From assembly GCA_029262055.1 (NCBI GenBank), contig JAJDAD010000091.1, positions 1 through 64,000 on the forward strand: 64,000 nucleotides of DNA, given 5' to 3'. The position numbers and the translations under genes are program-made. Shown here one piece after another: positions 1 to 64,000 of this stretch. Position 1 is the first letter of the stretch, and each line of letters starts with the position of its first letter. A model generated the notes under the pieces. The model was not told the DNA's origin and ran no database searches. It saw only the letters and a list, made by a program, of their open reading frames with translations. The stretch is from Candidatus Zhuqueibacterota bacterium. GTDB lineage: Bacteria; Zhuqueibacterota; Zhuqueibacteria; Oceanimicrobiales; Oceanimicrobiaceae.

Positions 1-16
1 AATCCCCCTTCTTAAA

Positions 17-43
17 CAAAAAAGCCCCGACCAAATCGGGGCT
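17..43 (-). terminator. Intrinsic terminator after the first Oar-like receptor gene
   Basis: An 8-bp perfect stem (AGCCCCGA at 23-30, TCGGGGCT at 36-43) closes a 5-base loop. Read on the minus strand, the stem is followed by a run of T. It lies about 30 bases past the receptor stop codon at 72, as expected for a Rho-independent terminator of that gene. Confidence 0.85.
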
Positions 44-71
44 CTGAGTCAAACCTGCTTTCCGGCAAAGC

Positions 72-3000
72 TCAATTAAACAAATAGCGCAATCCCAACT
101 GAATCTGCCAGCGCGAAAGCACGCCCGGATCGTCGATGAAAGTACTCTGAGGGCCGGTAAAATTGAAGACCGGAGCCCCGTTCGCGTCAAAACGCACGAG
201 CGTCAACGGCGAAGCGGCAGCGGGATTTGCGACTTTTCTCACACCCCAACCTGAACTCAGCAGATTGCCAAAATTCAAAATGTCGAGATTTACCCTGAAA
301 GTGTGGCGCCTGGTCCCGCTGATAAAAGTGAAATCCTGCAGCACGCGAATGTCGATGGTGCTGAACCAGGGATTGAGAGAACCAAAACGCTCGGCGATCT
401 CGCCGCGGTGCGATTTCAGGTAGTCGTCCTGTTCGATAAAATTTTCGAAAGCGACGGACTGCTCCTGTGCCGTTCGCAAGAGGTTGCCAGTGGCATCGAT
501 GACATTATCAAAAATGATCTCGCTACTGTTAGCAGCATCGCGCGGTATGTAAATAAGGTCATTGACGGCTGAACCGTCGCCGTTGACATCGCCCGCGTAG
601 GTAAACGAGTAACGGCTGCCACCGGTCAAACTGAACTGGTTGCCTTCAGCGACCTCAAAGAACAGACCGAAATGCGTCGTCAGGCCGGGTGACCAGCGAT
701 GCGAGTAAGTGCTGCTGCCCACGATGCGATGCCGGTCGCCAAACTCGGACCAGCTCAATTCAGGCTGGTTCGGATCGCCCTGCACCGGCAGATTCTCCCA
801 GATGGTGCGCGCGATTTCAGCCGACCTTAGCTTGTTCTTGGCTTCAGTGAAGCTGTAGCCCAGGCTCGCCTGCAGCCCGAAAGGAAAGGTCTTCCGCAAC
901 TGCGCGCCGACGCTGAGGTTGTAACCGGCGCTGGTGTTATCGATGACGTAGACGCCATCCTGGGCCCCGGGGAAAGGAGCGCTCAGTTCATTGTTGCCGG
1001 TGCCGCCAAAAAAAGGCCGGCCGTCAGGTAGCAAGCGCGTGGGCGCCACCAAATCTGCGTTCCGCATGACCACTGCGTTGACATCCTTGGCATAAAGTAA
1101 GTCCAATGTCCCGAGCAGATCCCAGGGCAGTTTCTGATCCATGGCCAGATTTGTGGTCCATATTTGCGGCCACCTGAAATCCTGATCGATGGCATTCAGA
1201 TCAAAAGATTGCTGCAGGATGGTATCGTCAGAAGTCCGTGTTTCGCTAGCTGTCGGATCAGGGGGTAGATTCGGATTTGCTCCCGGGTTGGAAACCACAT
1301 TTCCGATCCACACAAAGGGCACTCGGCCGGTGAAAACGCCGGTGCCGCCTCTGAACCGGGTTACGCGGTCGCCCCGGACATCCCAATTAAAACCCACACG
1401 CGGCGACAGCAAGAATGACGTACCCGGCAAATTGCTCTGGTCGACGGTTTCGGGGTTGTCGTCTTCGTCCAACGCAAGCAGGGAGAGCGAAAACGGATTG
1501 TCCACCGGGTCGGTAAAGTAGAGTGGAACATCGACGCGCAACCCGTAGGTCAAATTCAGGCGCTCACTGGCAAGAAATTCATCCTGGGCATAGATAGAGA
1601 ATTGTCCCAGATCGATATCTTCGCCCTTGAACGGTCTTGATGACGGCGTGATCAGCGCCCGGAAGTCGATAAAGTCAGCGCTGTTCGGGTCCGTGGCCGC
1701 AAAAAACTCATCAAGAGACGTAAAAGTCGTTCCTCCGTCCGGAAACAGAAAATCGAACCGGCCGTGCCGGAAGAGATTAATCGAGCTGAAAAATGAAAAC
1801 AAGTCGAGATTGCTGCCGAGAGTAAAAACGTGCCGGCCTGAAAACAAACTGAAATTGTCAGTGAATTGCCAGGCATCCTGATTCAGATTGTTGTGAATGG
1901 AAAACGGCTCCTGTCCCAGTGTGGTGTAGCTCAGACCGTCTTCCAGTATTTCGATGGTGGGAAAATCCTCGCTGAACGGGTGCCGAAAATCACGCAGCCG
2001 GGTGTAGCTCGCCCGGAAATGGTTGGCGTACCTGCTGGAGCGCCCGTTGATTTCAAGGGCGAAGGAATGCAACTCATTGTTCCGTTCAAATCCGGCTTTT
2101 CGAAATGGCAACGCGGTTTGGCTTGGGCCCCGGCCTGCGGCACTCGCCCCCACCAGGGCGGAGCCGGGCGGCAACTCGCGCCGGCCGTCGAGGAAATTGT
2201 AGCGGAAGCTCAGGTTCGTATTGGCGTCTATGTTCCAGTCGAGTCCGAGGAGTATTTTCTCATTGTTGGTTTCATGCGTAAAGTCTTCAAACTCGCCGGG
2301 GTCATACGCATAGGTTCTGATCATGCGCTGCCGGATCGAATCCAGGACCGCCGCACGCACGCGTGACTCGCCGACTCCGGGCTGACCATCGCGATCCGCC
2401 AGAAAGTTTGTGCCCCGATCATTGCGCCGCTCAAGCTCGGCATTGAAATGAAAAAACAGCTTGTTCCGGACCAAAGGTCCGCTGAGTGAAAATCCGGTTT
2501 GGTGGAATGACAAATCAGGGTCCTCGAACAGCCGGGTGCTCCTGATCTTGTTGCTCACAAATCCTTCGTTGCGCAGATAGGTGTAGAAAGAACCCTTGAA
2601 CCGGTTGCCGCCCTTGCGGGTTATGATGTTGAGATTGGCACCCGTAAATCCGCTTTCGCGCACATCGAACGGAGCCAGCGACACTTGCACCTGTTCGATG
2701 GATTCAAACGGAACCGGCTGCGCGTTTGTCGCTCCGCCGGCCGTCGGATCCCCAAAACCGTAGAGGTTGTTAAAATAAGACCCGTCCAGCGACAGATTAT
2801 TAAAATACCAGTTCCGGCCCAAAAAGCTGTGGTTGCCGTCACTCCTCAGATTGAGGCGTGTCAGGTCCTGGGGCCGGCGGTTGATGGATGGCAAGCGCGC
2901 CACCTGATCGGCATTGAAACTCGCCGGATGTTCGCTGAGCCCGAAACTCAAGACCTCCGGACGGGTGCTAAACCTTTCCGGTGTAGAGATCACGACGCCT

Positions 3001-3362
3001 TGAAAGCGCAGAGCAAAATCGACTCGCATCTTCTCGCCCAACTCGACTGCCACATCTTTATAGATCTGGCGCCGATAGCCGGCTGACCCGGCTGTCACCG
3101 CGTAGGTGCCGACTTTAATGTTGGGAATGGTAAACACACCCTGCCCGCCGGCAACCGCGCGATAGCGCGTTCCGTTTGTCCGGTGTACGGCAACAACCAC
3201 CGCGTCCGACAGGGGCACACCGTGCTCATCAGCTACAATGCCGTGCAGGGCAGCAGTTGTTAGGCCCTGCGCGTATAAGCCGGCTATGCTCCCCCAAAGG
3301 AAGCAAAGCGCCCAAAGAAAAACTTGTACACTCTTTGCCAACATTGAATCTTTCCCCTTCAT
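72..3362 (-). CDS. Oar-like TonB-dependent outer-membrane receptor (copy 1)
   Basis: A 1096-residue outer-membrane beta-barrel protein. A signal peptide (ending near LYAQ) is followed by a carboxypeptidase-regulatory-like beta-sandwich at about residues 35-115 (HGIVADEHGVPL...), a plug region at about 130-250 containing the run GFTGANLNIITRKGGNRFKG, and a long barrel ending in LRYLFN. Family members move large substrates or act with TonB; the ligand cannot be read from sequence. The start at 3362 is supported by AAGGAGG just upstream. The gene at 4183-7464 is a full-length paralogue sharing long identical stretches, so this is a tandem duplication. No SusD-like partner lies nearby, which argues against a standard glycan uptake locus. 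The own terminator at 17-43 suggests separate transcription. Confidence 0.9.
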   Translation of the reverse strand: MKGKDSMLAKSVQVFLWALCFLWGSIAGLYAQGLTTAALHGIVADEHGVPLSDAVVVAVHRTNGTRYRAVAGGQGVFTIPNIKVGTYAVTAGSAGYRRQIYKDVAVELGEKMRVDFALRFQGVVISTPERFSTRPEVLSFGLSEHPASFNADQVARLPSINRRPQDLTRLNLRSDGNHSFLGRNWYFNNLSLDGSYFNNLYGFGDPTAGGATNAQPVPFESIEQVQVSLAPFDVRESGFTGANLNIITRKGGNRFKGSFYTYLRNEGFVSNKIRSTRLFEDPDLSFHQTGFSLSGPLVRNKLFFHFNAELERRNDRGTNFLADRDGQPGVGESRVRAAVLDSIRQRMIRTYAYDPGEFEDFTHETNNEKILLGLDWNIDANTNLSFRYNFLDGRRELPPGSALVGASAAGRGPSQTALPFRKAGFERNNELHSFALEINGRSSRYANHFRASYTRLRDFRHPFSEDFPTIEILEDGLSYTTLGQEPFSIHNNLNQDAWQFTDNFSLFSGRHVFTLGSNLDLFSFFSSINLFRHGRFDFLFPDGGTTFTSLDEFFAATDPNSADFIDFRALITPSSRPFKGEDIDLGQFSIYAQDEFLASERLNLTYGLRVDVPLYFTDPVDNPFSLSLLALDEDDNPETVDQSNLPGTSFLLSPRVGFNWDVRGDRVTRFRGGTGVFTGRVPFVWIGNVVSNPGANPNLPPDPTASETRTSDDTILQQSFDLNAIDQDFRWPQIWTTNLAMDQKLPWDLLGTLDLLYAKDVNAVVMRNADLVAPTRLLPDGRPFFGGTGNNELSAPFPGAQDGVYVIDNTSAGYNLSVGAQLRKTFPFGLQASLGYSFTEAKNKLRSAEIARTIWENLPVQGDPNQPELSWSEFGDRHRIVGSSTYSHRWSPGLTTHFGLFFEVAEGNQFSLTGGSRYSFTYAGDVNGDGSAVNDLIYIPRDAANSSEIIFDNVIDATGNLLRTAQEQSVAFENFIEQDDYLKSHRGEIAERFGSLNPWFSTIDIRVLQDFTFISGTRRHTFRVNLDILNFGNLLSSGWGVRKVANPAAASPLTLVRFDANGAPVFNFTGPQSTFIDDPGVLSRWQIQLGLRYLFN

Positions 3363-3486
3363 ATTTAACCTCCTTGTTGCCGGCCAGCGGCCAGGAACGA
3401 AGTTTCCAAAATCGCCTGCAAAATTCGCATCCTACGAACGTTTGTCCTGAAGCTAGAAATCCTCCTCAAACATTCAAACAAAAACA

Positions 3487-3942
3487 TGGCTCTATATTGT
3501 TTAGTGTGGGTAAAGTAGTACCCTTACTACGGTCTTTCGCCACGGTTTCACGCTGATGAAACACGGATTTTGTTTATTTCAATATACGAAGACCTGTGAA
3601 TTCTACATTCTCTTTGCCGAAATTGATTAGCCTGGATAATTCACGAAGCCCGGGATTGAGCACAAATCCAAAAAACCACTGTCATTCAGGAGGAATCCTT
3701 TTGGAATGGGCCCTGCAGCGCTCAACGGACACGGATTCTACCAAAAAGATTCTTCCAGGATGACAGAAAAAGGCAGTTTATGAAGAATGCAGGTTAGTAA
3801 TCCTACTTTGATTTCGGTAGCCTTTAATTCATTGAGTAACTGCGGCTCATCCAGAGAATTGTATCCTTTTATCCGTGGCGAATCTGGGTGAATCCGTGGC
3901 TCACTTTTTCCCAAATTACCCACACTAGACAGCATAGAACCA
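3487..3942. repeat. Outer inverted-repeat element (MITE-like), interrupted by a second element
   Basis: The two ends are imperfect inverted repeats of about 27 bp (3487-3513 against 3916-3942, 23 of 27 matching). Both contain the core TAGTGTGGGTAA (3502-3513, complement at 3916-3927). Homology continues inward as diverged inverted copies of GCCACGG-type sequence (near 3538 on the left and 3899 on the right). Removing the inserted inner element and one copy of its target duplication leaves about 289 bp with no coding capacity, as expected for a non-autonomous palindromic element. No convincing outer target duplication was found and no second copy was seen in the window. Confidence 0.6.
3631..3793 (+). 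mobile_element. MITE-like element copy A (163 bp) with terminal inverted repeats and TTAG duplication
   Basis: The left end CCTGGATAATTCACGAA (3631) and the complement of the right end, CCTGCATTCTTCATAAA (right edge 3793), form terminal inverted repeats. TTAG flanks both sides (3627-3630 and 3794-3797), a likely 4-bp target duplication. Copy B at 39314-39475 matches this element along its whole length in inverted orientation, including the internal segment CATTCAGGAGGAATCCTTTT at 3683-3702. It is too short to code for a transposase and so would be moved in trans. Ends starting CCT and a 4-5 bp duplication would fit an IS1380-type enzyme, but that family link is a guess. Confidence 0.75.
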
Positions 3943-3971
3943 AAAATATGCTATTCGCTCCTCATGCAACG

Positions 3972-4004
3972 AAAAAGGCCCCGGCATAGTCACCGGGGCC
4001 TTTT
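3972..4004. terminator. Bidirectional terminator hairpin
   Basis: A perfect 8-bp stem (GGCCCCGG at 3977-3984, CCGGGGCC at 3993-4000) is flanked by an A run on the left and a T run on the right, so it can work in both directions. It lies about 180 bases beyond the stop of the second receptor gene and probably ends its transcript. Its stem resembles the terminator at 17-43, consistent with duplication of the whole receptor unit. Confidence 0.7.
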
Positions 4005-4182
4005 CTAAACCTGCCGCCTTGCAAGCAGGTATGGCAGTGCTTTAAACAATTATCTGACCGAAACCAGGTTCGCCGTCATTCCGTTGCGCTTTTACGGCGG
4101 AACATCCGGTTAACTCTCCCGGACTCTGCCGCTATTGCGCGGCGGCAAGACAAGAATTAACCCGCTCCCGATCAAGTATCAA

Positions 4183-7100
4183 CTAATTGAACAAGTACTT
4201 AATCCCAAGCTGAACCTGCCAGCGGGAATTAAGACCGGGGTCGTCGATAAATGTTTCGGACGGTCCGGTAAAATCAAAGATCGGCCGTTGGGCATTTCCC
4301 TCTTGCTCAAAACGAACCAACCTTAACGGTGAAGTTGCGGCCGCACTTGCGACTTCCCGAACGCCCCAATCAGAACTGATGAGATTGCCGACATTCAGGA
4401 TATCGAGGTTAACTTGAAAAGTGTGGCGCCTGCTGCCCGCATTGATTGCAAAATCCTGCAGGATCCGTAAATCGATGTTGTTGAACCAGGGGTTGAGAGC
4501 GCCAAAGCGTTCGGCGATTTCGCCCCTATTTGAGCTCAAGTAATCATCTTGCCGGATAAATGCTTCAAAAGCTGCCGCATCAGAGGGATCGTCAAAACGA
4601 ATCTCGTTCGGGTCCGTGGCATCAGTGGGGATGTAAATCAGATCATTTGAAAAACCGTCGCCATTGACATCGCCTGAATAGGTGAACGAGTAGCGATTGC
4701 CACCGCCTGCAGTAAATCTGTTGCCCTCAGCGACTTCCACAAAAATCCCGAAATGCGTGGCCAAACTCTCCGACCATTTGTGCGTATAAGTTCCACCGCC
4801 GACAAACCGATGCCGGTTGCCAAACTCAGAATGGCTGAGACTGGGATCGTTGGGATCGCCCTGAATGGGACTTTCTGAAAACAGCACACTGGCAATTTCG
4901 GTTGATTTGAACTTGTTCTTCGCTTCGGTGAAACTGTAGGAAACGCTGGCATTCAAGCCAAAATCAAACGTCTTGCGCAGTTGCCCTGTCAGGTTGTAAT
5001 TGTAACCAGAGCTGGTATTGTCGATGACGTAGACGCCTTCACCCGAACCCGGGAAGAAAGAGTTCAGTTCGTTGGCGCCGGAACCTCCGAAGAAATCCCT
5101 GCCGTCCGGTCCGGCTATTGTACTAACCGGGGCAACTAAATCCGCATTACGCACAACGACCGCATTGATGTCTTTGCCGTACAACGCCTCGAAGGTACCG
5201 AGCAGGCCCCACGGCAGTTTGTGATCGATGGCGAGGTTGGTGGTCCAGACCTGCGGGAACTTAAAATCGGGATCCATTGAGTTCAAATCGAAAGACTGCT
5301 GCAGGATAGAGTCATCGCTCGTCCTGTGATCGTCCGGCACGCTGTTCGGGTCATCCCCGACGGCAAAAAGATTCGGGTTGTTACCGGGATTCGAAATCAC
5401 ATTGCCGATCCAGACAAATGGTACACGACCGGTGAAAATACCACTGCCGCCACGAACCTGAGTTGAGCGGTCGCCATGCACATCCCAGTTAAAGCCAACG
5501 CGCGGTGAAAACAGCGGAGTCGCGCCCGGCAGATCGGCCTGGTCCACGGTCTCGGGACTGTCGTCCTTGTCCAACAACTGTAGTCCTGTCGAGAAAGGAT
5601 TCGCTATCGGGTCTGTGAAATACAAAGGAAAGTCGACTCGCAAGCCGTAGGTCAGATTCAATTTGTCCGTTGCCAGGTATTCATCCTGGACGTAAAACGA
5701 CAACTGACCTACATCGATTTCTTCGCCTTTGAACGGGCCTGATCCAACAATAGAGTTAAAATCATAAAAATCATCGCTGGTCGGGTCAGTGCGCCGGAAG
5801 AAATCATCCAGGGATGAAAATGTTGTGGCGCCCAGAAAATCCAGGAAGTCTGGTAAGAAAAATACGCCATGACGAAAAATATTGAACGAGTTAAAGAATT
5901 GAAAGATTTCAAGGTTGGTACCAACCGTAAAAACATGCTTGCCTGAAAACAGGCTGAAATTGTTGGTGAGTTGGAACACATCCTGATCCAGAATGTTGTG
6001 AATTGAGAACGGCTCGTGTCCGGCTGTGGTGTAAGTTACGCCGTCTTCGGCGATTTCGATGGTCGGGAAATCAGCACTGAAAGGCTTGCGGAAATCGCGA
6101 AATCTGTTGTAGCTGGCAAAAAAGCGATTGGCCCACTTGTCGGAGCGGCTGTTGAGTTCAAGCGCGAAAGAGTGGAGCTCGTTGTTGATCTGGTAGCCGG
6201 AATTCTGGAAAGGCAAACTGGTCTCGTTCGGACCACGGCCTGACGAAAAAGCGCTCAAGACAAAGGGGTGTGGTCCCTGGTCGCGACTCGCGTCCAGAAA
6301 ATTGTAGCGAAACGACAGGTTGTTCTTGTCGTTTATGTTCCAGTCCAGCTTGAGTAGCAACTTCTCGTTATTGGTTTCATGAATGAAATCTTCAAACGGC
6401 CCGGTTTCATAACCGTAGACGTCGCGCAGAACGTCGCTGATTCTCTGCATGGTGGCAGCGTCAACCCGCGACTCACCAGCGGATAGCGTCGCATCGCGGT
6501 TGGCCACAAAGTTTGAACCTGGATCATCTCTGCGTTCCAGCTCACCATTCACAAAAAAGAACAGCTTGTTCTGGATAAGTGGCCCGCTCAAAGTGAAACC
6601 GGACTGATTGAATGAAAGGTCGGGATTTGCGAACACCTCATTGCCGCTGACCGTGTTGCCCTGCAGATCTTCATTTCGGATGAAACTGTAGGCCGATCCC
6701 TTAAACACATTGGTGCCGCTCTTGGTTACCGTGTTGATGTTTGCTCCGGTAAAGCCACCTTCGCGCACGTCAAAAGGCGCCACGGAAACCTGAACTTGCT
6801 CGACTGCGTCAAATGGCACCGGCTCGGCATTACTCTGCCCGCCGGGAGCAGGATCGTCCAGACCGAAGGGATTGTTAAAATAGGAACCGTCCACCGAAAT
6901 ATTGTTGAACAGCCAGTTCCGTCCACCAAAACTCATGTTGCCATCGCTGCGGGGATCGAGTCTGGTCAAATCACGTGTCGAGCGCTTAATGGACGGCAAC
7001 AAAGCAACCTGCTCAGCACTGACCGTGGTAGCGGCGCCCGTGCGATCACTGTTCAGGATCTCATCCTGCTCGGCTGTGACCTGAATCGCACTCATTTGAA

Positions 7101-7464
7101 TGGCTTCTTCGGCCAGGGTAAAATCTACGCGTAGATTCTGGCCCAGACTTACGTAAACGTTTTCCTGCACTTGCGTTTTGAAACCGATGAACGACGCTGA
7201 GATGGTGTAAGGTCCACCGATACGTACATTCGGAATGGTAAAAACGCCCGCGGTGCGCACTGCTGTGCCGTACTGAGTACCCGTAGGTTCATGTACGGCA
7301 ACGACGTTGGCGCCCGGCAGTGCCTCACCGTTTGCATCAGATACAATTCCATTTAAAGCGCCGGTCGTGACACCCTGGGCGTGCAGCCCAGAGCTGGCAG
7401 CAAAAACGCAAAAGAGCACTGCCACGAACCCGAACACCTTGATACCTAGTAGGAATCTGTTCAT
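4183..7464 (-). CDS. Oar-like TonB-dependent outer-membrane receptor (copy 2)
   Basis: A 1093-residue paralogue of the receptor at 72-3362 with the same layout: signal peptide ending near LHAQG, carboxypeptidase-regulatory-like domain (NGIVSDANGEALPGANVVA), plug with GFTGANINTVTKSGTNVFKG, and a barrel ending IKYLFN. The start ATG at 7464 is chosen because GAAGGAGG stands directly before it; an in-frame TTG at 7482 lies upstream of that ribosome site. The two copies share long blocks in the plug and in the last 150 residues and differ most in barrel loops, where ligand contacts usually lie. This suggests duplication followed by divergence in what is bound. Substrate unknown. Confidence 0.9.
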   Translation of the reverse strand: MNRFLLGIKVFGFVAVLFCVFAASSGLHAQGVTTGALNGIVSDANGEALPGANVVAVHEPTGTQYGTAVRTAGVFTIPNVRIGGPYTISASFIGFKTQVQENVYVSLGQNLRVDFTLAEEAIQMSAIQVTAEQDEILNSDRTGAATTVSAEQVALLPSIKRSTRDLTRLDPRSDGNMSFGGRNWLFNNISVDGSYFNNPFGLDDPAPGGQSNAEPVPFDAVEQVQVSVAPFDVREGGFTGANINTVTKSGTNVFKGSAYSFIRNEDLQGNTVSGNEVFANPDLSFNQSGFTLSGPLIQNKLFFFVNGELERRDDPGSNFVANRDATLSAGESRVDAATMQRISDVLRDVYGYETGPFEDFIHETNNEKLLLKLDWNINDKNNLSFRYNFLDASRDQGPHPFVLSAFSSGRGPNETSLPFQNSGYQINNELHSFALELNSRSDKWANRFFASYNRFRDFRKPFSADFPTIEIAEDGVTYTTAGHEPFSIHNILDQDVFQLTNNFSLFSGKHVFTVGTNLEIFQFFNSFNIFRHGVFFLPDFLDFLGATTFSSLDDFFRRTDPTSDDFYDFNSIVGSGPFKGEEIDVGQLSFYVQDEYLATDKLNLTYGLRVDFPLYFTDPIANPFSTGLQLLDKDDSPETVDQADLPGATPLFSPRVGFNWDVHGDRSTQVRGGSGIFTGRVPFVWIGNVISNPGNNPNLFAVGDDPNSVPDDHRTSDDSILQQSFDLNSMDPDFKFPQVWTTNLAIDHKLPWGLLGTFEALYGKDINAVVVRNADLVAPVSTIAGPDGRDFFGGSGANELNSFFPGSGEGVYVIDNTSSGYNYNLTGQLRKTFDFGLNASVSYSFTEAKNKFKSTEIASVLFSESPIQGDPNDPSLSHSEFGNRHRFVGGGTYTHKWSESLATHFGIFVEVAEGNRFTAGGGNRYSFTYSGDVNGDGFSNDLIYIPTDATDPNEIRFDDPSDAAAFEAFIRQDDYLSSNRGEIAERFGALNPWFNNIDLRILQDFAINAGSRRHTFQVNLDILNVGNLISSDWGVREVASAAATSPLRLVRFEQEGNAQRPIFDFTGPSETFIDDPGLNSRWQVQLGIKYLFN

Positions 7465-7926
7465 AGTTGTTGCCTCCTTCAAAATTGTAGGGAAAAAAAA
7501 GAGCCCGGTGTAGATAAGGAAACTTCAACTGAAGTATAGTGATCTCTGCGCGTTTTAGTCAACAAAAAAATCTCAATCCTGTTACATTCATTGGAGTCAA
7601 GTCAAAGGGTTGTCAGTCGCAGTTCGAAGCCGGTCCGGTGAGCAGATCGCGCCGCCTGGCCTAATTCATGACGCTTAGCATAGTTGGGCATAGAATAATA
7701 ATTGCAATATTGAGAACAAATCACGAAGTATTATTAGTATTGAGAGATGTAGCCCTTTGTTATTCCCATAAACAGAATCGGCTTATCACATTAAAAATAA
7801 ATAGTTTATCACTTGTCATGGGACTCTCAGAGGCAAAGGCACACAAATTGCATAAATGCTCGAAAGTCCAGTCACCGGGCGATTCGCCCAAATCCACTAT
7901 CGAGGTCTAAGAGTCAGGAGGAAACA
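7465..7926. other. 462-bp divergent intergenic region between receptor 2 and the porin
   Basis: This region holds the promoters for the minus-strand receptor and for the plus-strand porin. Its right part is AT-rich and contains the sigma-54 promoter at 7837-7852 and the ribosome site CAGGAGGAAACA before 7927. A stretch at 7655-7673 (CCTGGCCTAATTCATGACG) resembles one end of the 163-bp mobile element, but no partner end is seen. No gene was found. Confidence 0.6.
7837..7852 (+). promoter_or_regulatory. Sigma-54 (-24/-12) promoter for the porin gene
   Basis: The sequence AGGCAC-ACAAA-TTGCA matches the sigma-54 consensus TGGCAC-N5-TTGCA at every position but the first, with the required GG-N10-GC spacing (GG at 7838-7839, GC at 7850-7851). 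It lies about 75 bases before the porin start at 7927, so transcription would start near 7864. A sigma-54-dependent activator is encoded at 22571-24193. No upstream activator site was identified. Confidence 0.7.
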
Positions 7927-9165
7927 ATGAACAGGGTCATTGTGACAACGCTGTATTTGGCAATTGCCGCAAGCCTATACGGTCAAACCAAATCACTACC
8001 CGTCACTTTTGACGGACAAATCCGGGTGCGTAGCGAAGCAGACGGGCGCGACTTCAACAACGATTCCGACATCAACACTTACACTCTGATGCGAACACGA
8101 TTTGGTGCACGTGCCAATCCTACAGACGACGTCACGGTCTATGTCCAGATACAGGATTCAAGAGCATTTGGCACCGAACCCAGTACCCTTGCCAGTACGG
8201 CCAACCTGGATGTGCATCAGGCCTACTTCCAGGTCAGCAACCTGTGGGACAAGAACATCGATTTGAAAGTAGGCCGGCAGGAGATGGTTTATGGCAGCCA
8301 AAGACTGATCGGCAATGTCGGGTGGAGCAATACCGGACGCTCGTTTGATGGGGTTAAGCTGAGCTTTGGCAAGAACAATAACTTCGATCTGTTCTCGATG
8401 ATCATTAATGAAGCCAATACGCCGGTGCTGGGGCCGGCAACACCCGCAACCACCGCAGGACGGGAGAGCGCCGACAACAGTTTCGTCGGAGCTTACTATA
8501 AACACCGTCCGAGCTCACGCTATAAACTCGATGTTTACGGCCTGTTTCAATCAAACACACAGAATACGCTCGCCGGTGACAACGAGCTAAACCGCGCCAC
8601 CGTTGGTACGTACAACAAAGGCAAGCTCAACAAGAATCTGGATTTCGAAACAGAGCTGGCGCTGCAACTTGGCAAACGCCGCGGCCAGGATGTATCAGCG
8701 TACCTGCTGAGCGGTTCCGTCGGCTACACCTTCAAAACACAGCGAAAGCCAAGCGTGCGCATCGGCTACGATTATCTCTCAGGTATGGAGTCCGGAGATG
8801 AAGACTTCAAGGCCTTTGATACGCTCTTTGCCACCAACCACAAATTCTACGGCTTCATGGATTATTTTATCAACATCCCGGTGAATGCAAGTGGCCGGGG
8901 CCTGCAGGATTTCATGCTCAAGGCCAAGATACCGTTCGGCAAGAACTGGAATCTCAATGCCCATTATCATAATTTCAGGGCTGCCAAGGGTGCTGAGAAA
9001 AATTTCGGCAACGAGCTCGATCTTGTTTTGAATTATGCCTATAACTCAGTCGCTTCATTTCAGTTCGGCCTGGCCTTTTTCGTGCCTGGCGACCTGGTCG
9101 AGAATTCATTTCTCAATGACGACATTGGTGTTTGGTCGTTTACCACCATGCTGGTCAAGTTTTAA
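7927..9165 (+). CDS. Alginate-export-type outer-membrane porin
   Basis: A 412-residue exported beta-barrel. The start ATG at 7927 follows CAGGAGG; a signal peptide (VTTLYLAIAASLYGQ) precedes the barrel. The opening strands (FDGQIRVRSEADGRDFNND, then TLMRTRFGARANPTDDVTVY) and the segment VQIQDSRAFGTEP are typical of the alginate-export/DUF1302-like porin group, and the chain ends in an aromatic strand (TTMLVKF). Such porins pass small organic or anionic solutes; the true solute is unknown. It has its own sigma-54 promoter and a terminator at 9220-9247, so it is expressed apart from the downstream catabolic operon, though it may supply that operon with substrate. Confidence 0.8.
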   Translation: MNRVIVTTLYLAIAASLYGQTKSLPVTFDGQIRVRSEADGRDFNNDSDINTYTLMRTRFGARANPTDDVTVYVQIQDSRAFGTEPSTLASTANLDVHQAYFQVSNLWDKNIDLKVGRQEMVYGSQRLIGNVGWSNTGRSFDGVKLSFGKNNNFDLFSMIINEANTPVLGPATPATTAGRESADNSFVGAYYKHRPSSRYKLDVYGLFQSNTQNTLAGDNELNRATVGTYNKGKLNKNLDFETELALQLGKRRGQDVSAYLLSGSVGYTFKTQRKPSVRIGYDYLSGMESGDEDFKAFDTLFATNHKFYGFMDYFINIPVNASGRGLQDFMLKAKIPFGKNWNLNAHYHNFRAAKGAEKNFGNELDLVLNYAYNSVASFQFGLAFFVPGDLVENSFLNDDIGVWSFTTMLVKF

Positions 9166-9219
9166 CTTGGTAGTTTGTTGACTCGTGACGACATCTGGAT
9201 TGCTGTAGTATGAACAGGG

Positions 9220-9257
9220 GCCGGAGACAGCTTCGCTTGCCTCCGGCTCAACCTTCT
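9220..9257 (+). terminator. Probable terminator after the porin gene
   Basis: GCCGGAG at 9220-9226 pairs with CTCCGGC at 9241-9247 and is followed by a T-rich stretch. It sits 55 bases after the porin stop and separates the sigma-54-driven porin from the operon that starts at 9403. Confidence 0.6.
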
Positions 9258-9339
9258 TCGTTTTTCGGACAGTTTTCGGTCAAGCACTAACGACTGCCGC
9301 CGACCCGCTCTGATCGTCTTTCCCTTGCCAATTCATGCC

Positions 9340-9401
9340 GATTACCTTATGTTAAGGCGTCCAGCCGTTGCCGGTTTTTCGAGCTATTACTTAAGGTAAT
9401 C
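9340..9401 (+). promoter_or_regulatory. Inverted repeat overlapping the ribosome site of the kinase-lyase gene
   Basis: GATTACCTTA (9340-9349) and its exact complement TAAGGTAATC (9392-9401) flank 42 bases. The right arm contains the AAGG ribosome-binding core and ends one base before the ATG at 9403. In RNA the pairing could hide the ribosome site; in DNA the two arms could be an operator. Each arm is itself partly palindromic (CCTTA/TAAGG on the left). Inference only. Confidence 0.4.
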
Positions 9402-9402
9402 C

Positions 9403-11733
9403 ATGACCGCCTCAGACTCCCCTGCCTTTTCAGAACTCGACGCCGAGACATTTGCCGAAGCACGTTACGGTTTGCAAGCCAAAGTCAAACTGCTCGGTAG
9501 CTACAGCGATCAGAATTTTCTGCTTCGGGACAGGCTGTCTGGCGAGAAATATGTTCTCAAAATCTCAAACGCCGCCGACTCTGCTGATGCCCTCGAAGCC
9601 CAGAACGAGGCCATGGCCAAACTCTCGGAAAATGGCATCAATTGTCCGCAACCAAGAAGCTCGATAAATGAGAAGCGGATCGAGTCCATTTCAAGCCGGA
9701 GCGGTCAACGCTACCTTGCCCGCGTCTTGACCCACGTTCCGGGCACATTCCTGGCCGATGGCACCCGGCACAGTCCACAATTGCTGAAGAATCTGGGTTG
9801 CTATCTGGGGAGGCTCAATTGTATTTTGGCGGATTTCCGGCATAGTGGCACCGTTAGAAACCTGACTTGGGATCTCAAGAATGTGTCTATGCTTCCGCGC
9901 GATCTGGACAACATCAAAGATCCCAAAAAACGCAGTCTCGTCGACTACTTTATCTTACAATTTCAAACCCATGTCGAGCCCACACTTGCAGGACTCCGCA
10001 AAAGTGCAATACACGGAGATGCAAATGATAACAACATCCTGGTAGATTTCGGCCGGCATGAGGTAACGGGCATCATCGACTTCGGTGACCTTGTTTATTC
10101 CACCACGATTTTTGATGTTGCGATCGCTGCAACCTTCACCATGCTAGAACGAAGCAACCCGCTGGCTGCAGCAATTCATTTTGTGAAGGGCTATCACCAG
10201 GCCAATCCGCTCACGGCCGACGAAGTCGACTCATTTTTTTATCTTATCTGTGCCAGAGTTTGCATGAGTGTCACGATGTCAGCGAAACAAAAAGCTCTTG
10301 AACCTGCGAATAGACACATTACTCTTCACGAAGAAAAAATGTGGCGATTACTACAGACCCTCCTATCGATAAATCCGGAAAGGGCTCGCACATTTTTCCG
10401 CCAGGCTTGCGGCCCAACTTCAAGTCCGCGCGTGAGCAGTCTCGGGCATAAAAAGGTCGGCGAGTTACGCAAAAAGCATCTGAATCCTGCACTCGGCCTG
10501 TCTTATGTCACCCCGCTGAAAATCACACGTGGCGCCATGCAGTACCTGTTCGATGAAGAGGGGCAAACATATCTGGATTGCGTCAACAATGTCTGCCACG
10601 TTGGCCACTGTCACCCCCGGGTCGTCAGGGCAATACAAAAGCAAATCGCCACCTTGAATACCAACACACGCTACCTGCACGACACGCTGGTGAAATATGC
10701 TGGAGCCCTGACAGACAGATTTCCCGATCCACTCAATGTTTGCTTCTTTGTAAATTCCGGCAGTGAGGCAAACGATCTGGCCTTGCGCCTGGCATCGGCG
10801 CACACCGGGGGTAGTGACCTGATCGTCATTTCCGGCGCCTACCACGGCAACCTGCACTCACTGATCAACATCAGTCCATACAAATTTGACGGTCCGGGTG
10901 GAGCAGGTTCAGCGCACAATGTGCACCAGGTGGAAATGCCGGACACGTATCGCGGCAAGCACAAGCTGCAGCCCGCGCAGGCTGCGATCGCATACGCAAG
11001 AGAAGTCCAACAGGCGCTGCAGCGCGTCGAACTACGCCGGGGCAAAGTCGCGGCGTTTGTTGCGGAACCACTGCTCGGCTGTGGCGGTCAGATCGTCCTG
11101 CCGCCAACCTACTTGCAACGGGCCTATGACTTTGCCTGGGAAGCCGGCGCCGTCTGCATCGCCGATGAAGTACAGGTCGGTTTCGGTCGCGTCGGATCGC
11201 ATTTCTGGGGGTTTGAAACGCAGGATGTGGTGCCGGACATTGTGACCTTGGGCAAGCCTATCGGCAACGGCCATCCGCTCGGCGCTGTCGTGACCACGCG
11301 CGCAATCGCTGAGTCATTCAACAACGGAATGGAGTATTTTAACACCTTCGGCGGCAACCCCGTTTCCTGCGCCGCCGGCCTCGCTGTGCTCAAAGTAATT
11401 GCGGAAGAAGGCCTGCAAAAAAATGCCGAAGAGGTTGGACACTATCTGAAACAAAGGTTGAACGAGCTCAAGCCGGAGCACAATCTGATCGGCGATGTCC
11501 GCGGCCTGGGCCTGTTCCTCGGCGTTGAGCTGGTGACCGACCGCGAGGCTTTAACCCCCGCCGCAACCGAAGCCGCAGCCGTGGTGGAAGCAATGAAAGA
11601 GCGCGGTATCTTGCTCAGCACGGACGGTCCGCTGCACAATGTCATCAAGATTAAGCCCCCAATCATATTCTCGCGCGCAAACGCCGACCGCCTCGTGGAG
11701 GCCCTCGATGAAGTTCTCGCGCAGCATGGGTAG
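9403..11733 (+). CDS. Hydroxylysine-kinase-like / class III aminotransferase-fold phospholyase fusion
   Basis: A 776-residue two-domain enzyme. Residues 1-340 are an APH/hydroxylysine-kinase-type phosphotransferase with the catalytic loop [16 protein letters not shown] and metal-binding IIDFGD. Residues about 355-776 are a class III aminotransferase fold with the PLP lysine in [13 protein letters not shown] and the cofactor segment [14 protein letters not shown]. The human relatives of the halves are hydroxylysine kinase (AGPHD1/HYKK) and the ammoniophospholyases AGXT2L1/AGXT2L2, which cleave phosphoethanolamine or 5-phosphohydroxylysine. The fusion would phosphorylate an amino alcohol and then eliminate phosphate and ammonia. 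It heads a tight operon with a Na+ symporter and galactokinase, which favours hydroxylysine from galactosylated collagen; ethanolamine is the main alternative. Confidence 0.8.
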
Positions 11734-11781
11734 CGGCGGCAACGGAAGAGCTCGCAAGCACCAAATTAATGAGGCAGGCCA

Positions 11782-13308
11782 GTGGACCTAACACTCTCAG
11801 ACGGAATCGCTTTCATCGCTTTCTTGCTGGCAGTTGTCAGCATCTCGCTCTATGCATCGCGCAAAGAAGAGACCTCGGAAGATTATTTTCTGGCAGGCAG
11901 AAATCTCAGTTGGTGGTTGATCGGCTTTTCTCTGATCGCGTCCAATATTTCGACCGAACATTTTGTCGGCATGGCCGGCGCTGGTTTCGGTGAAGCCGGG
12001 CTTGCCATCGCCAGCTACGAATGGATTGCCGCCATTGCCCTCGTGTTCATCGGACTGTTCCTCTTGCCGCTTTATCTGCGCCTGGGCATCTACACCATGC
12101 CGGAATTCCTGGAACATCGCTACGGCCGGCCGGCCCGCACCCTGATGGCCTTCTACCTGATGCTGGCCTACATCGGTGTCGCCATCGCTGCCGTGCTCTA
12201 CTCCGGGGCGCTAGGGCTGAATGCAATCTTCGGCCTCGACCTTGTTGCGGGTATCTGGCTGATCGGAATTCTGGCCGGCGCCTACACTATTTATGGCGGC
12301 CTGAAAGCGGTGGTCTGGTCCGACTTACTGCAGGGTGTGACTTTGCTCATCGGAGGGCTGGTCGTCACACTCATCGGACTTACACGCGTTGGCGGAATCA
12401 CGGAGTTTCTGTCCGCAAATCAGGACAAATTACATGTTATATTGCCGGCCGACCATCCTGAGATCCCCTGGACCGCATTGTTGTTTGGTATCTGGATTCC
12501 CAACTTCTTTTACTGGGGCTTTAACCAGTTTATCACGCAGCGGACCCTGGGAGCAAAAAGTCTTGCCGAGGGGCAAAAGGGGATTATGCTGGCTGCGAGC
12601 CTCAAACTGGTTATTCCGTTCATAATCGTCTTTCCGGGGATCATGGCCTTTCAGCTCTTCGCCGGCCAGATCGCTAGCCCGGATCAGGCCTACCCGATTT
12701 TGATCAAAAACCTGCTGCCCGCGGGATTCCGGGGTATTTTGTTCGCCGCCTTGTTTGGCGCTGTTATGAGCAGCCTGGACTCCATGTTGAACTCGGCCTC
12801 CACCATCTTTACTATGGACATCTATAAACCACACATCAGACCGGGTGCTTCTCCTGCGCAAATTGTGAAAGTCGGACGAACGGCTACAGCCTTCTTTGTG
12901 ATCGCCGGTTGTCTGATGGCGCCTTTGCCCGGTGAATTTGAGGGAGTATTCAAGTACATTCAGCTTGTCTGGGGTTTCCTGTCACCGGGGATAGTGGCGG
13001 TATTTGTTTTCGGGCTGGTCTTCCGGCGGGCGCCATTAAGCGCCGCAATGAGCGGTCTCATCCTGACAGTCCCGGTTTACGGCCTCTTCCTGTGGCTCCT
13101 GCCTGAGGTGGCGTTTCTCAACCACATGGCCTTCACCTTTGTGATTTTGATTGCGGTTATGGCTCTGGTCACCGTGCGCAACCCGCTGCCTGAGCCGGTC
13201 AGGTTCGAACAGAAATGTGATCTGGATTTACAGCCAAGTCCGTTTGCCAAAAGTCTCGGATTCGCGGTGCTGGTCGCAGCCGGGATGCTTTATATCTATT
13301 TTTGGTAA
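11782..13308 (+). CDS. SGLT-family sodium/solute symporter
   Basis: A 508-residue inner-membrane transporter of the sodium:solute symporter family with about 13-14 hydrophobic helices. Family marks include the early segments EDYFLAGRNLSWWLIGFSLI and ASNISTEHFVGMAGAGFG, and later GFRGILFAALFGAVMSSLDS, the conserved Na2-site helix. The start is GTG at 11782, preceded by GAGG at good spacing. These symporters take up sugars such as galactose or glucose, inositol, amino acids or vitamins; the N-terminal half looks closest to the sugar (vSGLT/SGLT) branch. It lies 48 bases after the kinase-phospholyase gene and 16 bases before galactokinase, so galactose or a galactosyl compound is the likely cargo. 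Confidence 0.85.
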   Translation: MDLTLSDGIAFIAFLLAVVSISLYASRKEETSEDYFLAGRNLSWWLIGFSLIASNISTEHFVGMAGAGFGEAGLAIASYEWIAAIALVFIGLFLLPLYLRLGIYTMPEFLEHRYGRPARTLMAFYLMLAYIGVAIAAVLYSGALGLNAIFGLDLVAGIWLIGILAGAYTIYGGLKAVVWSDLLQGVTLLIGGLVVTLIGLTRVGGITEFLSANQDKLHVILPADHPEIPWTALLFGIWIPNFFYWGFNQFITQRTLGAKSLAEGQKGIMLAASLKLVIPFIIVFPGIMAFQLFAGQIASPDQAYPILIKNLLPAGFRGILFAALFGAVMSSLDSMLNSASTIFTMDIYKPHIRPGASPAQIVKVGRTATAFFVIAGCLMAPLPGEFEGVFKYIQLVWGFLSPGIVAVFVFGLVFRRAPLSAAMSGLILTVPVYGLFLWLLPEVAFLNHMAFTFVILIAVMALVTVRNPLPEPVRFEQKCDLDLQPSPFAKSLGFAVLVAAGMLYIYFW

Positions 13309-13324
13309 ATAGAGTGCCACTTAA

Positions 13325-14476
13325 TTGACGACCGCGAAAATCATAGAACAGGCCTTTTTCACCAAGTTCAAACAAGAGCCCCTGCTCGTACGCTCTCCGG
13401 GTCGCATCAACCTGATTGGAGAACATACCGACTACAATGATGGCCTGGTCCTGCCCGGGGCAATCGACAAAGAACTTGTTTTTGCAGTGGCGCCGGCGGA
13501 TGGAGACACTTGTTGTCTGCATGCCAACGACTTACAGGAGAGCATCGAGTTTGACGCCGGTTGCGGCAAACCTGCTGACCACTCCTGGGCCAGGTATTTG
13601 CAGGCCGTGCTGCAAGAGTTGCAGGGCTACGGCGAATGTGTCACCGCGGTGAACTGCACGTTTGGAGGCAACCTGCCCCCAGGGGCAGGGCTGGCATCTT
13701 CGGCCGCGCTCACAACCGGCTTTGCCCTGGCCCTAAACCAACTCTTCGGGCTCGGGCTCGACCGCGCCACCCTGGCCCGCATCTGCCAGCAAGCTGAACA
13801 CTTGACCGGTACGGATTGCGGTATTATGGACCAGTACGCTGCGCTTTTCGGTCAGCGCAACAACCTGGTCTTACTTGATTGTCGCTCTCTCTCCGTACAG
13901 CACATACCCTTCGTACACGAGGAAGTCCGGATCGTCCTTCTGAATACCGGTGTCACTCACGCCCTGGCGGATTCGGAGTACAATGTGCGCAGGCAGGAAT
14001 GCCGGCAGGGCATCGAGATCCTGCAAAGGTTTATGCCGGATCTGGAGAGTTTGCGTGACGTTACACTTACTACTTTGGAAAAAGCCCGAGAGGAATTGGG
14101 TCCGAAGCTCTACGCCCGCTCCCGGTACATTGTAGAAGAGAACCAACGTGTGCGAACGGCCTGCTCACTCCTGTCATGCGGAGATATCGCCGGCCTGGGG
14201 CAAATCATGTTTGCGACCCATTACGGGTTGAGAGATCTGTACGAAGTAAGCTGCCCGGAGCTGGATTTTCTTGTCGAACTGGCCGCGGACACCGAAGGCG
14301 TAGTCGGAGCCCGCATGATGGGTGGCGGTTTTGGGGGATGCACCATTAACCTGGTCAGACCCGACGCTTCACAAAGATTTCTCGAAAACGCGACCGCGTA
14401 CTTCGGAAATAGCTTTTCTCAAAATCTGCAAGCATACGCCGTGCAGTTGTCTGACGGGGCTTCGGTAATCAGGTAA
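13325..14476 (+). CDS. galK: Galactokinase
   Basis: A 383-residue GHMP kinase converting galactose and ATP to galactose-1-phosphate. All three family motifs are present: PGRINLIGEHTDYNDG near residue 24 (galactokinase signature), the phosphate-binding loop PPGAGLASSAAL near 117, and GARMMGGGFGGCTINLV near 325. The start is an unusual TTG at 13325, 16 bases after the symporter stop, with only a weak ribosome site, suggesting translation coupled to the gene before it. No galT, galE or mutarotase gene lies in the window, so the rest of the Leloir pathway must be elsewhere or the phosphate product is used otherwise. Confidence 0.92.
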   Translation: MTTAKIIEQAFFTKFKQEPLLVRSPGRINLIGEHTDYNDGLVLPGAIDKELVFAVAPADGDTCCLHANDLQESIEFDAGCGKPADHSWARYLQAVLQELQGYGECVTAVNCTFGGNLPPGAGLASSAALTTGFALALNQLFGLGLDRATLARICQQAEHLTGTDCGIMDQYAALFGQRNNLVLLDCRSLSVQHIPFVHEEVRIVLLNTGVTHALADSEYNVRRQECRQGIEILQRFMPDLESLRDVTLTTLEKAREELGPKLYARSRYIVEENQRVRTACSLLSCGDIAGLGQIMFATHYGLRDLYEVSCPELDFLVELAADTEGVVGARMMGGGFGGCTINLVRPDASQRFLENATAYFGNSFSQNLQAYAVQLSDGASVIR

Positions 14477-14506
14477 CCCCCAATTTACGTCTATAGGGTT
14501 TTATAC

Positions 14507-15682
14507 CTATTCAGGGATTCTCAAACTCGGGTCACCCAGAATACTCATTCTCTGAATCGTGCCGTCCGGTATTTGTGACGGGTATCTCCGCTTGACAGCC
14601 AGTACCGCCTCTCCTACGGTCAACGGTTCATTTTTAATGGCTTCAAAGAACCTCCGTGAGAAATCAAAGGTCTGCATTACAAAAGCCTTGCCGGATGGCC
14701 CCACCGACAAAACGGCACCACCATCCTGCAAGGTGATCAGTTCCTCAACGAGGCTCTTCTGTTGCGGATTGTCATAATTCTGCGAAGAGGTCATTGCCAG
14801 CAAAACAAAGGGCCGCTTGTTGGTTGGCAATGAGCCAACATCTGCTACTGAAATAAAGTCCGCCCTGGACCAACTAGAGGAAAAACCGAATCCGTAATAC
14901 ATGAAAAAGACCGCCCCGTGTTCCAAGACCTCTATAACGTTTTCCTTCATCCCGTTGTTGGGAGAATCACTCCTGATGTCAATTCTCGTATAATCATCAA
15001 AATCAAGTCCAGATCCCGAAAACAGTCTTGAGACAAGTTTCTCAAAAACATTGTTGAACTCTGCATCGGCATCCACAAGAAAAAGGCCTTCCTTACTATA
15101 GATATCTCCAACGCTTCCATTTTCGAATTCGAGACTCTTATCGATTAAACTCTGAAGTTCTGTCCGGTTGGATACCGGAAGACGTCCAAGCGACACGTCA
15201 GGCAAAGTATCCTCTTCATTCTTGTTTATTGCGTACAAATCGTCAAGGGAAACGAATTCCTCGTCCGCTTCTACGCGGCCTGCCAGGCTGGATGGAATTT
15301 GAAATGTGGGAACAAACGATGTATTCCCCACCAGCAGAACATATTTTGGGTGTGGCTCCTGCCAGAATGAAAGAGTGTAGCTAATAAAATCTCTGATTCC
15401 CTCCTGCTTTGAAGTAACGTTTGGGAAGGCGTCTGCAATCTGACGTAAGCTGACGGTGGTCACAGCAAACCCCATTTCGTCCTTTTGAGCTTCAAAGCGT
15501 CCGAGGTTACTCTTGAAAATTTCCGGTGTGATGATCAGGTAATCAGACTGGTTTGCGGTATCCCTGAGTGGCAGAGGCTCGGGGGCAGTTGGGTTATCAC
15601 CGCAATTGCTAGCCACCAACGGTAGCATAATGAAGATGCAAAAGAGGATAATCCTGGACGAGGTAGATGGTCTGAAATTCAT
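14507..15682 (-). CDS. Gingipain-fold (peptidase C25-like) lipoprotein, probably catalytically inactive
   Basis: A 391-residue exported protein starting at ATG 15682 behind AGGAG. A hydrophobic signal with Cys27 (PLVASNC) suggests a lipoprotein, although Asn at -1 is unusual. The body follows the C25 pattern: DYLIITPEIF at the start of the fold, HPKYVLLVGNTSFVPT, DVSLGRLPVSNRTEL, and the closing RMSILGDPSLRIP. Where active members have YIGHGS and a TC or SC dyad, this protein has MYYGFGFS and LLAMTSSQNYDNP, so both catalytic His and Cys appear lost. It could be a binding or scaffold pseudo-protease related to PorU/gingipains. It is the last gene of a minus-strand run of exported proteins and converges with galK. 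Confidence 0.7.
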   Translation of the reverse strand: MNFRPSTSSRIILFCIFIMLPLVASNCGDNPTAPEPLPLRDTANQSDYLIITPEIFKSNLGRFEAQKDEMGFAVTTVSLRQIADAFPNVTSKQEGIRDFISYTLSFWQEPHPKYVLLVGNTSFVPTFQIPSSLAGRVEADEEFVSLDDLYAINKNEEDTLPDVSLGRLPVSNRTELQSLIDKSLEFENGSVGDIYSKEGLFLVDADAEFNNVFEKLVSRLFSGSGLDFDDYTRIDIRSDSPNNGMKENVIEVLEHGAVFFMYYGFGFSSSWSRADFISVADVGSLPTNKRPFVLLAMTSSQNYDNPQQKSLVEELITLQDGGAVLSVGPSGKAFVMQTFDFSRRFFEAIKNEPLTVGEAVLAVKRRYPSQIPDGTIQRMSILGDPSLRIPE

Positions 15683-15832
15683 GGTTATCTCCTAAGTTAG
15701 TCCCTCTCACTTTGGCTCAAGAAAACCGTATCAAGATTTCAGGCGATCTCCTCCTGTTGGGTCGTTCAAAAATGTCTCTAAGATAGAAAAGAAGTGTGGC
15801 GTGTTCCAGACTCACGCTTCGTCTTGCTCCCG

Positions 15833-16765
15833 TTACCAGTTACCGCCCGGCCCTCCGTAGGCGCCCTGGTCGTTCCTGCTTGCGTCAAAATCATTAAACG
15901 CCAGATCCGGATTTCCTGCATCGACCGCCGGCGAGTTTTCCCTGAGGTGCAAATCATCAAAAGAGAAGAAGAGTGGGTCTGCCCCACCGGTCGGCAGGAA
16001 ATTGAACTGCCGCACAAAGTTGTCACTGCTTCCCGAGAAGACAGCGATGCGCGGATCACCGGTCGTTGCCTTGTTTTCGAAGAATATGTTGTTCTGAACG
16101 CTGGAAAGTACTTGATTCGCAAGCACCAGTCCACCGCCAAAATTGATGCAGTTGTTGTCGAAAATGGTGTTGTTCACGATCCTCGCTTCTGAGCTAGTGC
16201 AGAACAATCCGGCCCCGAAATTCTCCGAACGGTTTCCCCGGAAGAGATTGTTTCGAATGTTGACATTGGCCTGCAGGGCATACAGTCCGCCACCAACGGC
16301 AGAAATGTTGTCTTGAATGACAGTGTTCGAGAGTTCCAGCTCCGAACGGATAACCTCTATGGCGCAGTTGCGCAGAGTATCCGGTTGACTGAGCCGGACC
16401 CCTTCGATAATGCTGAAGCTAATCGTGCTCGATTGCGAATCGACAAATTTTATGCCGAGCCAGCCTGCACCTGTCGGTTGGAACAAGACCGGCCGTCCTC
16501 CTGCACCGGAGCTTTCGAGAGTTCCTTTCACGATCAACATCGTTTCGGGCGCAAACTTTAGCCTGACGCCGGCCGGAATGCGCAAGGTCGAATTGGCCTC
16601 GACTGTAATCGTGTCCGTAACCTCATACGGTGAAGCACCGACATCAAGTGTACCGGAAACAACTCCGCTGAGCTCGGTAGAAACTGGTTGATTGGAAACG
16701 GTGTTATCACTCACACAGCCCGTCAACACTGTCAGAAGTACGACCCAGAAGAGGTGCTTTCGCAT
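15833..16765 (-). CDS. Lipoprotein with right-handed parallel beta-helix
   Basis: About 310 residues. A signal peptide with lipobox (VVLLTVLTGC) is followed by beta-helix rungs rich in Asn, Val and Gly (NTVIQDNISAVGGGLYALQA, IRNNLFRGNRSENFGAGLFC, IVNNTIFDNNCINFGGGLVL). The fold is typical of pectate-lyase-like surface proteins, but no catalytic site could be assigned. The end (NDFDASRNDQGAYGGPGGNW) is the stereotyped tail of beta-helix 'choice-of-anchor' proteins. The start MRKHLF at 16765 suits a lipoprotein signal; in-frame starts at 16774 (ATG) and 16789 (GTG, with AGAGAT before it) are possible. It lies between the gingipain-like gene and a kelch protein gene. Confidence 0.7.
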   Translation of the reverse strand: MRKHLFWVVLLTVLTGCVSDNTVSNQPVSTELSGVVSGTLDVGASPYEVTDTITVEANSTLRIPAGVRLKFAPETMLIVKGTLESSGAGGRPVLFQPTGAGWLGIKFVDSQSSTISFSIIEGVRLSQPDTLRNCAIEVIRSELELSNTVIQDNISAVGGGLYALQANVNIRNNLFRGNRSENFGAGLFCTSSEARIVNNTIFDNNCINFGGGLVLANQVLSSVQNNIFFENKATTGDPRIAVFSGSSDNFVRQFNFLPTGGADPLFFSFDDLHLRENSPAVDAGNPDLAFNDFDASRNDQGAYGGPGGNW

Positions 16766-16819
16766 CAGACCCATCCCATTTTTTGTCACGGGTATCTCTT
16801 TCGTTAATAAGCCGCTTCT

Positions 16820-16848
16820 ATAATAACGAATTATCCTCAGTTATACAA
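16820..16848 (-). promoter_or_regulatory. Candidate sigma-70-type promoter for the beta-helix lipoprotein
   Basis: On the minus strand TTGTAT (16848-16843) and TATTAT (16825-16820) are 17 bases apart, 5 and 4 matches to a standard -35/-10 pair if the phylum uses the usual consensus. It stands about 30-55 bases before the possible starts of the beta-helix lipoprotein. Such matches are common in AT-rich gaps. Confidence 0.3.
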
Positions 16849-16897
16849 GAGTGGAACCCAGTTTTTTCCCAACCACAAGAAATGATCTCTTGTCAGT

Positions 16898-18184
16898 CTA
16901 ACGCAGAAGTAACATTCGCCGGCTGCCGACCGATGAAGCGGTGCGCAGACGATAGATGTAAATTCCAGATGCAACCACCTGTTGTCTGTCGTCACGTCCA
17001 TCCCAGTCAATGCGGTAGTCTCCCGAAGTTTGCTGTTCATTCACCAGAGTCCGTACGACATTGCCGAGGAGATTATAAATCGTGAAAGTGACAGGGCCGT
17101 CTTCAGATAACTGGTAGTCTATTCTGGTAGACGGATTGAACGGGTTAGGGAAATTTTGCTGCAAGACGAAACTACGCGGTTGTGCCGGATCGGGCTTGAT
17201 GGAAGTGACGGTTCCCGGTGGGACGAACCGTCGATTCAAAGCAAGACCATCGAAGCGATTTAAATTGACTGGCCCGCCGCCAATCACATGGATTGTGTCT
17301 CTGACCGCGGCCACACCCATAAATGATACCGGCGATGGCATTTCTGCAAGGCTGCTCCAACTATCTGTCCCCGGATCATATTCGAGGGTCAAGGTTGCGG
17401 CCGGATTCGATGCACCTCCGAACACGTACATTTTACCGCCGACCGCTGCTGAGGCGAGCCCGTGCCGAGGTATCGGCATGCTTGCAACTGAACGCCAGGA
17501 CTGGTTTTGGGGCGAATAAACTTGCAGCACACTTTGGCTGACGACGCCTCCGGACAACAAATATCCCCCTGCTACATAGATCTCGCCGTCAATAACCGCC
17601 GCGGTTAACCCCGATCTCGGGGTTGGAATTGTCGGTGCCGAACTCCAACTGTTATTAACCGGATCAAAAACCTGGTGGGTGCTGAGAGCAGAGTTGGCGG
17701 CGCCACCCAGTACATGTATCTGACTGCCCACTGTGACCGCGACCGCGGTTCCTCTTGCCGTGGGCATGGCAGTCATCTCGGTCCAGTCATCCTGTTGCGG
17801 ATCGTACTCAAACACGCGGCCGATGGGCGAAAACGGAAAACCAGCCGTTGAGGTGTAGCCGCCAAACAGATAAAGTTTACCAAGTGCGGCCGCAGCAAAT
17901 GCGCGCCAGACCCGCACTGGTACCGGGTGTCCCGAAGACCAGGAATCCGTTGCCGGATCATAGATCTCCAGGGCAGGGGTGATCTGCCCGTCTCTGGCAA
18001 CTCCCCCGATAACGTATATCTTGCCGTCCAACTCGACCGTCGCGTTAGAGATTTCTTTGCGTGCCGTTGGCATCGGTGCAACAGATGTCCACTCTCCAAG
18101 TGACTCTTGCGGAAAGGTTCTCTCCCCGCCAAACACAAGAATGAACGAAACGAGCCACAACGAAAATAGTATCCTGGATCTCAT
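16898..18184 (-). CDS. Secreted kelch-repeat beta-propeller with C-terminal sorting domain
   Basis: A 428-residue exported protein. The ATG at 18184 follows AGGAGGTCTTG. After the signal peptide come about six kelch repeats, each with the D-x-(I/L)-Y-V-(I/F)-GG core (LDGKIYVIGGV, LGKLYLFGGY, IDGEIYVAGGY, GGKMYVFGGA). They form a beta-propeller at about residues 35-330. The last 85 residues are the sorting/FlgD-like domain: QQNFPNPFNPSTRIDYQL, then IYNLLGNVVRTLVNEQ, DWDGRDDRQQVVASGIYIYR and the end RRMLLLR. In related phyla this domain directs type IX secretion to the surface. The propeller may bind protein or glycan; no enzyme site is evident. Confidence 0.85.
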   Translation of the reverse strand: MRSRILFSLWLVSFILVFGGERTFPQESLGEWTSVAPMPTARKEISNATVELDGKIYVIGGVARDGQITPALEIYDPATDSWSSGHPVPVRVWRAFAAAALGKLYLFGGYTSTAGFPFSPIGRVFEYDPQQDDWTEMTAMPTARGTAVAVTVGSQIHVLGGAANSALSTHQVFDPVNNSWSSAPTIPTPRSGLTAAVIDGEIYVAGGYLLSGGVVSQSVLQVYSPQNQSWRSVASMPIPRHGLASAAVGGKMYVFGGASNPAATLTLEYDPGTDSWSSLAEMPSPVSFMGVAAVRDTIHVIGGGPVNLNRFDGLALNRRFVPPGTVTSIKPDPAQPRSFVLQQNFPNPFNPSTRIDYQLSEDGPVTFTIYNLLGNVVRTLVNEQQTSGDYRIDWDGRDDRQQVVASGIYIYRLRTASSVGSRRMLLLR

Positions 18185-18207
18185 CAAGACCTCCTAAGCT
18201 GGTGAAA

Positions 18208-20031
18208 TTATTTGAGCAGCAACATTTTGCGTGTGAGTGTTCCGGAACTGTGTGATATCTTGTAAATGTATAAACCGGATGAAACTGGTTGTCCGTTCTG
18301 ATCGCGGCCATCCCACGCAACCGTGTGCGGTCCAGCGGCTTTTATAGCGTCAACCAGAGTCGCTACTTCTTCTCCCAATGTGTTGTAAATCGATAGGACA
18401 ACCTGGCCAGCAGCGGCAATTTCATAGGCAATATTAGTGCTGGGATTAAACGGATTCGGGTAGTTTTGCGCCAGACCAAATGACCTTGGTTGTAATCCAT
18501 CGCGCGAATCATCTACTGAGGTCACCGTGCCGCCTTCGGTCACCGTAACAAGTTTGTTAGGCAAGAAATTAGCGACTACATCCACGGTACCGGAAGGCCA
18601 GGTGATCGACAGGCTATCGACCAGAGTGGCTTTTCCCAACCCAAAATGGGCACGCATGCTGTTCTGTCCATTAAAGTTGTTTTGGGCAAGAATCTCTCTG
18701 ATCTGCCAAACAGGGGACCCGTCAATCGTTGCTCTTACTCGTACTTTTGCCCCGATTCCCGCTGCATTTGAGTTCGAACCGATACAGATTACTGAAAGCC
18801 AGCTATTGCCGTTTTCGCTGTCATTACGGTATAGTGCTTTACCACTTCCCGGACCAACAACGATAAGGTCAAGGTCTCCGTCATTGTCATAGTCGCCGGC
18901 TGCCGCGCCGCGACGAGTCGCATTTTGAATTAAGGCGTTCTGCACGCTGCTAAAGGTGCCGTCACCGTTGTTCCGGTAGTACTTGTCCGGCTGGCCGTTA
19001 TCATTGGCTACGTAGCAGTCGATGGCGCCGTCGTTATCGAAGTCTCCCCAAACGGAAGACAAAGAAACCTGGCGGTCTGTTCCGATTGGGCCGACATTCG
19101 GCCGTGTGAAGGTGCCCGCGTCATTCCTGTAGAGCCTGTTCTGAACTCCCCCCTGTGGCCCGCCCCAATTCGTCAAGTAAGCGTCCATATCGCCGTCGTT
19201 GTCATAGTCAATCCAATTCCAGACCTGACCGTCCTGGCTTTCGGTGGCAATAAGGCCGGACGCTATGCGCTCAAACTGGGCCTGACCCGACTCAATTAGC
19301 AAGTTTCGAAATAAAAAATCCCGACGCAAGGAACCGTTGGCAGGACCGCTGCCGATGAAATAATCCATATCGCCATCCAAATCGAAATCAGACCAGGTCC
19401 CCACGGTATAGGGTTGAAAGCCAGAGGAAAGTTCCCCCGTAACTCTCGTGAAGCTAAAGTTGGGCGGACCGCTGTTCTTGAACACATGATTTAGGGTCGG
19501 ACTGCTGGAAGGAGGGACGAAACCAGCCGGATGAGTTATTGCCAAATCTATATAGCCATCGTTGTCGAAATCGGCCCAGGCACACGACCAGCCGCGACTG
19601 GCAAAGGTGTCTCCTATATCACCGTCGGTTATTTGGGTGAACGTGTCATTCCCATCATTGCGGTACAGAGCGGAGCGCTGGCTGGCAATATAAGCATCCA
19701 GGTCGCCATCGTTGTCATAGTCCGCCCAGCTATTCCCGTTGCCCGTGGTTAGCGATTGTCCTGTACCCAGGTTGGTCACAATTCTTTCGAAATTTCCTTC
19801 TCCGATATTCTTATACAAAGTTGAGTTATTGACAAACAGGTCAAGATCACCATCTCCGTCATAGTCTATCCAACTGGCACCCGTGTAGCCGGACGGGCCG
19901 GCATCGACCACGACTGGGTTGCTGCTATCCGTGACTTTGGTGAAAGTCTGCGGATAAGCATCTGTTACTGCAGTACATACCAAAACGCTCAACAGCAGCC
20001 TGGTACTCCAAACATTTACATATAGACGCAT
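18208..20031 (-). CDS. Secreted VCBS/FG-GAP-repeat protein with ASPIC/UnbV and sorting domains
   Basis: A 607-residue exported protein. The start ATG at 20031 follows CGGAGGG; a GTG at 20052 is less likely. The main part is a beta-propeller of calcium-loop repeats of the form DxDxDGDxD (YDGDGDLDLFVNN, YDNDGDLDAYIAS, FDNDGYIDLAIT, FDLDGDMDYFIGS and others). An ASPIC/UnbV-type segment follows (MRAHFGLGKATLVDSLSITW), then the sorting domain (AQNYPNPFNPSTNIAYEI through WDGRDQNGQPVSSG to RKMLLLK). Repeats of this kind bind Ca2+ and often mediate adhesion. It is 24 bases from the kelch gene and probably co-transcribed with it. Confidence 0.85.
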   Translation of the reverse strand: MRLYVNVWSTRLLLSVLVCTAVTDAYPQTFTKVTDSSNPVVVDAGPSGYTGASWIDYDGDGDLDLFVNNSTLYKNIGEGNFERIVTNLGTGQSLTTGNGNSWADYDNDGDLDAYIASQRSALYRNDGNDTFTQITDGDIGDTFASRGWSCAWADFDNDGYIDLAITHPAGFVPPSSSPTLNHVFKNSGPPNFSFTRVTGELSSGFQPYTVGTWSDFDLDGDMDYFIGSGPANGSLRRDFLFRNLLIESGQAQFERIASGLIATESQDGQVWNWIDYDNDGDMDAYLTNWGGPQGGVQNRLYRNDAGTFTRPNVGPIGTDRQVSLSSVWGDFDNDGAIDCYVANDNGQPDKYYRNNGDGTFSSVQNALIQNATRRGAAAGDYDNDGDLDLIVVGPGSGKALYRNDSENGNSWLSVICIGSNSNAAGIGAKVRVRATIDGSPVWQIREILAQNNFNGQNSMRAHFGLGKATLVDSLSITWPSGTVDVVANFLPNKLVTVTEGGTVTSVDDSRDGLQPRSFGLAQNYPNPFNPSTNIAYEIAAAGQVVLSIYNTLGEEVATLVDAIKAAGPHTVAWDGRDQNGQPVSSGLYIYKISHSSGTLTRKMLLLK

Positions 20032-20428
20032 TTCGACCCTCCGATTTGCCACTACAAGAGGTTCCTACCTCAAGCTGGCGGTTATGGAAAAACTGTATTG
20101 AACAAAAATGAAGAGCGGGCCAGGAGAAAACGGACTGACTCCGCCAACGGGAAGAAAAAAATGTGGCGATTTTGCTTGCCAGGGGCAAAGCACAACCGGT
20201 GTAATCAACTACAATTGACCGGCACTTAGAATGAAATCTGGACGCAGGCCAATCCTTTCCTGAATTTGCACAAAATCAAGAACCAAGCTGTGTTACCACT
20301 GTATACTACAATCTTGTCGGGAAGATATTCCTGTTTCAAATCCCAAAGTGAGGTGTATGTGGAACAAATGGAAAATGCCGCGCCCGTTGCCATGCACCAA
20401 GTTTGCAGTGTTGGGGCGCTGCAATCTC
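20032..20428. other. 397-bp gap between the VCBS and beta-helix genes
   Basis: This is the leader region of the VCBS-protein gene on the minus strand. I see no hairpin terminator, repeat or credible small gene, and no convincing promoter. Its length suggests that the VCBS gene has its own promoter rather than depending on the beta-helix gene upstream. Confidence 0.4.
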
Positions 20429-22357
20429 TCAGCGGAGCAGGGTCATTTTTCTGACTTCAGAAGAAGTGGCCGTTTTGAAGTGGTAGAGGTAGATTGCCGA
20501 AGAGACCTCCAGGCCGTTGCTGTCACGGCCATCCCAGATGGCACGATGCGGGCCGGCGGAGAGAGAGTCGTCAACGAGAGTGCGGATTTTCGTGCCCAGG
20601 ATATTGTAAATGTTGAGCTCGACCTTAGCCGGCGCGGAAAGTTCAAACTCGATCGCAGTTTCCGGGTTGAATGGATTGGGGTAATTCTGATGCACCAGAA
20701 ATGTGCCCGGAACCTGTGGGGCTTTTTCAGCCACGGTGGTAATGACCCGGATGCTTGCCGGCGGTGAAAACTCGGACGTATTCCCTGCCGCATCGGTGGC
20801 AGTTGCCACCAGTTTATCATCAGCCGCAATGCCATCCACGGTCCCAAGATTCGTGCTGACTTGCCCGCTGGAAAAATCCACCTCACGGTAGGTGTGTTCA
20901 CCGAGATGCGTCCGGCCCTGCCCTCGCTCGTCTGCCTGAAAGAACTGGACTGTTAGCGGATAAGTCGAATTGGCCGGAGCCGAATCAACGCTGTATGTCA
21001 GGACAAGCTCGCTACCGCTTAATCCCACGTCTATAATCTCGGGATGGTTCTGAAAACGATTGGCGCCATCGTCCGAATCTTCAGTATCGTTCACGGTCGC
21101 GCCATTTCCGCCGATATCTATCCCCAGATCGTTGTTTGCGAAAATGCGATTCGAGACCACCGAGTTCCCGATCCCCGCGGTAATGCGAACGCCGTCTCCG
21201 GCATTGAACGCAATGTGGTTGCCCGCCCCGGCTTCCGCTCCACCAATTATGTTGTTGGAGGCATCCTCGATGACAATACCATGAACGTCATTGGGCAAGT
21301 CCAGCGCGCCGGTCGCATCCACGCCGACATGATTTCCCAGTACCCTGTTATTGTTTGTGGTCGCGTTCATCAGTGCAATTCCGGAGAACCCGTTTCTGAC
21401 GATCACGTTGCCACTGCCTGATTCTGTCCCGCCGATAGTATTGCGGGCCGCCCCCTCGTCCAGCAAGACTCCGTAGAAACTATTTGGCAACTCATCGTCT
21501 CCCGACCGGTTAACACCGATGCCATTGCCGATCACAAGGTTCTCATCCGTGCCGTTGCCACGAACGATGACGCCACATTCGGCATTACCAGAAATGATGT
21601 TGCCGCTGCCGGAAACGAGTCCACCGATGACGTTCCCGGATGCGCTGCTGTCAACTGACACGCCATTTAGGCCGTTGCCGACGGAAAAGCTACCGTTGCC
21701 ATCCGTGCCGATCAAATTACCCTGCACCCGGTTGAGCATCGAGCCTATTTGAGTGATTCGAATGCCGTTGTCTGCATTTCCGGAAATGATGTTTGCCGTA
21801 CCTCCTACCTCGCCGCCAATCTGGTTTTCCGAGGACGCCCAGATGAGCACGCCATTCTCCCGGTTGCCGGCTTCCGTAACGCCATCGGGAGCCAGTCCGA
21901 TGTAGTTACTTTGCACAACGGTTCCGGGATTCACCGTCAGGACGATGCCGTTTCTAAATCCCGTAATCGCCAGCCCGCTGATGCGACTCGCGCCCGCGGA
22001 AACCCGCAAACCATCGGCAGCGCTGCCGGCCAGACTGCCATTCAGCTGTATCACCGGAACCCCGGTAAAGTCCGGCTCGGTTGTCGCATCGATGGCCAGG
22101 GGAGCGGTCACCTCCGGCAACGGTGATGCCAACGAGATGACATGCAGGCCCGTACCCGGAATGTCGAACTCGATAGTATCCAATCCGGCGGTGCTATTTG
22201 CATCCAGAATTGCCTGGCGCAGGGAACCCGGACCGGAATCATCTATGGTAGTAACTGATAAACTCGATTGACAAATCAGTTCGTTGGCAAAGCCCAGCAC
22301 AAGTGTAGAAATTGCGAGTGCCGCAGCCGTAATTTTGAGCATGAAGTTGGTGGACAT
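20429..22357 (-). CDS. Secreted parallel beta-helix protein with sorting domain
   Basis: A 642-residue exported protein; ATG at 22357 behind GGGAG. The signal peptide is followed by TIDDSGPGSLRQAILDAN, the cap that opens many bacterial beta-helix adhesins. Then come about ten rungs with the repeated pattern NxIGG...GxGNxISGN (QIGGEVGGTANIISGNAD, VIGGLVSGSGNIISGNAE, TIGGTESGSGNVIVRNGF). A small beta-sandwich follows (VQFFQADERGQGRTHLGE), then the sorting domain (HQNYPNPFNPETAIEFEL ... RKMTLLR). It is likely an adhesin or surface-layer component. No catalytic residues were recognised. Confidence 0.85.
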   Translation of the reverse strand: MSTNFMLKITAAALAISTLVLGFANELICQSSLSVTTIDDSGPGSLRQAILDANSTAGLDTIEFDIPGTGLHVISLASPLPEVTAPLAIDATTEPDFTGVPVIQLNGSLAGSAADGLRVSAGASRISGLAITGFRNGIVLTVNPGTVVQSNYIGLAPDGVTEAGNRENGVLIWASSENQIGGEVGGTANIISGNADNGIRITQIGSMLNRVQGNLIGTDGNGSFSVGNGLNGVSVDSSASGNVIGGLVSGSGNIISGNAECGVIVRGNGTDENLVIGNGIGVNRSGDDELPNSFYGVLLDEGAARNTIGGTESGSGNVIVRNGFSGIALMNATTNNNRVLGNHVGVDATGALDLPNDVHGIVIEDASNNIIGGAEAGAGNHIAFNAGDGVRITAGIGNSVVSNRIFANNDLGIDIGGNGATVNDTEDSDDGANRFQNHPEIIDVGLSGSELVLTYSVDSAPANSTYPLTVQFFQADERGQGRTHLGEHTYREVDFSSGQVSTNLGTVDGIAADDKLVATATDAAGNTSEFSPPASIRVITTVAEKAPQVPGTFLVHQNYPNPFNPETAIEFELSAPAKVELNIYNILGTKIRTLVDDSLSAGPHRAIWDGRDSNGLEVSSAIYLYHFKTATSSEVRKMTLLR

Positions 22358-22570
22358 CCGTTTCTCCCGGGTGAAGACGAATTCAGGTCAGAGCTATTCT
22401 TGAAAAAATGGGCATACTATATTGGTACGTGATATGGCAGGAAGATGCGGATTAATATAAAGGACCAGGGGCAGCCGGAAGAACCGATGTGCGGGAGATT
22501 TGAGAGGGCGGCCTTCCTGGGGTTTCTGTCTGAAAACACAATCCATTCGATACGACGCATGCCGCTCTCT

Positions 22571-24193
22571 TCAGGATTTGAAGTCCATGGCATTAATCTT
22601 ATAGCGCCGCATTTTATCTGAAAAGTTCTTCACATCCATACCGGAGAGACGTGCTGACTCCCGAATCTTGCCCCCTGTTTCAGCCAGAATTCTTCTGATC
22701 TCAGAGATCTCAAACTCCTCTATGGTTCTCTTCTTGCGGTCCTGGAAGGTCAAAACTCCACCATTACCTCCCGCACTGCGTCCTTGATACGGCTCCAGCA
22801 ACTCACTTGGTAGATGTCTCAATTCAATTGACTTGCCTTTACAGAGGATAACCGCCCGGTGAATAATGTTCTCCAACTGCCGAACGTTTCCAGGGTAATG
22901 ATAATTGCCAAGAATGTGTTCCACTTGCCTGCTGAACTTGGGCCGTCGCTTGTGGTTGTTATATTTTTCAATAAAATGCTCAATGAGCAATGGAATGTCC
23001 TCACGCCTTTTGCGCAATGGCGGTAATGTCAAGGTGATGACATTCAATCTGTAGTACAGGTCCTCTCTGAATTTCTTTTGTGAAATGAGTTGGTTCAAAT
23101 CACAGTTCGTCGCTGCTATGACCCGTACATCACATTGTTTTTCTTCCTCACTTCCCACCGAATAGTAAGAGCCGTTCTCGAGGACACGCAACAACTTTAC
23201 TTGTGCGTTCAGGGACATTTCACCTACCTCATCGAGAAATATTGTCCCCTGGTCAGCCAATTCGAATTTCCCGCGTCTGTCCCGAACGGCACCGGTGAAC
23301 GCACCGCGTCTATGTCCGAAGAGCGCAGACTCAATAAGACCCTCGGGCAACGCGCCACAGTTTACTGTTTCAAGAGGTTTGTCGTTACGACTACTGTTAT
23401 AGTGAAGAGCTCTGGCAATAAGCTCTTTGCCAGTGCCATTTTCACTTTGAATGAGGATTGTCGCATCTGTTTCGGCCACGTCACCAACCAACTGCAGTAC
23501 TTCCGTCATGGACCTGCTGGACCCGATAATATCCCGGAACTGATACTTATCCCTCAACTCGGCAGCCAGCTTCTTGTGCGATTGTCTGAGATCCTTGAAA
23601 AGGGAAGCGTTTTTCAGCGCGATGGCCATTTGCTCTGAAAATGCCCTAACCAAATCACCGGTAAAATCATCAAACAAGTTCTTGATGTTCTTGTTGTCGA
23701 CATAAATAATGCCGCGCACTTCATCATCAATTTCGATCGGGGCGCACGCCACCGACAGCAAACGCAAACGAGTCACGCTCTCAGAAGTACCGTGAAACTG
23801 ATCTGCCATGGCATCCCGCAAACAAATTGCCTCGCGATCAACAATGGCACGCCTGATGATGCTTCTGCTAACCTCGAAGTCTGACTGTTCAATATCACTC
23901 TTCTCCAAACACCGGGCAACCCGAAAATCCACCTCACCTCCAGCGCTTACAAGGCCAATAAGCCCGCGCTGGGCGCCCGTGACTTCTATCACCTTGTCCA
24001 TGGCAAGCTTGAGCAGATGGCCTAACTCTATTTCCGATGAAATGAGTTTGCCAATCTCGTACAGAGTTAGGTACTTACTTCCTATCTTCAGGAGTATCCC
24101 TGTTTCGTCCCGAGAAAACTCTGCTTTCTCAGACTCTGGCCCCTCAAGTCTGCTACGAATTCTCTGGAGAAAGCGTTTTTCGTTAGAAATCAT
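22571..24193 (-). CDS. Sigma-54-dependent transcriptional activator (GAF - AAA+ - Fis HTH)
   Basis: A 540-residue enhancer-binding protein. A GAF sensor lies at about residues 45-195 (ALKNASLF helix at its end). The AAA+ domain at about 215-455 has Walker A QSENGTGKELIARAL (Ser replaces the usual first Gly), the sigma-54 contact loop GAFTGA, Walker B GTIFLDEVGEM and the arginine region FREDLYYRLNV. A Fis-type HTH closes the protein (EISEIRRILAETGGKIRE...). There is no receiver domain, so the signal is probably a small molecule bound by GAF. It lies 33 bases after the gene at 24227-24886 and is likely the last gene of that operon. The sigma-54 promoter at 7837 is a candidate target in this window. 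Confidence 0.92.
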   Translation of the reverse strand: MISNEKRFLQRIRSRLEGPESEKAEFSRDETGILLKIGSKYLTLYEIGKLISSEIELGHLLKLAMDKVIEVTGAQRGLIGLVSAGGEVDFRVARCLEKSDIEQSDFEVSRSIIRRAIVDREAICLRDAMADQFHGTSESVTRLRLLSVACAPIEIDDEVRGIIYVDNKNIKNLFDDFTGDLVRAFSEQMAIALKNASLFKDLRQSHKKLAAELRDKYQFRDIIGSSRSMTEVLQLVGDVAETDATILIQSENGTGKELIARALHYNSSRNDKPLETVNCGALPEGLIESALFGHRRGAFTGAVRDRRGKFELADQGTIFLDEVGEMSLNAQVKLLRVLENGSYYSVGSEEEKQCDVRVIAATNCDLNQLISQKKFREDLYYRLNVITLTLPPLRKRREDIPLLIEHFIEKYNNHKRRPKFSRQVEHILGNYHYPGNVRQLENIIHRAVILCKGKSIELRHLPSELLEPYQGRSAGGNGGVLTFQDRKKRTIEEFEISEIRRILAETGGKIRESARLSGMDVKNFSDKMRRYKINAMDFKS

Positions 24194-24226
24194 CTCTAAG
24201 CCAGAAAATACGAATATCGTGAAGCT

Positions 24227-24886
24227 TTAAGGTACAACTGGAGGGCGCGGAAGCCCTGCATCGCCGTCTAGCTCATCCGAAGAGCCGTCACGCAGGATAG
24301 CAAAGACAACCCCGGTGGCAGCGCCACCTGCGGCGACCCAAAGCCAGGTCTTGCCCGCACGGCCTTTGCCCACAGCAAGTTGCCCGTCGGGCAGCGGCTC
24401 AAGTCCCATATCCCTATGAATAGATTCTATGATTGAAGGGATTTCCTCGTTCACCAACAGTTCAAAAGTCTTGCCCTCCGGGTAGACCAGTTCTGACTGC
24501 TTGGAAACCGAGTACAGGCGAAAGTCTACTTCCACGAAGTCTCCGATTTTATCCAATTCCCCCACTAGTAGAAAATCGAATCCGATTCTCCGCCCGGCTT
24601 CAAGGTAGGCGTGCTCATTGGACAGATCCAAAATGCGCATCCCTTCTGCGGTCAGTGCTGCTCTCACCTCATTCTCTTTGAGAAGTATCAGTCGTGAGTC
24701 GTTCAATCGGTCGTAAAGCGCCCGGCGTACCAACGCTTCTTCTTCCTTGGAAAAATCTCTAAAATGGACACGAACAACTGCAAGTGTCACTTGTTCAGTA
24801 GAATCATCTTGTACCGAAGTGGCGTATGCCGCAGACCCTACTGAGAAAAAACACAGAACAAATAATATGAACCAACGCGTTAGCAT
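24227..24886 (-). CDS. Exported TolB-N/LpoB-like protein with C-terminal membrane anchor
   Basis: A 219-residue protein; ATG at 24886 behind TTGAGGAACGG. After a signal peptide (FCFFSVGSAAYATS type) there is an alpha/beta domain at about residues 30-165 (VRRALYDRLNDSRLILLKEN, AGRRIGFDFLLVGELDKIGD) resembling the TolB N-terminal/LpoB/CsgG-like fold used in envelope assemblies. A hydrophobic helix (TWLWVAAGGAATGVVFAIL) and a short acidic, proline-rich tail (LPRPPVVP) end it. The resemblance is to fold pattern, not a clear family hit. It is sandwiched between the PD40 surface protein and the sigma-54 activator, so it may take part in assembling or sensing that surface protein. Confidence 0.55.
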   Translation of the reverse strand: MLTRWFILFVLCFFSVGSAAYATSVQDDSTEQVTLAVVRVHFRDFSKEEEALVRRALYDRLNDSRLILLKENEVRAALTAEGMRILDLSNEHAYLEAGRRIGFDFLLVGELDKIGDFVEVDFRLYSVSKQSELVYPEGKTFELLVNEEIPSIIESIHRDMGLEPLPDGQLAVGKGRAGKTWLWVAAGGAATGVVFAILRDGSSDELDGDAGLPRPPVVP

Positions 24887-24916
24887 ACCGTTCCTCAATA
24901 ACTTGGCAGGATGTAG

Positions 24917-27900
24917 TTATCGAATAAATGTCATCTTCCGGAAAAATGAATGTCCGCCCGCACGAAGTCGGTAGAAATACAGACCACTAGCGACTGTTTG
25001 CCCAAACCGGTCGCGACCACCCCAATAAACCACATGGAAGCCAGCCTCTTTCTCCACCTGCTCTAGGAGCAATACAACCTGTTGTCCCAAAACATTAAAG
25101 ACTTCCAGACTGACCGAAGCCGGCTCGGGCAGCCCAAACTTTATCGTAGTCGACGGATTAAAGGGATTCGGGAAATTCTGCTCCAACTGGAAGGATGTCG
25201 GAATTGGGGCGAACTCTTCCGTTTTTTCAACCACAAATCCTGGCTGGCCCACTACCAGCTTGAATCGTCTTGGTTTGCGGGATGGTCTGGTGCGAAAAAC
25301 ATATTCCTGCCCAACATTCAAATCCACGTTGATGCCGAGGTCGACGTCAACAAGCTGGAGCTCGGAATTCGCAGGGACTGCCCCACTTGCAGTAAAGTTC
25401 AAAGCAACCTCACGATTGGGTCCACTGCTGGTAACCTCAAAATCCCAGAAGTGACCTGCGGCATGAGGTGGACGAAAGTCGGTCGTATACACGTCAGCAA
25501 ACCTTTCCCAATCCCGATGCGGGAAAGAGACCATCACGAATTCCCCAATCGGCGGCGGCTCGAACCGTTCGTACCGGTCCCACTCTGCTGCGGCGTCGGG
25601 ATAGACGCCGACGAAGTTGTCGCTGTCGCGCGCAAACTCGGTTGAAGCAGTCACCTGAACCTGCCAGTCCGGGGCGAAGCTTGCTAGTTTTGTCAAGATC
25701 GCTTGCGAGACTTCCCGTCCGGTTTGCGGGTTTATGGTCAAAACTGCTGGCTCCGTTACTTTGAGCATGTATCCTTCCCAAGGCTGGAGCTGGGTGAGAT
25801 CTGACTGCCATTCTCCTGTGAAGGTGATTAGGTGAGTACGCAGGCTGTCCGGTGTTACCGCCTCTACGGGGACATCGAAATTGAAGGGGCTGGAAACCAT
25901 GTTCCATCCGGGCTTGAGCTCGACTTGGAAAGGAGCGAGTGTGTTCAGCGTAACGCCCGGCTCGCTAGTACATTCAGTGCCGCGCTTCGTAATCAGAAAC
26001 ATTGACTTACCCGGCACAAGCTCTCCGACATCAGGATATTCACGGTACGGAAACTGTGCGTCGCCATTGTCCGGATCAATATCCCAAAGCCGCCACTGGG
26101 TCGTATCAGCGACACCAAAATCATCGAGCAGAAGGGAATCGACATTTGAATCGTCAGGATTGAGCGGCATAGAAATAAGGCGATAATCTCTTCCTAAATC
26201 CCCGCCCGGATGGTTTCGCGACAGATGGTTTTCGGGCAAATTCACTGCGATGGATTGCAGCTCAGTTCGCACGACATTGCCGGCTGTGTCGGCTGCCTCA
26301 ATGAAATACTCAAGGGCCTTCGCTCCAACCGCGGAGCTCGGAATGGTGGTAACGTACACTCGATGTTCTCTCTCGGTCATCGCCAGTGTTTCAAAAACCA
26401 CATCCCCACCTTGTCGAAATCTCAAAGAGACCACGTCCGGGGCAAGCGTAGAAACAACAGCCGAGACAGCCACTGAATTTAATGCTTCAATCCGGGCTGG
26501 TGCACTGATATTCACAATTTCAGGTTGAGGCAGAGAACCCACCCAACAAGAAGGTCGGGATGCCCCTGAGGTCGTGAGTTGTCTCAGGTCTGTTCCGTCA
26601 GGATTTATGCGCCACAGGTTGACTATGCCATCACCATCTCTGTCGGAAACAAAAACAATGTAAGTGGCATTAGGCCGAAGGGCAACTGGCGAGTCATTTT
26701 GAAACGCATCATTTGTAATTCGGGTTTCCCCGGAGCCATCAATGTTGATCATGAAAATCTCGCCGCCATTGCTGGGGGTCGTACCCCTGGTAAACAGAAC
26801 TTTCAGCTCACCATCGATCATGGTAGGGTATGGAGTACGGCTGGTGCCAATATTGTTAGAGCCATTGGATTGAGTAGTCAAGCGCACCATATTTCTGCCA
26901 TCAACATTGGATGAAAATATCTCAGTGGTCCAGCCGTTGAATGGCCTAATCCGTTCCATGACGATGGCATTGCCATCCGGTGTATTTCGGGCAAAAAGGA
27001 CATCGCGTCTCCCACCCTCAACTACATCATTCCCGGCAAGCAGTTTGGGGCTTCCGGTTCCGTCGGCATTGATTTCATACAGCTTCCAAACCCGATCCGG
27101 GTTGTCCTTTCTCACGCAAATAAGCAACTTACTGTTGTCCGAGGACCAGTCAATCCCAAAAATGCCTGGTGCAAAAGCAAATTGTTCAAACAGATTTGTC
27201 GTCAGTTTTCTAACATTGGCGCCATCGATATTCATAACGTAAAGCTCATGATTGCCGTCCCTGTCCGAGCTAAAGGCGATGCGACGGCCATCGTTGGAAA
27301 TCTGTGGGAAAATATCGTTTGCAGGATTTTTGGTGAGATTGATGACATCGCCGCCCCCATTCATCAGGAAGATATCGCGACCGGTTTCAGTGTCTGCAAC
27401 ATAGGCCAGCAGGCTGATGAGTGTATCCGGTACGTTTGTCGAAGGCGGTTCATTCAGCAGCACCACATGAGTGCTGTCGATTATCTCAGTTTGAGAAAAA
27501 CTCTGATCAGAGGCATCGATTTGCAGCGCAAAGGTGCCGCTTATCTGGTCGCGGCTCGTCGCCGGGCCGGCGTAAATAAATCCAGCAAAAACATTAGCGC
27601 CGCCATTTTGCTGAAAAGTGACGCTGCCACTGGCTTTTAGCAAAGACCATCGGGTATGCCAGGCATCATCGTAGTACACCAACATGCCCGCAGCCGCCTG
27701 GCCGCCATTGTCGGGTAACGTCATTTGCCCGGACAGAGAGGCCTGGTACCGTTTCAATACCGGAATCACTATATCTTTGAATCTATTTCGAACGAAAACC
27801 GCGTGGTCCCTGGTTACAGAGAATTGTTGAAAGAAAGTTGCATTCGACGAGCTTATTTGCAGCGCGTACTCGCCTGCTATCTTTAAACGCTGCGTTTCTG

Positions 27901-28195
27901 AACTTGCGTATGGCATGCCTGCAAAAATGACCGGCGAGGCCTTTGGTGTGAAAGTGATTTCTTCACCCGGCATGAGTTGCGTCCAGGTCGTGGTAGAGTC
28001 ATCGTCGAAATAGAGCAGCACCCCGGAGGCGGACTTGCCGCCATTGTTGGGCCAAGTCATTTCGCCGGAAACCTGTACCGTATATGCCGCCGGAACTGGC
28101 AGGGTGATTTCCAGGAAAGATGAGGTTTGGGCCAACAGGCCTGTTTGTAGGGACAGCAGGAATAAAAAAATGGTGAGGCAGTAGTTCAGTCGCAT
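24917..28195 (-). CDS. Large secreted PD40/TolB-propeller protein with sorting domain
   Basis: About 1092 residues. ATG at 28195 gives a compact signal peptide (MRLNYCLTIFLFLLSLQTG); an ATG at 28225 would add 10 charged residues before it. Two related N-terminal beta modules of about 110 residues (VSGEMTWPNNGGKSASGVLLYFD against LSGQMTLPDNGGQAAAGM) come first. A PD40/TolB-type propeller follows at about 285-600 (RIAFSSDRDGNHELYVMNIDGAN and similar repeats), then Ig-like and 'GWNMVSSPF' modules. The sorting domain ends it (EQNFPNPFNPSTTIKFGL ... RKMTFIR). It heads a likely operon with the LpoB-like gene and the sigma-54 activator. Function on the cell surface is unknown. Confidence 0.85.
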   Translation of the reverse strand: MRLNYCLTIFLFLLSLQTGLLAQTSSFLEITLPVPAAYTVQVSGEMTWPNNGGKSASGVLLYFDDDSTTTWTQLMPGEEITFTPKASPVIFAGMPYASSETQRLKIAGEYALQISSSNATFFQQFSVTRDHAVFVRNRFKDIVIPVLKRYQASLSGQMTLPDNGGQAAAGMLVYYDDAWHTRWSLLKASGSVTFQQNGGANVFAGFIYAGPATSRDQISGTFALQIDASDQSFSQTEIIDSTHVVLLNEPPSTNVPDTLISLLAYVADTETGRDIFLMNGGGDVINLTKNPANDIFPQISNDGRRIAFSSDRDGNHELYVMNIDGANVRKLTTNLFEQFAFAPGIFGIDWSSDNSKLLICVRKDNPDRVWKLYEINADGTGSPKLLAGNDVVEGGRRDVLFARNTPDGNAIVMERIRPFNGWTTEIFSSNVDGRNMVRLTTQSNGSNNIGTSRTPYPTMIDGELKVLFTRGTTPSNGGEIFMINIDGSGETRITNDAFQNDSPVALRPNATYIVFVSDRDGDGIVNLWRINPDGTDLRQLTTSGASRPSCWVGSLPQPEIVNISAPARIEALNSVAVSAVVSTLAPDVVSLRFRQGGDVVFETLAMTEREHRVYVTTIPSSAVGAKALEYFIEAADTAGNVVRTELQSIAVNLPENHLSRNHPGGDLGRDYRLISMPLNPDDSNVDSLLLDDFGVADTTQWRLWDIDPDNGDAQFPYREYPDVGELVPGKSMFLITKRGTECTSEPGVTLNTLAPFQVELKPGWNMVSSPFNFDVPVEAVTPDSLRTHLITFTGEWQSDLTQLQPWEGYMLKVTEPAVLTINPQTGREVSQAILTKLASFAPDWQVQVTASTEFARDSDNFVGVYPDAAAEWDRYERFEPPPIGEFVMVSFPHRDWERFADVYTTDFRPPHAAGHFWDFEVTSSGPNREVALNFTASGAVPANSELQLVDVDLGINVDLNVGQEYVFRTRPSRKPRRFKLVVGQPGFVVEKTEEFAPIPTSFQLEQNFPNPFNPSTTIKFGLPEPASVSLEVFNVLGQQVVLLLEQVEKEAGFHVVYWGGRDRFGQTVASGLYFYRLRAGGHSFFRKMTFIR

Positions 28196-28393
28196 GGCCA
28201 CTCGGTCCTCTCCAGCGCATGGCATCTGCTTGAAAAATAGTAAGACAAGGTATGAACTTGTTGAAATAAGATCAAGGACGGTTTGCGCCTAAAGTCCCCG
28301 GCACTTCGCTATTCCTACTGTTTTTAAAAAACCGATTACCAATGACAGCGCATTGTCTGCTTAAAACTGGTGAAACAAGTCCTCTAACTGCAT

Positions 28394-29875
28394 TCAGTTT
28401 TGTGAAAGATCTCCAATTTCTTGACCGCTTAAGGCACGGTCATAAACCAGGACTTCGTCAATAGTACCGCGTAGGCATTGATCACGTGACCCCACTTCGA
28501 CAGTCCCACCGATTTCTGCGGCATTAGAGTTGTTTGCATTGCGCGACGAAAACGTGCTATTTTCCAGATTTCCGTTGACAAATATTCTCAGGATAGAAGA
28601 TTCTCTTTGGGAAACAACATGAACCCAATTTCCAAAGATATTTGTAGTGCTTCGCGCAGCGTCACCATCACCGGCTCTACAGACGTCTGCACTGACAATT
28701 CCCTCAGTTCGAACTTGAAGAGCGGTCCCACCTTCGCCCCGATTGCAGTTTATTCTATCTGAAAATATTCTGACGGGCCGCCCTATATCATCGGCTTTTA
28801 CCCACGCCGCTATTGTAAAGTCACCTGTACCAAAGTTGAAATCACCCGGTGAAATTGAAATCAGGTCATCAATTCCATCAAAGAAGTAAGCGCTGTTGAA
28901 ATTCCCAAATCTGTCATTGGTTAACGTTGCCCCGTTTACAGACCCATCATTACCATTACCGCTTTCATCGTTAGCGTTGCCATTGAAGGGGTAGTAGGCG
29001 ACTAAGCCGTCAGTAGGTATATTTCCACCTCCTCTTAATTGATTTTGAGCCACACTAATCTGCGGCCCTCTAGCTTCGACCGCGTTATCTGCAGCGGTGC
29101 CAATTGCTGCCGCACCGCTCAGAAGCAATCCGATACATCCCGAAATGTTTACCGGAGAACAAGTGAGAGCGGATGCAAACGCACTCAGGGCAGCTGAACT
29201 TGCCTCTATTGCAGGATTATCAGCGATCAAAACATCGGCGGCTACCCCAATTATTGCAGCCCCACAACCCAAAAGGGTTAGTGGCGCCAACGTACCTCCA
29301 CTGACAAGGGTAGCTGCGACAGTTGTAGCGCATGCGGCGATTCCGAGGGCATGTCCTCCCCAGCGTATCAGATCGGTCAGACTTGTGGTAGCCGACAATT
29401 GGACATTTTTCTTGAGAAAACCAGGGTTGCCTCCGATACCACCGAATTCTACATTTCGTAAGATTTCAGTTTGGCCGTTTTCCCAAATTATTGCCATATC
29501 TACCCGTGTGCCACTAAAGTTGTCAAAGAGCACAAGATTACCGTTCACAAAGGCCATAGAGGGATTGCCATCATCGCTTATCCATACATGAAGTCCTTCA
29601 GAATCCGGATTGTCCTTGAAGACTACTTTTTCAACCTTGGTGTTACTAGCGCTCGGCGCCATGGCTATAGTCGAGCCATTTTTGTGGACCCCAAGAACAG
29701 AGAAACCATTCTCGCCATTAGTCACCATGGTCCAGGAAGTATTTTTAAACGCGAAGTTTTCAAGATCTTCGCCACCGGGATCATTGGGATTGTTAGATTC
29801 ACCAGAATCTCCGCTGCAAGCAGCAAAAAGCAGAAAAACGAATGATGTTAGTATCAGGTTGGTTTTCATCGCCAA
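28394..29875 (-). CDS. LamG-domain lipoprotein with an unusual hydrophobic central region
   Basis: A 493-residue lipoprotein (LLFAACSGDSGES lipobox). The start is probably TTG at 29875, six bases after AGGAGG; ATG at 29869 leaves a long spacer. Residues about 45-165 form a beta domain, then about 170-260 is a Gly/Ala-rich, strongly hydrophobic stretch with several Cys (GIAACATTVAATLVSGG, LLGCGAAIIGVAADVLIA, GCIGLLLSGAAAIGTAAD). The C-terminal 210 residues are a LamG/concanavalin-like domain (YYPFNGNANDESGNGNDGS to DEVLVYDRALSGQEIGDL), normally a glycan- or protein-binding fold. Its LamG part is nearly identical at DNA level to one in the next gene upstream. The hydrophobic part could insert in a membrane. 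Confidence 0.75.
   Translation of the reverse strand: MAMKTNLILTSFVFLLFAACSGDSGESNNPNDPGGEDLENFAFKNTSWTMVTNGENGFSVLGVHKNGSTIAMAPSASNTKVEKVVFKDNPDSEGLHVWISDDGNPSMAFVNGNLVLFDNFSGTRVDMAIIWENGQTEILRNVEFGGIGGNPGFLKKNVQLSATTSLTDLIRWGGHALGIAACATTVAATLVSGGTLAPLTLLGCGAAIIGVAADVLIADNPAIEASSAALSAFASALTCSPVNISGCIGLLLSGAAAIGTAADNAVEARGPQISVAQNQLRGGGNIPTDGLVAYYPFNGNANDESGNGNDGSVNGATLTNDRFGNFNSAYFFDGIDDLISISPGDFNFGTGDFTIAAWVKADDIGRPVRIFSDRINCNRGEGGTALQVRTEGIVSADVCRAGDGDAARSTTNIFGNWVHVVSQRESSILRIFVNGNLENSTFSSRNANNSNAAEIGGTVEVGSRDQCLRGTIDEVLVYDRALSGQEIGDLSQN
28875..28998. repeat. LamG-coding DNA repeat, copy 1
   Basis: This stretch and 32401-32524 are the same strand and about 88% identical over 124 bases, encoding the LamG opening (YPFNGNANDESGNGN ... 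NDRFGN.NSAYFFDG). The similarity between two different genes is higher than that between the two LamG domains inside the gene at 29922-33239. That points to recent duplication or gene conversion. Confidence 0.7.
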
Positions 29876-29921
29876 GGTACACCTCCTAACGTGTCATTTT
29901 ATTTGGCATGAATTTTCGAAA

Positions 29922-32900
29922 TTATCGAACCAGACTCATTTTTCTCACTTCCCGAAAACTATTCGATTTCAACTCATACAAATAGATTCCACTTGCAACG
30001 AGATTGCCATCGTTGTTTTTACTGTCCCATCGTACCTGATGAAATCCAGCCTGGAAATTAGCATTGACCAGGGTCCGAATTTCCTGTCCTCGGGTATTGA
30101 AGATTCGAATCTGAATATGAGTCGTTTCAGGCAATTGAAAACGAATTTCCGTTTCAGGGTTAAACGGGTTCGGGTGGTTCTGAGCCAGAGCAAACTCGCT
30201 TGGTTGACTTCCGTGGTCCAATGTAGTGGTGGTAAGTCTTTTAGCTTTGTCCTCGTCCCCATCGTCGTCGTCCGGAGGCAAGACAGCACGGACTGTGTCG
30301 GCGCTCACGTTGCCGGCGGCATCAGTGGCGGTGCACACTAAAGTCGGCGCTTCTGTTCCTTTGACTTCTTTCAAGTTTCCATCTTTGTCGAACTTGAATT
30401 CGTGTTTTTGACCACCCGTGACTTTGAGTTTCAACACCTGACCATCATTGACTGCCACGCCGCCCGCGTTCTGGACCGCAGCCCATAAACCCTGCGGGTC
30501 AGGCCCTTCGACCTTTACTTCATTTTTCTTCAGGTCAAACTTCAGCTTTTTCACCTTCTTCACCTTGAATTCTACCGCAGGGTTGGTCAAAGAAGGCGCC
30601 TGCATGATGGACGTGAGGCTTAGGCTACCCGAGCAGTTGTCAGTAGCGCTGCACTGAACCGCAAAGAAGTTGTCTTCCTCATCGTCGTCATTATCACCTT
30701 CGACCAGTTTAAGCCCCGATGTCAGAACTGGCGCGGTGGTGTCAACAACATCTACGGTCACTTCGTCTGTATCTATGCCACCGTTGCCATCATCCACCGT
30801 CAAGGTAATTGTGTGCGTTCCCAAGAGCAGTGTAACCGTGGGACTGAAGCCGTTGACCGTGCCAAAAGGGCCAGTCCAGGTGAATGTGAGAGGATCTCCG
30901 TCTGGGTCAGTAGAACCGGAGCCGTCGAGTACGGCTTGGCCAGAGCCAGGAGAGTTGCACTCGACTGTTTGGTCCTCTCCTGCGTTCGCCACGGGGAAGT
31001 CATTCGATGATCCACCCCACCAGGAGGGGTTTGTGCCTCCGACAGTAGTAAGCTGCACCGCGTTGGAGCCATCTACGTTCATCTTCCAGACGTTGAATAT
31101 GCCATCCCCTGACCGGTTGGACATGAAGATCATTTCATTCTCCACTCCTCTTGCCTGCATGGGCCATGTCTCGTTAAAGGAGTTATTTGAGATGTTCTGT
31201 TGGCCGGAACCGTCAGTATTCATGCTATATATCTGGCCCCTATTGAAACCGGAGTCCCTTGCAAAAAACACTCTTGGAATTCCGTTTTCTATGCCTTCTG
31301 CAGGAATTCTGCTTGCTCCAGTCGTTGATCCATTGGCTGAAAAAGTGAGTCTCGTCATGTTTGTACCGTTAGGATCGGAAAGGTAAATTTCACTTGTAAA
31401 CCCATTAAACGGAGTGTTGCGTTGCATGTAGATTTGCGTTGCATCTAGACTATACCGCGGAAATACTGCGTCAAGTGGTCCCACGGTCAATTGCGCAAAT
31501 CCAGTTCCATCATTATTGACTTGGAAGATTTTCCAAATCTGTTCAGGGTCATCCCGTCTTACTGCAAATATCAGTTTACTGCCATCACGGTGCCAATCCA
31601 GACCCTCGATGAAGTCCGGTCCATTCGCCGTTGCGTTAGAAGTCAATTGAGTCACCTCGCTGCCATCGACCTTCATTCTAAAGACCTCCGTTCTTCCTGC
31701 CCGGTTTGACGCAAAAGCGATATACTGGCCATCGGGCGAGATAGCAGGATTAATGTCCGCAGCAAGGCTATGAGTCAAATTGACTTGATTGGTTCCATCA
31801 TCGTTCATGATATAGATTTCGCTGTTTCCATCTCTTGTCGATTCAAAAGTTATTCTGCCTGCGGGACTTGACGTACCTCCTCCAAATAGTGCTTGAACTT
31901 CACTATCGGATAGGGCACGGTTATAGATTTCTACTTCATCAATAATTCCCTCAAAACGATCATCAACTCCGAAAACCTCCTTCACGTGCATTGCGCCGAT
32001 TCGTAGTGATAATGTGTTGAAACTAACACCCCCAATAGGCGAACCTGTAGCCACCAACACCCCGTCCAAATAAAGTCTAGACACGGAGCCATCAAAGGTT
32101 CCCGCAACATGATGAAACCCAGGATTAAGGAATGCATTGGATAGAAAAGCGATACTCAAGGTCCCTGTCCCACCATTGAAGGCCCAATCAAGGGCATTCG
32201 TCGTTCTAGGGTTACCGGGGATGTTCCTTGCATCGTACGCCAAACTGAAACCGCCACTAGCAGAACTACCATCGCTCTTGCCCACAATAGCATTGAACTC
32301 ATTGGCATTTTCTGCGGGGTCTATGAAGATCCACGCAGCAACTGAAAGCTCTGACAGGTTTAGGTTTGTATTGTGGGGAATGTTCACAAAGTCGCCTACG
32401 CCATCAAAGAAGTAAGCGCTGTTTGAATTCCCAAATCTGTCATTAGTTAACGTTGCCCCGTTTACTGTTCCGTTATTACCATTTCCGCTTTCATCGTTAG
32501 CATTACCATTGAACGGATAAAAAGCGGTCAAACCTGCATTTGGATCCGGATGGTTATCGGCCAGTATGTCGATCTCGACACCAGATATGGCCCTATTGTA
32601 AATTCTGACTTCATCAATACGTCCCTTAAGAAACTGGTCCTCGCTTCCGAATTCAACGGTGCCGCCAATCTCAGCAGCACTTGAATTATTCGCATTGCGA
32701 GGCGCAGTAGTACTACTCTCCAGACTACCATCGATGTAGACGCTCAATATCGATGACTGCCTAAGCGCAATAACATGAAACCAACCTCCCAAAATGCTTG
32801 TGGTGCTTACTGCTCCTTCGCCCCCTCCGCTTCTGCAAACACCACCGTTTACAGTACCGTCACCTAGTGTCAAAAGCTGCAAACCGCCTTGACCGGCATT

Positions 32901-33239
32901 GCAATTGATTCTGTCTGAAAAAATTCGTGCCGGTCTACCAATATTATCCGCATTGACCCAGGCAGCTATTGTGAAGTCGCCTGTTCCAACATTAAAATTG
33001 CCTGGTGAAATTGTAATTAGATCATTAACTCCATCGAAGAGGTAAGCGCTATTTGAGTTACCTAATCTGTCCGCAGTCAAACTGGCGCCAGATACCGTCC
33101 CATCATTACCATTGCCACTTTCGTCGTTGGCATTGCCGTTGAAGGGATAATAAGCCAGCAGACCGTTCTGCAAATCTTGCGAAAAAACGAGACTAGGAAT
33201 AAAGAGAATCAGAAACGCGGTAACTGTCAGTTTGTTCAT
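29922..33239 (-). CDS. Large secreted protein: two LamG domains, PD40 propeller, PKD-like domain, sorting domain
   Basis: A 1105-residue exported protein; ATG at 33239 behind AGGAGG. In order: signal peptide; LamG 1 (about 24-225) and LamG 2 (about 230-460), each opening with YPFNGNANDESGNGN; a PD40/TolB-type propeller (about 465-750, GRITFESTRDGNSEIYIMND and repeats); a PKD/Ig-like domain (NAGEDQTVECNSPGSGQAVL ... TVDVVDTTAPVL); a charged segment rich in Lys and Asp; and the sorting domain (AQNHPNPFNPETEIRFQL ... RKMSLVR). The arrangement suggests a multivalent surface binder of glycans or matrix. It is followed by the LamG lipoprotein gene after a 46-base gap, so the two are probably one transcript. 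Confidence 0.85.
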   Translation of the reverse strand: MNKLTVTAFLILFIPSLVFSQDLQNGLLAYYPFNGNANDESGNGNDGTVSGASLTADRLGNSNSAYLFDGVNDLITISPGNFNVGTGDFTIAAWVNADNIGRPARIFSDRINCNAGQGGLQLLTLGDGTVNGGVCRSGGGEGAVSTTSILGGWFHVIALRQSSILSVYIDGSLESSTTAPRNANNSSAAEIGGTVEFGSEDQFLKGRIDEVRIYNRAISGVEIDILADNHPDPNAGLTAFYPFNGNANDESGNGNNGTVNGATLTNDRFGNSNSAYFFDGVGDFVNIPHNTNLNLSELSVAAWIFIDPAENANEFNAIVGKSDGSSASGGFSLAYDARNIPGNPRTTNALDWAFNGGTGTLSIAFLSNAFLNPGFHHVAGTFDGSVSRLYLDGVLVATGSPIGGVSFNTLSLRIGAMHVKEVFGVDDRFEGIIDEVEIYNRALSDSEVQALFGGGTSSPAGRITFESTRDGNSEIYIMNDDGTNQVNLTHSLAADINPAISPDGQYIAFASNRAGRTEVFRMKVDGSEVTQLTSNATANGPDFIEGLDWHRDGSKLIFAVRRDDPEQIWKIFQVNNDGTGFAQLTVGPLDAVFPRYSLDATQIYMQRNTPFNGFTSEIYLSDPNGTNMTRLTFSANGSTTGASRIPAEGIENGIPRVFFARDSGFNRGQIYSMNTDGSGQQNISNNSFNETWPMQARGVENEMIFMSNRSGDGIFNVWKMNVDGSNAVQLTTVGGTNPSWWGGSSNDFPVANAGEDQTVECNSPGSGQAVLDGSGSTDPDGDPLTFTWTGPFGTVNGFSPTVTLLLGTHTITLTVDDGNGGIDTDEVTVDVVDTTAPVLTSGLKLVEGDNDDDEEDNFFAVQCSATDNCSGSLSLTSIMQAPSLTNPAVEFKVKKVKKLKFDLKKNEVKVEGPDPQGLWAAVQNAGGVAVNDGQVLKLKVTGGQKHEFKFDKDGNLKEVKGTEAPTLVCTATDAAGNVSADTVRAVLPPDDDDGDEDKAKRLTTTTLDHGSQPSEFALAQNHPNPFNPETEIRFQLPETTHIQIRIFNTRGQEIRTLVNANFQAGFHQVRWDSKNNDGNLVASGIYLYELKSNSFREVRKMSLVR
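32401..32524. repeat. LamG-coding DNA repeat, copy 2
   Basis: Partner of the repeat at 28875-28998 (same orientation, about 88% identity), lying in the second LamG domain of the large protein. The first LamG domain of the same gene (33014-33150) is a more diverged third relative. Confidence 0.7.
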
Positions 33240-33731
33240 GCTGCTTCCTCCTACTTATTAGGTGCACTTGCTGCCACACAAAACAGCACCTGCTCCTCCC
33301 TACAGCCCCCAGTGTTCCACCGGAAGCAGGTGCCTGATGTCCGCAAAAGAAACCTCAACCGGCGTGCCATTTTTTGAGGGCATCCGTTGGAACGTAACAA
33401 ACTGATTGAATGTGAGTTGGGTGGCGAGTGAACGACTAAGAACAAGGCAATCTTCGCGCCACCAAAAAACAAAGTGAGAGCAGTAAATCTAAATATATAA
33501 CAAACAATGCGTAACGATAGGTGCCGGAAGACATAGAAGAGCTTGAGACAAGGGGATTTGCTGGTAATGCAGCCAACAAGTGTTGGCACCAGGGCCAACA
33601 GAAAGAACCCGGCTTTCTTTGAGAAAGCCGGGTTCCGCTGGTGCCGAGTTACCTCAAGCGCCTGCAAAAGCCTTGCACCCATCATTCACAATCAGTATCT
33701 TCTTTGTATAAACAGTCCTGGGAGAAATGCA
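33240..33731. other. 492-bp divergent region between the LamG gene and mazEF
   Basis: This holds the leader of the minus-strand surface-protein gene and, on the right, the nested hairpin at 33585-33645 ahead of the antitoxin gene. Open frames through it carry only the translated hairpin and look spurious. No other element was recognised. Confidence 0.5.
33585..33645. promoter_or_regulatory. Nested palindrome upstream of mazEF
   Basis: The inner part is a perfect 14-bp stem (33605-33618 with 33622-33635, core CCCGGCTTTCT) around a TTG loop. The outer arms GGCACCAG (33585-33592) and CTGGTGCC (33638-33645) also pair exactly. No T run follows, so it is not a plain terminator. It could be a transcript-end hairpin, a REP-like repeat, or the operator where the antitoxin represses its own genes, about 85 bases before the antitoxin start. 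Confidence 0.5.
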
Positions 33732-33974
33732 ATGCGCGTACAAATCCAAAAATGGGGCAACAGCCTCGCCATTCGAATACCGAAAGCCTTTGCCAAAGAA
33801 ACCACAATCAAACAAGGCACGTTTGTAGATTTGTCTACGCAGGAAGGCAGCCTGGTAGCCAAGCCGATTAAGGATCTCAACTATACGCTTGAGGAGTTAT
33901 TGGCTGGAGTGACAAAAGAAAATCTCCACGGGGAAGTCGATACGGGAGCGGCTATGGGCAGGGAGGTTTGGTAA
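33732..33974 (+). CDS. mazE: MazE-type antitoxin
   Basis: An 80-residue AbrB/MazE-fold protein: MRVQIQKWGNSLAIRIPKAF is the swapped-hairpin DNA-binding motif of the family, followed by GTFVDLSTQEGSLVAKPI and a C-terminal tail (YTLEELLAGVTKENLHGE) that in this family wraps the toxin. The ATG at 33732 follows GGGAG. Its stop overlaps the toxin start by one base (TAATG), the usual translational coupling. It neutralises MazF and, with it, probably represses this promoter. Confidence 0.92.
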   Translation: MRVQIQKWGNSLAIRIPKAFAKETTIKQGTFVDLSTQEGSLVAKPIKDLNYTLEELLAGVTKENLHGEVDTGAAMGREVW

Positions 33975-34315
33975 TGGCCAGGAAGTACATTCCTGAAAGA
34001 GGAGATGTGATTTGGATAAACCTGAATCCTCAAGCCGGTCATGAACAAGCGGGAAGACGACCAGCAGTAGTTCTATCTCCTGCTTCCTACAACGGCAAAG
34101 TCGGCCTTGCGCTCATGTGTCCGATTACAAACCAAATCAAGGGTTATCCTTTCGAGGTTGTCATTCCAGAAAGCTTGGCAGTTACAGGTGCCGTGCTATC
34201 CGATCAAGTAAAATCTCTCGACTGGAGAACCAGGAAAGTTGAATTTCTTTGCAAGCTCCCTTCCGATGTAACAAACCAAGTCTTGAGGAAGCTTCATTTG
34301 TTAATTCATGACTGA
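33974..34315 (+). CDS. mazF: MazF-type mRNA-cleaving toxin
   Basis: A 113-residue endoribonuclease of the MazF/PemK family. Family blocks present: PERGDVIWINLNPQAGHEQA (with the conserved GDV and GHEQ), GRRPAVVLSPASYN, LMCPITNQIKGYPFEV and SDQVKSLDW. The conserved Arg of GRRP and the Thr/Ser region of CPITNQ suggest an active enzyme. The start ATG at 33974 is preceded by GGGAGG and overlaps the antitoxin stop; an in-frame TTG at 33968 is unlikely. The RNA target cannot be predicted. The pair sits alone between two minus-strand blocks, as mobile toxin modules often do. Confidence 0.93.
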   Translation: MARKYIPERGDVIWINLNPQAGHEQAGRRPAVVLSPASYNGKVGLALMCPITNQIKGYPFEVVIPESLAVTGAVLSDQVKSLDWRTRKVEFLCKLPSDVTNQVLRKLHLLIHD

Positions 34316-34321
34316 GCACCG

Positions 34322-34354
34322 AGAAACCGACTTTTTCAGAAAGAGTCGGTTTCT
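34322..34354. terminator. Hairpin between convergent mazF and the kinase gene
   Basis: AGAAACCGACT (34322-34332) pairs with AGTCGGTTTCT (34344-34354). It stands 7 bases after the mazF stop and 31 bases after the end of the convergent kinase gene, so it can end both transcripts although no long T run follows. Confidence 0.6.
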
Positions 34355-34385
34355 TCCAGTTACAGGAAAACCATAAGGGCACGCT

Positions 34386-36323
34386 TCACAAGGACGCAAT
34401 CACCTCGGCCACATTCTGAAACCGCATAACCGGTTCCTTGGCCAACATTTTGCTTACAACCGCATCAAGTCCAGGAGGCACCTCGCTGCGCAAAGTACGC
34501 ACTGTAGGCGGAGAGCTGTTCAAAACCTCGTTGAACAACTGTGCCATGCTGGTCTCTGCGTCTGCCTTAAATGGCCTCTCACCTGTAAGCATCTCATAGA
34601 ACACCACACCCAGCGAGAAAATATCAGACCGGGCATCAACCCGCTCAGCGTTTATCTGTTCGGGTGACATGTAGTACGGAGCGCCAACCCTAGCATCCGG
34701 ATTGGTAAGAGCAAAGTTCTTATTTGCATTGAGCACTTTGACAAGACCGAAGTCTAAGATCTTGACCGTGTCGTTCTCACGCAGCATAATATTGCCGGGC
34801 TTGATGTCCCGGTGGACGATATGGCGCTGATGGGCATAGTCCAGCCCATGTAAAATTTGTCCGAAAATGCCGATTGCACGCTGAATATCCAGTCTCCCTC
34901 CCTCCAAGACTTTACTCAACGATTGTCCAGCGACGTATTCCATAGTCATATAGAAGTTGTCATCCGTCTCGTCGTAGTCGTGCAGGCGAACGATGTTCGG
35001 GTGGTCGAGTCTTGCAGTCGCACGGGCCTCTTGATGAAACCGCGCGATTCGTTCTCGACGATCCTGCTCATCCTTTACGTTCTCAAAACGGATGACTTTC
35101 AGAGCAATGGTACGCTTCAATTTCAGGTCGCGGGCTTTATAGACAATCCCCATAGCTCCGCGACCAATTTCGGTTTCTATTTCATATTTGTTGAAGTCAG
35201 CTAAAGAGGATATCGGTATCGGTGGAGTACTGCCACCTCCTGCTCTTCTTCTGTAGGTCAGATACAGTAGCCCAGATAGCAACGAAATACCACCAAGACC
35301 CAAGACGCCGTGTAACCAAACGCCTGACTCGTCCTCCACATCTCTTGGCACCTGGAAAGGAGGTGCGGGTTGAACGTGTGCAGACTGAGAGTCGGCCGCA
35401 ACATCAAACTCCACAGGTATGGTGAGCGACTGATCTTTTGCTTGATTCTCGGAAAACGTTACCATGGACCTTTCCAGACCGCCGGCGCTTACCATGGGAA
35501 GACCATGCGCCCCCGCCTGGAGGTTCCTGTCTTCGCTCTGTTCTCGCAGAAAAATCAACAGTTCTGCAACGTCTCTATAATCCGGTGTCATCTCAAAAAC
35601 GCTCTGCAACACCGATTGTGCTAATTCGAAATCCTCTGACGATAGCGCGTTCTGGGCGGCGGCGTAGAGAGAATCTGTTTTCATTGTTTTGAGTCGCCAC
35701 TCCGCTTTGTTCAGGGCGGGGTTCAGATGTACCGCACGGCGATAGTATGTTCTTGCACTGTCTGGTCTGCTGAGTGCCTGGCTGCTTCTTGCGAGCCAGT
35801 ACAATGCCTCTCCCTGGAGCCGAGAATCAAGGGCATGCTCAGCTATTTGTAATGCGGCCAAAAAGTCTTTCTGCGACTGACGGTAGTGCAAAAGGCGAAT
35901 CGCTATGATACCCTTGTCTATGTGGAATTCAGATATCGAGTCCTTGTATGAGATGGCCCGGTCGAGACATTTTAGTGCCGTCCTGAGATCGCGTAATTTG
36001 GCATGGGCCAATCCCTTATAAAACCATAAATCCGGCATTCGGCGGTGCTCATTCAAGGCGCTATCCAACAAGGCTATAGCCTGGTGGTATCGCCCCACCA
36101 GAATAAGGCGACGAGCGTCTATCGAACGGTTTGTATCTTGATCAGAATGTAAGTCTATTACAGGAAGGAGAAGAGAGTCACCATCGATGTCACCCCAGGT
36201 AACAAACTCACGAAGCTTTGATGTCTGGGTTTCCTGTGCGCCAGAAGGGGAAGGAGCCACAGTCAACACCACTACCGAAAGAACAAGTCTCGCAAACCGG
36301 ATGGTCATTTCTCCCAGAAGCAT
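34386..36323 (-). CDS. Membrane Ser/Thr protein kinase with exported TPR domain
   Basis: A 645-residue protein. A signal peptide (ARLVLSVVVLTVAPSPSGAQ) is followed by TPR repeats at about residues 65-270, then a transmembrane helix near 335-355 (GVLGLGGISLLSGLLYL) ending in YRRR, then a kinase at about 375-640. The kinase is complete: IGRGAMGIVYKARD, IALKVIRF, the catalytic loop HRDIKPGNIML, DFGLVK and APYYMSPEQ. By the inside-positive rule the TPR half is outside the cytoplasm and the kinase inside, so TPR binding may control phosphorylation. Usually in PknB-type enzymes the kinase is N-terminal, so this order is uncommon. The start at 36323 has no clear ribosome site; ATG 36308 is possible. 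It is the last gene of a five-gene run. Confidence 0.88.
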   Translation of the reverse strand: MLLGEMTIRFARLVLSVVVLTVAPSPSGAQETQTSKLREFVTWGDIDGDSLLLPVIDLHSDQDTNRSIDARRLILVGRYHQAIALLDSALNEHRRMPDLWFYKGLAHAKLRDLRTALKCLDRAISYKDSISEFHIDKGIIAIRLLHYRQSQKDFLAALQIAEHALDSRLQGEALYWLARSSQALSRPDSARTYYRRAVHLNPALNKAEWRLKTMKTDSLYAAAQNALSSEDFELAQSVLQSVFEMTPDYRDVAELLIFLREQSEDRNLQAGAHGLPMVSAGGLERSMVTFSENQAKDQSLTIPVEFDVAADSQSAHVQPAPPFQVPRDVEDESGVWLHGVLGLGGISLLSGLLYLTYRRRAGGGSTPPIPISSLADFNKYEIETEIGRGAMGIVYKARDLKLKRTIALKVIRFENVKDEQDRRERIARFHQEARATARLDHPNIVRLHDYDETDDNFYMTMEYVAGQSLSKVLEGGRLDIQRAIGIFGQILHGLDYAHQRHIVHRDIKPGNIMLRENDTVKILDFGLVKVLNANKNFALTNPDARVGAPYYMSPEQINAERVDARSDIFSLGVVFYEMLTGERPFKADAETSMAQLFNEVLNSSPPTVRTLRSEVPPGLDAVVSKMLAKEPVMRFQNVAEVIASL

Positions 36324-36382
36324 GGCTGGTGAGGATCATGTTCACAGAAACAGAGATGTCACAATTGGTCACGCCAGGCAAT

Positions 36383-37288
36383 CTAGCCCATCCCCAAAAC
36401 ACTACGCAAAATCTTGTTTGCCACTGCGGGGTTCTCCTTCAATCGCCTGGTGGAATATTCATACCATTGTTTCCCATACGGCACATAGACCCGCAGCTTG
36501 TAGCCGTCACTGACGATCAGGTCGCGTAGTTCTTCGTCAACACCCAGCAGCATTTGAAATTCAAATCTGTCCTGGCCCAGGTTCAGCTTATCGATGAGAC
36601 GGTAAGCGTTCCAGACCAATTTTTCGTCGTGCGTGGCGATGCCGACGTAGCTCCCGTTTTCCAGCAGGCGCTGGACCAGCAGGTCGTAGTTCCGATTGAT
36701 TATCGCCATGTCCTTATAGGCAAGCCGCCTGGGTTCAACGTAGATGCCTTTGCAGACACGAACATTGACCTGCTTTTGCCGTCTCATCTGTTCCTGGATA
36801 TCGGGCAGACTACGACGCATGTAAGATTGCATGACGAATCCAACATTGTCAAACTCCTGCCGCAGTTCACTGAAAACCGCCAGCGTATCGCTGGTGCAGG
36901 AGGAGTCCTCCATGTCGATCCGAACAAAATTGCCCAGCTCTTTCGCACGCCGCAGCAACTTGCGCATGTTATCCTTGCAGAAATCGAGGTCCAGCTTAAG
37001 GCCCAGCATCGTCAATTTGATGGAAATATTCGCATCCAACTTCTGCTCCCGGATGCGGTCAAGCGCCAGCAGATACTCCGTGACCGCAGCCTCTGCCTCA
37101 TCTTTGCGCGTGATAAATTCACCCAAAACATCGAGAGTCGCGCAACAACCGACTCCGTTCAACTCCTGCACAACCCGGAGGGCGTCGTCCAGGGTCTCAC
37201 CGGCGATGTAACGCGAGGCTATTTTTCCAACAAGTGACCGGGGAACGAGCGGCAGTGTCAGGATGACGAGCTTATCAAACAGACTCAA
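36383..37288 (-). CDS. putA-like (PRODH only): Proline dehydrogenase
   Basis: A 301-residue FAD-dependent enzyme oxidising proline to pyrroline-5-carboxylate, of the single-domain PRODH type. Family marks: TLDVLGEFITRKDEA near residue 55, NISIKLTMLGLKLD, FVRIDMEDSSCTSDT, VRVCKGIYVEP, GIATHDEKLV, FEFQMLLGV and the C-terminal YVPYGKQWYEYSTRRLKENP, whose paired arginines bind the proline carboxylate. No P5C dehydrogenase gene is in the window. It lies 73 bases after the 2-hydroxyacid dehydrogenase gene and just before the kinase gene, all in one direction. Proline catabolism would fit a protein-degrading lifestyle. Confidence 0.92.
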   Translation of the reverse strand: MSLFDKLVILTLPLVPRSLVGKIASRYIAGETLDDALRVVQELNGVGCCATLDVLGEFITRKDEAEAAVTEYLLALDRIREQKLDANISIKLTMLGLKLDLDFCKDNMRKLLRRAKELGNFVRIDMEDSSCTSDTLAVFSELRQEFDNVGFVMQSYMRRSLPDIQEQMRRQKQVNVRVCKGIYVEPRRLAYKDMAIINRNYDLLVQRLLENGSYVGIATHDEKLVWNAYRLIDKLNLGQDRFEFQMLLGVDEELRDLIVSDGYKLRVYVPYGKQWYEYSTRRLKENPAVANKILRSVLGMG

Positions 37289-37361
37289 GGTTCTCTCAAC
37301 TCAGTAAGGACGTAAGTTCCCTGGAGACAGTCAATCAGTCACGCTCGGGAGGCTGGCATAT

Positions 37362-38351
37362 CTATTGGTCCAGTACTTCCGGGTTCAACAGGTTCTGCGG
37401 GCGTTCGCCTTTGAGGCCGGCAATCAAGTTGCCAGCCGCCATGGTCGCCATTTTTGTTCTGGTCTCGATGGTGGCGCTGGCCGTGTGCGGCGTTAAGACG
37501 GCATTGTCCAAAGTCAGAAGTTCCGGGTGAATCTTGGGCTCCTCCTCGTAAACATCGATACCGGCGCCGGCGATTTCGCCTGACTGCAACGCTCTGACCA
37601 GCGCAGCTTCGTCCACGACCGGACCCCGTGACGTATTGATGAAGTAGGCGCTTTTCTTCATCATTTTAAAAGCATTGTCGTCAAAAAGGTGGTGCGTGCC
37701 TTCCAGCAACGGCACATGCACCGAGATAAAATCAGATTCCTGCAACAACCGGTCGAAATCGACTTTTTGCGCACCGATCTCCTTCTCCAGCTCCTGGTTC
37801 TCGAACTCGTCGCAATAGAGCACCTTCATCCTGAAGCCGCTTGACTTCAGGGCCACCGATGCACCGATACGTCCTGCGCCGACGATGCCGAGGGTTCGTC
37901 CGGTTATATCGCCCCCCAAATACATCATGGGACCCCACCCTTTGTATTTCAGATCTCTGGTAAACTTGTCAGACTCCACCACTCGCCGCGCAGTGCTGAA
38001 CAACAAAGCCCAGGCGTGGTCCGAAGTCGCGTCCGTCAAAACGCCAGGCGTGTTGGTCACCATAACACCGCGTTCGGTGGCGGCGGGAATATCGATATTG
38101 TCAAATCCGACTGCGTGGTTGGCCACGATTTTTAGCTGGGATCCTGCAGTGTCCAGCAGTTCAGCGTCGATGCGCTCGGTTAGCAGGGGCAACAGACCGT
38201 CCAGCCCCTTTACATTCGCGAGCAGTTCATCCCGGCTCAGGATATGATCCTGAGTGTTAACCTTTACATGTTCTAACTGTTGATTTAATATGTCCAACCC
38301 CGGCTGAGGAATAACCCGTGTAACATAAACCTTGCACTGCTGCAGCGACAT
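37362..38351 (-). CDS. D-2-hydroxyacid dehydrogenase (glyoxylate/hydroxypyruvate reductase type)
   Basis: A 329-residue NAD(P)-dependent enzyme reducing glyoxylate or hydroxypyruvate. The cofactor motif LGIVGAGRIGASVA is near residue 150. The catalytic triad is visible as Arg in FINTSRGPVVDEAAL, Glu in GIDVYEEEP and His in VLTPHTASATIETR. The length and the opening (KVYVTRVIPQPGLDIL) fit the GyaR/GRHPR group. It lies 21 bases after the DUF488 gene. The exact substrate is inferred only from the subfamily pattern. Confidence 0.88.
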   Translation of the reverse strand: MSLQQCKVYVTRVIPQPGLDILNQQLEHVKVNTQDHILSRDELLANVKGLDGLLPLLTERIDAELLDTAGSQLKIVANHAVGFDNIDIPAATERGVMVTNTPGVLTDATSDHAWALLFSTARRVVESDKFTRDLKYKGWGPMMYLGGDITGRTLGIVGAGRIGASVALKSSGFRMKVLYCDEFENQELEKEIGAQKVDFDRLLQESDFISVHVPLLEGTHHLFDDNAFKMMKKSAYFINTSRGPVVDEAALVRALQSGEIAGAGIDVYEEEPKIHPELLTLDNAVLTPHTASATIETRTKMATMAAGNLIAGLKGERPQNLLNPEVLDQ

Positions 38352-38372
38352 ACTTTCTCCTGTTCTGTGACC

Positions 38373-38729
38373 CTAACCTAGTTTCGTTTCCGCAATCTCT
38401 TTCAAGACAACCGCGTGATTAAACACCGGATCCCTGTTTCCATAAATCAGAGTTATGGTGGCGTCCCGCGCTTCCTGCGCGATCTTCTGCAGGCGCTCCT
38501 TTTTGGAAGCATCGTGCAATACTTCGTCCTCGTATTTTGACTTGTAATTGCCCCAGGCGTTTCTGTCAAACTCAAAACGCTGCAGATCATAAGAGGGGCC
38601 AAGATCGGAGAACCATTCGTCGATTTGCGCCGTGCGGGTGTGAATCCCCTCCGGCCAGAAAAGGTCGACCAGGTAGCGCTTGCCGTCGGCAGGCACGGGT
38701 TTAGAATAAACGCTTTTGACTTTGATCAT
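38373..38729 (-). CDS. DUF488 family protein
   Basis: A 118-residue cytoplasmic protein of the DUF488 family (YeaO-type): RYLVDLFWPEGIHTRTAQID is the usual WPRG-like region and LQKIAQEARDATITLIYGNR the second conserved block. The typical WPRG reads WPEG here. Biochemical function is unknown. It lies 21 bases from genes on either side, in the run rhodanese - DUF488 - hydroxyacid dehydrogenase - proline dehydrogenase - kinase. Confidence 0.8.
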   Translation of the reverse strand: MIKVKSVYSKPVPADGKRYLVDLFWPEGIHTRTAQIDEWFSDLGPSYDLQRFEFDRNAWGNYKSKYEDEVLHDASKKERLQKIAQEARDATITLIYGNRDPVFNHAVVLKEIAETKLG

Positions 38730-38750
38730 AAGTTTCAGCCGGTTTGTTGG

Positions 38751-39152
38751 CTATTCTGTTTGTGCTGCAATTTCCTGCACATCGACCAGCGCAAGTCCGG
38801 CGGCCTTCCATCCCTCCTTGCCTCCGCGCAAGAGCACAACGTTGAAAAATCCCACGCGTTGCAACCGGCGGGCGGCCACAGTACCGGCACTGGAGCTCGC
38901 CTGGTCATGATACAAGACCACTTGCTGGAATTTCTTGAAGCTGCTTTCTACCGTGGCCACGAGAGAATCGAGTGGAATGTTAATAGCGCCAGCAATGCGA
39001 CCCTCCGCGAATTTACCCGGGTCCGACACATCCACAAGTTGAAAGATTTCCTCACCCAGAAACTTTGCATTCAGATCCTGTGGCGAAATCTCGGTTACCA
39101 TTTCTTCGAGCTGGCGCAGGCATTTTTCGGTTAACAGATCTTTCGTTTGCAT
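38751..39152 (-). CDS. Rhodanese-like domain protein lacking the catalytic cysteine
   Basis: A 133-residue single rhodanese domain (FQLVDVSDPGKFAEGRIAGA, then INIPLDSL and LLRGGKEGWKAAGL). The active-site loop, normally (V/L)YCxxGxRS, reads VVLYHDQASSSAG, so the sulfur-carrying Cys is replaced by His. The LIDVR motif near the N-terminus reads LVDVS. Sulfurtransferase activity is therefore unlikely and a binding or regulatory role is more plausible. It is the first gene of the five-gene run. Confidence 0.8.
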   Translation of the reverse strand: MQTKDLLTEKCLRQLEEMVTEISPQDLNAKFLGEEIFQLVDVSDPGKFAEGRIAGAINIPLDSLVATVESSFKKFQQVVLYHDQASSSAGTVAARRLQRVGFFNVVLLRGGKEGWKAAGLALVDVQEIAAQTE

Positions 39153-39640
39153 TTTATAAATAATGGGTTAGAGTCGATACTTTTTCCGGGAAAACCGAGC
39201 TAAATATAGGAAACGGAATCTACTTCCGCAACTGGAAATTTGGCGTTCTGAGCGGCAATTCACCTAAGCAAACCGAAATATGAGAGGCTCCCAAAAGAGA
39301 CGCCATTCGCCAGCCTGCACTATTCATGAACTACCTTTCTTTTCATCCCGGAAGGATCTTTTTTGGTAAGACCGGTGCCCGTTGATAGCTACCGGACCTG
39401 TTCAAAAAGGATTCCTCCTGAATGACTGTGGTTGTTTGATCTGTGCGCAATACGCTGATTCATGAATTATCCAGGTTAGTAGATAGATTGAAAGAGCCAA
39501 CACAATTTTACAGGCGAGCAAATTTTCAAAGTAATGCTGGAAATAATTTCTTGCGTATTGTGATAATTGTTGGTTCTATAGAAGTAGTCCGCTACTTTAT
39601 TACGTACCCCCAGGTCGCCCCAAAGGGAGGTGTGGTTGCA
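39153..39640. other. 488-bp gap with the second MITE-like copy
   Basis: A divergent region between the rhodanese gene and the lipoprotein gene at 39641. It is largely filled by the 162-bp element at 39314-39475. To its right is a small hairpin (AAGTAG 39582-39587, CTACTT 39592-39597) and the ribosome site AGGGAGG before 39641. No gene was recognised. Confidence 0.6.
39314..39475 (-). mobile_element. MITE-like element copy B (162 bp)
   Basis: The ends CCTGCACTATTCATGAA (39314) and, on the other strand, CCTGGATAATTCATGAA (from 39475) are terminal inverted repeats, better preserved than in copy A. The interior matches copy A (3631-3793) in reverse, including AAAAAGGATTCCTCCTGAAT at 39404-39423. 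The right flank begins TTAG as in copy A, but the left flank is CCAG, so the target duplication is lost or the left edge has changed. It sits 165 bases before a lipoprotein gene and may carry promoter or terminator activity. Confidence 0.75.
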
Positions 39641-40750
39641 ATGTCGACGGTAAATAACATAAGAAATCTGAATGTGCATTTGGACAGAACTCTGCCCCCG
39701 TTCCTTGGCAGCCTCACTTTCTTTATCATGGTCGGCTGCGGTGGTCAGCCTACTATAGTTGACTCTGAGCCGAACGTATTAACGCCAGAAGGCATTCTTG
39801 AGAACCTGACCATATCATATCAAGAAAAGAATCTTGATCGTTACATGAGCAATTTTTCGGAGAGTAGTATTTTTTTTGATGGTGGAGTGAAATTGTGGGA
39901 TTTTGAGGTCGAGAGGCGTCTACATGAAAGGATGTTTGCCGGGTCGCGTAAAATAGAATTGACCATGCAACCTATTACAAGTAAGACTGTCGTCGACGGC
40001 AGCGTGCAATCCACATATGGTTATCAAGCGAAACTGGTGCGCCTCTCAGGGACTGTAATGACGGCCAGCGGACAAGTGACACTGATCCTCATCAACGGTG
40101 ACGGGAATGACTGGAAAATCGTTTCCTTTCGAGAAGGGACGAGTGTGCTCAAGAAAATGCCGAACCCAGCGCAAACGCTGCAGGACAGTGTTGATTATTT
40201 GCCGCTAAGAGTTGGTAATTCATGGGCTTATGAAGAACAGATTACCCCCAACGTCCCGGATATTGAACTGGTAATTACAGACTCACTGATGTTACAGGGC
40301 AATTCTTATCATCGAGTGCAGAACGGGGAGGGTCTCCTTTACTCAGATTTCGTACGGATGGATTCATTACACCAGTTAAGATCCTTCTTTACAGACGATT
40401 CTACCGAACGAGTAGTTTTCGACTTCGCGGCAGAGATAGGCGATAACCTAATCTTTGTGCAGCCTAACGCTCCAAGCATTACGGTTGTGGAACTTTTCAG
40501 TCGTAAAGACTCTATCACGGTTCCTGCCGGCACTTTCGTAAATGTCATAGAATTCGTGATTTCTGATTTCAGTTCAGGCTCTGTCTCTATATGCGAATTT
40601 GCTGCCAATGTTGGAATTATTCGAGGGCAAGGAACTAATTCTATGTTAGTTTTGAAAAGTGCTTCTGTAAACGGAAATAAGTATCCGATCATAACCAGCG
40701 TCCGGCAAAGTGGCTCCTCATGGTCGCAAATGAAAAGCACATTTCGTTAG
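39641..40750 (+). CDS. Lipoprotein with NTF2/SnoaL-like domain, function unknown
   Basis: A 369-residue protein. ATG at 39641 is chosen for AGGGAGG upstream; it gives a signal peptide with lipobox (SLTFFIMVGC). Residues about 50-170 look like an NTF2/SnoaL-type cone fold (ILENLTISYQEKNLDRYMSNF, then DWKIVSFREGT), and the rest is a beta domain of the 'LPLRVGNSWAYEEQI' type common in exported FCB proteins. No catalytic residues were recognised. The gene stands alone on the plus strand between two minus-strand blocks, is more AT-rich than its neighbours, and follows a mobile repeat, so it may have been acquired. Confidence 0.6.
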   Translation: MSTVNNIRNLNVHLDRTLPPFLGSLTFFIMVGCGGQPTIVDSEPNVLTPEGILENLTISYQEKNLDRYMSNFSESSIFFDGGVKLWDFEVERRLHERMFAGSRKIELTMQPITSKTVVDGSVQSTYGYQAKLVRLSGTVMTASGQVTLILINGDGNDWKIVSFREGTSVLKKMPNPAQTLQDSVDYLPLRVGNSWAYEEQITPNVPDIELVITDSLMLQGNSYHRVQNGEGLLYSDFVRMDSLHQLRSFFTDDSTERVVFDFAAEIGDNLIFVQPNAPSITVVELFSRKDSITVPAGTFVNVIEFVISDFSSGSVSICEFAANVGIIRGQGTNSMLVLKSASVNGNKYPIITSVRQSGSSWSQMKSTFR

Positions 40751-40838
40751 GCAGCAAGGTGCCGACTCAGGAATTCTCTACAAAAGCAATCATCAAACTG
40801 CTCGACTAAGAATTATGTCTCGATGTGATAACAGCAGG

Positions 40839-42542
40839 TCAGATGACAGCCCGGCCTGATCCTCCCCCCAAAAATCGATTTGACACGACCACCACCGCGC
40901 CGATCAGAATAATCAAAAACACGCTGTACGCTGCCGCCGATCCCAAGTTAAAAATCCTGAGTTGCGAAATAATCTCAACCGAGATCGGCCGGTTAAAAAA
41001 ATTGTACAGAACGATGGAAGAAACGAATTCCCCGAGAGCCAGCACAAAGGCGAGCAGGCTACCGTACAAGACGCCGGGCGCGATCAGCGGCAACAACACC
41101 CGCCTGAAGGCCATCCAGGTACCGGCGCCCAGGTTGCGCGCCGCATCCTCGAGCGAGCTCTCTACCTGCTCGAGAGAAGCATAGGTCGAACGAAACACGA
41201 GCGGTACATTCCGGATAAAATAAGCCAGCGGCAGAATCCAAAACGACCCGATCAGCACCTGCCCGCCGGTCAACACGCCAGGGCGATTGAATGTCACGAT
41301 AAGACTGATGGCAAGAACGGTGCCCGGTATGGCCCACGGCAGCATGACCAGAGCTTCAACCAGTTTTTTGCCAATAAAGCGTTTTCTCAAAAGCAAATAG
41401 GCCGCCGCCACGCCGAATATCACATTGGCCGTCGTTGCCAGCGCAGCCATTTTCAGAGAATTGACGATTGGCTCTGCGACCCGGGGATCCTTCAGGAGAC
41501 TGCTGTAGTTGTCCAGAGTGTAGGCCGGTGGCAAGATCTGCCAGGTCCAGGTCCCGTTCTTCACGAAGGACATCAGGACGACGGTAAGATGGGGCAGGAG
41601 CATTGCCACTACCAGGGCCATGCCGGCGCCTCCCAGCAGAAGCCTCACCCAACCTTGACTGACCGGGCGGGGCTGCACTCTCACACCTTTGCTGCCGCCG
41701 ACATATTCCCGCCGCTCTGAGTATTTTCTCAACAGGATCAAGAAGAGAATAGAAATAGCCGTCAGGACAACCGATTGCGTCACCGCCACATCCAGCTCGC
41801 CATTTAGTTTTGTATTGTAGATCTCCAGGCTGAGGACGCGAAAATCTCCCGCGAAAATGAAGGGAGCGCTGAAAGACGCCATGGAAGTCATAAAGACCAG
41901 CAGAGCCGCACCGCCTAGCGCGGGCGTCATCAATGGCAGGACCACTTTGCGCAGAGTCAACCATCTGCCGGCGCCGAGATTTCTGGCAGCGTCCAGCAGT
42001 GATGCATCGAGGCTGGAAAAGAAACTGCTGGCAAACAAGTAAAAGTAGACATACATCGTATAGGTGTGCACCAGCAAAATGGCCGACAGCCCATTCACTG
42101 CAAACGGCACCTGTTGCAAGCCCAGAAAAGCCTGAAGGACTCGCGGCAATATGCCGCTCTCGCCAAACAAAAATAGGAAGGCCAGCACACCGACCAGGGG
42201 CGGCATGACTATCGGCAGAACTGCAATGGCAGCAAACAATCTCCGGGCAGGAAAATCATAGTGTGTGAGAAGATAGGCCAGGGGCACACCGACCAGGGCC
42301 GAAAAAACCACCGTTAGCAACGAAATGTACAGGCTGCCCCAAAGCGCTTGCAGACTGGCGCTCCTTTCAAGATCGAAAAACTCACGATAGTTGGCGAGTG
42401 ACAGACTGCCGTCCTTGACAAAGCTGGAGGAGAGAATCTCAAGTTGCGGATAGAGAATATAGGCCAGCAGCACAAACGAGATCGGAGCCAACAAGGTAAT
42501 TGTCGAACCGTGGCGCTCCCATATTTTCGTTGCCGCTTTCAC
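40839..42542 (-). CDS. Iron-type ABC transporter permease (fused double permease)
   Basis: About 567 residues with 12 membrane helices, made of two fused permease halves. Each half has the EAA loop that docks the ATPase: LDAARNLGAGRWLTLRKVVL and LEDAARNLGAGTWMAFRRVL. This layout is that of FbpB/SfuB (ferric iron) and ThiP (thiamine). The start GTG at 42542 overlaps the ATPase stop as GTGA; a TTG at 42554 is also possible. With the genes at 42539-43612 and 44046-45095 it makes a complete importer. Confidence 0.88.
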   Translation of the reverse strand: MKAATKIWERHGSTITLLAPISFVLLAYILYPQLEILSSSFVKDGSLSLANYREFFDLERSASLQALWGSLYISLLTVVFSALVGVPLAYLLTHYDFPARRLFAAIAVLPIVMPPLVGVLAFLFLFGESGILPRVLQAFLGLQQVPFAVNGLSAILLVHTYTMYVYFYLFASSFFSSLDASLLDAARNLGAGRWLTLRKVVLPLMTPALGGAALLVFMTSMASFSAPFIFAGDFRVLSLEIYNTKLNGELDVAVTQSVVLTAISILFLILLRKYSERREYVGGSKGVRVQPRPVSQGWVRLLLGGAGMALVVAMLLPHLTVVLMSFVKNGTWTWQILPPAYTLDNYSSLLKDPRVAEPIVNSLKMAALATTANVIFGVAAAYLLLRKRFIGKKLVEALVMLPWAIPGTVLAISLIVTFNRPGVLTGGQVLIGSFWILPLAYFIRNVPLVFRSTYASLEQVESSLEDAARNLGAGTWMAFRRVLLPLIAPGVLYGSLLAFVLALGEFVSSIVLYNFFNRPISVEIISQLRIFNLGSAAAYSVFLIILIGAVVVVSNRFLGGGSGRAVI

Positions 42543-43612
42543 TTGTCGAAGCAATAGATTTGAGCCGGGTCGACATGAATGCAGATGTCTGCGCTGCCCG
42601 GTTCCGGAACGGTCTCTTCGGCCAGGCTTTTTACGCGCAGAACTTCGGAGCCCAGCGTCACCTCCGAGTCGATGACCGAACCGGAAAATCTGACGCGCTG
42701 CAGATCGGCGCTAAAGACGTTGGGCAAGTCCACTGTTTTAGACACAAACTGAATGCTCTCGGGTCTGATGCTAAGAGTCACGGACGCTTGCGGCGCCGGC
42801 AGCAGGGATTCTGTCCGGGCGACGCGGAGTTTAACGTCGCTGGAAATGCTCACCAGCATTCCGTCCGCGTCGATCGCCTCGACCGTGCCGGACAGGACGT
42901 TCGAATTACCGACAAACCTGGCGACAAATGGATTCACCGGACTGCGATAAATCTCTGTGGGTGTGCCCACCTGTTGGCAAACGCCTTTGTCCATGACCGC
43001 GATCCGGTCGGACAGGGTCAGCGCCTCTCCCTGGTCGTGGGTCACGTAAATCGTGGTGATCCCCAGCCGTTTTTGCAGCTCTTTGATTTGATCGCGGGTT
43101 TCTTCGCGCAGCTTTGTATCGAGATTGCTCAGGGGTTCGTCCAGGAGCAGTATTTCCGGTTCGATAACGATGGCGCGCGCCAGGGCAACCCGTTGCTGCT
43201 GGCCGCCCGAAAGCTGGGTAACCGGTCTGGTTCCCAGGCCGCCGAGGTCGACCTGGATCAGCGCAGTGAGCACACGGTCCTCCTGTTCGCTGCGTTCAAC
43301 TTTCCGGGCCTGCAGGCCAAAGGCAACGTTTTCGAAAACAGTCATGTGCGGAAAGAGCGCAAAATTCTGAAACACCATGCCGGCATTGCGCAGATTCGGT
43401 TTTAAATAAGTCACCTCCCGGTCGTTGAACAAGATCTGTCCGGAGGACGGGAACTCGAACCCGGCAATCATGCGCAAGGTCGTTGTTTTGCCGCACCCGC
43501 TCGGCCCAAGCAAGCTAAAAAACTGCCCCTGCCCGATCTCAAAATCCAGATCGTCGACCGCCATGACTTCACCAAAACGCTTGGAGATGTGATGTAGAGA
43601 AACGCTGGACAT
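42539..43612 (-). CDS. ABC transporter ATP-binding protein, FbpC/PotA type
   Basis: A 357-residue ATPase with Walker A LLGPSGCGKTTTLRM near residue 34, signature LSGGQQQRVALARA, Walker B ILLLDEPLSNLD and switch histidine in VTHDQGEALTLSD. The C-terminal third is a TOBE-type regulatory domain (LSIRPESIQF). It drives the permease encoded by the next gene, with which it shares 4 bases. Of the possible cargos (iron, spermidine, thiamine, phosphonate), the neighbouring haem-monooxygenase-like gene favours iron. Confidence 0.9.
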   Translation of the reverse strand: MSSVSLHHISKRFGEVMAVDDLDFEIGQGQFFSLLGPSGCGKTTTLRMIAGFEFPSSGQILFNDREVTYLKPNLRNAGMVFQNFALFPHMTVFENVAFGLQARKVERSEQEDRVLTALIQVDLGGLGTRPVTQLSGGQQQRVALARAIVIEPEILLLDEPLSNLDTKLREETRDQIKELQKRLGITTIYVTHDQGEALTLSDRIAVMDKGVCQQVGTPTEIYRSPVNPFVARFVGNSNVLSGTVEAIDADGMLVSISSDVKLRVARTESLLPAPQASVTLSIRPESIQFVSKTVDLPNVFSADLQRVRFSGSVIDSEVTLGSEVLRVKSLAEETVPEPGSADICIHVDPAQIYCFDK

Positions 43613-43664
43613 GGAATGCTACGGGAGGTAAAAAGACAGGAAGAGCGCCGGGGTTCCTAAGCCT

Positions 43665-43997
43665 CTATTCGTCATCACCCGAACCCTTGCCCTGGGTCAA
43701 AACCACTGCAAAACCCTCGAACTCAGGGTGACCAAGATAAGTGCCCTCCGGTGCACGGGCCCGGGAGTGGGCCTTGGTAAAGCTCTCCGACTCGCGCCAG
43801 TTATCAAAGGCGGTCTGCGAGTCCCAGACCGTGTGCGAGGCAAAGAGCGTGTATTCTTCAGCCGCCGGCCCACGAAGCAGGTGAAACTCGCGGAACCCCG
43901 CAACCGAATCCAGGTGGGACTCGCGCTTACGCCACAACTCTTCAAACACGTCTTCCATTCCCGGGGTGATCTTGAAACGATTCATTGCAATAAACAT
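43665..43997 (-). CDS. IsdG/HmoA-type haem-degrading monooxygenase
   Basis: A 110-residue ferredoxin-like (ABM) protein; ATG at 43997 behind GAGGAG. The catalytic trio known from IsdG, Asn-Trp-His, is present at Asn6 (MFIAMNRF), Trp67 (FDNWRES) and His77 (TKAHSRA), at the same spacing as in the Staphylococcus enzymes. Such enzymes open haem and release iron. It lies between the binding-protein gene and the ATPase gene of an iron-type ABC importer, which strengthens the iron assignment for all four genes. An alternative is a quinol monooxygenase of the same fold. Confidence 0.8.
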   Translation of the reverse strand: MFIAMNRFKITPGMEDVFEELWRKRESHLDSVAGFREFHLLRGPAAEEYTLFASHTVWDSQTAFDNWRESESFTKAHSRARAPEGTYLGHPEFEGFAVVLTQGKGSGDDE

Positions 43998-44045
43998 CTT
44001 GACTCCTCTTGCAGGAAATTCCTATTTATAAAATCTGTGGCAATA

Positions 44046-45095
44046 TCAACCGCCCCCTGCTCCCCGGATATTCCTGTCCCAGTACTTCATCCACTCTTTT
44101 GAGTTGTCGGAAAAGACCTGCCAGTCGATTGCCATCGCCTCGATGTCGGTATCAGCGATCCAGGCGGGGAGACTACTTCTGGGAATGTCATTCCGGGCCG
44201 GAATACGAAAATACTCCCGGGCCTGCACCGAGAAACTCTCAGCGCTCGTTATGAATTCGTAGAATTCCCTGGCTAACTCCGGGTGTTTACAGTTCGCCAC
44301 GACGGCCAGACCTTCGATCAGAACCGGCGTGCCGCTTTGCGGGATTACGTAGTCGAAGGGATAATCGTATACCTGCTTTTGCAGTTCGATGTCCGGCATG
44401 TTCCACAGTGTCACCAGCGCTTCCTGCCGCGCGATTTGTAAATACATGAGCGTCGGATTGGCGGGATAGCTCTTGGTATTGGCATCCAGCCGTAGCAGCC
44501 AGTCATAACCCTGTTCAGGTGAACCGGTATCTTTGTAGAAACGCCAAATCATCGCGGAGTATATGGCGCGCATGGTCCCGGAAGCGAGCGGGCTGCGGAT
44601 CGCTATTTTATTGCGCCATTTCTCTGACAGCAGGTCGTCCCAGTCCTGCGGCGCAGTTTCCCGTGTCAGGACCTGAGAGTTAAACGTGATCACTTCGGGC
44701 GTGAGGAATGTGCCGTACCAAAGGTCGTGCGCATCATGCCGGCTCGAATCTATGGCGGCGGCCCAGGTTGGGCGGTATACCTGCAACAGCCCCTCTTCTG
44801 CTGCACTCATAAAAAACGAGGATGGCGCGCCCCACCAAAGGTCAGCCTGCGGATTGGCTTGTTCCGAGCGTATACGATCGAGGATATCCTGTGAACCCAT
44901 ATCGAGCCACTGCACCTTCACGCCGGGATTGTTCGCTTCAAAAAGGTCCGCGAAATGGCCGACCAATTCCTTGCCGTGCGGTGAATAGACGACGATTTCT
45001 TGTTGTGAATCCTGGTCGCCAGAACAACCGATGAGGAGGAGGCCCGTGAGGACCAACATGGTGAGCACAAACCTAAAAGAGCATGTAGACTGCAT
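44046..45095 (-). CDS. ABC transporter substrate-binding lipoprotein (FbpA-like)
   Basis: A 349-residue lipoprotein (TGLLLIGCSGDQ lipobox) of the type 2 periplasmic binding fold: EIVVYSPHGKELVGHFADLF opens lobe 1, followed by ILDRIRSEQANPQADLWWG and PSSFFMSAAEEGLL, a pattern shared by ferric-iron (FbpA/AfuA) and related 2-aminoethylphosphonate binding proteins. The first gene of the importer operon; no ribosome site is obvious at the ATG 45095. The iron-binding tyrosines could not be assigned with certainty, so iron is inferred from the operon. Confidence 0.85.
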   Translation of the reverse strand: MQSTCSFRFVLTMLVLTGLLLIGCSGDQDSQQEIVVYSPHGKELVGHFADLFEANNPGVKVQWLDMGSQDILDRIRSEQANPQADLWWGAPSSFFMSAAEEGLLQVYRPTWAAAIDSSRHDAHDLWYGTFLTPEVITFNSQVLTRETAPQDWDDLLSEKWRNKIAIRSPLASGTMRAIYSAMIWRFYKDTGSPEQGYDWLLRLDANTKSYPANPTLMYLQIARQEALVTLWNMPDIELQKQVYDYPFDYVIPQSGTPVLIEGLAVVANCKHPELAREFYEFITSAESFSVQAREYFRIPARNDIPRSSLPAWIADTDIEAMAIDWQVFSDNSKEWMKYWDRNIRGAGGG

Positions 45096-45502
45096 AAGAC
45101 ACGCGCACAGTAAAAAGTTTAGAGACCGGAAGCATACACTGGAGCTTCACTACTCATGTGAAAAGGAATGTATCCAAACCTGTGAGTATGTTGCCTTATC
45201 ACGAATGCACGACCGTATCAACGCCTGCGGTGAAACAGTCACCGCACTCCACACAAGACATGGTGAACAAATCCAGGTGAATAGTAGCGAACAGCCGGAA
45301 CAAAGTCAAACCTATTTGGACGCTACAGCGCAGACACTTGAACAGCCTGGCTGCGATGCTGAAGACGGGAGAATTGTGGCAACATGTGTCATGGGGCTGG
45401 CAGGTGGGCCAATACGGTAGGTGCAGTTATTTCTTTAGCCCGCCGGAAAGCAATAACCTGCCGGCGGGCATTCGACACTGCTGCCAATGATGCGTGCGTC
45501 TG
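45096..45502. other. 407-bp gap between the iron importer and the molybdoenzyme gene
   Basis: The region separates two minus-strand operons. It contains the terminator hairpin at 45438-45469 on the right and the unrecognised promoter of the importer on the left. An open plus-strand frame across it has no recognisable protein features and I consider it chance. Confidence 0.5.
45438..45469 (-). terminator. Hairpin terminator after the molybdoenzyme gene
   Basis: GCCCGCCGG (45438-45446) pairs perfectly with CCGGCGGGC (45461-45469) 34 bases beyond the stop codon at 45503. The following bases are A-rich rather than a clean T run on the minus strand, so efficiency is uncertain. It marks the end of the six-gene operon. 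Confidence 0.55.
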
Positions 45503-46693
45503 TTACGGCTGCTTCGGAATCTGTACTTTTCTCGCGTAGTAACCGACATCGAGTCTGCGCGTGGGGATGGTGCGGTCGCGCGCCTGTAATTGGATACGGT
45601 ACTTCCCAGGCTGCGGATCCTGCCAAACATGCGACCACAGCGACCAGGGCTCTGCCGGATCGCGCTGAAATGACTTGACCGGGACATACTCGGTTTTTCC
45701 CTTGAACCGAATAAGCAACGGGTCCGGAGCTTTCGTGCCGCCCCAGGCAAGCCCCGCGACCAGATACGCGATCTTGTCACGCACCAGCCATTGCTCAATC
45801 CGGATCGGCAACGCCGCAAAATCAATCACGGGCGGGATATAATCCTTGGCGAGCGCCGGCTCACCGAACTGATGGGTCTTGGACGCATACTCGATCATTT
45901 GACTGGTGGAAGGTGCATTCTCAGGCTCAAAGGTGATTTCGGAGATCCATTTGAGATGCGCGGCGGCATACATGCCGGGCACCACCAGCCGCACCGGGCT
46001 GCCGAAATCATTGGCGAGAGGAGTCCCATTCATTTCAGTCGCAAGGAAAGCGCTGCTCTCCTCAAGCTGCGACCAGGGAAAAAGCCAGCTCGCACCTTCG
46101 ACCGAATCCAGCCCCGGCTTCTTGTGCTTGTCAAAACCGGTGACTTTGATTAGACCATCTCTCGGAAAGTTGTACTTCTTGAGTATCTCAACCAGGGGTA
46201 TGCCGCTCCATTCGGCGACGCCCATCAAACCAAAATGGGAGTACAGATCATTGCCGGCGCATTCCAGCAGACATGGGCCCAGCGGGGCTGCTGCGGGGAT
46301 CAGCTCATCGATGGCCACGGTTTGTGCGCTGCCCTGGCCCGGAGCGATTTTTACCGGCCATGGCTGTAAGGCCTTCGGCAGGTCCGGAGTGCCCGTACGT
46401 ACGAAAAAAAGATCATTCGGGGTTGTTTGCCCGGAGGCCTTGACGGTGGCGAGATCGAAAAACTTGCGCGCATCCAGACCTTCGCCAATCAGTTGGTTGA
46501 ACGGCAGGTTTCCTTCATCGACGAACGGAATCGCGCGCAGAAACGTACCGCTCTTTAACGGGTCGAGATCTCCCTGGTCCTGGCATGACACGAGGGTCGA
46601 GAGAATAGAACCGCCCTGTAACACCGCCGCCGTGCCACCGACGCCGGCGCGGCCTACCTGTTTTAGAAATTCACGCCTGGTCAGCTTGCTCAT
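45503..46693 (-). CDS. Tat-exported sulfite-oxidase-family molybdoenzyme
   Basis: A 396-residue oxidoreductase. ATG at 46693 follows AAAGGAG. The N-terminus carries a twin-arginine signal (TRREFLKQVGRAG). The molybdenum-cofactor domain at about 90-270 has the Mo-ligating cysteine in CLLECAGNDLYSHFG and the cofactor-binding FFVRTGTPDLP. A C-terminal dimerisation-like domain follows (VRDKIAYLVAGLAWGG). Family members oxidise sulfite or reduce sulfoxides; there is no haem domain, so electrons must pass to a partner. The upstream operon encodes a multihaem cytochrome, a likely partner. Substrate not determinable. Confidence 0.88.
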   Translation of the reverse strand: MSKLTRREFLKQVGRAGVGGTAAVLQGGSILSTLVSCQDQGDLDPLKSGTFLRAIPFVDEGNLPFNQLIGEGLDARKFFDLATVKASGQTTPNDLFFVRTGTPDLPKALQPWPVKIAPGQGSAQTVAIDELIPAAAPLGPCLLECAGNDLYSHFGLMGVAEWSGIPLVEILKKYNFPRDGLIKVTGFDKHKKPGLDSVEGASWLFPWSQLEESSAFLATEMNGTPLANDFGSPVRLVVPGMYAAAHLKWISEITFEPENAPSTSQMIEYASKTHQFGEPALAKDYIPPVIDFAALPIRIEQWLVRDKIAYLVAGLAWGGTKAPDPLLIRFKGKTEYVPVKSFQRDPAEPWSLWSHVWQDPQPGKYRIQLQARDRTIPTRRLDVGYYARKVQIPKQP

Positions 46694-46768
46694 ATTTTCT
46701 CCTTTCCTCAAGGCTCAATTTGTTCATTGTTAAGATTCAAAGTAGGCAGGAAGCAACACAAACACCAG

Positions 46769-48568
46769 CTATTTCTCGCGCACGGTAAGCATCTGATTTA
46801 CGTCGACATTCTGCATGGTTTGTATCGTTCCCCCCGGCCACTTTACCACTATCGAATCGACTTTGGTGCGCTTGCCAAACCCAAAAAGCAAGCGCGGATC
46901 ATGATGGGACAGATAACTCGAGCCTCCCTGCAGTTGCTGGCGTTGGACCAACCCTGCGGACACGACCCTGACTTCCGCGCCGATGGCATCCCGGTTGCTC
47001 TGCACACCGACGAGCTTCAGCATGAGCCAGTTGTTGCTGTTCCCGCCGTCGTTGCGCAGAAGGTTTGGTGCATCACCGACGTTGGTCACCAGGATGTCCA
47101 TATCACCGTCATTATCATAATCGCCGAAAGCGGCGCCGCGGCTGACTTCTTCCTGCAAGAAGTCACGGGACATCCGGTCAGAGATCTCCCGGAAGACGAA
47201 AGGCGGCGTTGCGTCCGGACCGGAATTGTCAAACAACAGGTTCTTCTGCGCGTAGGTCCCGATGTCATCCCATTCCGCTATGTTGGTATTGATATGGCCA
47301 TTGGCGACAAAAATGTCCAGATCGCCATCATTATTGTAGTCAAAGAACCTGACTCCCCAGCCCAAATATCGCCAACTCGGTCGACCGATGCCGGTGGACA
47401 GAGCTACGTCCGCAAAAAGCCCGCTGCCTTCGTTCACGTACAGCGTGTTGGTCTCTCCCTGATAGTTGGTGACCAAGACATCCATCAGGCCATCCTGGTT
47501 AAAATCTCCAAAATCCGTCCCCATGCCGGCCTCGGCCTGGCCGGCCTCATTGTACCCGGCTCCGGTCAAAAGCGAAACATCTTTGAAAGAACCGTTGCCC
47601 TGATTCTCATAAAGGAAATTCCTGACCATATCATTCGCCACATAGATATCGACATCGCCGTCGTTGTCGTAGTCGCACACAGAAACCCCCAGGCCCTTGC
47701 CGGCGGGATTAAGAACGCCGGAGCTACTGGTGGCGTCGGTAAATGTAATTGACCCGTCAGCCTGCCTGCCGTTGTTGTGGTAGAGGACATCGGCTACGCC
47801 ATTATACGAGTCCGGGCCACAGTAAACCGGGTATCCCGCGATGCTGCAGTCCGTGTGCGTTTCCAAAGTGAAATCAAGATAATTGACCACGTACAGATCC
47901 AGGTAGCCGTCGTTGTCAAAATCCGCGAAAGCGCAGCTCGCGCCCCAGCCGGTATCTCCGACTCCGGCAAGTTCAGTGATATCCGTGAACGTGCCATCGC
48001 CATTGTTGCGATACAGAACGTTCGCGCCCAGGTTGGTAATGTAAAGGTCCTGGTCCCCGTCATTATCGAGATCGGCTGCGGCCGCTCCCTGACCGTACCC
48101 CGGGTGTCCGGCTCCGGAGACCGCCGTGACATCGCTGAACGTGCCATCGCCGTTGTTGCGGTACAAAACGTTGGTCGGCGCAGCCGCGGATGGCCGGTCT
48201 GCAAAGTCAGAGCTGTTGACCAGATAAAGATCGATATCTTCGTCATTATCATAGTCGAAAAAGACCGCGCCGGAGCCATTTGATTCCGGCAAATACTTCG
48301 ACCCGCTGGCGCCATTGGAATGCGTAAAATCGATCCCGGACTCGAGAGTGACATCCGTGAACTGCACTGCAGTTTCGTCCGGGGCTCCGCCGTCGGCGTT
48401 GTTGCTTTTTTCGGACGGTTCCACGTCGCCTCTACAGCCCAGGCTCAGGCACAGCAGGAAGATGAACGGCAGCAGCAAACGGCTGTATCCTCCGCAACTA
48501 TCTGGCTGTTTTGGATTTGTTTTGCAACAAGAAGAGTTCATGTTTTGCTTCAGTATGTTCAGGCTCAT
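46769..48568 (-). CDS. CRTAC1-like VCBS/ASPIC-UnbV lipoprotein
   Basis: A 599-residue protein. ATG at 48568 is chosen for GGGAGG before it; ATGs at 48604 and 48541 are alternatives. The lipobox is LLCLSLGC. A beta-propeller of Ca2+-binding VCBS/FG-GAP repeats follows (FFDYDNDEDIDLYLVNSSD, DLDNDGDQDLYITN, FADFDNDGYLDLYVVN and more). An ASPIC/UnbV domain (SSYLSHHDPRLLFGFGKRTK) closes it. It overlaps the end of the TPR gene by 71 bases. Related in layout to the protein at 50477-52309; the two bracket two TPR genes. Role unknown, perhaps a surface scaffold. Confidence 0.85.
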   Translation of the reverse strand: MSLNILKQNMNSSCCKTNPKQPDSCGGYSRLLLPFIFLLCLSLGCRGDVEPSEKSNNADGGAPDETAVQFTDVTLESGIDFTHSNGASGSKYLPESNGSGAVFFDYDNDEDIDLYLVNSSDFADRPSAAAPTNVLYRNNGDGTFSDVTAVSGAGHPGYGQGAAAADLDNDGDQDLYITNLGANVLYRNNGDGTFTDITELAGVGDTGWGASCAFADFDNDGYLDLYVVNYLDFTLETHTDCSIAGYPVYCGPDSYNGVADVLYHNNGRQADGSITFTDATSSSGVLNPAGKGLGVSVCDYDNDGDVDIYVANDMVRNFLYENQGNGSFKDVSLLTGAGYNEAGQAEAGMGTDFGDFNQDGLMDVLVTNYQGETNTLYVNEGSGLFADVALSTGIGRPSWRYLGWGVRFFDYNNDGDLDIFVANGHINTNIAEWDDIGTYAQKNLLFDNSGPDATPPFVFREISDRMSRDFLQEEVSRGAAFGDYDNDGDMDILVTNVGDAPNLLRNDGGNSNNWLMLKLVGVQSNRDAIGAEVRVVSAGLVQRQQLQGGSSYLSHHDPRLLFGFGKRTKVDSIVVKWPGGTIQTMQNVDVNQMLTVREK

Positions 48569-49517
48569 GTGCCAGGACCTCCCGGAAAGCAACCTCGGCT
48601 TCACCGGTTAGATCTACGTTAAGATATGCCAGTCCCAGGTGGTATTGGGCCGGAGTAAACATCGGGTCGAGTTGCAGGGCACGCAGGTGCGCGTCGATTG
48701 CTTCCAGGTGTTTGTCCTGCCGGGCGTATGCCAGGCCCACGTCAAAATGGGCCGATGCCCGTTTCGGGTTCCGGAGGACAATCGACCGGTACTGGTAAAT
48801 CTCCTCCCTTTCTGTTCGCAACTTCTCATATGTCTGTAACTCTTGCTCCCCCAAATCACGCTGGCCGGTACGCATGTATATATTGCCGAGATGATAATAT
48901 GCTTCAATAAAGTCCGGGTTAATGCTCAAGGCTTTCCTGAACGCCTGCAAAGCCTGCGGGTATTGCCCTTGCTTGCCGTGCAGCATGCCCAGGCCGAAAT
49001 GGACTTCGGGACGTTGCGGTGCAAGTGCGAGGGCTTTGCTAAAGGCCGCAAGGGCGTCATCGTATTTCCCGCGGTCTAAAAGAAGCCGCGCCAGGCCGTT
49101 GTGAGCTTCCGCCAGCTCCGGGTTAAGAGCGATCGCTTTTGTCAGCTCTTTCTCCGCGGCAGAGTCCTGGTTGCGCTCATAGTAAAGCAGACCGAGTTTG
49201 CCGTGCGCTAAGGCAAAATCGGGGTCAAGTTCAACTGCTCTCAGGTAGGATGCCTCTGCCTTACCCAGCACATTTTGCCCCACGTAACACAATCCCAAAT
49301 AGTAGTAGATTTTTGCGGCGTTCGGGTTGGTTTCCAGGATTCTCTCGAAAGCCCTTACCGCGTTGAAGTACCGCTCTTGCTGTAGGAGCTTGATGCCCCT
49401 GCTGAGCTGCTCCTGCGAGACTGTGCTGCCCACCACGGGCCCGGATTTTTCCTTCTCGGGAGAACACCCGGACAAGAGAAAAATCAAGACAATAAAAAAC
49501 AGTTTCCGGTGCACCAT
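48498..49517 (-). CDS. TPR-repeat lipoprotein
   Basis: About 339 residues. The ATG at 49517 gives a typical lipoprotein signal (VLIFLLSGCSPEKE); a TTG at 49538 is possible. At least seven TPRs follow (AKIYYYLGLCYVGQNVLGKA, FALAHGKLGLLYYERNQDSA, AEAHNGLARLLLDRGKYDDA, EAYYHLGNIYMRTGQRDLG). These helical repeats bind peptides or partner proteins. Its position between CRTAC1-like genes, with overlapping ends, suggests it works in a complex with them at the envelope. Confidence 0.85.
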   Translation of the reverse strand: MVHRKLFFIVLIFLLSGCSPEKEKSGPVVGSTVSQEQLSRGIKLLQQERYFNAVRAFERILETNPNAAKIYYYLGLCYVGQNVLGKAEASYLRAVELDPDFALAHGKLGLLYYERNQDSAAEKELTKAIALNPELAEAHNGLARLLLDRGKYDDALAAFSKALALAPQRPEVHFGLGMLHGKQGQYPQALQAFRKALSINPDFIEAYYHLGNIYMRTGQRDLGEQELQTYEKLRTEREEIYQYRSIVLRNPKRASAHFDVGLAYARQDKHLEAIDAHLRALQLDPMFTPAQYHLGLAYLNVDLTGEAEVAFREVLAHEPEHTEAKHELFLLQNKSKTAR

Positions 49518-49610
49518 GCTAACAATCGGTCTGGACAATTCCTAGTAAAACCGCAAATAGAAAGTTAAATCTGCCGGGCGCTGTCATTTTGCAGCAGCCT
49601 CCGGCTTCGA

Positions 49611-50480
49611 TCAAAGGTTCTCCCCCCTTGCTATTCGGCTAAGAAATGCATCCACAGCCTGATATTTTGGGTCGGTCTGGTCCTGCAGGGTCGCTTCATC
49701 CAGTGCGGCTAACTCCATGATGAATGAAGCAAAAGGGGAAACTTCCACTGATACGTGAAATACTTTCCCGGACTTGGTGTCACCCTCTCCCGGAACACCG
49801 GTAGCAGACTTCATCGGGGCGCTGTGTTTGCGTGCCTGACGCAGGAAAGCTGTTGCCTCCGCCGGCTCACCTCTTTTCCAGGCAAGGTAGCCCCTCAGAA
49901 AGTACGCCTCCACACTTTGCGAGTTGGAACCTATCACATTCTCGAGGTAAGACTGTGCCAGGGGCAGGTCTCCCTGCAGCAGCGCGGTCTCTCCCAGCCG
50001 CAGCGAAGCGCCGGTTTCCTCCTTGTTGATAGCCAGCGCCTGCTTGAACGCAAGCTCAGCTTTGTCCAGGTCAAAAAACGCCGCGCTGTCAAACCTCAGA
50101 TAGAGATTGCCTAACTGTAAATGTGCACGAGCGTTGGTCGCGTTAACCGTGAGCAACTCTTCCCACAGGCGTTCGGCCTTGTCAAACTCACGAAGTTCAA
50201 AGTACATGTTACCCAGATAATACAGAGTATTCTCGTGCACTTTGTTGAGCGAAAGCGCCTGCTCATACTTTTGGGCCGCCGCTGCGATTCTGCCGGCGAT
50301 GCGTTCGGTGGTGGCTTCTCTGTAAACCTGCCAGAATGCTTCCACCTTACGTTTCTCAGCCGGAGAAATCCCAGCGCTCTCGCTTGACGCCGTCTGTCCG
50401 GGCGATGTGATTTTCCGAACGGTGATCCCCAAAAACAGCAACAGAATAGCTGCCCCTAAAAAATAAGCTGCACGCTTCAT
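49611..50480 (-). CDS. Membrane-anchored TPR protein
   Basis: A 289-residue protein with an N-terminal helix (FLGAAILLLFLGITV) that may serve as anchor or signal, followed by TPRs at about residues 55-215 (ENTLYYLGNMYFELREFDKA, ARAHLQLGNLYLRFDSAAF, TGASLRLGETALLQGDLPLA). The start overlaps the stop of the CRTAC1-like gene by ATGA, so the two are translated together. No enzymatic part was seen. Confidence 0.82.
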   Translation of the reverse strand: MKRAAYFLGAAILLLFLGITVRKITSPGQTASSESAGISPAEKRKVEAFWQVYREATTERIAGRIAAAAQKYEQALSLNKVHENTLYYLGNMYFELREFDKAERLWEELLTVNATNARAHLQLGNLYLRFDSAAFFDLDKAELAFKQALAINKEETGASLRLGETALLQGDLPLAQSYLENVIGSNSQSVEAYFLRGYLAWKRGEPAEATAFLRQARKHSAPMKSATGVPGEGDTKSGKVFHVSVEVSPFASFIMELAALDEATLQDQTDPKYQAVDAFLSRIARGENL

Positions 50481-52309
50481 CTCTGCAGAGAGTCAGAGCC
50501 TATGTTTGAACCTTCCCCCTCGATCACACTCAGAACCTGGTTGGCCGCAAGGCCAGTGAAAATCTGTGTCCGGCCGCTTAGCCATTCGATCTCGAGCGTG
50601 TCGACTTTACTGTGAGTGCCGACGCCGAAGTGGGACACAAGACTGTTTTGGGAACAGTACGAGCTTTGCGCGCCCACTTGTTGCACCTGGACCGAATTTC
50701 CGGTCACGAGACGCAGTTTCGTGCCAATGGCTGAACGATTTGATTTGCGTCCCTGTACAAATACCTTCAGCCAGTTCTTTTGTTCCCCGCCCTCATTGCG
50801 CAGCAGAATTCCAGGGCCGCCATTATTGAGAACGAAAATATCGATATCGCCGTCGTTGTCATAGTCCGCAAACGCGGCGCCACGGCCGACGTATTGCTGC
50901 GCAAAATACTCGCCACTGACTGATGAAACATCGAAGAAGCCTTCTTGTCTTCCCTTATCCCAAAATAATTTGGACGGCATGGGCTGCAACAACCAGGGCA
51001 TGTCCTTTTGCTGAAATGTACTCCCGTTTGCCACAAACAGGTCTTGCTTGCCATCATTGTCATAATCAAAAAACGACGTGCCCCAGCCGATGAAGTCGAG
51101 CGCGATCTGACCCAAGCCATAACGATCCGCCTCATCCGCAAATTTTACTCGCCGGCCGCGAGCGACGGCTGCGCTGGCGAATTGTGCCGACAAATTGCTG
51201 TACAGCGCATTTTCCTGAGCGATCCAGTGGGTGATAAACATATCCATGTCGGAATCGCCGTCCCAGTCGCCGACGGCAATGCCCATTGCACCGCGATAAT
51301 CCGAAACCCACGAGTCATTGCCATTTTCGTGGAACTTGCCATCCCCGGTATTGATGAAAAAAGAGTTGTCGGAAACATCATTCGCAACATAAAGATCCGG
51401 CCACAAGTCTCCGTTAAAGTCACACCACGCTGCAGACAGGCTGCGGCCGTTTTGATCTGCTACCCCAGCCAACATCGCAACTTCGCTAAAGGTGCCATCG
51501 TGGTTGTTTCGGTAAAGTAGGTTGCGCTCAGGTGAAAATGAGGAAGGATTGATGCTCGACGGCACCTCTGTGTCATATTGTAGACTGCTTTGATTTGACT
51601 CTGCCGTATATTTGACATAGCCACAAACATACAAATCCAGGAATCCGTCGCGGTCATAATCCGCCCACGAAGCACCGGCCCAGAATCCCTTTTGACCACC
51701 GAGCCCAGCCTGTTTCGTCCAGCCGGAAAATGTGCCATCGCGATTGTTTTTGAACAGGAGATTTTCGCCGTAACTGGTGACAAACAAATCCGTCCAGCCG
51801 TCATTATCGTAATCTCCCCAGGCGGCTGCCATGCCCCAGCCGCGATAATCCACGCCTGCGGCTGCGCTGACTTCGGTGAAAGTACCGTCGCCATTATTAT
51901 GGTAAAGCTCGCAGTGCGCCGTCGAGGCTTGCAACTCCCCGGGAGTCAAATCCAGTGAGCCGGCCATGTTAACCACAAAGAGGTCCTGCCAGCCGTCATT
52001 GTCGTAGTCGGCCCAGGCCGCACCGGAACCCATGTCTTCGGGAAGCTGAGTTGTGCGCCTGCCGGAAAAGTGTATGAACGTAAGGCCCGCTTCGGCGGAA
52101 ACATCCTTAAAGCGCACTCTCGGGTAGTCAGAGGGAATTGTACGGTCGAGATCGGAAGTAAGGCCGGCAATGTTCTCCCCCGGCCGGTACGGGGCTTCAG
52201 GCGTAAAGCTAATCAGAACAACCACCGTGGTTATGACCGCGAGCAGGATCGCGGCGATAACCACAGTGAACAGGACTCGGCGCTTTCGGCGTGGAAGAGT
52301 CGGAAGCAT
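50477..52309 (-). CDS. CRTAC1-like VCBS/ASPIC-UnbV protein with membrane anchor
   Basis: A 610-residue protein. A positively charged start and one hydrophobic helix (VLFTVVIAAILLAVITTVVV) tether it to the inner membrane. Repeats with Ca2+ loops make a propeller (WADYDNDGWQDLFVVNMAG, WGDYDNDGWTDLFVTSYGE, WADYDRDGFLDLYVCGY, FFDYDNDGKQDLFVANGS). An ASPIC/UnbV domain follows (SSYCSQNSLVSHFGVGTHSK). The start is 3 bases past the stop of the cytochrome gene, so it is tightly coupled to it. Compared with the lipoprotein paralogue at 46769-48568, this one stays in the inner membrane. Confidence 0.85.
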   Translation of the reverse strand: MLPTLPRRKRRVLFTVVIAAILLAVITTVVVLISFTPEAPYRPGENIAGLTSDLDRTIPSDYPRVRFKDVSAEAGLTFIHFSGRRTTQLPEDMGSGAAWADYDNDGWQDLFVVNMAGSLDLTPGELQASTAHCELYHNNGDGTFTEVSAAAGVDYRGWGMAAAWGDYDNDGWTDLFVTSYGENLLFKNNRDGTFSGWTKQAGLGGQKGFWAGASWADYDRDGFLDLYVCGYVKYTAESNQSSLQYDTEVPSSINPSSFSPERNLLYRNNHDGTFSEVAMLAGVADQNGRSLSAAWCDFNGDLWPDLYVANDVSDNSFFINTGDGKFHENGNDSWVSDYRGAMGIAVGDWDGDSDMDMFITHWIAQENALYSNLSAQFASAAVARGRRVKFADEADRYGLGQIALDFIGWGTSFFDYDNDGKQDLFVANGSTFQQKDMPWLLQPMPSKLFWDKGRQEGFFDVSSVSGEYFAQQYVGRGAAFADYDNDGDIDIFVLNNGGPGILLRNEGGEQKNWLKVFVQGRKSNRSAIGTKLRLVTGNSVQVQQVGAQSSYCSQNSLVSHFGVGTHSKVDTLEIEWLSGRTQIFTGLAANQVLSVIEGEGSNIGSDSLQR

Positions 52310-52312
52310 AAA

Positions 52313-54400
52313 CTACCAAGTCCCCCGGGTTTTTGCCACTTTTATGATTCTCTCGTCTTCGGAAATGACTGTAATGGGTGCAGTCACACCGGATTCCTCA
52401 CCGAGCAGGAAGTTCAGCAGGAACTGGTCGATCTTGCGGTATTTCAGTTTAGCATTAACGTGCAGCTCCGACAAATTGGTGGCAGGCAATTCAAATTGAA
52501 ATGACTCGGGAGGCAGCCCTTCGCCGTCGGAAGCCGTCATGCTGGACGGACAGGGAAAAGCAAATTCCGCCCGGTCGGAAAAACCAGGAAACAGGGCCCG
52601 CCGGAAACGCACGCCGACCATTTCCCACAGGTTGTGCCGGTCAATAAGGTTGCCATACTGGTCGACAGCTTCAGCTTTGAAAATGAAGGCGCCGGGCTTG
52701 ATGAAGTTTCGGTCGTCGATGCCGCCGGAATGATAGACCAGACGCCCACTCTCGTCCTTAACGGTCAGCTCGACCCAGGCCTGAATAATGTCCAGTGGTC
52801 CGGTGGGAAAGTCATGCCCGACCTTGTTGTTGATCATGTTCGCCACGACCTTGACTTTCTCACCAGGTTTAACTTCCTCCGGGACGTCCAGTGTGATCGG
52901 GACGGCAGGTCCTTTCTGCCACTTATCAGCTATTTCCGGTATGTCGAATTCTCCCTGCAGCCATTGCTCGGTGAGCGCCGTATGTTCGTCGGCACCCGGC
53001 AGGCCGAGCAACTTGGGCACAAACTGATTTGCTGCCAAAAAGCGGTGGCTGCGGTGTTTGCCATCGTTGGTGTTGCGATTGTAGTCCAGCGCATCGCCAC
53101 TGGCAGGGTCTTTTGAGTCGGTCAGTGGCATGTGGCACTCGCGGCACTCGACGGTTTTTTCCGGATCATCGGGATGGTTCCAGCGGCTCTTGCGCCAGTT
53201 ATCGTACTGATTCTGCAGTTGCACCCACCCGACGTTGTTTACTTCCTGGTCGATAAACTGTTTATGGCATGCCGCGCAAAACTCGGGACTTTTGAAAAGG
53301 CGATGCTGCAGACTCTCGATGTGCTGCTTCGGATAGGCACGGATAAGAAAATCACTAACTATCTGGGCCGCCCGTCCCTCATGCAACTCAAACATATAGC
53401 GCTTCGGTTGTGTCATAACATAGTTGGCATTGCCTTTTATGTCTGTCTCTTTGATTGCGTGGCACGCAATGCAGGAGACGCCTTCCTGATAGCCGGCCAA
53501 ATTCGTGAGGTTGTCATTGAAAATATTCTTGGCACCAGAAAACAGGGAAATCGGGTCGTGACAGCCGCCGCAGTAACGGGTGGACTCAGCTCCATTCTGT
53601 TTTGCCATCACTTCCTGAACAGCCTGAAATGCCGGATCTTTGGCCGAATAAGCGTGTGCGCTCACCTGCCACTCCGAAACGATCTCTTCGTGACACCCTG
53701 AGCGACCACAACCCTCTGAGCCAGACAGCGAGCGCGTATCGAACGCACCCCCGGTTGACGTGTTTGCCAGACTGGGTGCGAAAGGCCGGTCAGGGCCATA
53801 GAGGTAACTGTAGTCCTCCGGAAACTCATTCTGCAGTTGCAACGGCTCATAAGCATACGTGAACAGGCCGACCAAAACAAATAAAAGGACTGTGGCGAGA
53901 ATTGTCTGCAGGCCATAACTTTTCTCTGCGGCTGCTACGGCATTCATTGCCTCCGTACGCGCACTTCGATAATCGCGCCACCAGATCAAGACGATATGTG
54001 GCGTCAAGAAGGCAATCAGAGCAAACGTAGCAATAATGTGGACCAGGTCCCACGCGGGCCCAATTCGATATTGAAACAAAGCCTGGAAAGTCAAAACCAG
54101 GCCGGAAATGACCGCCGCAATGGTGATTGCCATTGCCAAGTAACCGGTCAGCTTAAGATGAGTCATGCTTTGACTGCGATAAATGAGCCAGTGCCGAATC
54201 TGGTACCATGCAAAAGGAATAACGAAAACCAGACCAAGGACTGTGTGCAATATCACCATTGTCTGGTTTGTGACATTGAATGGTAACAGGTAAATTGCCA
54301 GGCCGGTCAAGGTCTCAAAAAGCAAGAAGCTAGAAACAAAAATGACTAATTTCTGTTGCCACTCTGATGACCTGGACCCCTTGTTCGTCGATTCCTTCAT
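52313..54400 (-). CDS. Membrane cytochrome b-like / multihaem cytochrome c fusion
   Basis: A 695-residue redox protein; ATG at 54400 behind TTGGGAG. Residues about 15-185 hold five membrane helices with histidines at places fit for b-haems (MVILHTVLG, IRHWLIY, LVHIIATF, TPHIVLIWW). The outer part then carries five c-haem motifs between about residues 230 and 440: an atypical CGRSGCH (CX4CH), and CGGCH, CIACH, CAACH and CRECH, in the style of cytochrome c554. The last 230 residues are a beta-rich domain with NNKVGHDFPTGPLDI. It would move electrons between the quinone pool and periplasmic partners, possibly the molybdoenzyme of the same operon. Confidence 0.85.
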   Translation of the reverse strand: MKESTNKGSRSSEWQQKLVIFVSSFLLFETLTGLAIYLLPFNVTNQTMVILHTVLGLVFVIPFAWYQIRHWLIYRSQSMTHLKLTGYLAMAITIAAVISGLVLTFQALFQYRIGPAWDLVHIIATFALIAFLTPHIVLIWWRDYRSARTEAMNAVAAAEKSYGLQTILATVLLFVLVGLFTYAYEPLQLQNEFPEDYSYLYGPDRPFAPSLANTSTGGAFDTRSLSGSEGCGRSGCHEEIVSEWQVSAHAYSAKDPAFQAVQEVMAKQNGAESTRYCGGCHDPISLFSGAKNIFNDNLTNLAGYQEGVSCIACHAIKETDIKGNANYVMTQPKRYMFELHEGRAAQIVSDFLIRAYPKQHIESLQHRLFKSPEFCAACHKQFIDQEVNNVGWVQLQNQYDNWRKSRWNHPDDPEKTVECRECHMPLTDSKDPASGDALDYNRNTNDGKHRSHRFLAANQFVPKLLGLPGADEHTALTEQWLQGEFDIPEIADKWQKGPAVPITLDVPEEVKPGEKVKVVANMINNKVGHDFPTGPLDIIQAWVELTVKDESGRLVYHSGGIDDRNFIKPGAFIFKAEAVDQYGNLIDRHNLWEMVGVRFRRALFPGFSDRAEFAFPCPSSMTASDGEGLPPESFQFELPATNLSELHVNAKLKYRKIDQFLLNFLLGEESGVTAPITVISEDERIIKVAKTRGTW

Positions 54401-54763
54401 AATTCTTCTCCCAAGACGTGGTAATTGCTTCATTCAAGATGTATGACGACCGGTCATGGGCGTCACGCTGGATCACTACTCTGTCAAAGCAGACTTGCAC
54501 CGGGGATGCCGGCAAAACCGAGAGGTCGCAAAACCGTCGCCGGCCTGGTGAGAGTGTTCGTCAGATTTACGAAATGTTACAATATAGCCAAAATAGTGCC
54601 AGACTCTCTGAGGCTAATGCCTCTGTATGATCAGGGAGATTTTATTCGGAGTGAGAAAAACGCCGTCTGGATTCTTAAAACCCGGAAAATATCTTCACAC
54701 CCGGCAAAAGTCGGAGAGAGCGCATTTCTATCAAAAACTCGAAGATGAATCCTCCAGCACTTG
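54401..54763. other. 363-bp gap between the NHEJ and cytochrome operons
   Basis: It separates the TPR gene at 54764 from the cytochrome gene start and must hold the promoter of the cytochrome operon. No hairpin terminator, repeat or credible gene is seen; short plus-strand open frames show no recognisable features. Confidence 0.4.
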
Positions 54764-55375
54764 TCAGCCCCGTGCAGAAACGCAATGCTGCAGGTTGTGC
54801 AACAAATCGTCTGCCTTACATCCCTCAGTGCCGGAAACGAGCTCCCTGTACTTACCAAGGGCTGAGATTGCTCCCTTTAGGTCCCCCGCGGTTGCCAGGG
54901 CCAGGCCCAGATTGAAGTAGACATTGGCGAAAGTCGGGGCGATTCTAGCAGCGATTTCATAATGCTCCCGGGCCAACCGCATATCTTCGATGTCAAAATA
55001 AAGATTGCCGAGATTGAAGTGTGACTCCAAGTGTCTCGGATCCTCCGCGAGTGACTCGGCAAAGCAGTTGAACGCCTCTTCGGTCAGGCCTTGTTTCGAT
55101 TCGAGAATACCCAGGTTGCAGTAAGCATCCGCGACACAATCACCAGCCGAGATCGCTTTACCGTATAAGGTGCGGGCCTGGGCATCGTCCTGTCCGTCAA
55201 CATGAAGCGCCTCCTCGAAAGGGCTCAGCCGCGCCGGCAAGCTTACAATGCGGGCGGACTCACTAAACAGGTTTAGCTGGCCGTGTCGTTCCGGGTCTGG
55301 CTTCTTACGCCGTCTGACTCGTGCAAAGCCAAACTTGGCAGGCGGTTGGGTTGGTAAAGAAAGGACATTTGCCAT
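54764..55375 (-). CDS. TPR protein co-encoded with Ku
   Basis: A 203-residue soluble protein without a signal peptide, so probably cytoplasmic. The first 50 residues are basic (GFARVRRRKKPDPERHGQ), and the rest are about four TPRs (DAYCNLGILESKQGLTEEAF, LESHFNLGNLYFDIEDMRLA, ANVYFNLGLALATAGDLKGA). The ATG at 55375 lies 9 bases after the ku stop with no strong ribosome site. Its place suggests a partner of the end-joining machinery, but TPR genes are common and this could be chance. Confidence 0.75.
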   Translation of the reverse strand: MANVLSLPTQPPAKFGFARVRRRKKPDPERHGQLNLFSESARIVSLPARLSPFEEALHVDGQDDAQARTLYGKAISAGDCVADAYCNLGILESKQGLTEEAFNCFAESLAEDPRHLESHFNLGNLYFDIEDMRLAREHYEIAARIAPTFANVYFNLGLALATAGDLKGAISALGKYRELVSGTEGCKADDLLHNLQHCVSARG

Positions 55376-55384
55376 CGGTTTGTG

Positions 55385-56230
55385 CTATGCCGTCTTTCGC
55401 CGTTTTCTTGTTTCGGCGCCCGCCTTCTTGCCCGTGGCTCTTTTCATCGGCTTTTTTTCTGCTGCTGCTTGCTCGATACTCGCCTTCAGCGCCGTCATAA
55501 TGTCGACCACCGGTTGTTCTTCTTCCTCGATGGCGACCACTTCCTTTCCGTCGATCTTTTGCGCGATTAGTTCCTTGACCGCATCTTTGTAAGTGTCCCG
55601 TAGCTCGATCTGGTCGAAAGACTTGCTCATGGAGTCGACCAGAGTCTGAGCCAGTTTGAGCTGATCTTCATCCGCTACAGCATCATCAAGCTGTGGCACA
55701 TCTTTGACCGCCCGCACCTCCTGCGGATAGCGCAGTTTGTACATGATCAATCCACCGTCCGCATGCGGCGCCATCAGCATGACGCTCTCGCGATCACGCA
55801 GCACGACCTTTCCGATCCCGAGCTTGTTGCTGCGTCGCAGAGTCTCACAAAGCAAGGCGTATGCTTTGGAGGCGACCTCCCCGTCAGGCCCGGCAAAATA
55901 GGGCGCATCGTATAGCGTCGCCGGGACCTCGGATGCATCCACGAAGCCCTGGATCTCAATGACCTTCGTGCTTTTGAGCTTCAGCTTCTCCAGATCGCCC
56001 GGTTTGATGATAACGTACTGGTCGGGTTCATATTTATATCCTTTGACCAGATCTTCCTGCTTGAGAACTTCATCGCATTTCTTGCAGCGTTTCTCATATC
56101 GGACCGGGCTGTTGTCGTCTTTGTGAAGCTGATTAAAACGAATGGTTTCTGCGGTTTCTATGGCATTATAAATCCGCACCGGGATGGTTACCAGTGAGAA
56201 TCGAATATGGCCTCTCCAAATAGCTCGCAT
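55385..56230 (-). CDS. ku: Bacterial Ku DNA-end-binding protein
   Basis: A 281-residue homodimeric ring protein that binds double-strand breaks and recruits ligase D. The start ATG at 56230 (MRAIWRGHIRFSLVTIPVRI) is the conserved bacterial Ku opening; upstream in-frame codons are unlikely, and GAGGG precedes the ATG. Other family marks are RYEKRCKKCDEVLKQEDLVK, YALLCETLRRSNKLGIGKVV and DQLKLAQTLVDSM. The Lys/Arg-rich tail (AEKKPMKRATGKKAGAETRK) is typical of Ku with DNA-threading activity. It shares an operon with ligD. Confidence 0.95.
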   Translation of the reverse strand: MRAIWRGHIRFSLVTIPVRIYNAIETAETIRFNQLHKDDNSPVRYEKRCKKCDEVLKQEDLVKGYKYEPDQYVIIKPGDLEKLKLKSTKVIEIQGFVDASEVPATLYDAPYFAGPDGEVASKAYALLCETLRRSNKLGIGKVVLRDRESVMLMAPHADGGLIMYKLRYPQEVRAVKDVPQLDDAVADEDQLKLAQTLVDSMSKSFDQIELRDTYKDAVKELIAQKIDGKEVVAIEEEEQPVVDIMTALKASIEQAAAEKKPMKRATGKKAGAETRKRRKTA

Positions 56231-56275
56231 AGGTACCCTCGCAAATACGTAGCTTACAGACAATTGAATTAAGTC

Positions 56276-56304
56276 AAACTACTTGATATTATTTAAATTG
56301 TCAA
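56276..56304 (-). promoter_or_regulatory. Possible internal promoter for ku
   Basis: A perfect TTGACA (56304-56299 on the minus strand) is followed after 17 bases by TAGTTT, a weak -10. GACAATT here and AATTGTC near 56253 form a 7-bp inverted repeat that could be an operator. It would allow ku and the TPR gene to be transcribed apart from ligD. Confidence 0.3.
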
Positions 56305-56344
56305 GCTAAACCAGACTGCCCTGCACGGACTTCTAGGGCCGGGG

Positions 56345-56779
56345 TTAGTAGCCTTGTCCATGCCTTTCGGCCCAATCGCTTAGAGTGCCTAAGTCCTCAT
56401 CGGATAATTTTGCCTGCGGATGCAGGGGCAGGTAAAACCACAAAGGCATGGACCCCGCCTCCACTTCTTCCCGGATTTCCGACCAGATGCCACGCCTTTC
56501 CTCTACTGAATACCGACTCCAGGTAGAAAAATTGAGGTGCTCCCTTGCTTCCGTTATATCATGGACTACCAGCCATGAGACCGGTGCGACATAACCATAC
56601 CAGGGCCACTTGCTTTCATGCGAATGGCAATCGTAACAGGAACGCTCGAGAATATCCCGAACCAGGACCGACGCGACAACTTCTGATTCGACCGGTGGAT
56701 TACTGCGGTCCACAGGAACGAATTGGATAGCGATCAAGATGATTCCTAAGACGGCTAATGCCCACTTGACGACTTTCAT
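56345..56779 (-). CDS. Haem-binding-domain (Haem_bd) cytochrome c-like protein
   Basis: A 144-residue exported protein; ATG at 56779 behind GGGGAG. A hydrophobic N-terminal helix (KWALAVLGIILIAIQFV) acts as signal or anchor. The domain has the single c-haem motif CYDCH followed by SHESKWPWYGYVAPVSWLV, the hallmark of the Haem_bd family, and the HLNFSTW block. Periplasmic, role unknown. Its insertion between ligD and ku, DNA-repair genes of the cytoplasm, is unexpected. Confidence 0.88.
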   Translation of the reverse strand: MKVVKWALAVLGIILIAIQFVPVDRSNPPVESEVVASVLVRDILERSCYDCHSHESKWPWYGYVAPVSWLVVHDITEAREHLNFSTWSRYSVEERRGIWSEIREEVEAGSMPLWFYLPLHPQAKLSDEDLGTLSDWAERHGQGY

Positions 56780-56829
56780 TCTGTGCTCCCCTTATTGGTT
56801 GCATTTGTGTGCGCCACACAATGGGCAAG

Positions 56830-59160
56830 TTATTGTTCCTGTAAGTCCGGCCGCAGCCTGACAAAAACCGGCTCACGGTAAGTGCCGTTCTTAGTTATGG
56901 AGGCGTACTCAATCTCACAATACAGCCTGGGCTGAAGCCAGACGGTATTCGCGTTGTCGGGTGGTTTCTCCTCGACCGGACGCTTTGCGGTTTCTATTTC
57001 CTGAACCGCGCTAAAAACGCTCTTCAGCAGATTGCTGTCGAACCCCGTTCCGACTTTGCCGCGATAGATGAGCTGGGCCTCATTTCGCTGTGCCAATTGC
57101 AGCGCGCCGAACGCTGTCGCGCGCCCGCCTCTACCTTTGGTATATCCGATGATCAGACATTCCGTGGTCTGACGCGCCTTGATTTTGTACCAGTTCCCGC
57201 TGCGTTTACCGGGCAGGTATTTGCTGGTACAGTCCTTGGCGACAATTCCTTCCAGCCCCATCTGGCGGGATGCCTCAAACAATTGCTTACCGGTCGTCAC
57301 GTATTCGCTTACACGATACGGCGTGTCTCTCTTGATAGTATCCGTCATCCACTCGCGCCGACGTATCAGCGGATCGTTGGTCAGGTGGCGGCCATCCAGA
57401 TAGAGACAGTCGAAGATGTAACATACGACCGGATTCGTTTGCCGGGCGCGTTCAATTGCGCCTGCGCTACGCAGCTGCATCCGCTTGATCACCTTCCTGA
57501 AATCCGGGCGTCCAGCCGGGTCGAGGCAGACTATCTCGGCATCAAATAACGCCGACGTCGCCCGAAAGGCCTGCTCCGGCACCAACAGCTCAGGAAAACT
57601 GTCGGTGATGTCGTTCTGATTACGGCTTCGAATACGTAACTTGCCTTCGTCCAGGGAAAACAAAGCCCTAATGCCATCCCATTTCACCTCATAGATGTAG
57701 TTTTCCCCGACGGGGGGATTCCTTAAACTCTGTGCGAGCATCGGATCTATTTCATCCTGCAGCCAATCGATCTGGGAAGTGTCCAGACGCTCCAAAAGCC
57801 ACTCGTTTCCCTTTGTCTGATAAATTCTGTACTCGGCGCTTAACTCCTTACTCTGCAGGCGAAAATACATGCCGTCCTTCTTTTTCTTGGTCACCTCGTA
57901 CTTTCCGAGCGCGTATATCCACATCATCCCCCCGCCGTATTCACCCTTAGGGATTTCACCCTCAAACGTCAGGTATTTCATAGGGTGATCTTCAGTCTGC
58001 ACTGCCAGCCGCTTGATGCCCGGCCGGGGTGGCAGGCCGCGCGGGACGGCCCATGATTTGAGTGTGCCATCCTGCTCCAGGCGTAAATCGTAGTGCAACC
58101 GGCTGGCGTGATGCCGATGAACCACAAAACCGTTCCCTGCTCCGACAGCCACCTCGGCACTGGGTTCAGGCGTGCGGGAAAAGCTGCGCTTCTTTGCATA
58201 AACATCCAACGCTTCGGGCGTCTTTCTCTTCCCTGAGGGGGGTAAGCTGACAGCTTGCGGCGCTGCAGCAGGTTTCTCTGTGTGTAAATGCGCAGCGTAG
58301 GCCCCGATCCCTTCCCATGCATCGCCTTCCTTGATGACTCGCTCAACAACATTCCGTACATCAAACTCAGCGGGGCTTTGCACCCGTTCTAATTCTTCCC
58401 ATGTCAGCGGCATAGAGACCGGCGCACTGCCACTGCCGCGCAAACTGTACGGCGAGACGATCGATTGTCCGGCCCGGTTACGGTAAATGTCGATGAGTAT
58501 TTTCCCTTTGCGCGCATCTTTCTTGATGTGTAAAGTCGTGGATTGGCTGTTTGCGGACACAAAGGGCTTGGCCATGACGAGCGCAGCTTCAAACACGGTA
58601 GGGAAGTCCCATTTTGCCTGAACCGGTACGACAATGTGCAATCCTTTGCCACCGGTCGTCTTGACAAATGGAAAGTAACCATACTGTTCTATATGCTGCT
58701 TCAGCCTAAAAGCAACTTCCTGCACACGCCCGAAGACCTCACCTTCCGGCGGATCCAGGTCGAAAACGAAATAGTCAGCATGCTGAAAATGCGGGCTGCG
58801 GCAATGATACTGGTGAATCTCGAGGCAGGCTAAATTCGCCAGCCAAACCAGCGAAGCATCCTCGGTCGCGATAATGTAGTCAGGGTCCTTGCCTTCACCG
58901 AGTTTAACATGCTCCAGCCAGTCAGGTGTCCAACCTGGTCTGTTCTTCTGGAAAAACCGTTCGCCCGCCACACCATCAGGAAAACGCACCAACGACAATG
59001 GACGCCCCTTAATGTGACTTAAGATAGTCGGCGCGATTTTAAGATAGTACTGGACCACCTCGGCCTTAACCACCCCGGTTTCCGGGAAGAGAATCTTTTG
59101 CAGATTCGATAGATCGATCCTGCGCTTCCCAACCTGTACAAGCTGTGACGTTCTGGCCAT
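56830..59160 (-). CDS. ligD: Multifunctional DNA ligase D
   Basis: A 776-residue end-joining enzyme in the order polymerase - phosphoesterase - ligase. The primase/polymerase domain (about 1-300) has YFVFDLDPPEG with the metal-binding DxD and KTTGGKGLHIVVPV. The 3'-phosphoesterase (about 335-480) has FVVHRHHASRLHYDLRLE and GEYGGGMMWIY. The ATP-dependent ligase (about 485-776) has the nucleotide-accepting lysine in YEVKWDGIRALF, DAEIVCLD, EGIVAKDCTSKY and WYKIKARQT, and a C-terminal OB domain. With Ku it repairs double-strand breaks. All key residues look intact. It is the first gene of the operon with the Haem_bd, ku and TPR genes. Confidence 0.95.
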   Translation of the reverse strand: MARTSQLVQVGKRRIDLSNLQKILFPETGVVKAEVVQYYLKIAPTILSHIKGRPLSLVRFPDGVAGERFFQKNRPGWTPDWLEHVKLGEGKDPDYIIATEDASLVWLANLACLEIHQYHCRSPHFQHADYFVFDLDPPEGEVFGRVQEVAFRLKQHIEQYGYFPFVKTTGGKGLHIVVPVQAKWDFPTVFEAALVMAKPFVSANSQSTTLHIKKDARKGKILIDIYRNRAGQSIVSPYSLRGSGSAPVSMPLTWEELERVQSPAEFDVRNVVERVIKEGDAWEGIGAYAAHLHTEKPAAAPQAVSLPPSGKRKTPEALDVYAKKRSFSRTPEPSAEVAVGAGNGFVVHRHHASRLHYDLRLEQDGTLKSWAVPRGLPPRPGIKRLAVQTEDHPMKYLTFEGEIPKGEYGGGMMWIYALGKYEVTKKKKDGMYFRLQSKELSAEYRIYQTKGNEWLLERLDTSQIDWLQDEIDPMLAQSLRNPPVGENYIYEVKWDGIRALFSLDEGKLRIRSRNQNDITDSFPELLVPEQAFRATSALFDAEIVCLDPAGRPDFRKVIKRMQLRSAGAIERARQTNPVVCYIFDCLYLDGRHLTNDPLIRRREWMTDTIKRDTPYRVSEYVTTGKQLFEASRQMGLEGIVAKDCTSKYLPGKRSGNWYKIKARQTTECLIIGYTKGRGGRATAFGALQLAQRNEAQLIYRGKVGTGFDSNLLKSVFSAVQEIETAKRPVEEKPPDNANTVWLQPRLYCEIEYASITKNGTYREPVFVRLRPDLQEQ

Positions 59161-59742
59161 TGATATGGTTCTGATAAACTGCGGACAAATAGATGAAGAC
59201 TTGGACAGATAGAATTAAGCCATTCCAAGTCCTTTTGGCAAATGAAATCTGGCCCGTTGCCGAACCGAAGCAATAGTCGACTCAGTCCCAAAGTCGTGCC
59301 ACCGCGGCGCTCTGTTCCTGGAACACAGCAACTCACAAGATCGCCTGTAATGTCCGCTTCAGGCAGGCCCATTCCAATGGAATGAGCGGTCGACCCTTCA
59401 GTCGCGAGCAACGAAGTTCACTGCGATTCAACTATGGCACCCGCGCCTAAGCAGGCACTGGCAGGCGAGCTTTCGAATAGCAGGGGGCCCAGCATAACCT
59501 GGTCTCTAATACCAGACAACAGAGGCGAATGGGCTGGGTGGCTGCAGAATAAACGAACGAATTTGAGAAAACTACAGAAAGGGCTTGGGCCACGCGCTGA
59601 CACCAGGGCGATATTTCTCACTCATAACGGCGCCAGCTGCGAACCATCCGTTTTGAAAACTGACCATCACCACTGCTACGATGATGGCAGGTTTCAAGCT
59701 CGCAGTCAGAGATAGGAAGCAACCGTTGTGTACGATCACCGG
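59161..59742. other. 582-bp gap between ligD and the small lipoprotein gene
   Basis: The region lies upstream of ligD and downstream of the lipoprotein gene, both on the minus strand. I see no strong hairpin, repeat, tRNA-like fold or credible gene; plus-strand open frames at 59434-59715 and 59681-59893 lack recognisable features. Confidence 0.4.
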
Positions 59743-60213
59743 CTATTTGTTGTCAGAAACCTGGCGTTGCAGAACCAACACAGAAGTAGCGTGTCGCAAG
59801 GTCAAGCGATCACCGTTTACGGTAAAGATGCTTATTTCGGTCTCACCGGTGAGGCTATTCGTTGTCTTCAGTGTATCAAGGCTGATCTGGTAAGACCCGC
59901 GGGTGGTATCCTCATAAACATCCTGTCTGTATCCTGGCCGCGAGGATATTACCCGCCAGATTGTCTCATAACGGTCGTCATCCGAAAAGTGTGACTTGAT
60001 GTTCACGTTGCGCATCTCACCTTCACCGATGTCGGTTTTGATCCCGGCTTTCAGCGTCAGGTCATCCTGCATATCTGTCAACGTAAGCAGGTGCCATCTA
60101 CCTACTATCTCCCGATTCGGCGCATCGCCGGATGGCAGCCCCTGACACCCAAAACCGAGGATGATTAGCACTGTACCAAGTAAAAGCGCAATCCGATGTC
60201 TATTTTGCAGCAA
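59743..60213 (-). CDS. Small lipoprotein, function unknown
   Basis: About 156 residues. I place the start at TTG 60213, seven bases after GGAG, because it gives a clean lipoprotein signal (LLQNRHRIALLLG then IILGFGC); an upstream ATG at 60291 would leave a 26-residue charged extension. The mature part is a small beta domain (IVGRWHLLTLTDMQDD, RYETIWRVISSRPGYR, LTGETEISIFTVNGDRLT) resembling lipocalin-like 'Lipocalin_4/5' modules only in general pattern. It follows the receptor/lipoprotein group after 177 bases. Confidence 0.55.
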   Translation of the reverse strand: MLQNRHRIALLLGTVLIILGFGCQGLPSGDAPNREIVGRWHLLTLTDMQDDLTLKAGIKTDIGEGEMRNVNIKSHFSDDDRYETIWRVISSRPGYRQDVYEDTTRGSYQISLDTLKTTNSLTGETEISIFTVNGDRLTLRHATSVLVLQRQVSDNK

Positions 60214-60390
60214 TTCGAATCTCCAGTTTTGCTTAATGATGCCCTCAACAATACCTAATTTAATTATAATAAATAACTCATCTCTAAACAAGCGCCGTTT
60301 GACAGTTATTTTGAAGGTGTGAAAGATGTGCGCCCCCGCTACTCAAGCAAACGCCAAACAACGCTGTCCACAAAAGGTCGATCAGGTGCG

Positions 60391-61263
60391 CTAAGGTGTG
60401 ACGCGGAAGAACCTACTCTGACCCTCCCGCTGAAAAGGTATCCTGACATAGTCCGGCCCGAACTCCTCAATTACAACGCCGAGACTCCGAATTAGTCCCG
60501 GCGGGAGGTCAGGGTTGGTCACAAGAACGTATGGAATGACTTCGTAGAAACCCGGGAGCAAATCCTCCGGCAACAGTGGCCTCACCATCACGCGTATCTC
60601 CTCCTGAGCGCCGACGCTCACTAGGTCCCTGTCCACGGGACTGGCAACCGTCGAACTCAGAATGGTCACCGCACCCGTATCGACATTCCTAAAAAACAAC
60701 GGCCCGAATAAGGAACCGACCTTTCCAGGAAACAACACCTCGACGGAATCACGCACAGCCTGCAACGTCACATTGACACTCACAAGCACATCCGATTTTC
60801 CGGCAACGACCGCAATCTCACTTAGAGCCACTGTCACTGGTGAGACTTCGGTGCTGATGCGCAATGTTTGCAGCAAGCGCTTGGTCTCGATCACGTCCTG
60901 TAGCCGATTGAGTTCACCCGAAGACACCAACTCACCCCCCCTAACCAACAACCTGGCTTTCTCCAATGTGAAATTACCGACGAAATAGTAGAGGGTAAAA
61001 CCACCGGTAACACCGGAGGTGCTTTGCAGGTCAGGCGGCGGCAGAGTCAGTTCAAAGAAACCGCGAGCGTCAGCCCGGGTACCAATATCAAAGCCATCGA
61101 GCCAGACATAGACGTTCTCGGGATTCCCGCTCGTTCCCAACTCTACTCGGCCACGCACTGTTCTCCTTGCAGCGACTATTTCGTCGGCACTACTGACCGC
61201 ACTCTCTTCGCAACTCAGAAGTAAAAGACAATAGGCGACGGTTGAGCAGTAAAAGCCTCTCAT
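60391..61263 (-). CDS. Lipoprotein with carboxypeptidase-regulatory-like domain (pair member 2)
   Basis: A 290-residue lipoprotein (CLLLLSCEESAV lipobox). The first 100 residues after the Cys form a beta-sandwich of carboxypeptidase-regulatory type (RTVRGRVELGTSGNPENVYV ... GTRADARGFFELTLPP), followed by a conserved patch GVTGGFTLYYFVGNFTLEKA. The rest is Ig-like (KSDVLVSVNVTLQAVRDS ... VEVLFPGKVGSLFGPLFFR). It is a clear paralogue of the protein at 61308-62195, which precedes it by 44 bases. Function unknown; the pair follows a TonB receptor and may help ligand capture. Confidence 0.7.
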   Translation of the reverse strand: MRGFYCSTVAYCLLLLSCEESAVSSADEIVAARRTVRGRVELGTSGNPENVYVWLDGFDIGTRADARGFFELTLPPPDLQSTSGVTGGFTLYYFVGNFTLEKARLLVRGGELVSSGELNRLQDVIETKRLLQTLRISTEVSPVTVALSEIAVVAGKSDVLVSVNVTLQAVRDSVEVLFPGKVGSLFGPLFFRNVDTGAVTILSSTVASPVDRDLVSVGAQEEIRVMVRPLLPEDLLPGFYEVIPYVLVTNPDLPPGLIRSLGVVIEEFGPDYVRIPFQREGQSRFFRVTP

Positions 61264-61307
61264 ACCTATATCCCGGCATCGTGAAGAATCTAAATGACAA
61301 TAAGGCC

Positions 61308-62195
61308 CTATGACCCTTCGACAACCGCCTCAAGCACATGCAAGGGGGAAAGATCGCGAACAAAAGGATTGTCTAGATAGCCAGCACCCAGTTCCAGGCG
61401 ATCAGCACCCACGTGCTCGAGCAACCCACTGGGAATCTCCTCACTCACAATGAACAAGTAAGGTATTGCCTCATAGGTGCCTAGAGGCAGATCGTTGGTA
61501 CTGGCTCTCGTCACCAGGACGATTTCCTTGGGGGATAAATTTGTAATCCTAATAGTATCCGGCTCGGCAACGCCGACCGTTGTGCCATCAAAAACGTATA
61601 CTCCGTTGGAGTTTACTTCACGAAAAATCATCGGGTTAATGCGCCCGTTCAAGTCCCGTGGGAAATAGATATCAACGGTGTCCCTCTCACCGGTGCTCAG
61701 GAATGTCCGCGTGGAAAAGACAACCGACTCACCAATAAAGATAGTATCTGGCAAGACCACTGTCTTGATCTCCAGTAACGGAATCATATGTACCGGCTGT
61801 CTCAATGCCCCTGCCTCGTCGAGCGCGCCTTCTGAATAAACAAACTCTCCATTCTGGACCAAAACAGACTTAGACTCCAGCCTGAAGTTGCCTAAATAAA
61901 AGTAAAGCTTAAAGCCGCCCGTGACTCCCCCCTGGGCAGATTGAACATCGGCTGGTGGGATAGTGATAGAAAAGTCGCCGGCCGCATCGGTGCGAGTACT
62001 CAGGTCAAAGTCCTCAAGCCAAACCAGGACGTCCTCATCGCTGCCACCGCTTACGACGACCTCGCCACGAACAGTTAACCTCCCGCCTGTGATATCGTCA
62101 TCACCAATGGGATTGCTTTCGCACCCTAGCAACGCCACTGTGCCGCACAATGTGAGGGCGAAACGCCGTAATGTATTGTACAAAAACAAGATCAA
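61308..62195 (-). CDS. Lipoprotein with carboxypeptidase-regulatory-like domain (pair member 1)
   Basis: A 295-residue lipoprotein (TVALLGCESNP lipobox). The start is TTG at 62195, seven bases after GGGAG and overlapping the receptor stop as TTGA. The N-terminal sandwich (LTVRGEVVVSGGSDEDVLVW ... RTDAAGDFSITIPP), the patch GVTGGFKLYFYLGNFRLESK and the Ig-like C-terminal part (ERDTVDIYFPRDLNGRINPM) line up with the next gene over the whole length. Translational coupling to the receptor indicates joint function at the outer membrane. No known family was recognised for the whole protein. Confidence 0.7.
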   Translation of the reverse strand: MILFLYNTLRRFALTLCGTVALLGCESNPIGDDDITGGRLTVRGEVVVSGGSDEDVLVWLEDFDLSTRTDAAGDFSITIPPADVQSAQGGVTGGFKLYFYLGNFRLESKSVLVQNGEFVYSEGALDEAGALRQPVHMIPLLEIKTVVLPDTIFIGESVVFSTRTFLSTGERDTVDIYFPRDLNGRINPMIFREVNSNGVYVFDGTTVGVAEPDTIRITNLSPKEIVLVTRASTNDLPLGTYEAIPYLFIVSEEIPSGLLEHVGADRLELGAGYLDNPFVRDLSPLHVLEAVVEGS

Positions 62196-64000
62196 TACTG
62201 CGCTCCCACCGTAAGATAAATACGCCGGTCCCTCAGAGCCAAACCCTCCAGGGTAGCATCCCTGTCGTTAAAAAGATTTCGGCCACTAAAATTCCCAAAT
62301 AGTTTCAGGTTGCCGATTTCGAACGTTTTGCTGATGTGCGCATCCATGTTAGTTGTACTCGCCAAACTGAACTCCCCGAGAACACCATCGCTGAACCTCA
62401 CCCTTCCTGTCTGCGCACCTTCCTTAAACCACAGAACCTGGAACGCATACCCGGCATGGTTGACATTGAAGGTCACGGTTCGTTTGGTATCGGACTTAAA
62501 TGGGAAGGCTGTTTTTTCAGGGATAAAATATCTGGCGATACCAACATCGACCGAGACTTTCTTGTCAAATAAGAAAATACTGCCCACCCCTTCGAAGCCG
62601 GATATCCGTGCGTTGTCAACATTTTCAAACTCACTCACCGGGAAAGAGGGGTTGCTAATTTCGACAAATTTGTTCTCGTAGTGATTCTGGAAATAACTCC
62701 CGGCAACCCGCCAGCCGTAGATGTTTTTGTGTTCCCGAATCTCCCGGCTTAGATCCGCCCCAACCTCCAGGCTACGGATCTTCTCTGGGCTTAAACTGGG
62801 TTCCCGCCCGTCCGCGAAACTCGTCGACGGTACGCTGATAAGCTGGAAAAGGGTTGGGAATTTGGTATTGGCGCCAAAGTTCATGTAGCCGTTAAAAGAC
62901 AAATCCCTCTGATAACCTGAAAACTTGATAGCGGCTTTCGCCATGGTTTCGGACCAGCTCCGGTCATCAAATAAACCCGGACCGCTGCTCGTCGAGCCCG
63001 GAATATCCAAACGCAAGACCGCATCACTCTGATGGTCGCTAACGCGATCATACCTGGCGCTCACATCCAAATCAACTTTGTGCAGAAATTCCGAATCGGG
63101 CCGTCCGTGATACTTCAATATACCCACCGCACCATGGTGGCTCCTGGTGAAGCCGCCCTCTTCCAGGCCGATATCCTCCAGAGCTTGCGTTTGAAATCGA
63201 TCAAGGAAATCCAATTCACTGCGCTGGTAGTTATAACCAAACAATAAATCCACATCCGACACTGCGATCTCTTTCTTCAAGTCAAATATGTACGTGCGAT
63301 CCTTAATATCGCGATCCCGTACCGTTCTTAAAGCCAGAAACAGCTGATCCTCTTCGAGATTCTTGTAGGAGAACGACAGGTCCAAATCGCGCAGACCGCC
63401 GATGGCACCCGAGTAGCGCAGCGACAGCAGGTTGTTAGAGTTGTCGATGGTACGCACAAAATCCCGTTGCTCATCGTGGTCAAGCGATGTATACACCCAC
63501 ATAGCGCTCAAGGTACCACTTCCCGCTCCCCCGCCGTTGTTCCCGACACGGTACGCGAGGTTTGCAGTATGGTGGATAGAACTATTGTCCAAGTCACCAC
63601 CACTATCAACGATGCTCCTGCTAAGTCCACCTCGCTTAATGCTATAAGAACCGTACAGCCGGTTAAACTGCCGATACAAGTGCAAGCCCCAGTTCCCCGA
63701 GCGATAGGTTCCCAGCCGTTGCTGAAATCTCAGCGTGTAATCCTGCTCCACCCTTGGGACAATGTTAATCACGCCCGAAAACGCCTCGGGGCCGTAAAGC
63801 GCTGTATTGCTCCCCTTAATTACCTCAAATCGCTCGAGGTCTTCCAAATCGATAAGTGACAGGTCGAAAGTGTTGTCAAATGTGTTGTTCATCTTCACAC
63901 CATTGAACAGCACCACCACTTCATCCGCATTACCACCGCGGATGGCAACGGTCTTTTTCCCGCTTATTTCTTCACTGACCTGAACGCTATGGTCGATGCG
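62192..64000 (-). CDS. TonB-dependent receptor, N-terminal part beyond the window end
   Basis: The frame is open to the window edge and gives 602 residues of a receptor lacking its start. The first visible residues (ISGKKTVAIRGGNADEVVLF, then NGVKMNN) belong to the plug domain with the common IRGG...DEVxVLxxGV pattern, followed by LERFEVIKGSNTALYGPEAF and GVINI. The remaining 520 residues are a beta-barrel ending in a final aromatic (LTVGAQY). Its type is closer to siderophore/vitamin receptors than to the Oar pair at 72-7464. It is coupled to two paralogous lipoproteins. Ligand unknown; the upstream part of the gene is needed to tell whether a signalling domain is present. Confidence 0.88.
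   Translation of the reverse strand, partial: RIDHSVQVSEEISGKKTVAIRGGNADEVVVLFNGVKMNNTFDNTFDLSLIDLEDLERFEVIKGSNTALYGPEAFSGVINIVPRVEQDYTLRFQQRLGTYRSGNWGLHLYRQFNRLYGSYSIKRGGLSRSIVDSGGDLDNSSIHHTANLAYRVGNNGGGAGSGTLSAMWVYTSLDHDEQRDFVRTIDNSNNLLSLRYSGAIGGLRDLDLSFSYKNLEEDQLFLALRTVRDRDIKDRTYIFDLKKEIAVSDVDLLFGYNYQRSELDFLDRFQTQALEDIGLEEGGFTRSHHGAVGILKYHGRPDSEFLHKVDLDVSARYDRVSDHQSDAVLRLDIPGSTSSGPGLFDDRSWSETMAKAAIKFSGYQRDLSFNGYMNFGANTKFPTLFQLISVPSTSFADGREPSLSPEKIRSLEVGADLSREIREHKNIYGWRVAGSYFQNHYENKFVEISNPSFPVSEFENVDNARISGFEGVGSIFLFDKKVSVDVGIARYFIPEKTAFPFKSDTKRTVTFNVNHAGYAFQVLWFKEGAQTGRVRFSDGVLGEFSLASTTNMDAHISKTFEIGNLKLFGNFSGRNLFNDRDATLEGLALRDRRIYLTVGAQY

What the first reader, a model, noticed from the sequence alone, without database searches (positions are those of the whole stretch)
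9403..14476. Candidate operon for galactosyl-hydroxylysine (collagen glycan) catabolism
Three tightly packed genes encode a hydroxylysine-kinase-like/phospholyase-like fusion, a sugar-type Na+ symporter and galactokinase. Galactose linked to hydroxylysine occurs in collagen; the pathway from galactosyl-hydroxylysine would need exactly a transporter, a galactose kinase and a kinase plus ammoniophospholyase for hydroxylysine. Seen: gene order, spacing of 48 and 16 bases, intact catalytic motifs. Known: the human relatives act on hydroxylysine and phosphohydroxylysine, with phosphoethanolamine as the alternative lyase substrate. Inferred: the joint substrate. Missing in the window: a galactosidase or hydrolase to split the glycoside.
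Basis: partly seen in the sequence, partly recalled or inferred. Interest (0 to 1): 0.8.

Follow-up and report, generated by a model that had tools for sequence, protein, structure and literature searches.

The report
Hydroxylysine-type kinase-lyase with galactose genes
A bacterial three-gene cluster joins galactose uptake to an enzyme of the kind that breaks down hydroxylysine; relatives of that enzyme in other bacteria sit in operons that look built to eat the sugar-bearing hydroxylysine of collagen, but whether this particular copy does so is undecided.

Summary
At 9403-14476 (+) lie a 776-aa APH-type kinase/class-III PLP lyase fusion, a vSGLT-like symporter with its sugar-binding residues kept, and the genome's only galactokinase match at E<=1e-40, spaced 48 and 16 bp. 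In 28 of 80 loci holding the same kind of kinase/lyase, a GH2 or GH42 beta-galactosidase stands beside it on the same strand, 23 times with a YgjK-like GH63 glucosidase. Eleven add 2-oxoadipate dioxygenase (HglS), eight a P6C-type dehydrogenase. GH2 and GH63 are fused in both orders, and one kinase/lyase carries HglS at its C-terminus. This reads as a route for glucosyl-galactosyl-hydroxylysine, the collagen disaccharide unit; my paper searches did not find it described. The window copy lies outside that clade. No hydrolase is beside it; its genome lacks HglS and P6C dehydrogenase; its lyase has Cys where 28 of 29 hydrolase-linked copies have Val, as does the phosphoethanolamine lyase 6TOR; galK was found beside the fusion in none of the 80 loci; and a symporter-galK pair occurs without it in a relative. 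Hydroxylysine is my leading guess for the window (0.45), ethanolamine-type amino alcohols close behind.

The parts
9403..11733 (+). Bifunctional APH-type amino-alcohol kinase (about aa 1-346) fused to class-III PLP ammonia-phospholyase (about aa 350-774)
   Evidence: Pfam, NCBIfam, PDB 6TOR, 80 homologous loci
9403..10440 (+). Kinase domain, motifs IHGDANDNN (aa 203) and IDFGD (aa 225)
10450..11733 (+). Phospholyase domain: PLP Lys618; Cys560 at the column of GabT Glu211; Lys749 at the column of GabT Arg398
11782..13308 (+). vSGLT-like Na+/hexose symporter; N55, H60, E80, N241, Y244, K275, Q394 at the columns of vSGLT N64, Q69, E88, N260, Y263, K294, Q428
13325..14476 (+). Galactokinase (GalK), the only match at E<=1e-40 in the genome
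9218..9260 (+). Terminator-like hairpin and T-rich tail between the upstream porin gene and the fusion gene
   Evidence: RNAfold -19.8 kcal/mol

Best explanation
The operon handles the two halves of galactosyl-5-hydroxylysine after the glycosidic bond has been cut elsewhere. The symporter brings in the free galactose (inferred from vSGLT residues), GalK phosphorylates it (family assignment), and the fusion phosphorylates 5-hydroxylysine and then removes ammonia and phosphate together to give 2-aminoadipate 6-semialdehyde (inferred from the human hydroxylysine pathway and from the operons of homologues). It would be a reduced, galactose-end version of the fuller glucosyl-galactosyl-hydroxylysine loci seen in Bacteroidota and a few other lineages. 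Shown: genes, motifs, and homologues' neighbourhoods. Inferred: substrate here, co-transcription, where the bond is cut (possibly by the LacZ-type GH2 encoded on contig C2), how hydroxylysine enters, and the fate of the semialdehyde.
For: 28 of 80 loci have GH2 or GH42 on the same strand as the kinase/lyase; the nearest GH2, GH42 or GH63 gene lies within 440 bp of it in 27 of the 28, the exception being L092, where a GH31 gene stands between. 23 of the 28 also have GH63, 11 HglS and 8 a gene of the P6C dehydrogenase cluster (13 of 28 have HglS or the dehydrogenase); 0 of the other 52 loci have either by profile. Protein fusions: GH2-GH63 (L080), GH63-GH2 (L105), kinase-lyase-HglS (L070). Hydrolase linkage recurs outside the Bacteroidota clade: L105, L110, and G038/L032 (GH63 only). 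L088, L105 and L110 pair GH2 and kinase/lyase with symporters 33-37% identical to the window's. The window adds galK, a single match at E<=1e-40 in the genome. A LacZ-type GH2, 46.7% identical to that of L110, is elsewhere in the genome.
Against: The window fusion lies in a 32-row clade (SH-aLRT 98) with one hydrolase-linked member. Cys560, not Val. No HglS, no P6C dehydrogenase (best aldehyde dehydrogenase 396 bits against a cut-off of 730). Three PF22422 (GH63-like) matches in the genome, the best only 52.7 bits; the protein at that best match scores 22.6 bits with the GH63 profile of the loci. M9 collagenase match below cut-off. P6C dehydrogenase does not track the fusion in this class: 2 of 10 genomes with it, 27 of 53 without. 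galK beside the fusion in 0 of 80 loci. No hydroxylysine transporter identified. The GalT-like protein is weak (59 bits, cut-off 22, beside a starch synthase).
Confidence: 0.45

Rival explanations
1. The fusion is an ethanolamine (or 1-amino-2-propanol) kinase/phospholyase making acetaldehyde (or propanal), and the neighbouring symporter and galK are an ordinary galactose-uptake pair that happens to be co-transcribed.
For: Nearest solved relative is the ethanolamine-phosphate phospho-lyase 6TOR (505 bits; the lyase part of the hydrolase-linked L085 scores 468 with it) and window and 6TOR both have Cys at the GabT Glu211 column. The genome lacks HglS and P6C dehydrogenase but has other aldehyde dehydrogenases (8 matches at E<=1e-30). 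A symporter-galK pair stands with an epimerase and without the fusion in G036. Amino-alcohol kinase/phospholyase routes in Erwinia are recalled from the literature; a search for them listed no such paper that I opened.
Against: No ethanolamine-specific gene was recognised beside the window copy (I did not search for one by family). In the 80 loci the recurrent metabolic neighbour clusters point to galactosides and aminoadipate. L110 is Cys-type and still sits with GH2 and a symporter.
Confidence: 0.35
2. The fusion acts on another galactose-linked amino alcohol or amino acid (an unrecognised galactoside), so that the operon is coherent but the aglycone is not hydroxylysine.
For: Explains both the galactose genes and the absence of the aminoadipate enzymes.
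Against: I could name no abundant compound of that kind; the hydrolase-linked relatives point to hydroxylysine.
Confidence: 0.15

Closest known systems
Human hydroxylysine kinase and phosphohydroxylysine lyase (HYKK/AGPHD1, PHYKPL/AGXT2L2; Veiga-da-Cunha et al. 2012, seen only as a citation in passages of PMC9283133; the paper itself is not held)
   Same: Same two reaction types, by recall an APH-type kinase plus a class-III PLP phospholyase
   Different: Separate proteins in humans (recalled); one polypeptide here; substrate here untested; the human sequences were not fetched or compared
Ethanolamine-phosphate phospho-lyase, PDB 6TOR (human ETNPPL by recall)
   Same: Closest solved relative of the lyase; same Cys at the switch column and Lys at the GabT Arg398 column
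   Different: No kinase domain in the solved chain of 499 residues; named for phosphoethanolamine
Three-domain kinase-M23-lyase proteins (nearest NCBIfam models NF004799, NF004800)
   Same: Same kinase and lyase domains; lyase part 60-66% identical to the window's in relatives of the window genome
   Different: An M23 domain stands between the two parts in 5 of 5 such proteins scanned and is absent in the window protein; NCBIfam cut-offs (1128, 973) are not reached by the window (957, 709)
vSGLT (Vibrio parahaemolyticus Na+/galactose symporter)
   Same: Six of seven sugar-site residues identical
   Different: Q69 is His60 in the window; substrate of the window protein untested

Membership tests
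Class-III PLP ammonia-phospholyase (ETNPPL/PHYKPL kind) | PLP lysine present; switch Glu and substrate Arg of GABA aminotransferase replaced (feature recalled) | tested here: met
   K618 at GabT K268; C560 at E211; K749 at R398
Hydroxylysine kinase (HYKK) | Phosphorylates 5-hydroxylysine | not testable with these tools
   Only the APH family and motifs shown
Sugar-type SSS symporter (vSGLT) | Galactose-site residues N64, Q69, E88, N260, Y263, K294, Q428 | tested here: met
   6 of 7 identical, Q69 is His (residues from passages of PMC4270436; the aligned chain 2XQ2 itself has Ala at 294)
Galactokinase | TIGR00131 cut-off and galactose-binding signature | tested here: met
   289 bits against 226.65; PF10509 72 bits
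Glc-Gal-Hyl utilisation locus (defined in this report) | Beta-galactosidase GH2/GH42 beside the kinase/lyase | tested here: not met
   None among the six neighbouring proteins scanned; three GH2 matches are on other contigs; GH42 was not searched genome-wide
Glc-Gal-Hyl utilisation locus (defined in this report) | YgjK-like GH63 glucosidase | tested here: not met
   Not among the neighbours scanned; best of three PF22422 matches in the genome 52.7 bits. 5 of the 28 loci themselves lack GH63
Glc-Gal-Hyl utilisation locus (defined in this report) | P6C dehydrogenase and/or HglS available | tested here: not met
   either is near the kinase/lyase in only 13 of the 28 loci themselves
Glc-Gal-Hyl utilisation locus (defined in this report) | Val at the position of window residue 560 | tested here: not met
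   Cys in the window; Val in 28 of 29 hydrolase-linked copies

The most novel reading that the evidence does not exclude
Bacteria of several phyla carry a dedicated system for the collagen O-glycan unit glucosyl-galactosyl-hydroxylysine: SusCD import, a GH63 glucosidase, a GH2/GH42 galactosidase, a one-polypeptide hydroxylysine kinase/phospholyase, P6C dehydrogenase and HglS. The window operon is a minimal variant that keeps the kinase/phospholyase and adds galactose uptake and phosphorylation. I put the system itself at about 0.8; the figure below is for the whole statement with the window as a member.
Probability: 0.42. Interest if true: 0.83.

Novelty: new variant of a known kind. Interest (0 to 1): 0.68.

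Why it matters
Every enzyme type is known, but a bacterial locus holding the chain from the collagen-type disaccharide towards central metabolism did not turn up in my ten paper searches. It would give a bacterial route for hydroxylysine, assign a function to an enzyme family whose nearest NCBIfam models are named 'aminotransferase' and 'hypothetical protein', and suggest a natural role for YgjK-like GH63 enzymes. Several of the Chitinophaga, Pedobacter and Flavobacterium loci come from named isolates, so the prediction can be tested by growth on the purified glycoside.

Tried and rejected
Genome-level co-occurrence of P6C dehydrogenase: over cut-off in 39 of 50 genomes given (handles of 50 of the 80 loci; 16 of 17 hydrolase-linked, L105 being below at 704 of 730 bits; 23 of 33 others; Flavobacterium gillisiae is entered under the others although it also holds L065). 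But 29 of 63 genomes of the window's class have it too and it does not track the fusion there, so it is not used as support. Tree-aware test of Val560 against hydrolase linkage: too few independent changes, median p 1 with linkage and 0.5 with the residue as first trait; the association is descriptive only. Against it also: the nine lone class-III proteins of the window's class that I left out of the count (L041-L048, L051) all have Val there without these hydrolases. Neighbours of the three-domain relatives (L034, L036, L038), of Anaerolineae and KSB1 loci and of three rhizobial plasmid loci (only profile matches were tried for the latter, no annotation was held) gave no clear substrate hint; L036 has a GH113 protein near by. 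Using the own-genome GH2 as proof was rejected: it is 42-47% identical to the loci's GH2s and 36% to E. coli LacZ, but no broad LacZ sample was tested. The porin 7813-9165 as part of the operon was rejected because of the hairpin. Literature searches; 'hydroxylysine' with 'polysaccharide utilization locus' or with 'SusD' gave 0 papers. That the human hydroxylysine enzyme PHYKPL has Val at the switch position is recalled and untested. L111 and L122 are in neither tree nor residue count because my simple gene caller took other ORFs there; L131 was left out as the same contig as G009:C57. Twelve of the 52 loci without hydrolases are under 12 kb, so hydrolases could be missed there. Weak tblastn hits not counted: GH2 in L073 (86 bits), GH63 in L091 (82), aldehyde dehydrogenase in L078 (122); L130 has a 25%-identical symporter.

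Full report
WHAT IS THERE. The three genes exist as described. The first encodes an APH-type kinase followed by a class-III PLP domain. Aligned with E. coli GabT, its Lys618 is the PLP lysine, Cys560 takes the place of GabT Glu211 and Lys749 that of Arg398, so the two aminotransferase residues are gone, as in 6TOR, the ethanolamine-phosphate phospho-lyase that is its nearest solved relative. The second gene is a vSGLT-type symporter: of seven galactose-site residues named in passages of PMC4270436, six are identical in the window and Q69 is His. The third is a galactokinase and the only match at E<=1e-40 in the 5.7 Mb genome; a second GHMP kinase with a weaker galactokinase signature (41 bits) lies on contig C16. 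A hairpin separates the upstream porin.

THE FAMILY. I called ORFs, clustered neighbours and annotated cluster representatives. In 28 of 80 loci a GH2 or GH42 beta-galactosidase is on the same strand as the kinase/lyase. 23 of these also have a GH63-type enzyme; the one searched has YgjK as its nearest solved relative, and the YgjK catalytic base (Glu727 of the E. coli protein; the number is recalled) is kept in 23 of 24 GH63 sequences, the last (L032) being cut by the contig end. 22 of the 28 loci have both SusC and SusD. Eleven have HglS (PF07063, 2-oxoadipate dioxygenase/decarboxylase; the representative scanned scored 219 bits) and eight a gene of one aldehyde dehydrogenase cluster, three of them cut off by the end of the locus; the representative scored NF050084 L-piperidine-6-carboxylate dehydrogenase at 838 bits against a cut-off of 730 and matches ALDH7A1/antiquitin structures. 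None of the 52 other loci has either by profile; tblastn adds one weak aldehyde dehydrogenase hit, L078, 122 bits. Three gene fusions say the same: GH2-GH63 in L080 (and by profile L081), GH63-GH2 in L105, kinase-lyase-HglS in L070.

READING OF THE FAMILY. Collagen carries Glc(alpha1-2)Gal(beta1-5)Hyl (given in a table of PMC8537180, passages seen). A glucosidase, a galactosidase, a kinase/phospholyase, P6C dehydrogenase and HglS are steps from that unit to 2-hydroxyglutarate (pathway chemistry recalled); ethanolamine would not explain P6C dehydrogenase or HglS. A transaminase for 2-aminoadipate was not identified in the loci. That bacteria do this is inference; I saw no assay. Searches of the paper library for hydroxylysine with PUL or SusD found nothing. 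That YgjK mutants can form Glc(alpha1-2)Gal is recalled, not read; passages of PMC7263609 mention a YgjK complex with glucose and with galactose at subsite +1.

THE WINDOW COPY. The tree of 96 lyase-bearing proteins puts 26 of the 29 hydrolase-linked copies in one clade of 36 rows and the window in another (32 rows, SH-aLRT 98) with kinase-M23-lyase relatives (M23 found in 5 of 5 scanned) and fusions without these hydrolases; within it only L105 is hydrolase-linked. At position 560, 28 of 29 hydrolase-linked copies have Val, the exception being L110; of 58 others 40 have Cys (window included), 15 Val and 3 another residue. Nine lone class-III proteins left out of that count all have Val, so Val alone does not mark a hydroxylysine enzyme. 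Val in L105 and in L032/L033 lies outside the Bacteroidota clade, which suggests a substrate switch, but the tree-aware test has too few events. Window and 6TOR are both Cys. The window genome lacks HglS and P6C dehydrogenase, has a LacZ-type GH2 on contig C2, a weak GalT-like protein and only a sub-threshold M9 match. Three relatives in its family (G007, G009, G010) carry long versions; among 82 genomes of the phylum only G038 and G043 have another full-length two-domain copy at E<=1e-150, and neither has galK or the symporter within the 8.0 and 15.6 kb contigs read.

LINKAGE. galK was within the flanks held for 0 of 80 loci, symporters of the window's kind in 3 (L088, L105, L110), each with a GH2 and the kinase/lyase. 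In G036 a symporter (55% identical) and galK (46%) are adjacent and followed by an epimerase, and that genome has no fusion match at E<=1e-60. So the galactose pair looks like a module of its own that has here been joined to the fusion. Galactose-type genes next to this enzyme recur in several places of the tree (Bacteroidota clade, L105, L110, window), which is the main reason I still favour a galactoside of hydroxylysine here, at 0.45.

VERDICT. Observation confirmed; interpretation partly supported: strongly for the family, open for this operon.

Noticed in passing
window 56830-59160 (-): DNA ligase D (NHEJ), 776 aa, the same length as the fusion by coincidence.
   Followed up: partly
window 14507-15682 (-): Peptidase C25 / PorU-like protein facing galK tail to tail.
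   Followed up: no
window 4183-7482 (-) and 7813-9165 (+): Outer-membrane barrel protein with carboxypeptidase-regulatory domain and an Alginate_exp porin upstream of the operon.
   Followed up: no
G000:C16:1-4641 (L049): End of a symporter, GHMP kinase with weak galactokinase signature, nucleotidyl transferase and GH109-like oxidoreductase in a row.
   Followed up: partly
L057 and L065: Flavobacterium gillisiae holds two fusions, one with GH42/GH63 (L065) and one without such hydrolases near by (L057).
   Followed up: no
L126:5800-9300: PL28 ulvan lyase upstream of an Algibacter fusion.
   Followed up: no
L092:7730-9988: GH31 enzyme in the place that GH63 holds in other loci.
   Followed up: no
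L123:1341-3676: In a Gemmatimonadetes contig kinase and lyase are separate overlapping genes; the lyase is 70% identical to the window's.
   Followed up: no

Follow-up and report, generated by a model that had tools for sequence, protein, structure and literature searches.

Three adjacent genes, encoding a membrane b-c cytochrome (CYT), a CRTAC1-like protein (CRTA) and a TPR protein (TPR1), form a gene unit that is strictly paired in its first two members, widely spread and patchily distributed over at least 12 phyla, and that probably specifies an undescribed electron-transfer complex. The genes open an operon in the 64-kb stretch of DNA that we analyzed (hereafter, the window), and this operon is composite: genes 1 to 3 (CYT, CRTA, and TPR1) constitute the conserved module, and genes 4 to 6 lie outside it. 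Six open reading frames, all on the minus strand, fill positions 45503-54400 in the order CYT, CRTA, TPR1, TPR2, CRTB, and MOLY (Table 1), as the initial annotation had described them, and the close junctions that it reported can all be read from the sequence. The CYT stop codon (52313-52315) is followed by the three bases TTT and then by the CRTA ATG at 52309; CRTA and TPR1 share an ATGA at 50477-50480; and TPR2 and CRTB overlap by 71 bases (48498-48568) if CRTB starts at the ATG at 48568, which has a GGGAGG upstream. From the CRTB stop to the MOLY ATG (46693) there are 75 bases, with neither a predicted terminator nor a predicted promoter. The main intergenic gaps contain no promoter-like site, the total for the region being what shuffled sequences give, and an Rfam search of the region returned no match. 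Pfam assigns a cytochrome c554-type domain (PF13435) to CYT, FG-GAP_3 and UnbV_ASPIC to both CRTA and CRTB, TPR repeats to TPR1 and TPR2, and PF00174 to MOLY. The gene order is far beyond chance, given that the host genome assembly (5.7 Mb in 114 contigs) contains only 16 UnbV_ASPIC domains in total.

Table 1. Genes of the operon, with positions in the 64-kb window
Gene	Position	Strand	Product and assignment
CYT	52313..54400	-	Membrane b-c cytochrome, 695 aa; haem motifs, five-helix N-domain, Ig-like beta domain
CRTA	50477..52309	-	CRTAC1-like FG-GAP propeller with UnbV_ASPIC; obligate partner of CYT
TPR1	49611..50480	-	Membrane-anchored TPR protein
TPR2	48498..49538	-	TPR lipoprotein; lineage-specific, outside the conserved core
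CRTB	46769..48568	-	CRTAC1-like lipoprotein; subtype separate from CRTA
MOLY	45503..46693	-	Sulfite-oxidase-type molybdopterin protein; local addition

The pairing of CYT and CRTA was assessed by scanning one genome per species with an alignment of the cytochrome, which yielded at least 576 relatives, and by examining the best 80 loci with up to 10 kb of flanking DNA. Since these loci were picked by the cytochrome alone and never by CRTA, the count of pairs is not circular. Among these best 80 of at least 576 loci, a CRTA homologue lies downstream of CYT on the same strand in all 77 that could be tested, and in the remaining three the contig ends at the cytochrome. Six loci that had appeared to be exceptions (L103, L123, L127, L134, L142, and L150) proved not to be, as tblastn found a CRTA that filtering of the open reading frames had hidden. 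Nearly always the two genes overlap or are separated by a few bases, and the sole locus with an intervening gene is L126, where a six-haem protein sits between them. No other gene family occurs within 10 kb in more than 4 of the 80 loci, no family is shared by more than 3 of 88 near-neighbour proteins, and no partner enzyme or substrate gene conserved with the module was found among the best 80 loci. The loci span at least 12 phyla and include Marinimicrobia, Krumholzibacteriia, Bacteroidetes, Rhodothermus, Fodinibius, Gemmatimonadetes, Planctomycetota, Acidobacteria, Latescibacterota, Chloroflexi, Lentisphaeria, Opitutaceae, and gammaproteobacteria such as Thiomargarita; most are metagenome assembled, so that single phylum labels may be wrong.

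The association also holds reciprocally. Across 77 genomes of the Fodinibius family, six have CYT, and exactly these six have a CRTA orthologue, adjacent every time; neither gene occurs alone. The orthologues stand apart at 810 to 868 bits (next best, 464), and the chance of drawing identical sets of six is about 4e-9. The module is also carried by Fodinibius sediminis DSM 21194 (L129, G079). Moreover, distances between cytochromes track those between their CRTA partners (Mantel r of 0.82), a value reached by none of 2,000 permutations, which never exceeded 0.22. Within the window's own phylum, the module is found in 2 of 61 well-assembled genomes, and the nearest relative that carries it (G005) has a cytochrome 73% identical to CYT. 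Remnants occur as well: in G027 (L035) CYT is disrupted, and G052 (L040) retains a truncated CRTA but no CYT. This sporadic presence, together with a CYT tree in which phyla are partly interleaved, is suggestive of transfer or of repeated loss of the module.

The third component varies in its form. Among the best 80 loci, 22 have a TPR1-like domain joined to the C-terminal end of CRTA, 25 encode it in a separate downstream gene, 19 lack it, and 14 cannot be judged; all 28 of the separate third-gene proteins that were aligned match TPR families. In a paralogous cytochrome family, TPR repeats are instead carried at the C-terminus of the cytochrome itself, followed by a CRTAC1 gene (L034, L036, L038-L041, and L051), with one further gene between the two in L039. 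Two different kinds of TPR fusion are good evidence that CYT, CRTA, and TPR work together, although the loci from which the domain is absent count against the reading as a three-part electron-transfer complex.

Conservation within CYT, judged over 83 sequences, is concentrated on candidate haem ligands. Its five c-haem motifs, one CX4CH (231-237) and four CXXCH (277, 310, 375, and 419), are invariant but for single fragments; the membrane histidines H52, H70, H121, and H135 are invariant wherever present; and six histidines outside the motifs (H249, H360, H449, H452, H529, and H589) are invariant or nearly so, making them candidate distal ligands. The structural model (pLDDT, 82.5) has five long helices at its N-terminus, a haem region that is alpha-helical, and a beta domain. 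Helix 2 carries H52 and H70, helix 4 carries H121 and H135, and because both helices would run from the periplasm to the cytoplasm, H52-H121 and H70-H135 would pair at matching depths. We infer ligation here, since AlphaFold models carry no haem; the modeled geometry resembles a di-haem b transmembrane wire, and two haems b are predicted. Positive charges in the predicted cytoplasmic loops fit a cytoplasmic N-terminus and a periplasmic haem domain. Five helices and four invariant histidines make the N-domain a candidate b561-type membrane cytochrome, but no Pfam b-type family reaches its cut-off there: Ni_hydr_CYTB stays under it, as does DUF4405 (E value of 0.0016 in the window; 24.5 bits in a relative, against a cut-off of 26.7). 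In a fold search with the CYT model, 5ze8 was the only PDB match below 0.001 (E value, 1.5e-10), and with five c-haem motifs, an Ig-like domain, and a matching fold, CYT belongs to the pentahaem family. It scores 25 bits against the 250-bit cut-off of the NCBIfam ExtKL equivalog (NF040886) and is thus related to ExtKL by fold without being ExtKL itself.

CRTA has one N-terminal membrane helix, preceded by PRRKRR. UnbV_ASPIC scores of 70.2 bits for CRTA and 77.1 for CRTB, against a cut-off of 23.4, place both in the family, and all 48 aligned CRTA orthologues match both FG-GAP and UnbV_ASPIC. The first Foldseek match of the CRTA model (pLDDT, 90.9) is murine CRTAC1 (9etn; E value, 6.8e-30; TM scores, 0.67/0.74), and in a tree of CRTAC1 proteins CRTA forms a supported clade of its own. 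For CRTA and for TPR1, an inner-membrane anchor is predicted, not export as a lipoprotein. Anchors are predicted for all three products of genes 1 to 3, in line with the inner-membrane placement that the initial annotation had given to the cytochrome, the CRTAC1-like protein, and the TPR protein.

The conserved pair, the TPR fusions, the invariant candidate ligands, the folds, and the predicted anchors on all three window proteins, each computed or read directly, lead us to favor, with moderate confidence, a model in which genes 1 to 3 encode an inner-membrane electron-transfer complex, with CYT as the wire and CRTA and TPR as a docking platform. Helices 2 and 4 of the CYT N-domain would hold two haems b between them, the one towards the periplasm ligated by H52 and H121 and the one towards the cytoplasm by H70 and H135. 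These haems would exchange electrons with the quinone pool and pass them to the five c haems of the periplasmic pentahaem domain. The CRTA propeller, which is of the calcium type, would be held beside CYT by its own membrane helix and, together with the TPR domain, would offer the haem chain to a periplasmic partner that can be exchanged; most likely, quinol would be oxidized and the electrons passed towards the periplasm. A role as a replacement for complex III is not favored: NrfD-type genes and haem-copper oxidases are present in G000, in G005, and in a Fodinibius genome, and the module is taken to be accessory because genomes that carry it also have these proteins. More tentatively, and with a confidence just short of even, we propose a class of quinone-linked seven-haem complexes (two b, five c) in at least 12 phyla, for which the anchored CRTAC1 propeller would be obligatory.

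Electrons might instead move through the same complex in the opposite direction, an oxidation in the periplasm (carried out, for example, by a hydrazine synthase [HZS]-like di-haem enzyme or a periplasmic dehydrogenase) feeding them through the c haems and then the b haems into the quinone pool. We regard this as unlikely, but it has to be considered because HZS-like genes directly follow the module in L072, the closest named relative, where two more CRTAC1 genes and the genes for an HZS_alpha-domain protein and for an HZS-beta-gamma-like protein are contiguous with it. In addition, GMC-type oxidoreductase genes, recognized by reading the sequence, lie within 10 kb in 4 of the 80 named loci, and one adjoins the paralogous cytochrome in L040. 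Against this, L072 is the only one of the best 80 loci with HZS-like genes, the GMC linkage is rare (those four), and the window has neither. The window operon contains no HZS-alpha or HZS-beta-gamma homologue and does not qualify as hydrazine-synthase-like, and the single HZS_alpha domain of the genome is on another contig (C44).

Another alternative is that CYT is itself a catalytic reductase in which one c haem offers an open site for a small substrate, CRTA and TPR being structural. The pentahaem family has enzymatic relatives, such as NrfA; NarG-type and NapA-type genes, recognized by reading the sequences, are each present in the wider surroundings of 4 of the 80 loci, and NnrS is found in two near neighbours. 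However, the six extra histidines, invariant or nearly so, suffice to provide a second histidine ligand for each of the five c haems, and the fold match of CYT is 5ze8, named a low-potential cytochrome in a reference that PMC11976967 lists. We consider catalysis by CYT itself quite improbable, and we return to the complex of wire and docking platform as the preferred reading for genes 1 to 3.

The initial annotation had gone further and suggested an envelope-spanning redox assembly of all six gene products, in which a Tat-exported molybdoenzyme would feed electrons to the cytochrome. The common strand and the uninterrupted 75-base gap before MOLY speak for such a unit, as does the occurrence of CRTAC1-TPR pairs of the CRTB subtype elsewhere (L189, L192, and L193), and MOLY may share a transcript with the operon. 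In MOLY a lipobox-like LVSC comes after the Tat motif (TRREFLK), so that the protein may be a Tat lipoprotein; its PF00174 score (81.6 bits; cut-off, 24) and an ECAGN aligning with the CAGN of sulfite oxidase place it in that family, although it falls far below the cut-offs of the NCBIfam equivalogs SorA (52/600 bits), SorT (51/570), and MsrP (29/207). Genome comparison nonetheless led us to reject the six-gene unit. No open reading frame in the 80 named loci (the best 80 of at least 576) matches MOLY, and the G005 genome has no detectable homologue, the genes after TPR1 there being unrelated; the two good homologues (G007 and G064) lie away from the module, and the homologue loci L053, L054, L182, and L183 are unlinked to CYT. 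MOLY is an adjacent sulfite-oxidase-type protein, a local addition and not part of the module, and should not be read as a member of the complex. TPR2 (lipobox LLSGC; likely start at ATG 49517) and CRTB (lipobox SLGC) are likewise not found after the core elsewhere and make up a second CRTAC1-TPR pair, which this lineage has added. Members of the wider CRTAC1 group to which CRTB belongs lie beside TPR proteins in the three loci named above; in L189 the neighbours also include five- and eight-haem cytochrome genes, and in L187, L190, and L191 the CRTAC1 gene is flanked by hydrazine-synthase-like genes. The lack of a conserved order in relatives, which the initial annotation had named as fatal to its proposal, thus applies to genes 4 to 6 and not to genes 1 to 3: its redox assembly is upheld for CYT, CRTA, and TPR by conserved order, reciprocal presence and absence, and fusions, and is very improbable as an envelope-spanning unit that includes the molybdoenzyme.

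A role in adhesion, surface structure, or cofactor assembly, with the haems incidental, is hardly credible: many surface and assembly proteins contain FG-GAP/CRTAC1 and TPR domains, and most other CRTAC1 genes of the genome have non-redox neighbourhoods, but the haem motifs and the four membrane histidines are kept in essentially every CYT, which points to electron transfer, and CRTA and TPR1 are predicted to be inner-membrane proteins rather than lipoproteins. The other CRTAC1 genes of the genome, most of which are not beside multihaem cytochromes, also led us to discard a general rule that CRTAC1 proteins accompany such cytochromes; CRTAC1 proteins are not redox partners in general.

A published description, name, or function for the CYT-CRTA-TPR module was not found in the literature searched, coverage of which was partial. 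The module links CRTAC1, whose family is known chiefly from vertebrates, with multihaem electron transfer in bacteria, and a unit of two or three genes provides a defined target for testing what bacterial CRTAC1 proteins do. If our model is correct, it would supply the first molecular role for a bacterial protein of this family, with CRTAC1 and TPR as docking subunits for multihaem chains. A precedent in domain plan is CbcL of Geobacter, an inner-membrane b-c fusion whose di-haem b domain and multihaem c domain carry electrons from quinol to the periplasm. CYT would share this plan; the multihaem domain and the haem number of CbcL differ, and we know of no CRTAC1 or TPR partner of CbcL.

In its haem domain, CYT is closest to the pentahaem cytochrome c552 of Thermochromatium tepidum (5ze8) and the ExtKL/PHC proteins of Geobacter and cable bacteria, a family that has five c haems and an Ig-like domain and is also its best sequence match (E value, 3e-07). 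PMC11976967 groups 5ze8 with ExtKL, the pentahaem cytochromes of cable bacteria, and archaeal cytochrome nanowires. The overall fold similarity of CYT to 5ze8 is moderate (TM score of 0.62 on the target), and CYT differs from the family in its added N-terminal five-helix b-type membrane domain, its CX4CH first motif, and its CRTAC1 partner. The sole relevant report of CRTAC1-family proteins with multihaem cytochromes in the literature searched, PMC12758564, describes hydrazine-synthase-like operons in which a CRTAC1 gene is flanked by the genes of a multihaem c-type complex. The CRTAC1 genes of L187, L190, and L191 match this arrangement, whereas CRTA is of another subtype; the partners in those operons are HZS-alpha and HZS-beta-gamma homologues, with no membrane b-c cytochrome. 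Finally, CRTA has the FG-GAP propeller and UnbV_ASPIC domain of CRTAC1 (cartilage acidic protein 1; 9etn) and of bacterial ASPIC/UnbV proteins, from which it is set apart by its separate clade, its N-terminal membrane anchor, and its occurrence only with CYT in the 77-genome comparison.

Within the window, the genes around the six-gene operon include an ABC transporter group (binding protein, ATPase and permease), which could have a role in haem or iron handling; with it lies an ABM-domain protein similar to small haem-degrading monooxygenases. A PF14376 haem-binding protein sits between the Ku-like and LigD-like genes, and the third CRTAC1-like gene, which ends in a FlgD-like C-terminal sorting-type domain, is unrelated to the operon.

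In other genomes, the module of the b-c cytochrome CYT, the CRTAC1-like propeller CRTA and usually TPR1 occurs in several settings. At three loci a related protein lies close to it, and the L126 member, located between CYT and CRTA, carries six CXXCH motifs. In G027, CYT is reduced to a short haem-region piece attached to the membrane domain, with stop codons present, and adjoins asparagine-synthase-like, radical SAM and CRTAC1 genes; the first two of these also occur as a pair near intact modules (L075, L112 and L113). Some paralogous cytochromes with C-terminal TPR repeats (those of L043-L049) are found in other neighbourhoods with no CRTAC1 neighbour, some near heparinase-like or glycosyltransferase genes, an unusual setting for a pentahaem cytochrome.

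Coordinates of the features discussed
Feature	Source	Positions
Third CRTAC1-like gene	Window	18208-20052
ABC transporter	Window	40839-45095
ABM-domain protein	Window	43665-43997
Ku-like and LigD-like genes (assigned by reading to end-joining repair)	Window	55385-59160
PF14376 protein	Window	56345-56779
Disrupted CYT (G027)	L035	9411-9905
Module-associated related protein	L095	6249-8423
Same	L126	8509-10404
Same	L128	6551-8398
Hydrazine-synthase-like/CRTAC1 genes	L187	790-6577
Same	L190	4470-11104
Same	L191	4074-9695
Module and HZS-like run (HZS-beta-gamma-like gene incomplete at stretch end)	L072	16735-22067

In a Marinimicrobia genome (L072), CYT-CRTA-TPR1 is followed directly by a further CRTAC1 gene and then by HZS_alpha-domain and HZS-beta-gamma-like genes, one of each. 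Three genomes belonging to the window's phylum carry a CRTAC1 gene of a subtype related to CRTB, the operon's second CRTAC1-like protein, flanked by hydrazine-synthase-alpha-like and beta-gamma-like genes, the L190 beta-gamma homologue having ten CXXCH motifs. The arrangement at these three loci (L187, L190 and L191) agrees with the one described in PMC12758564.
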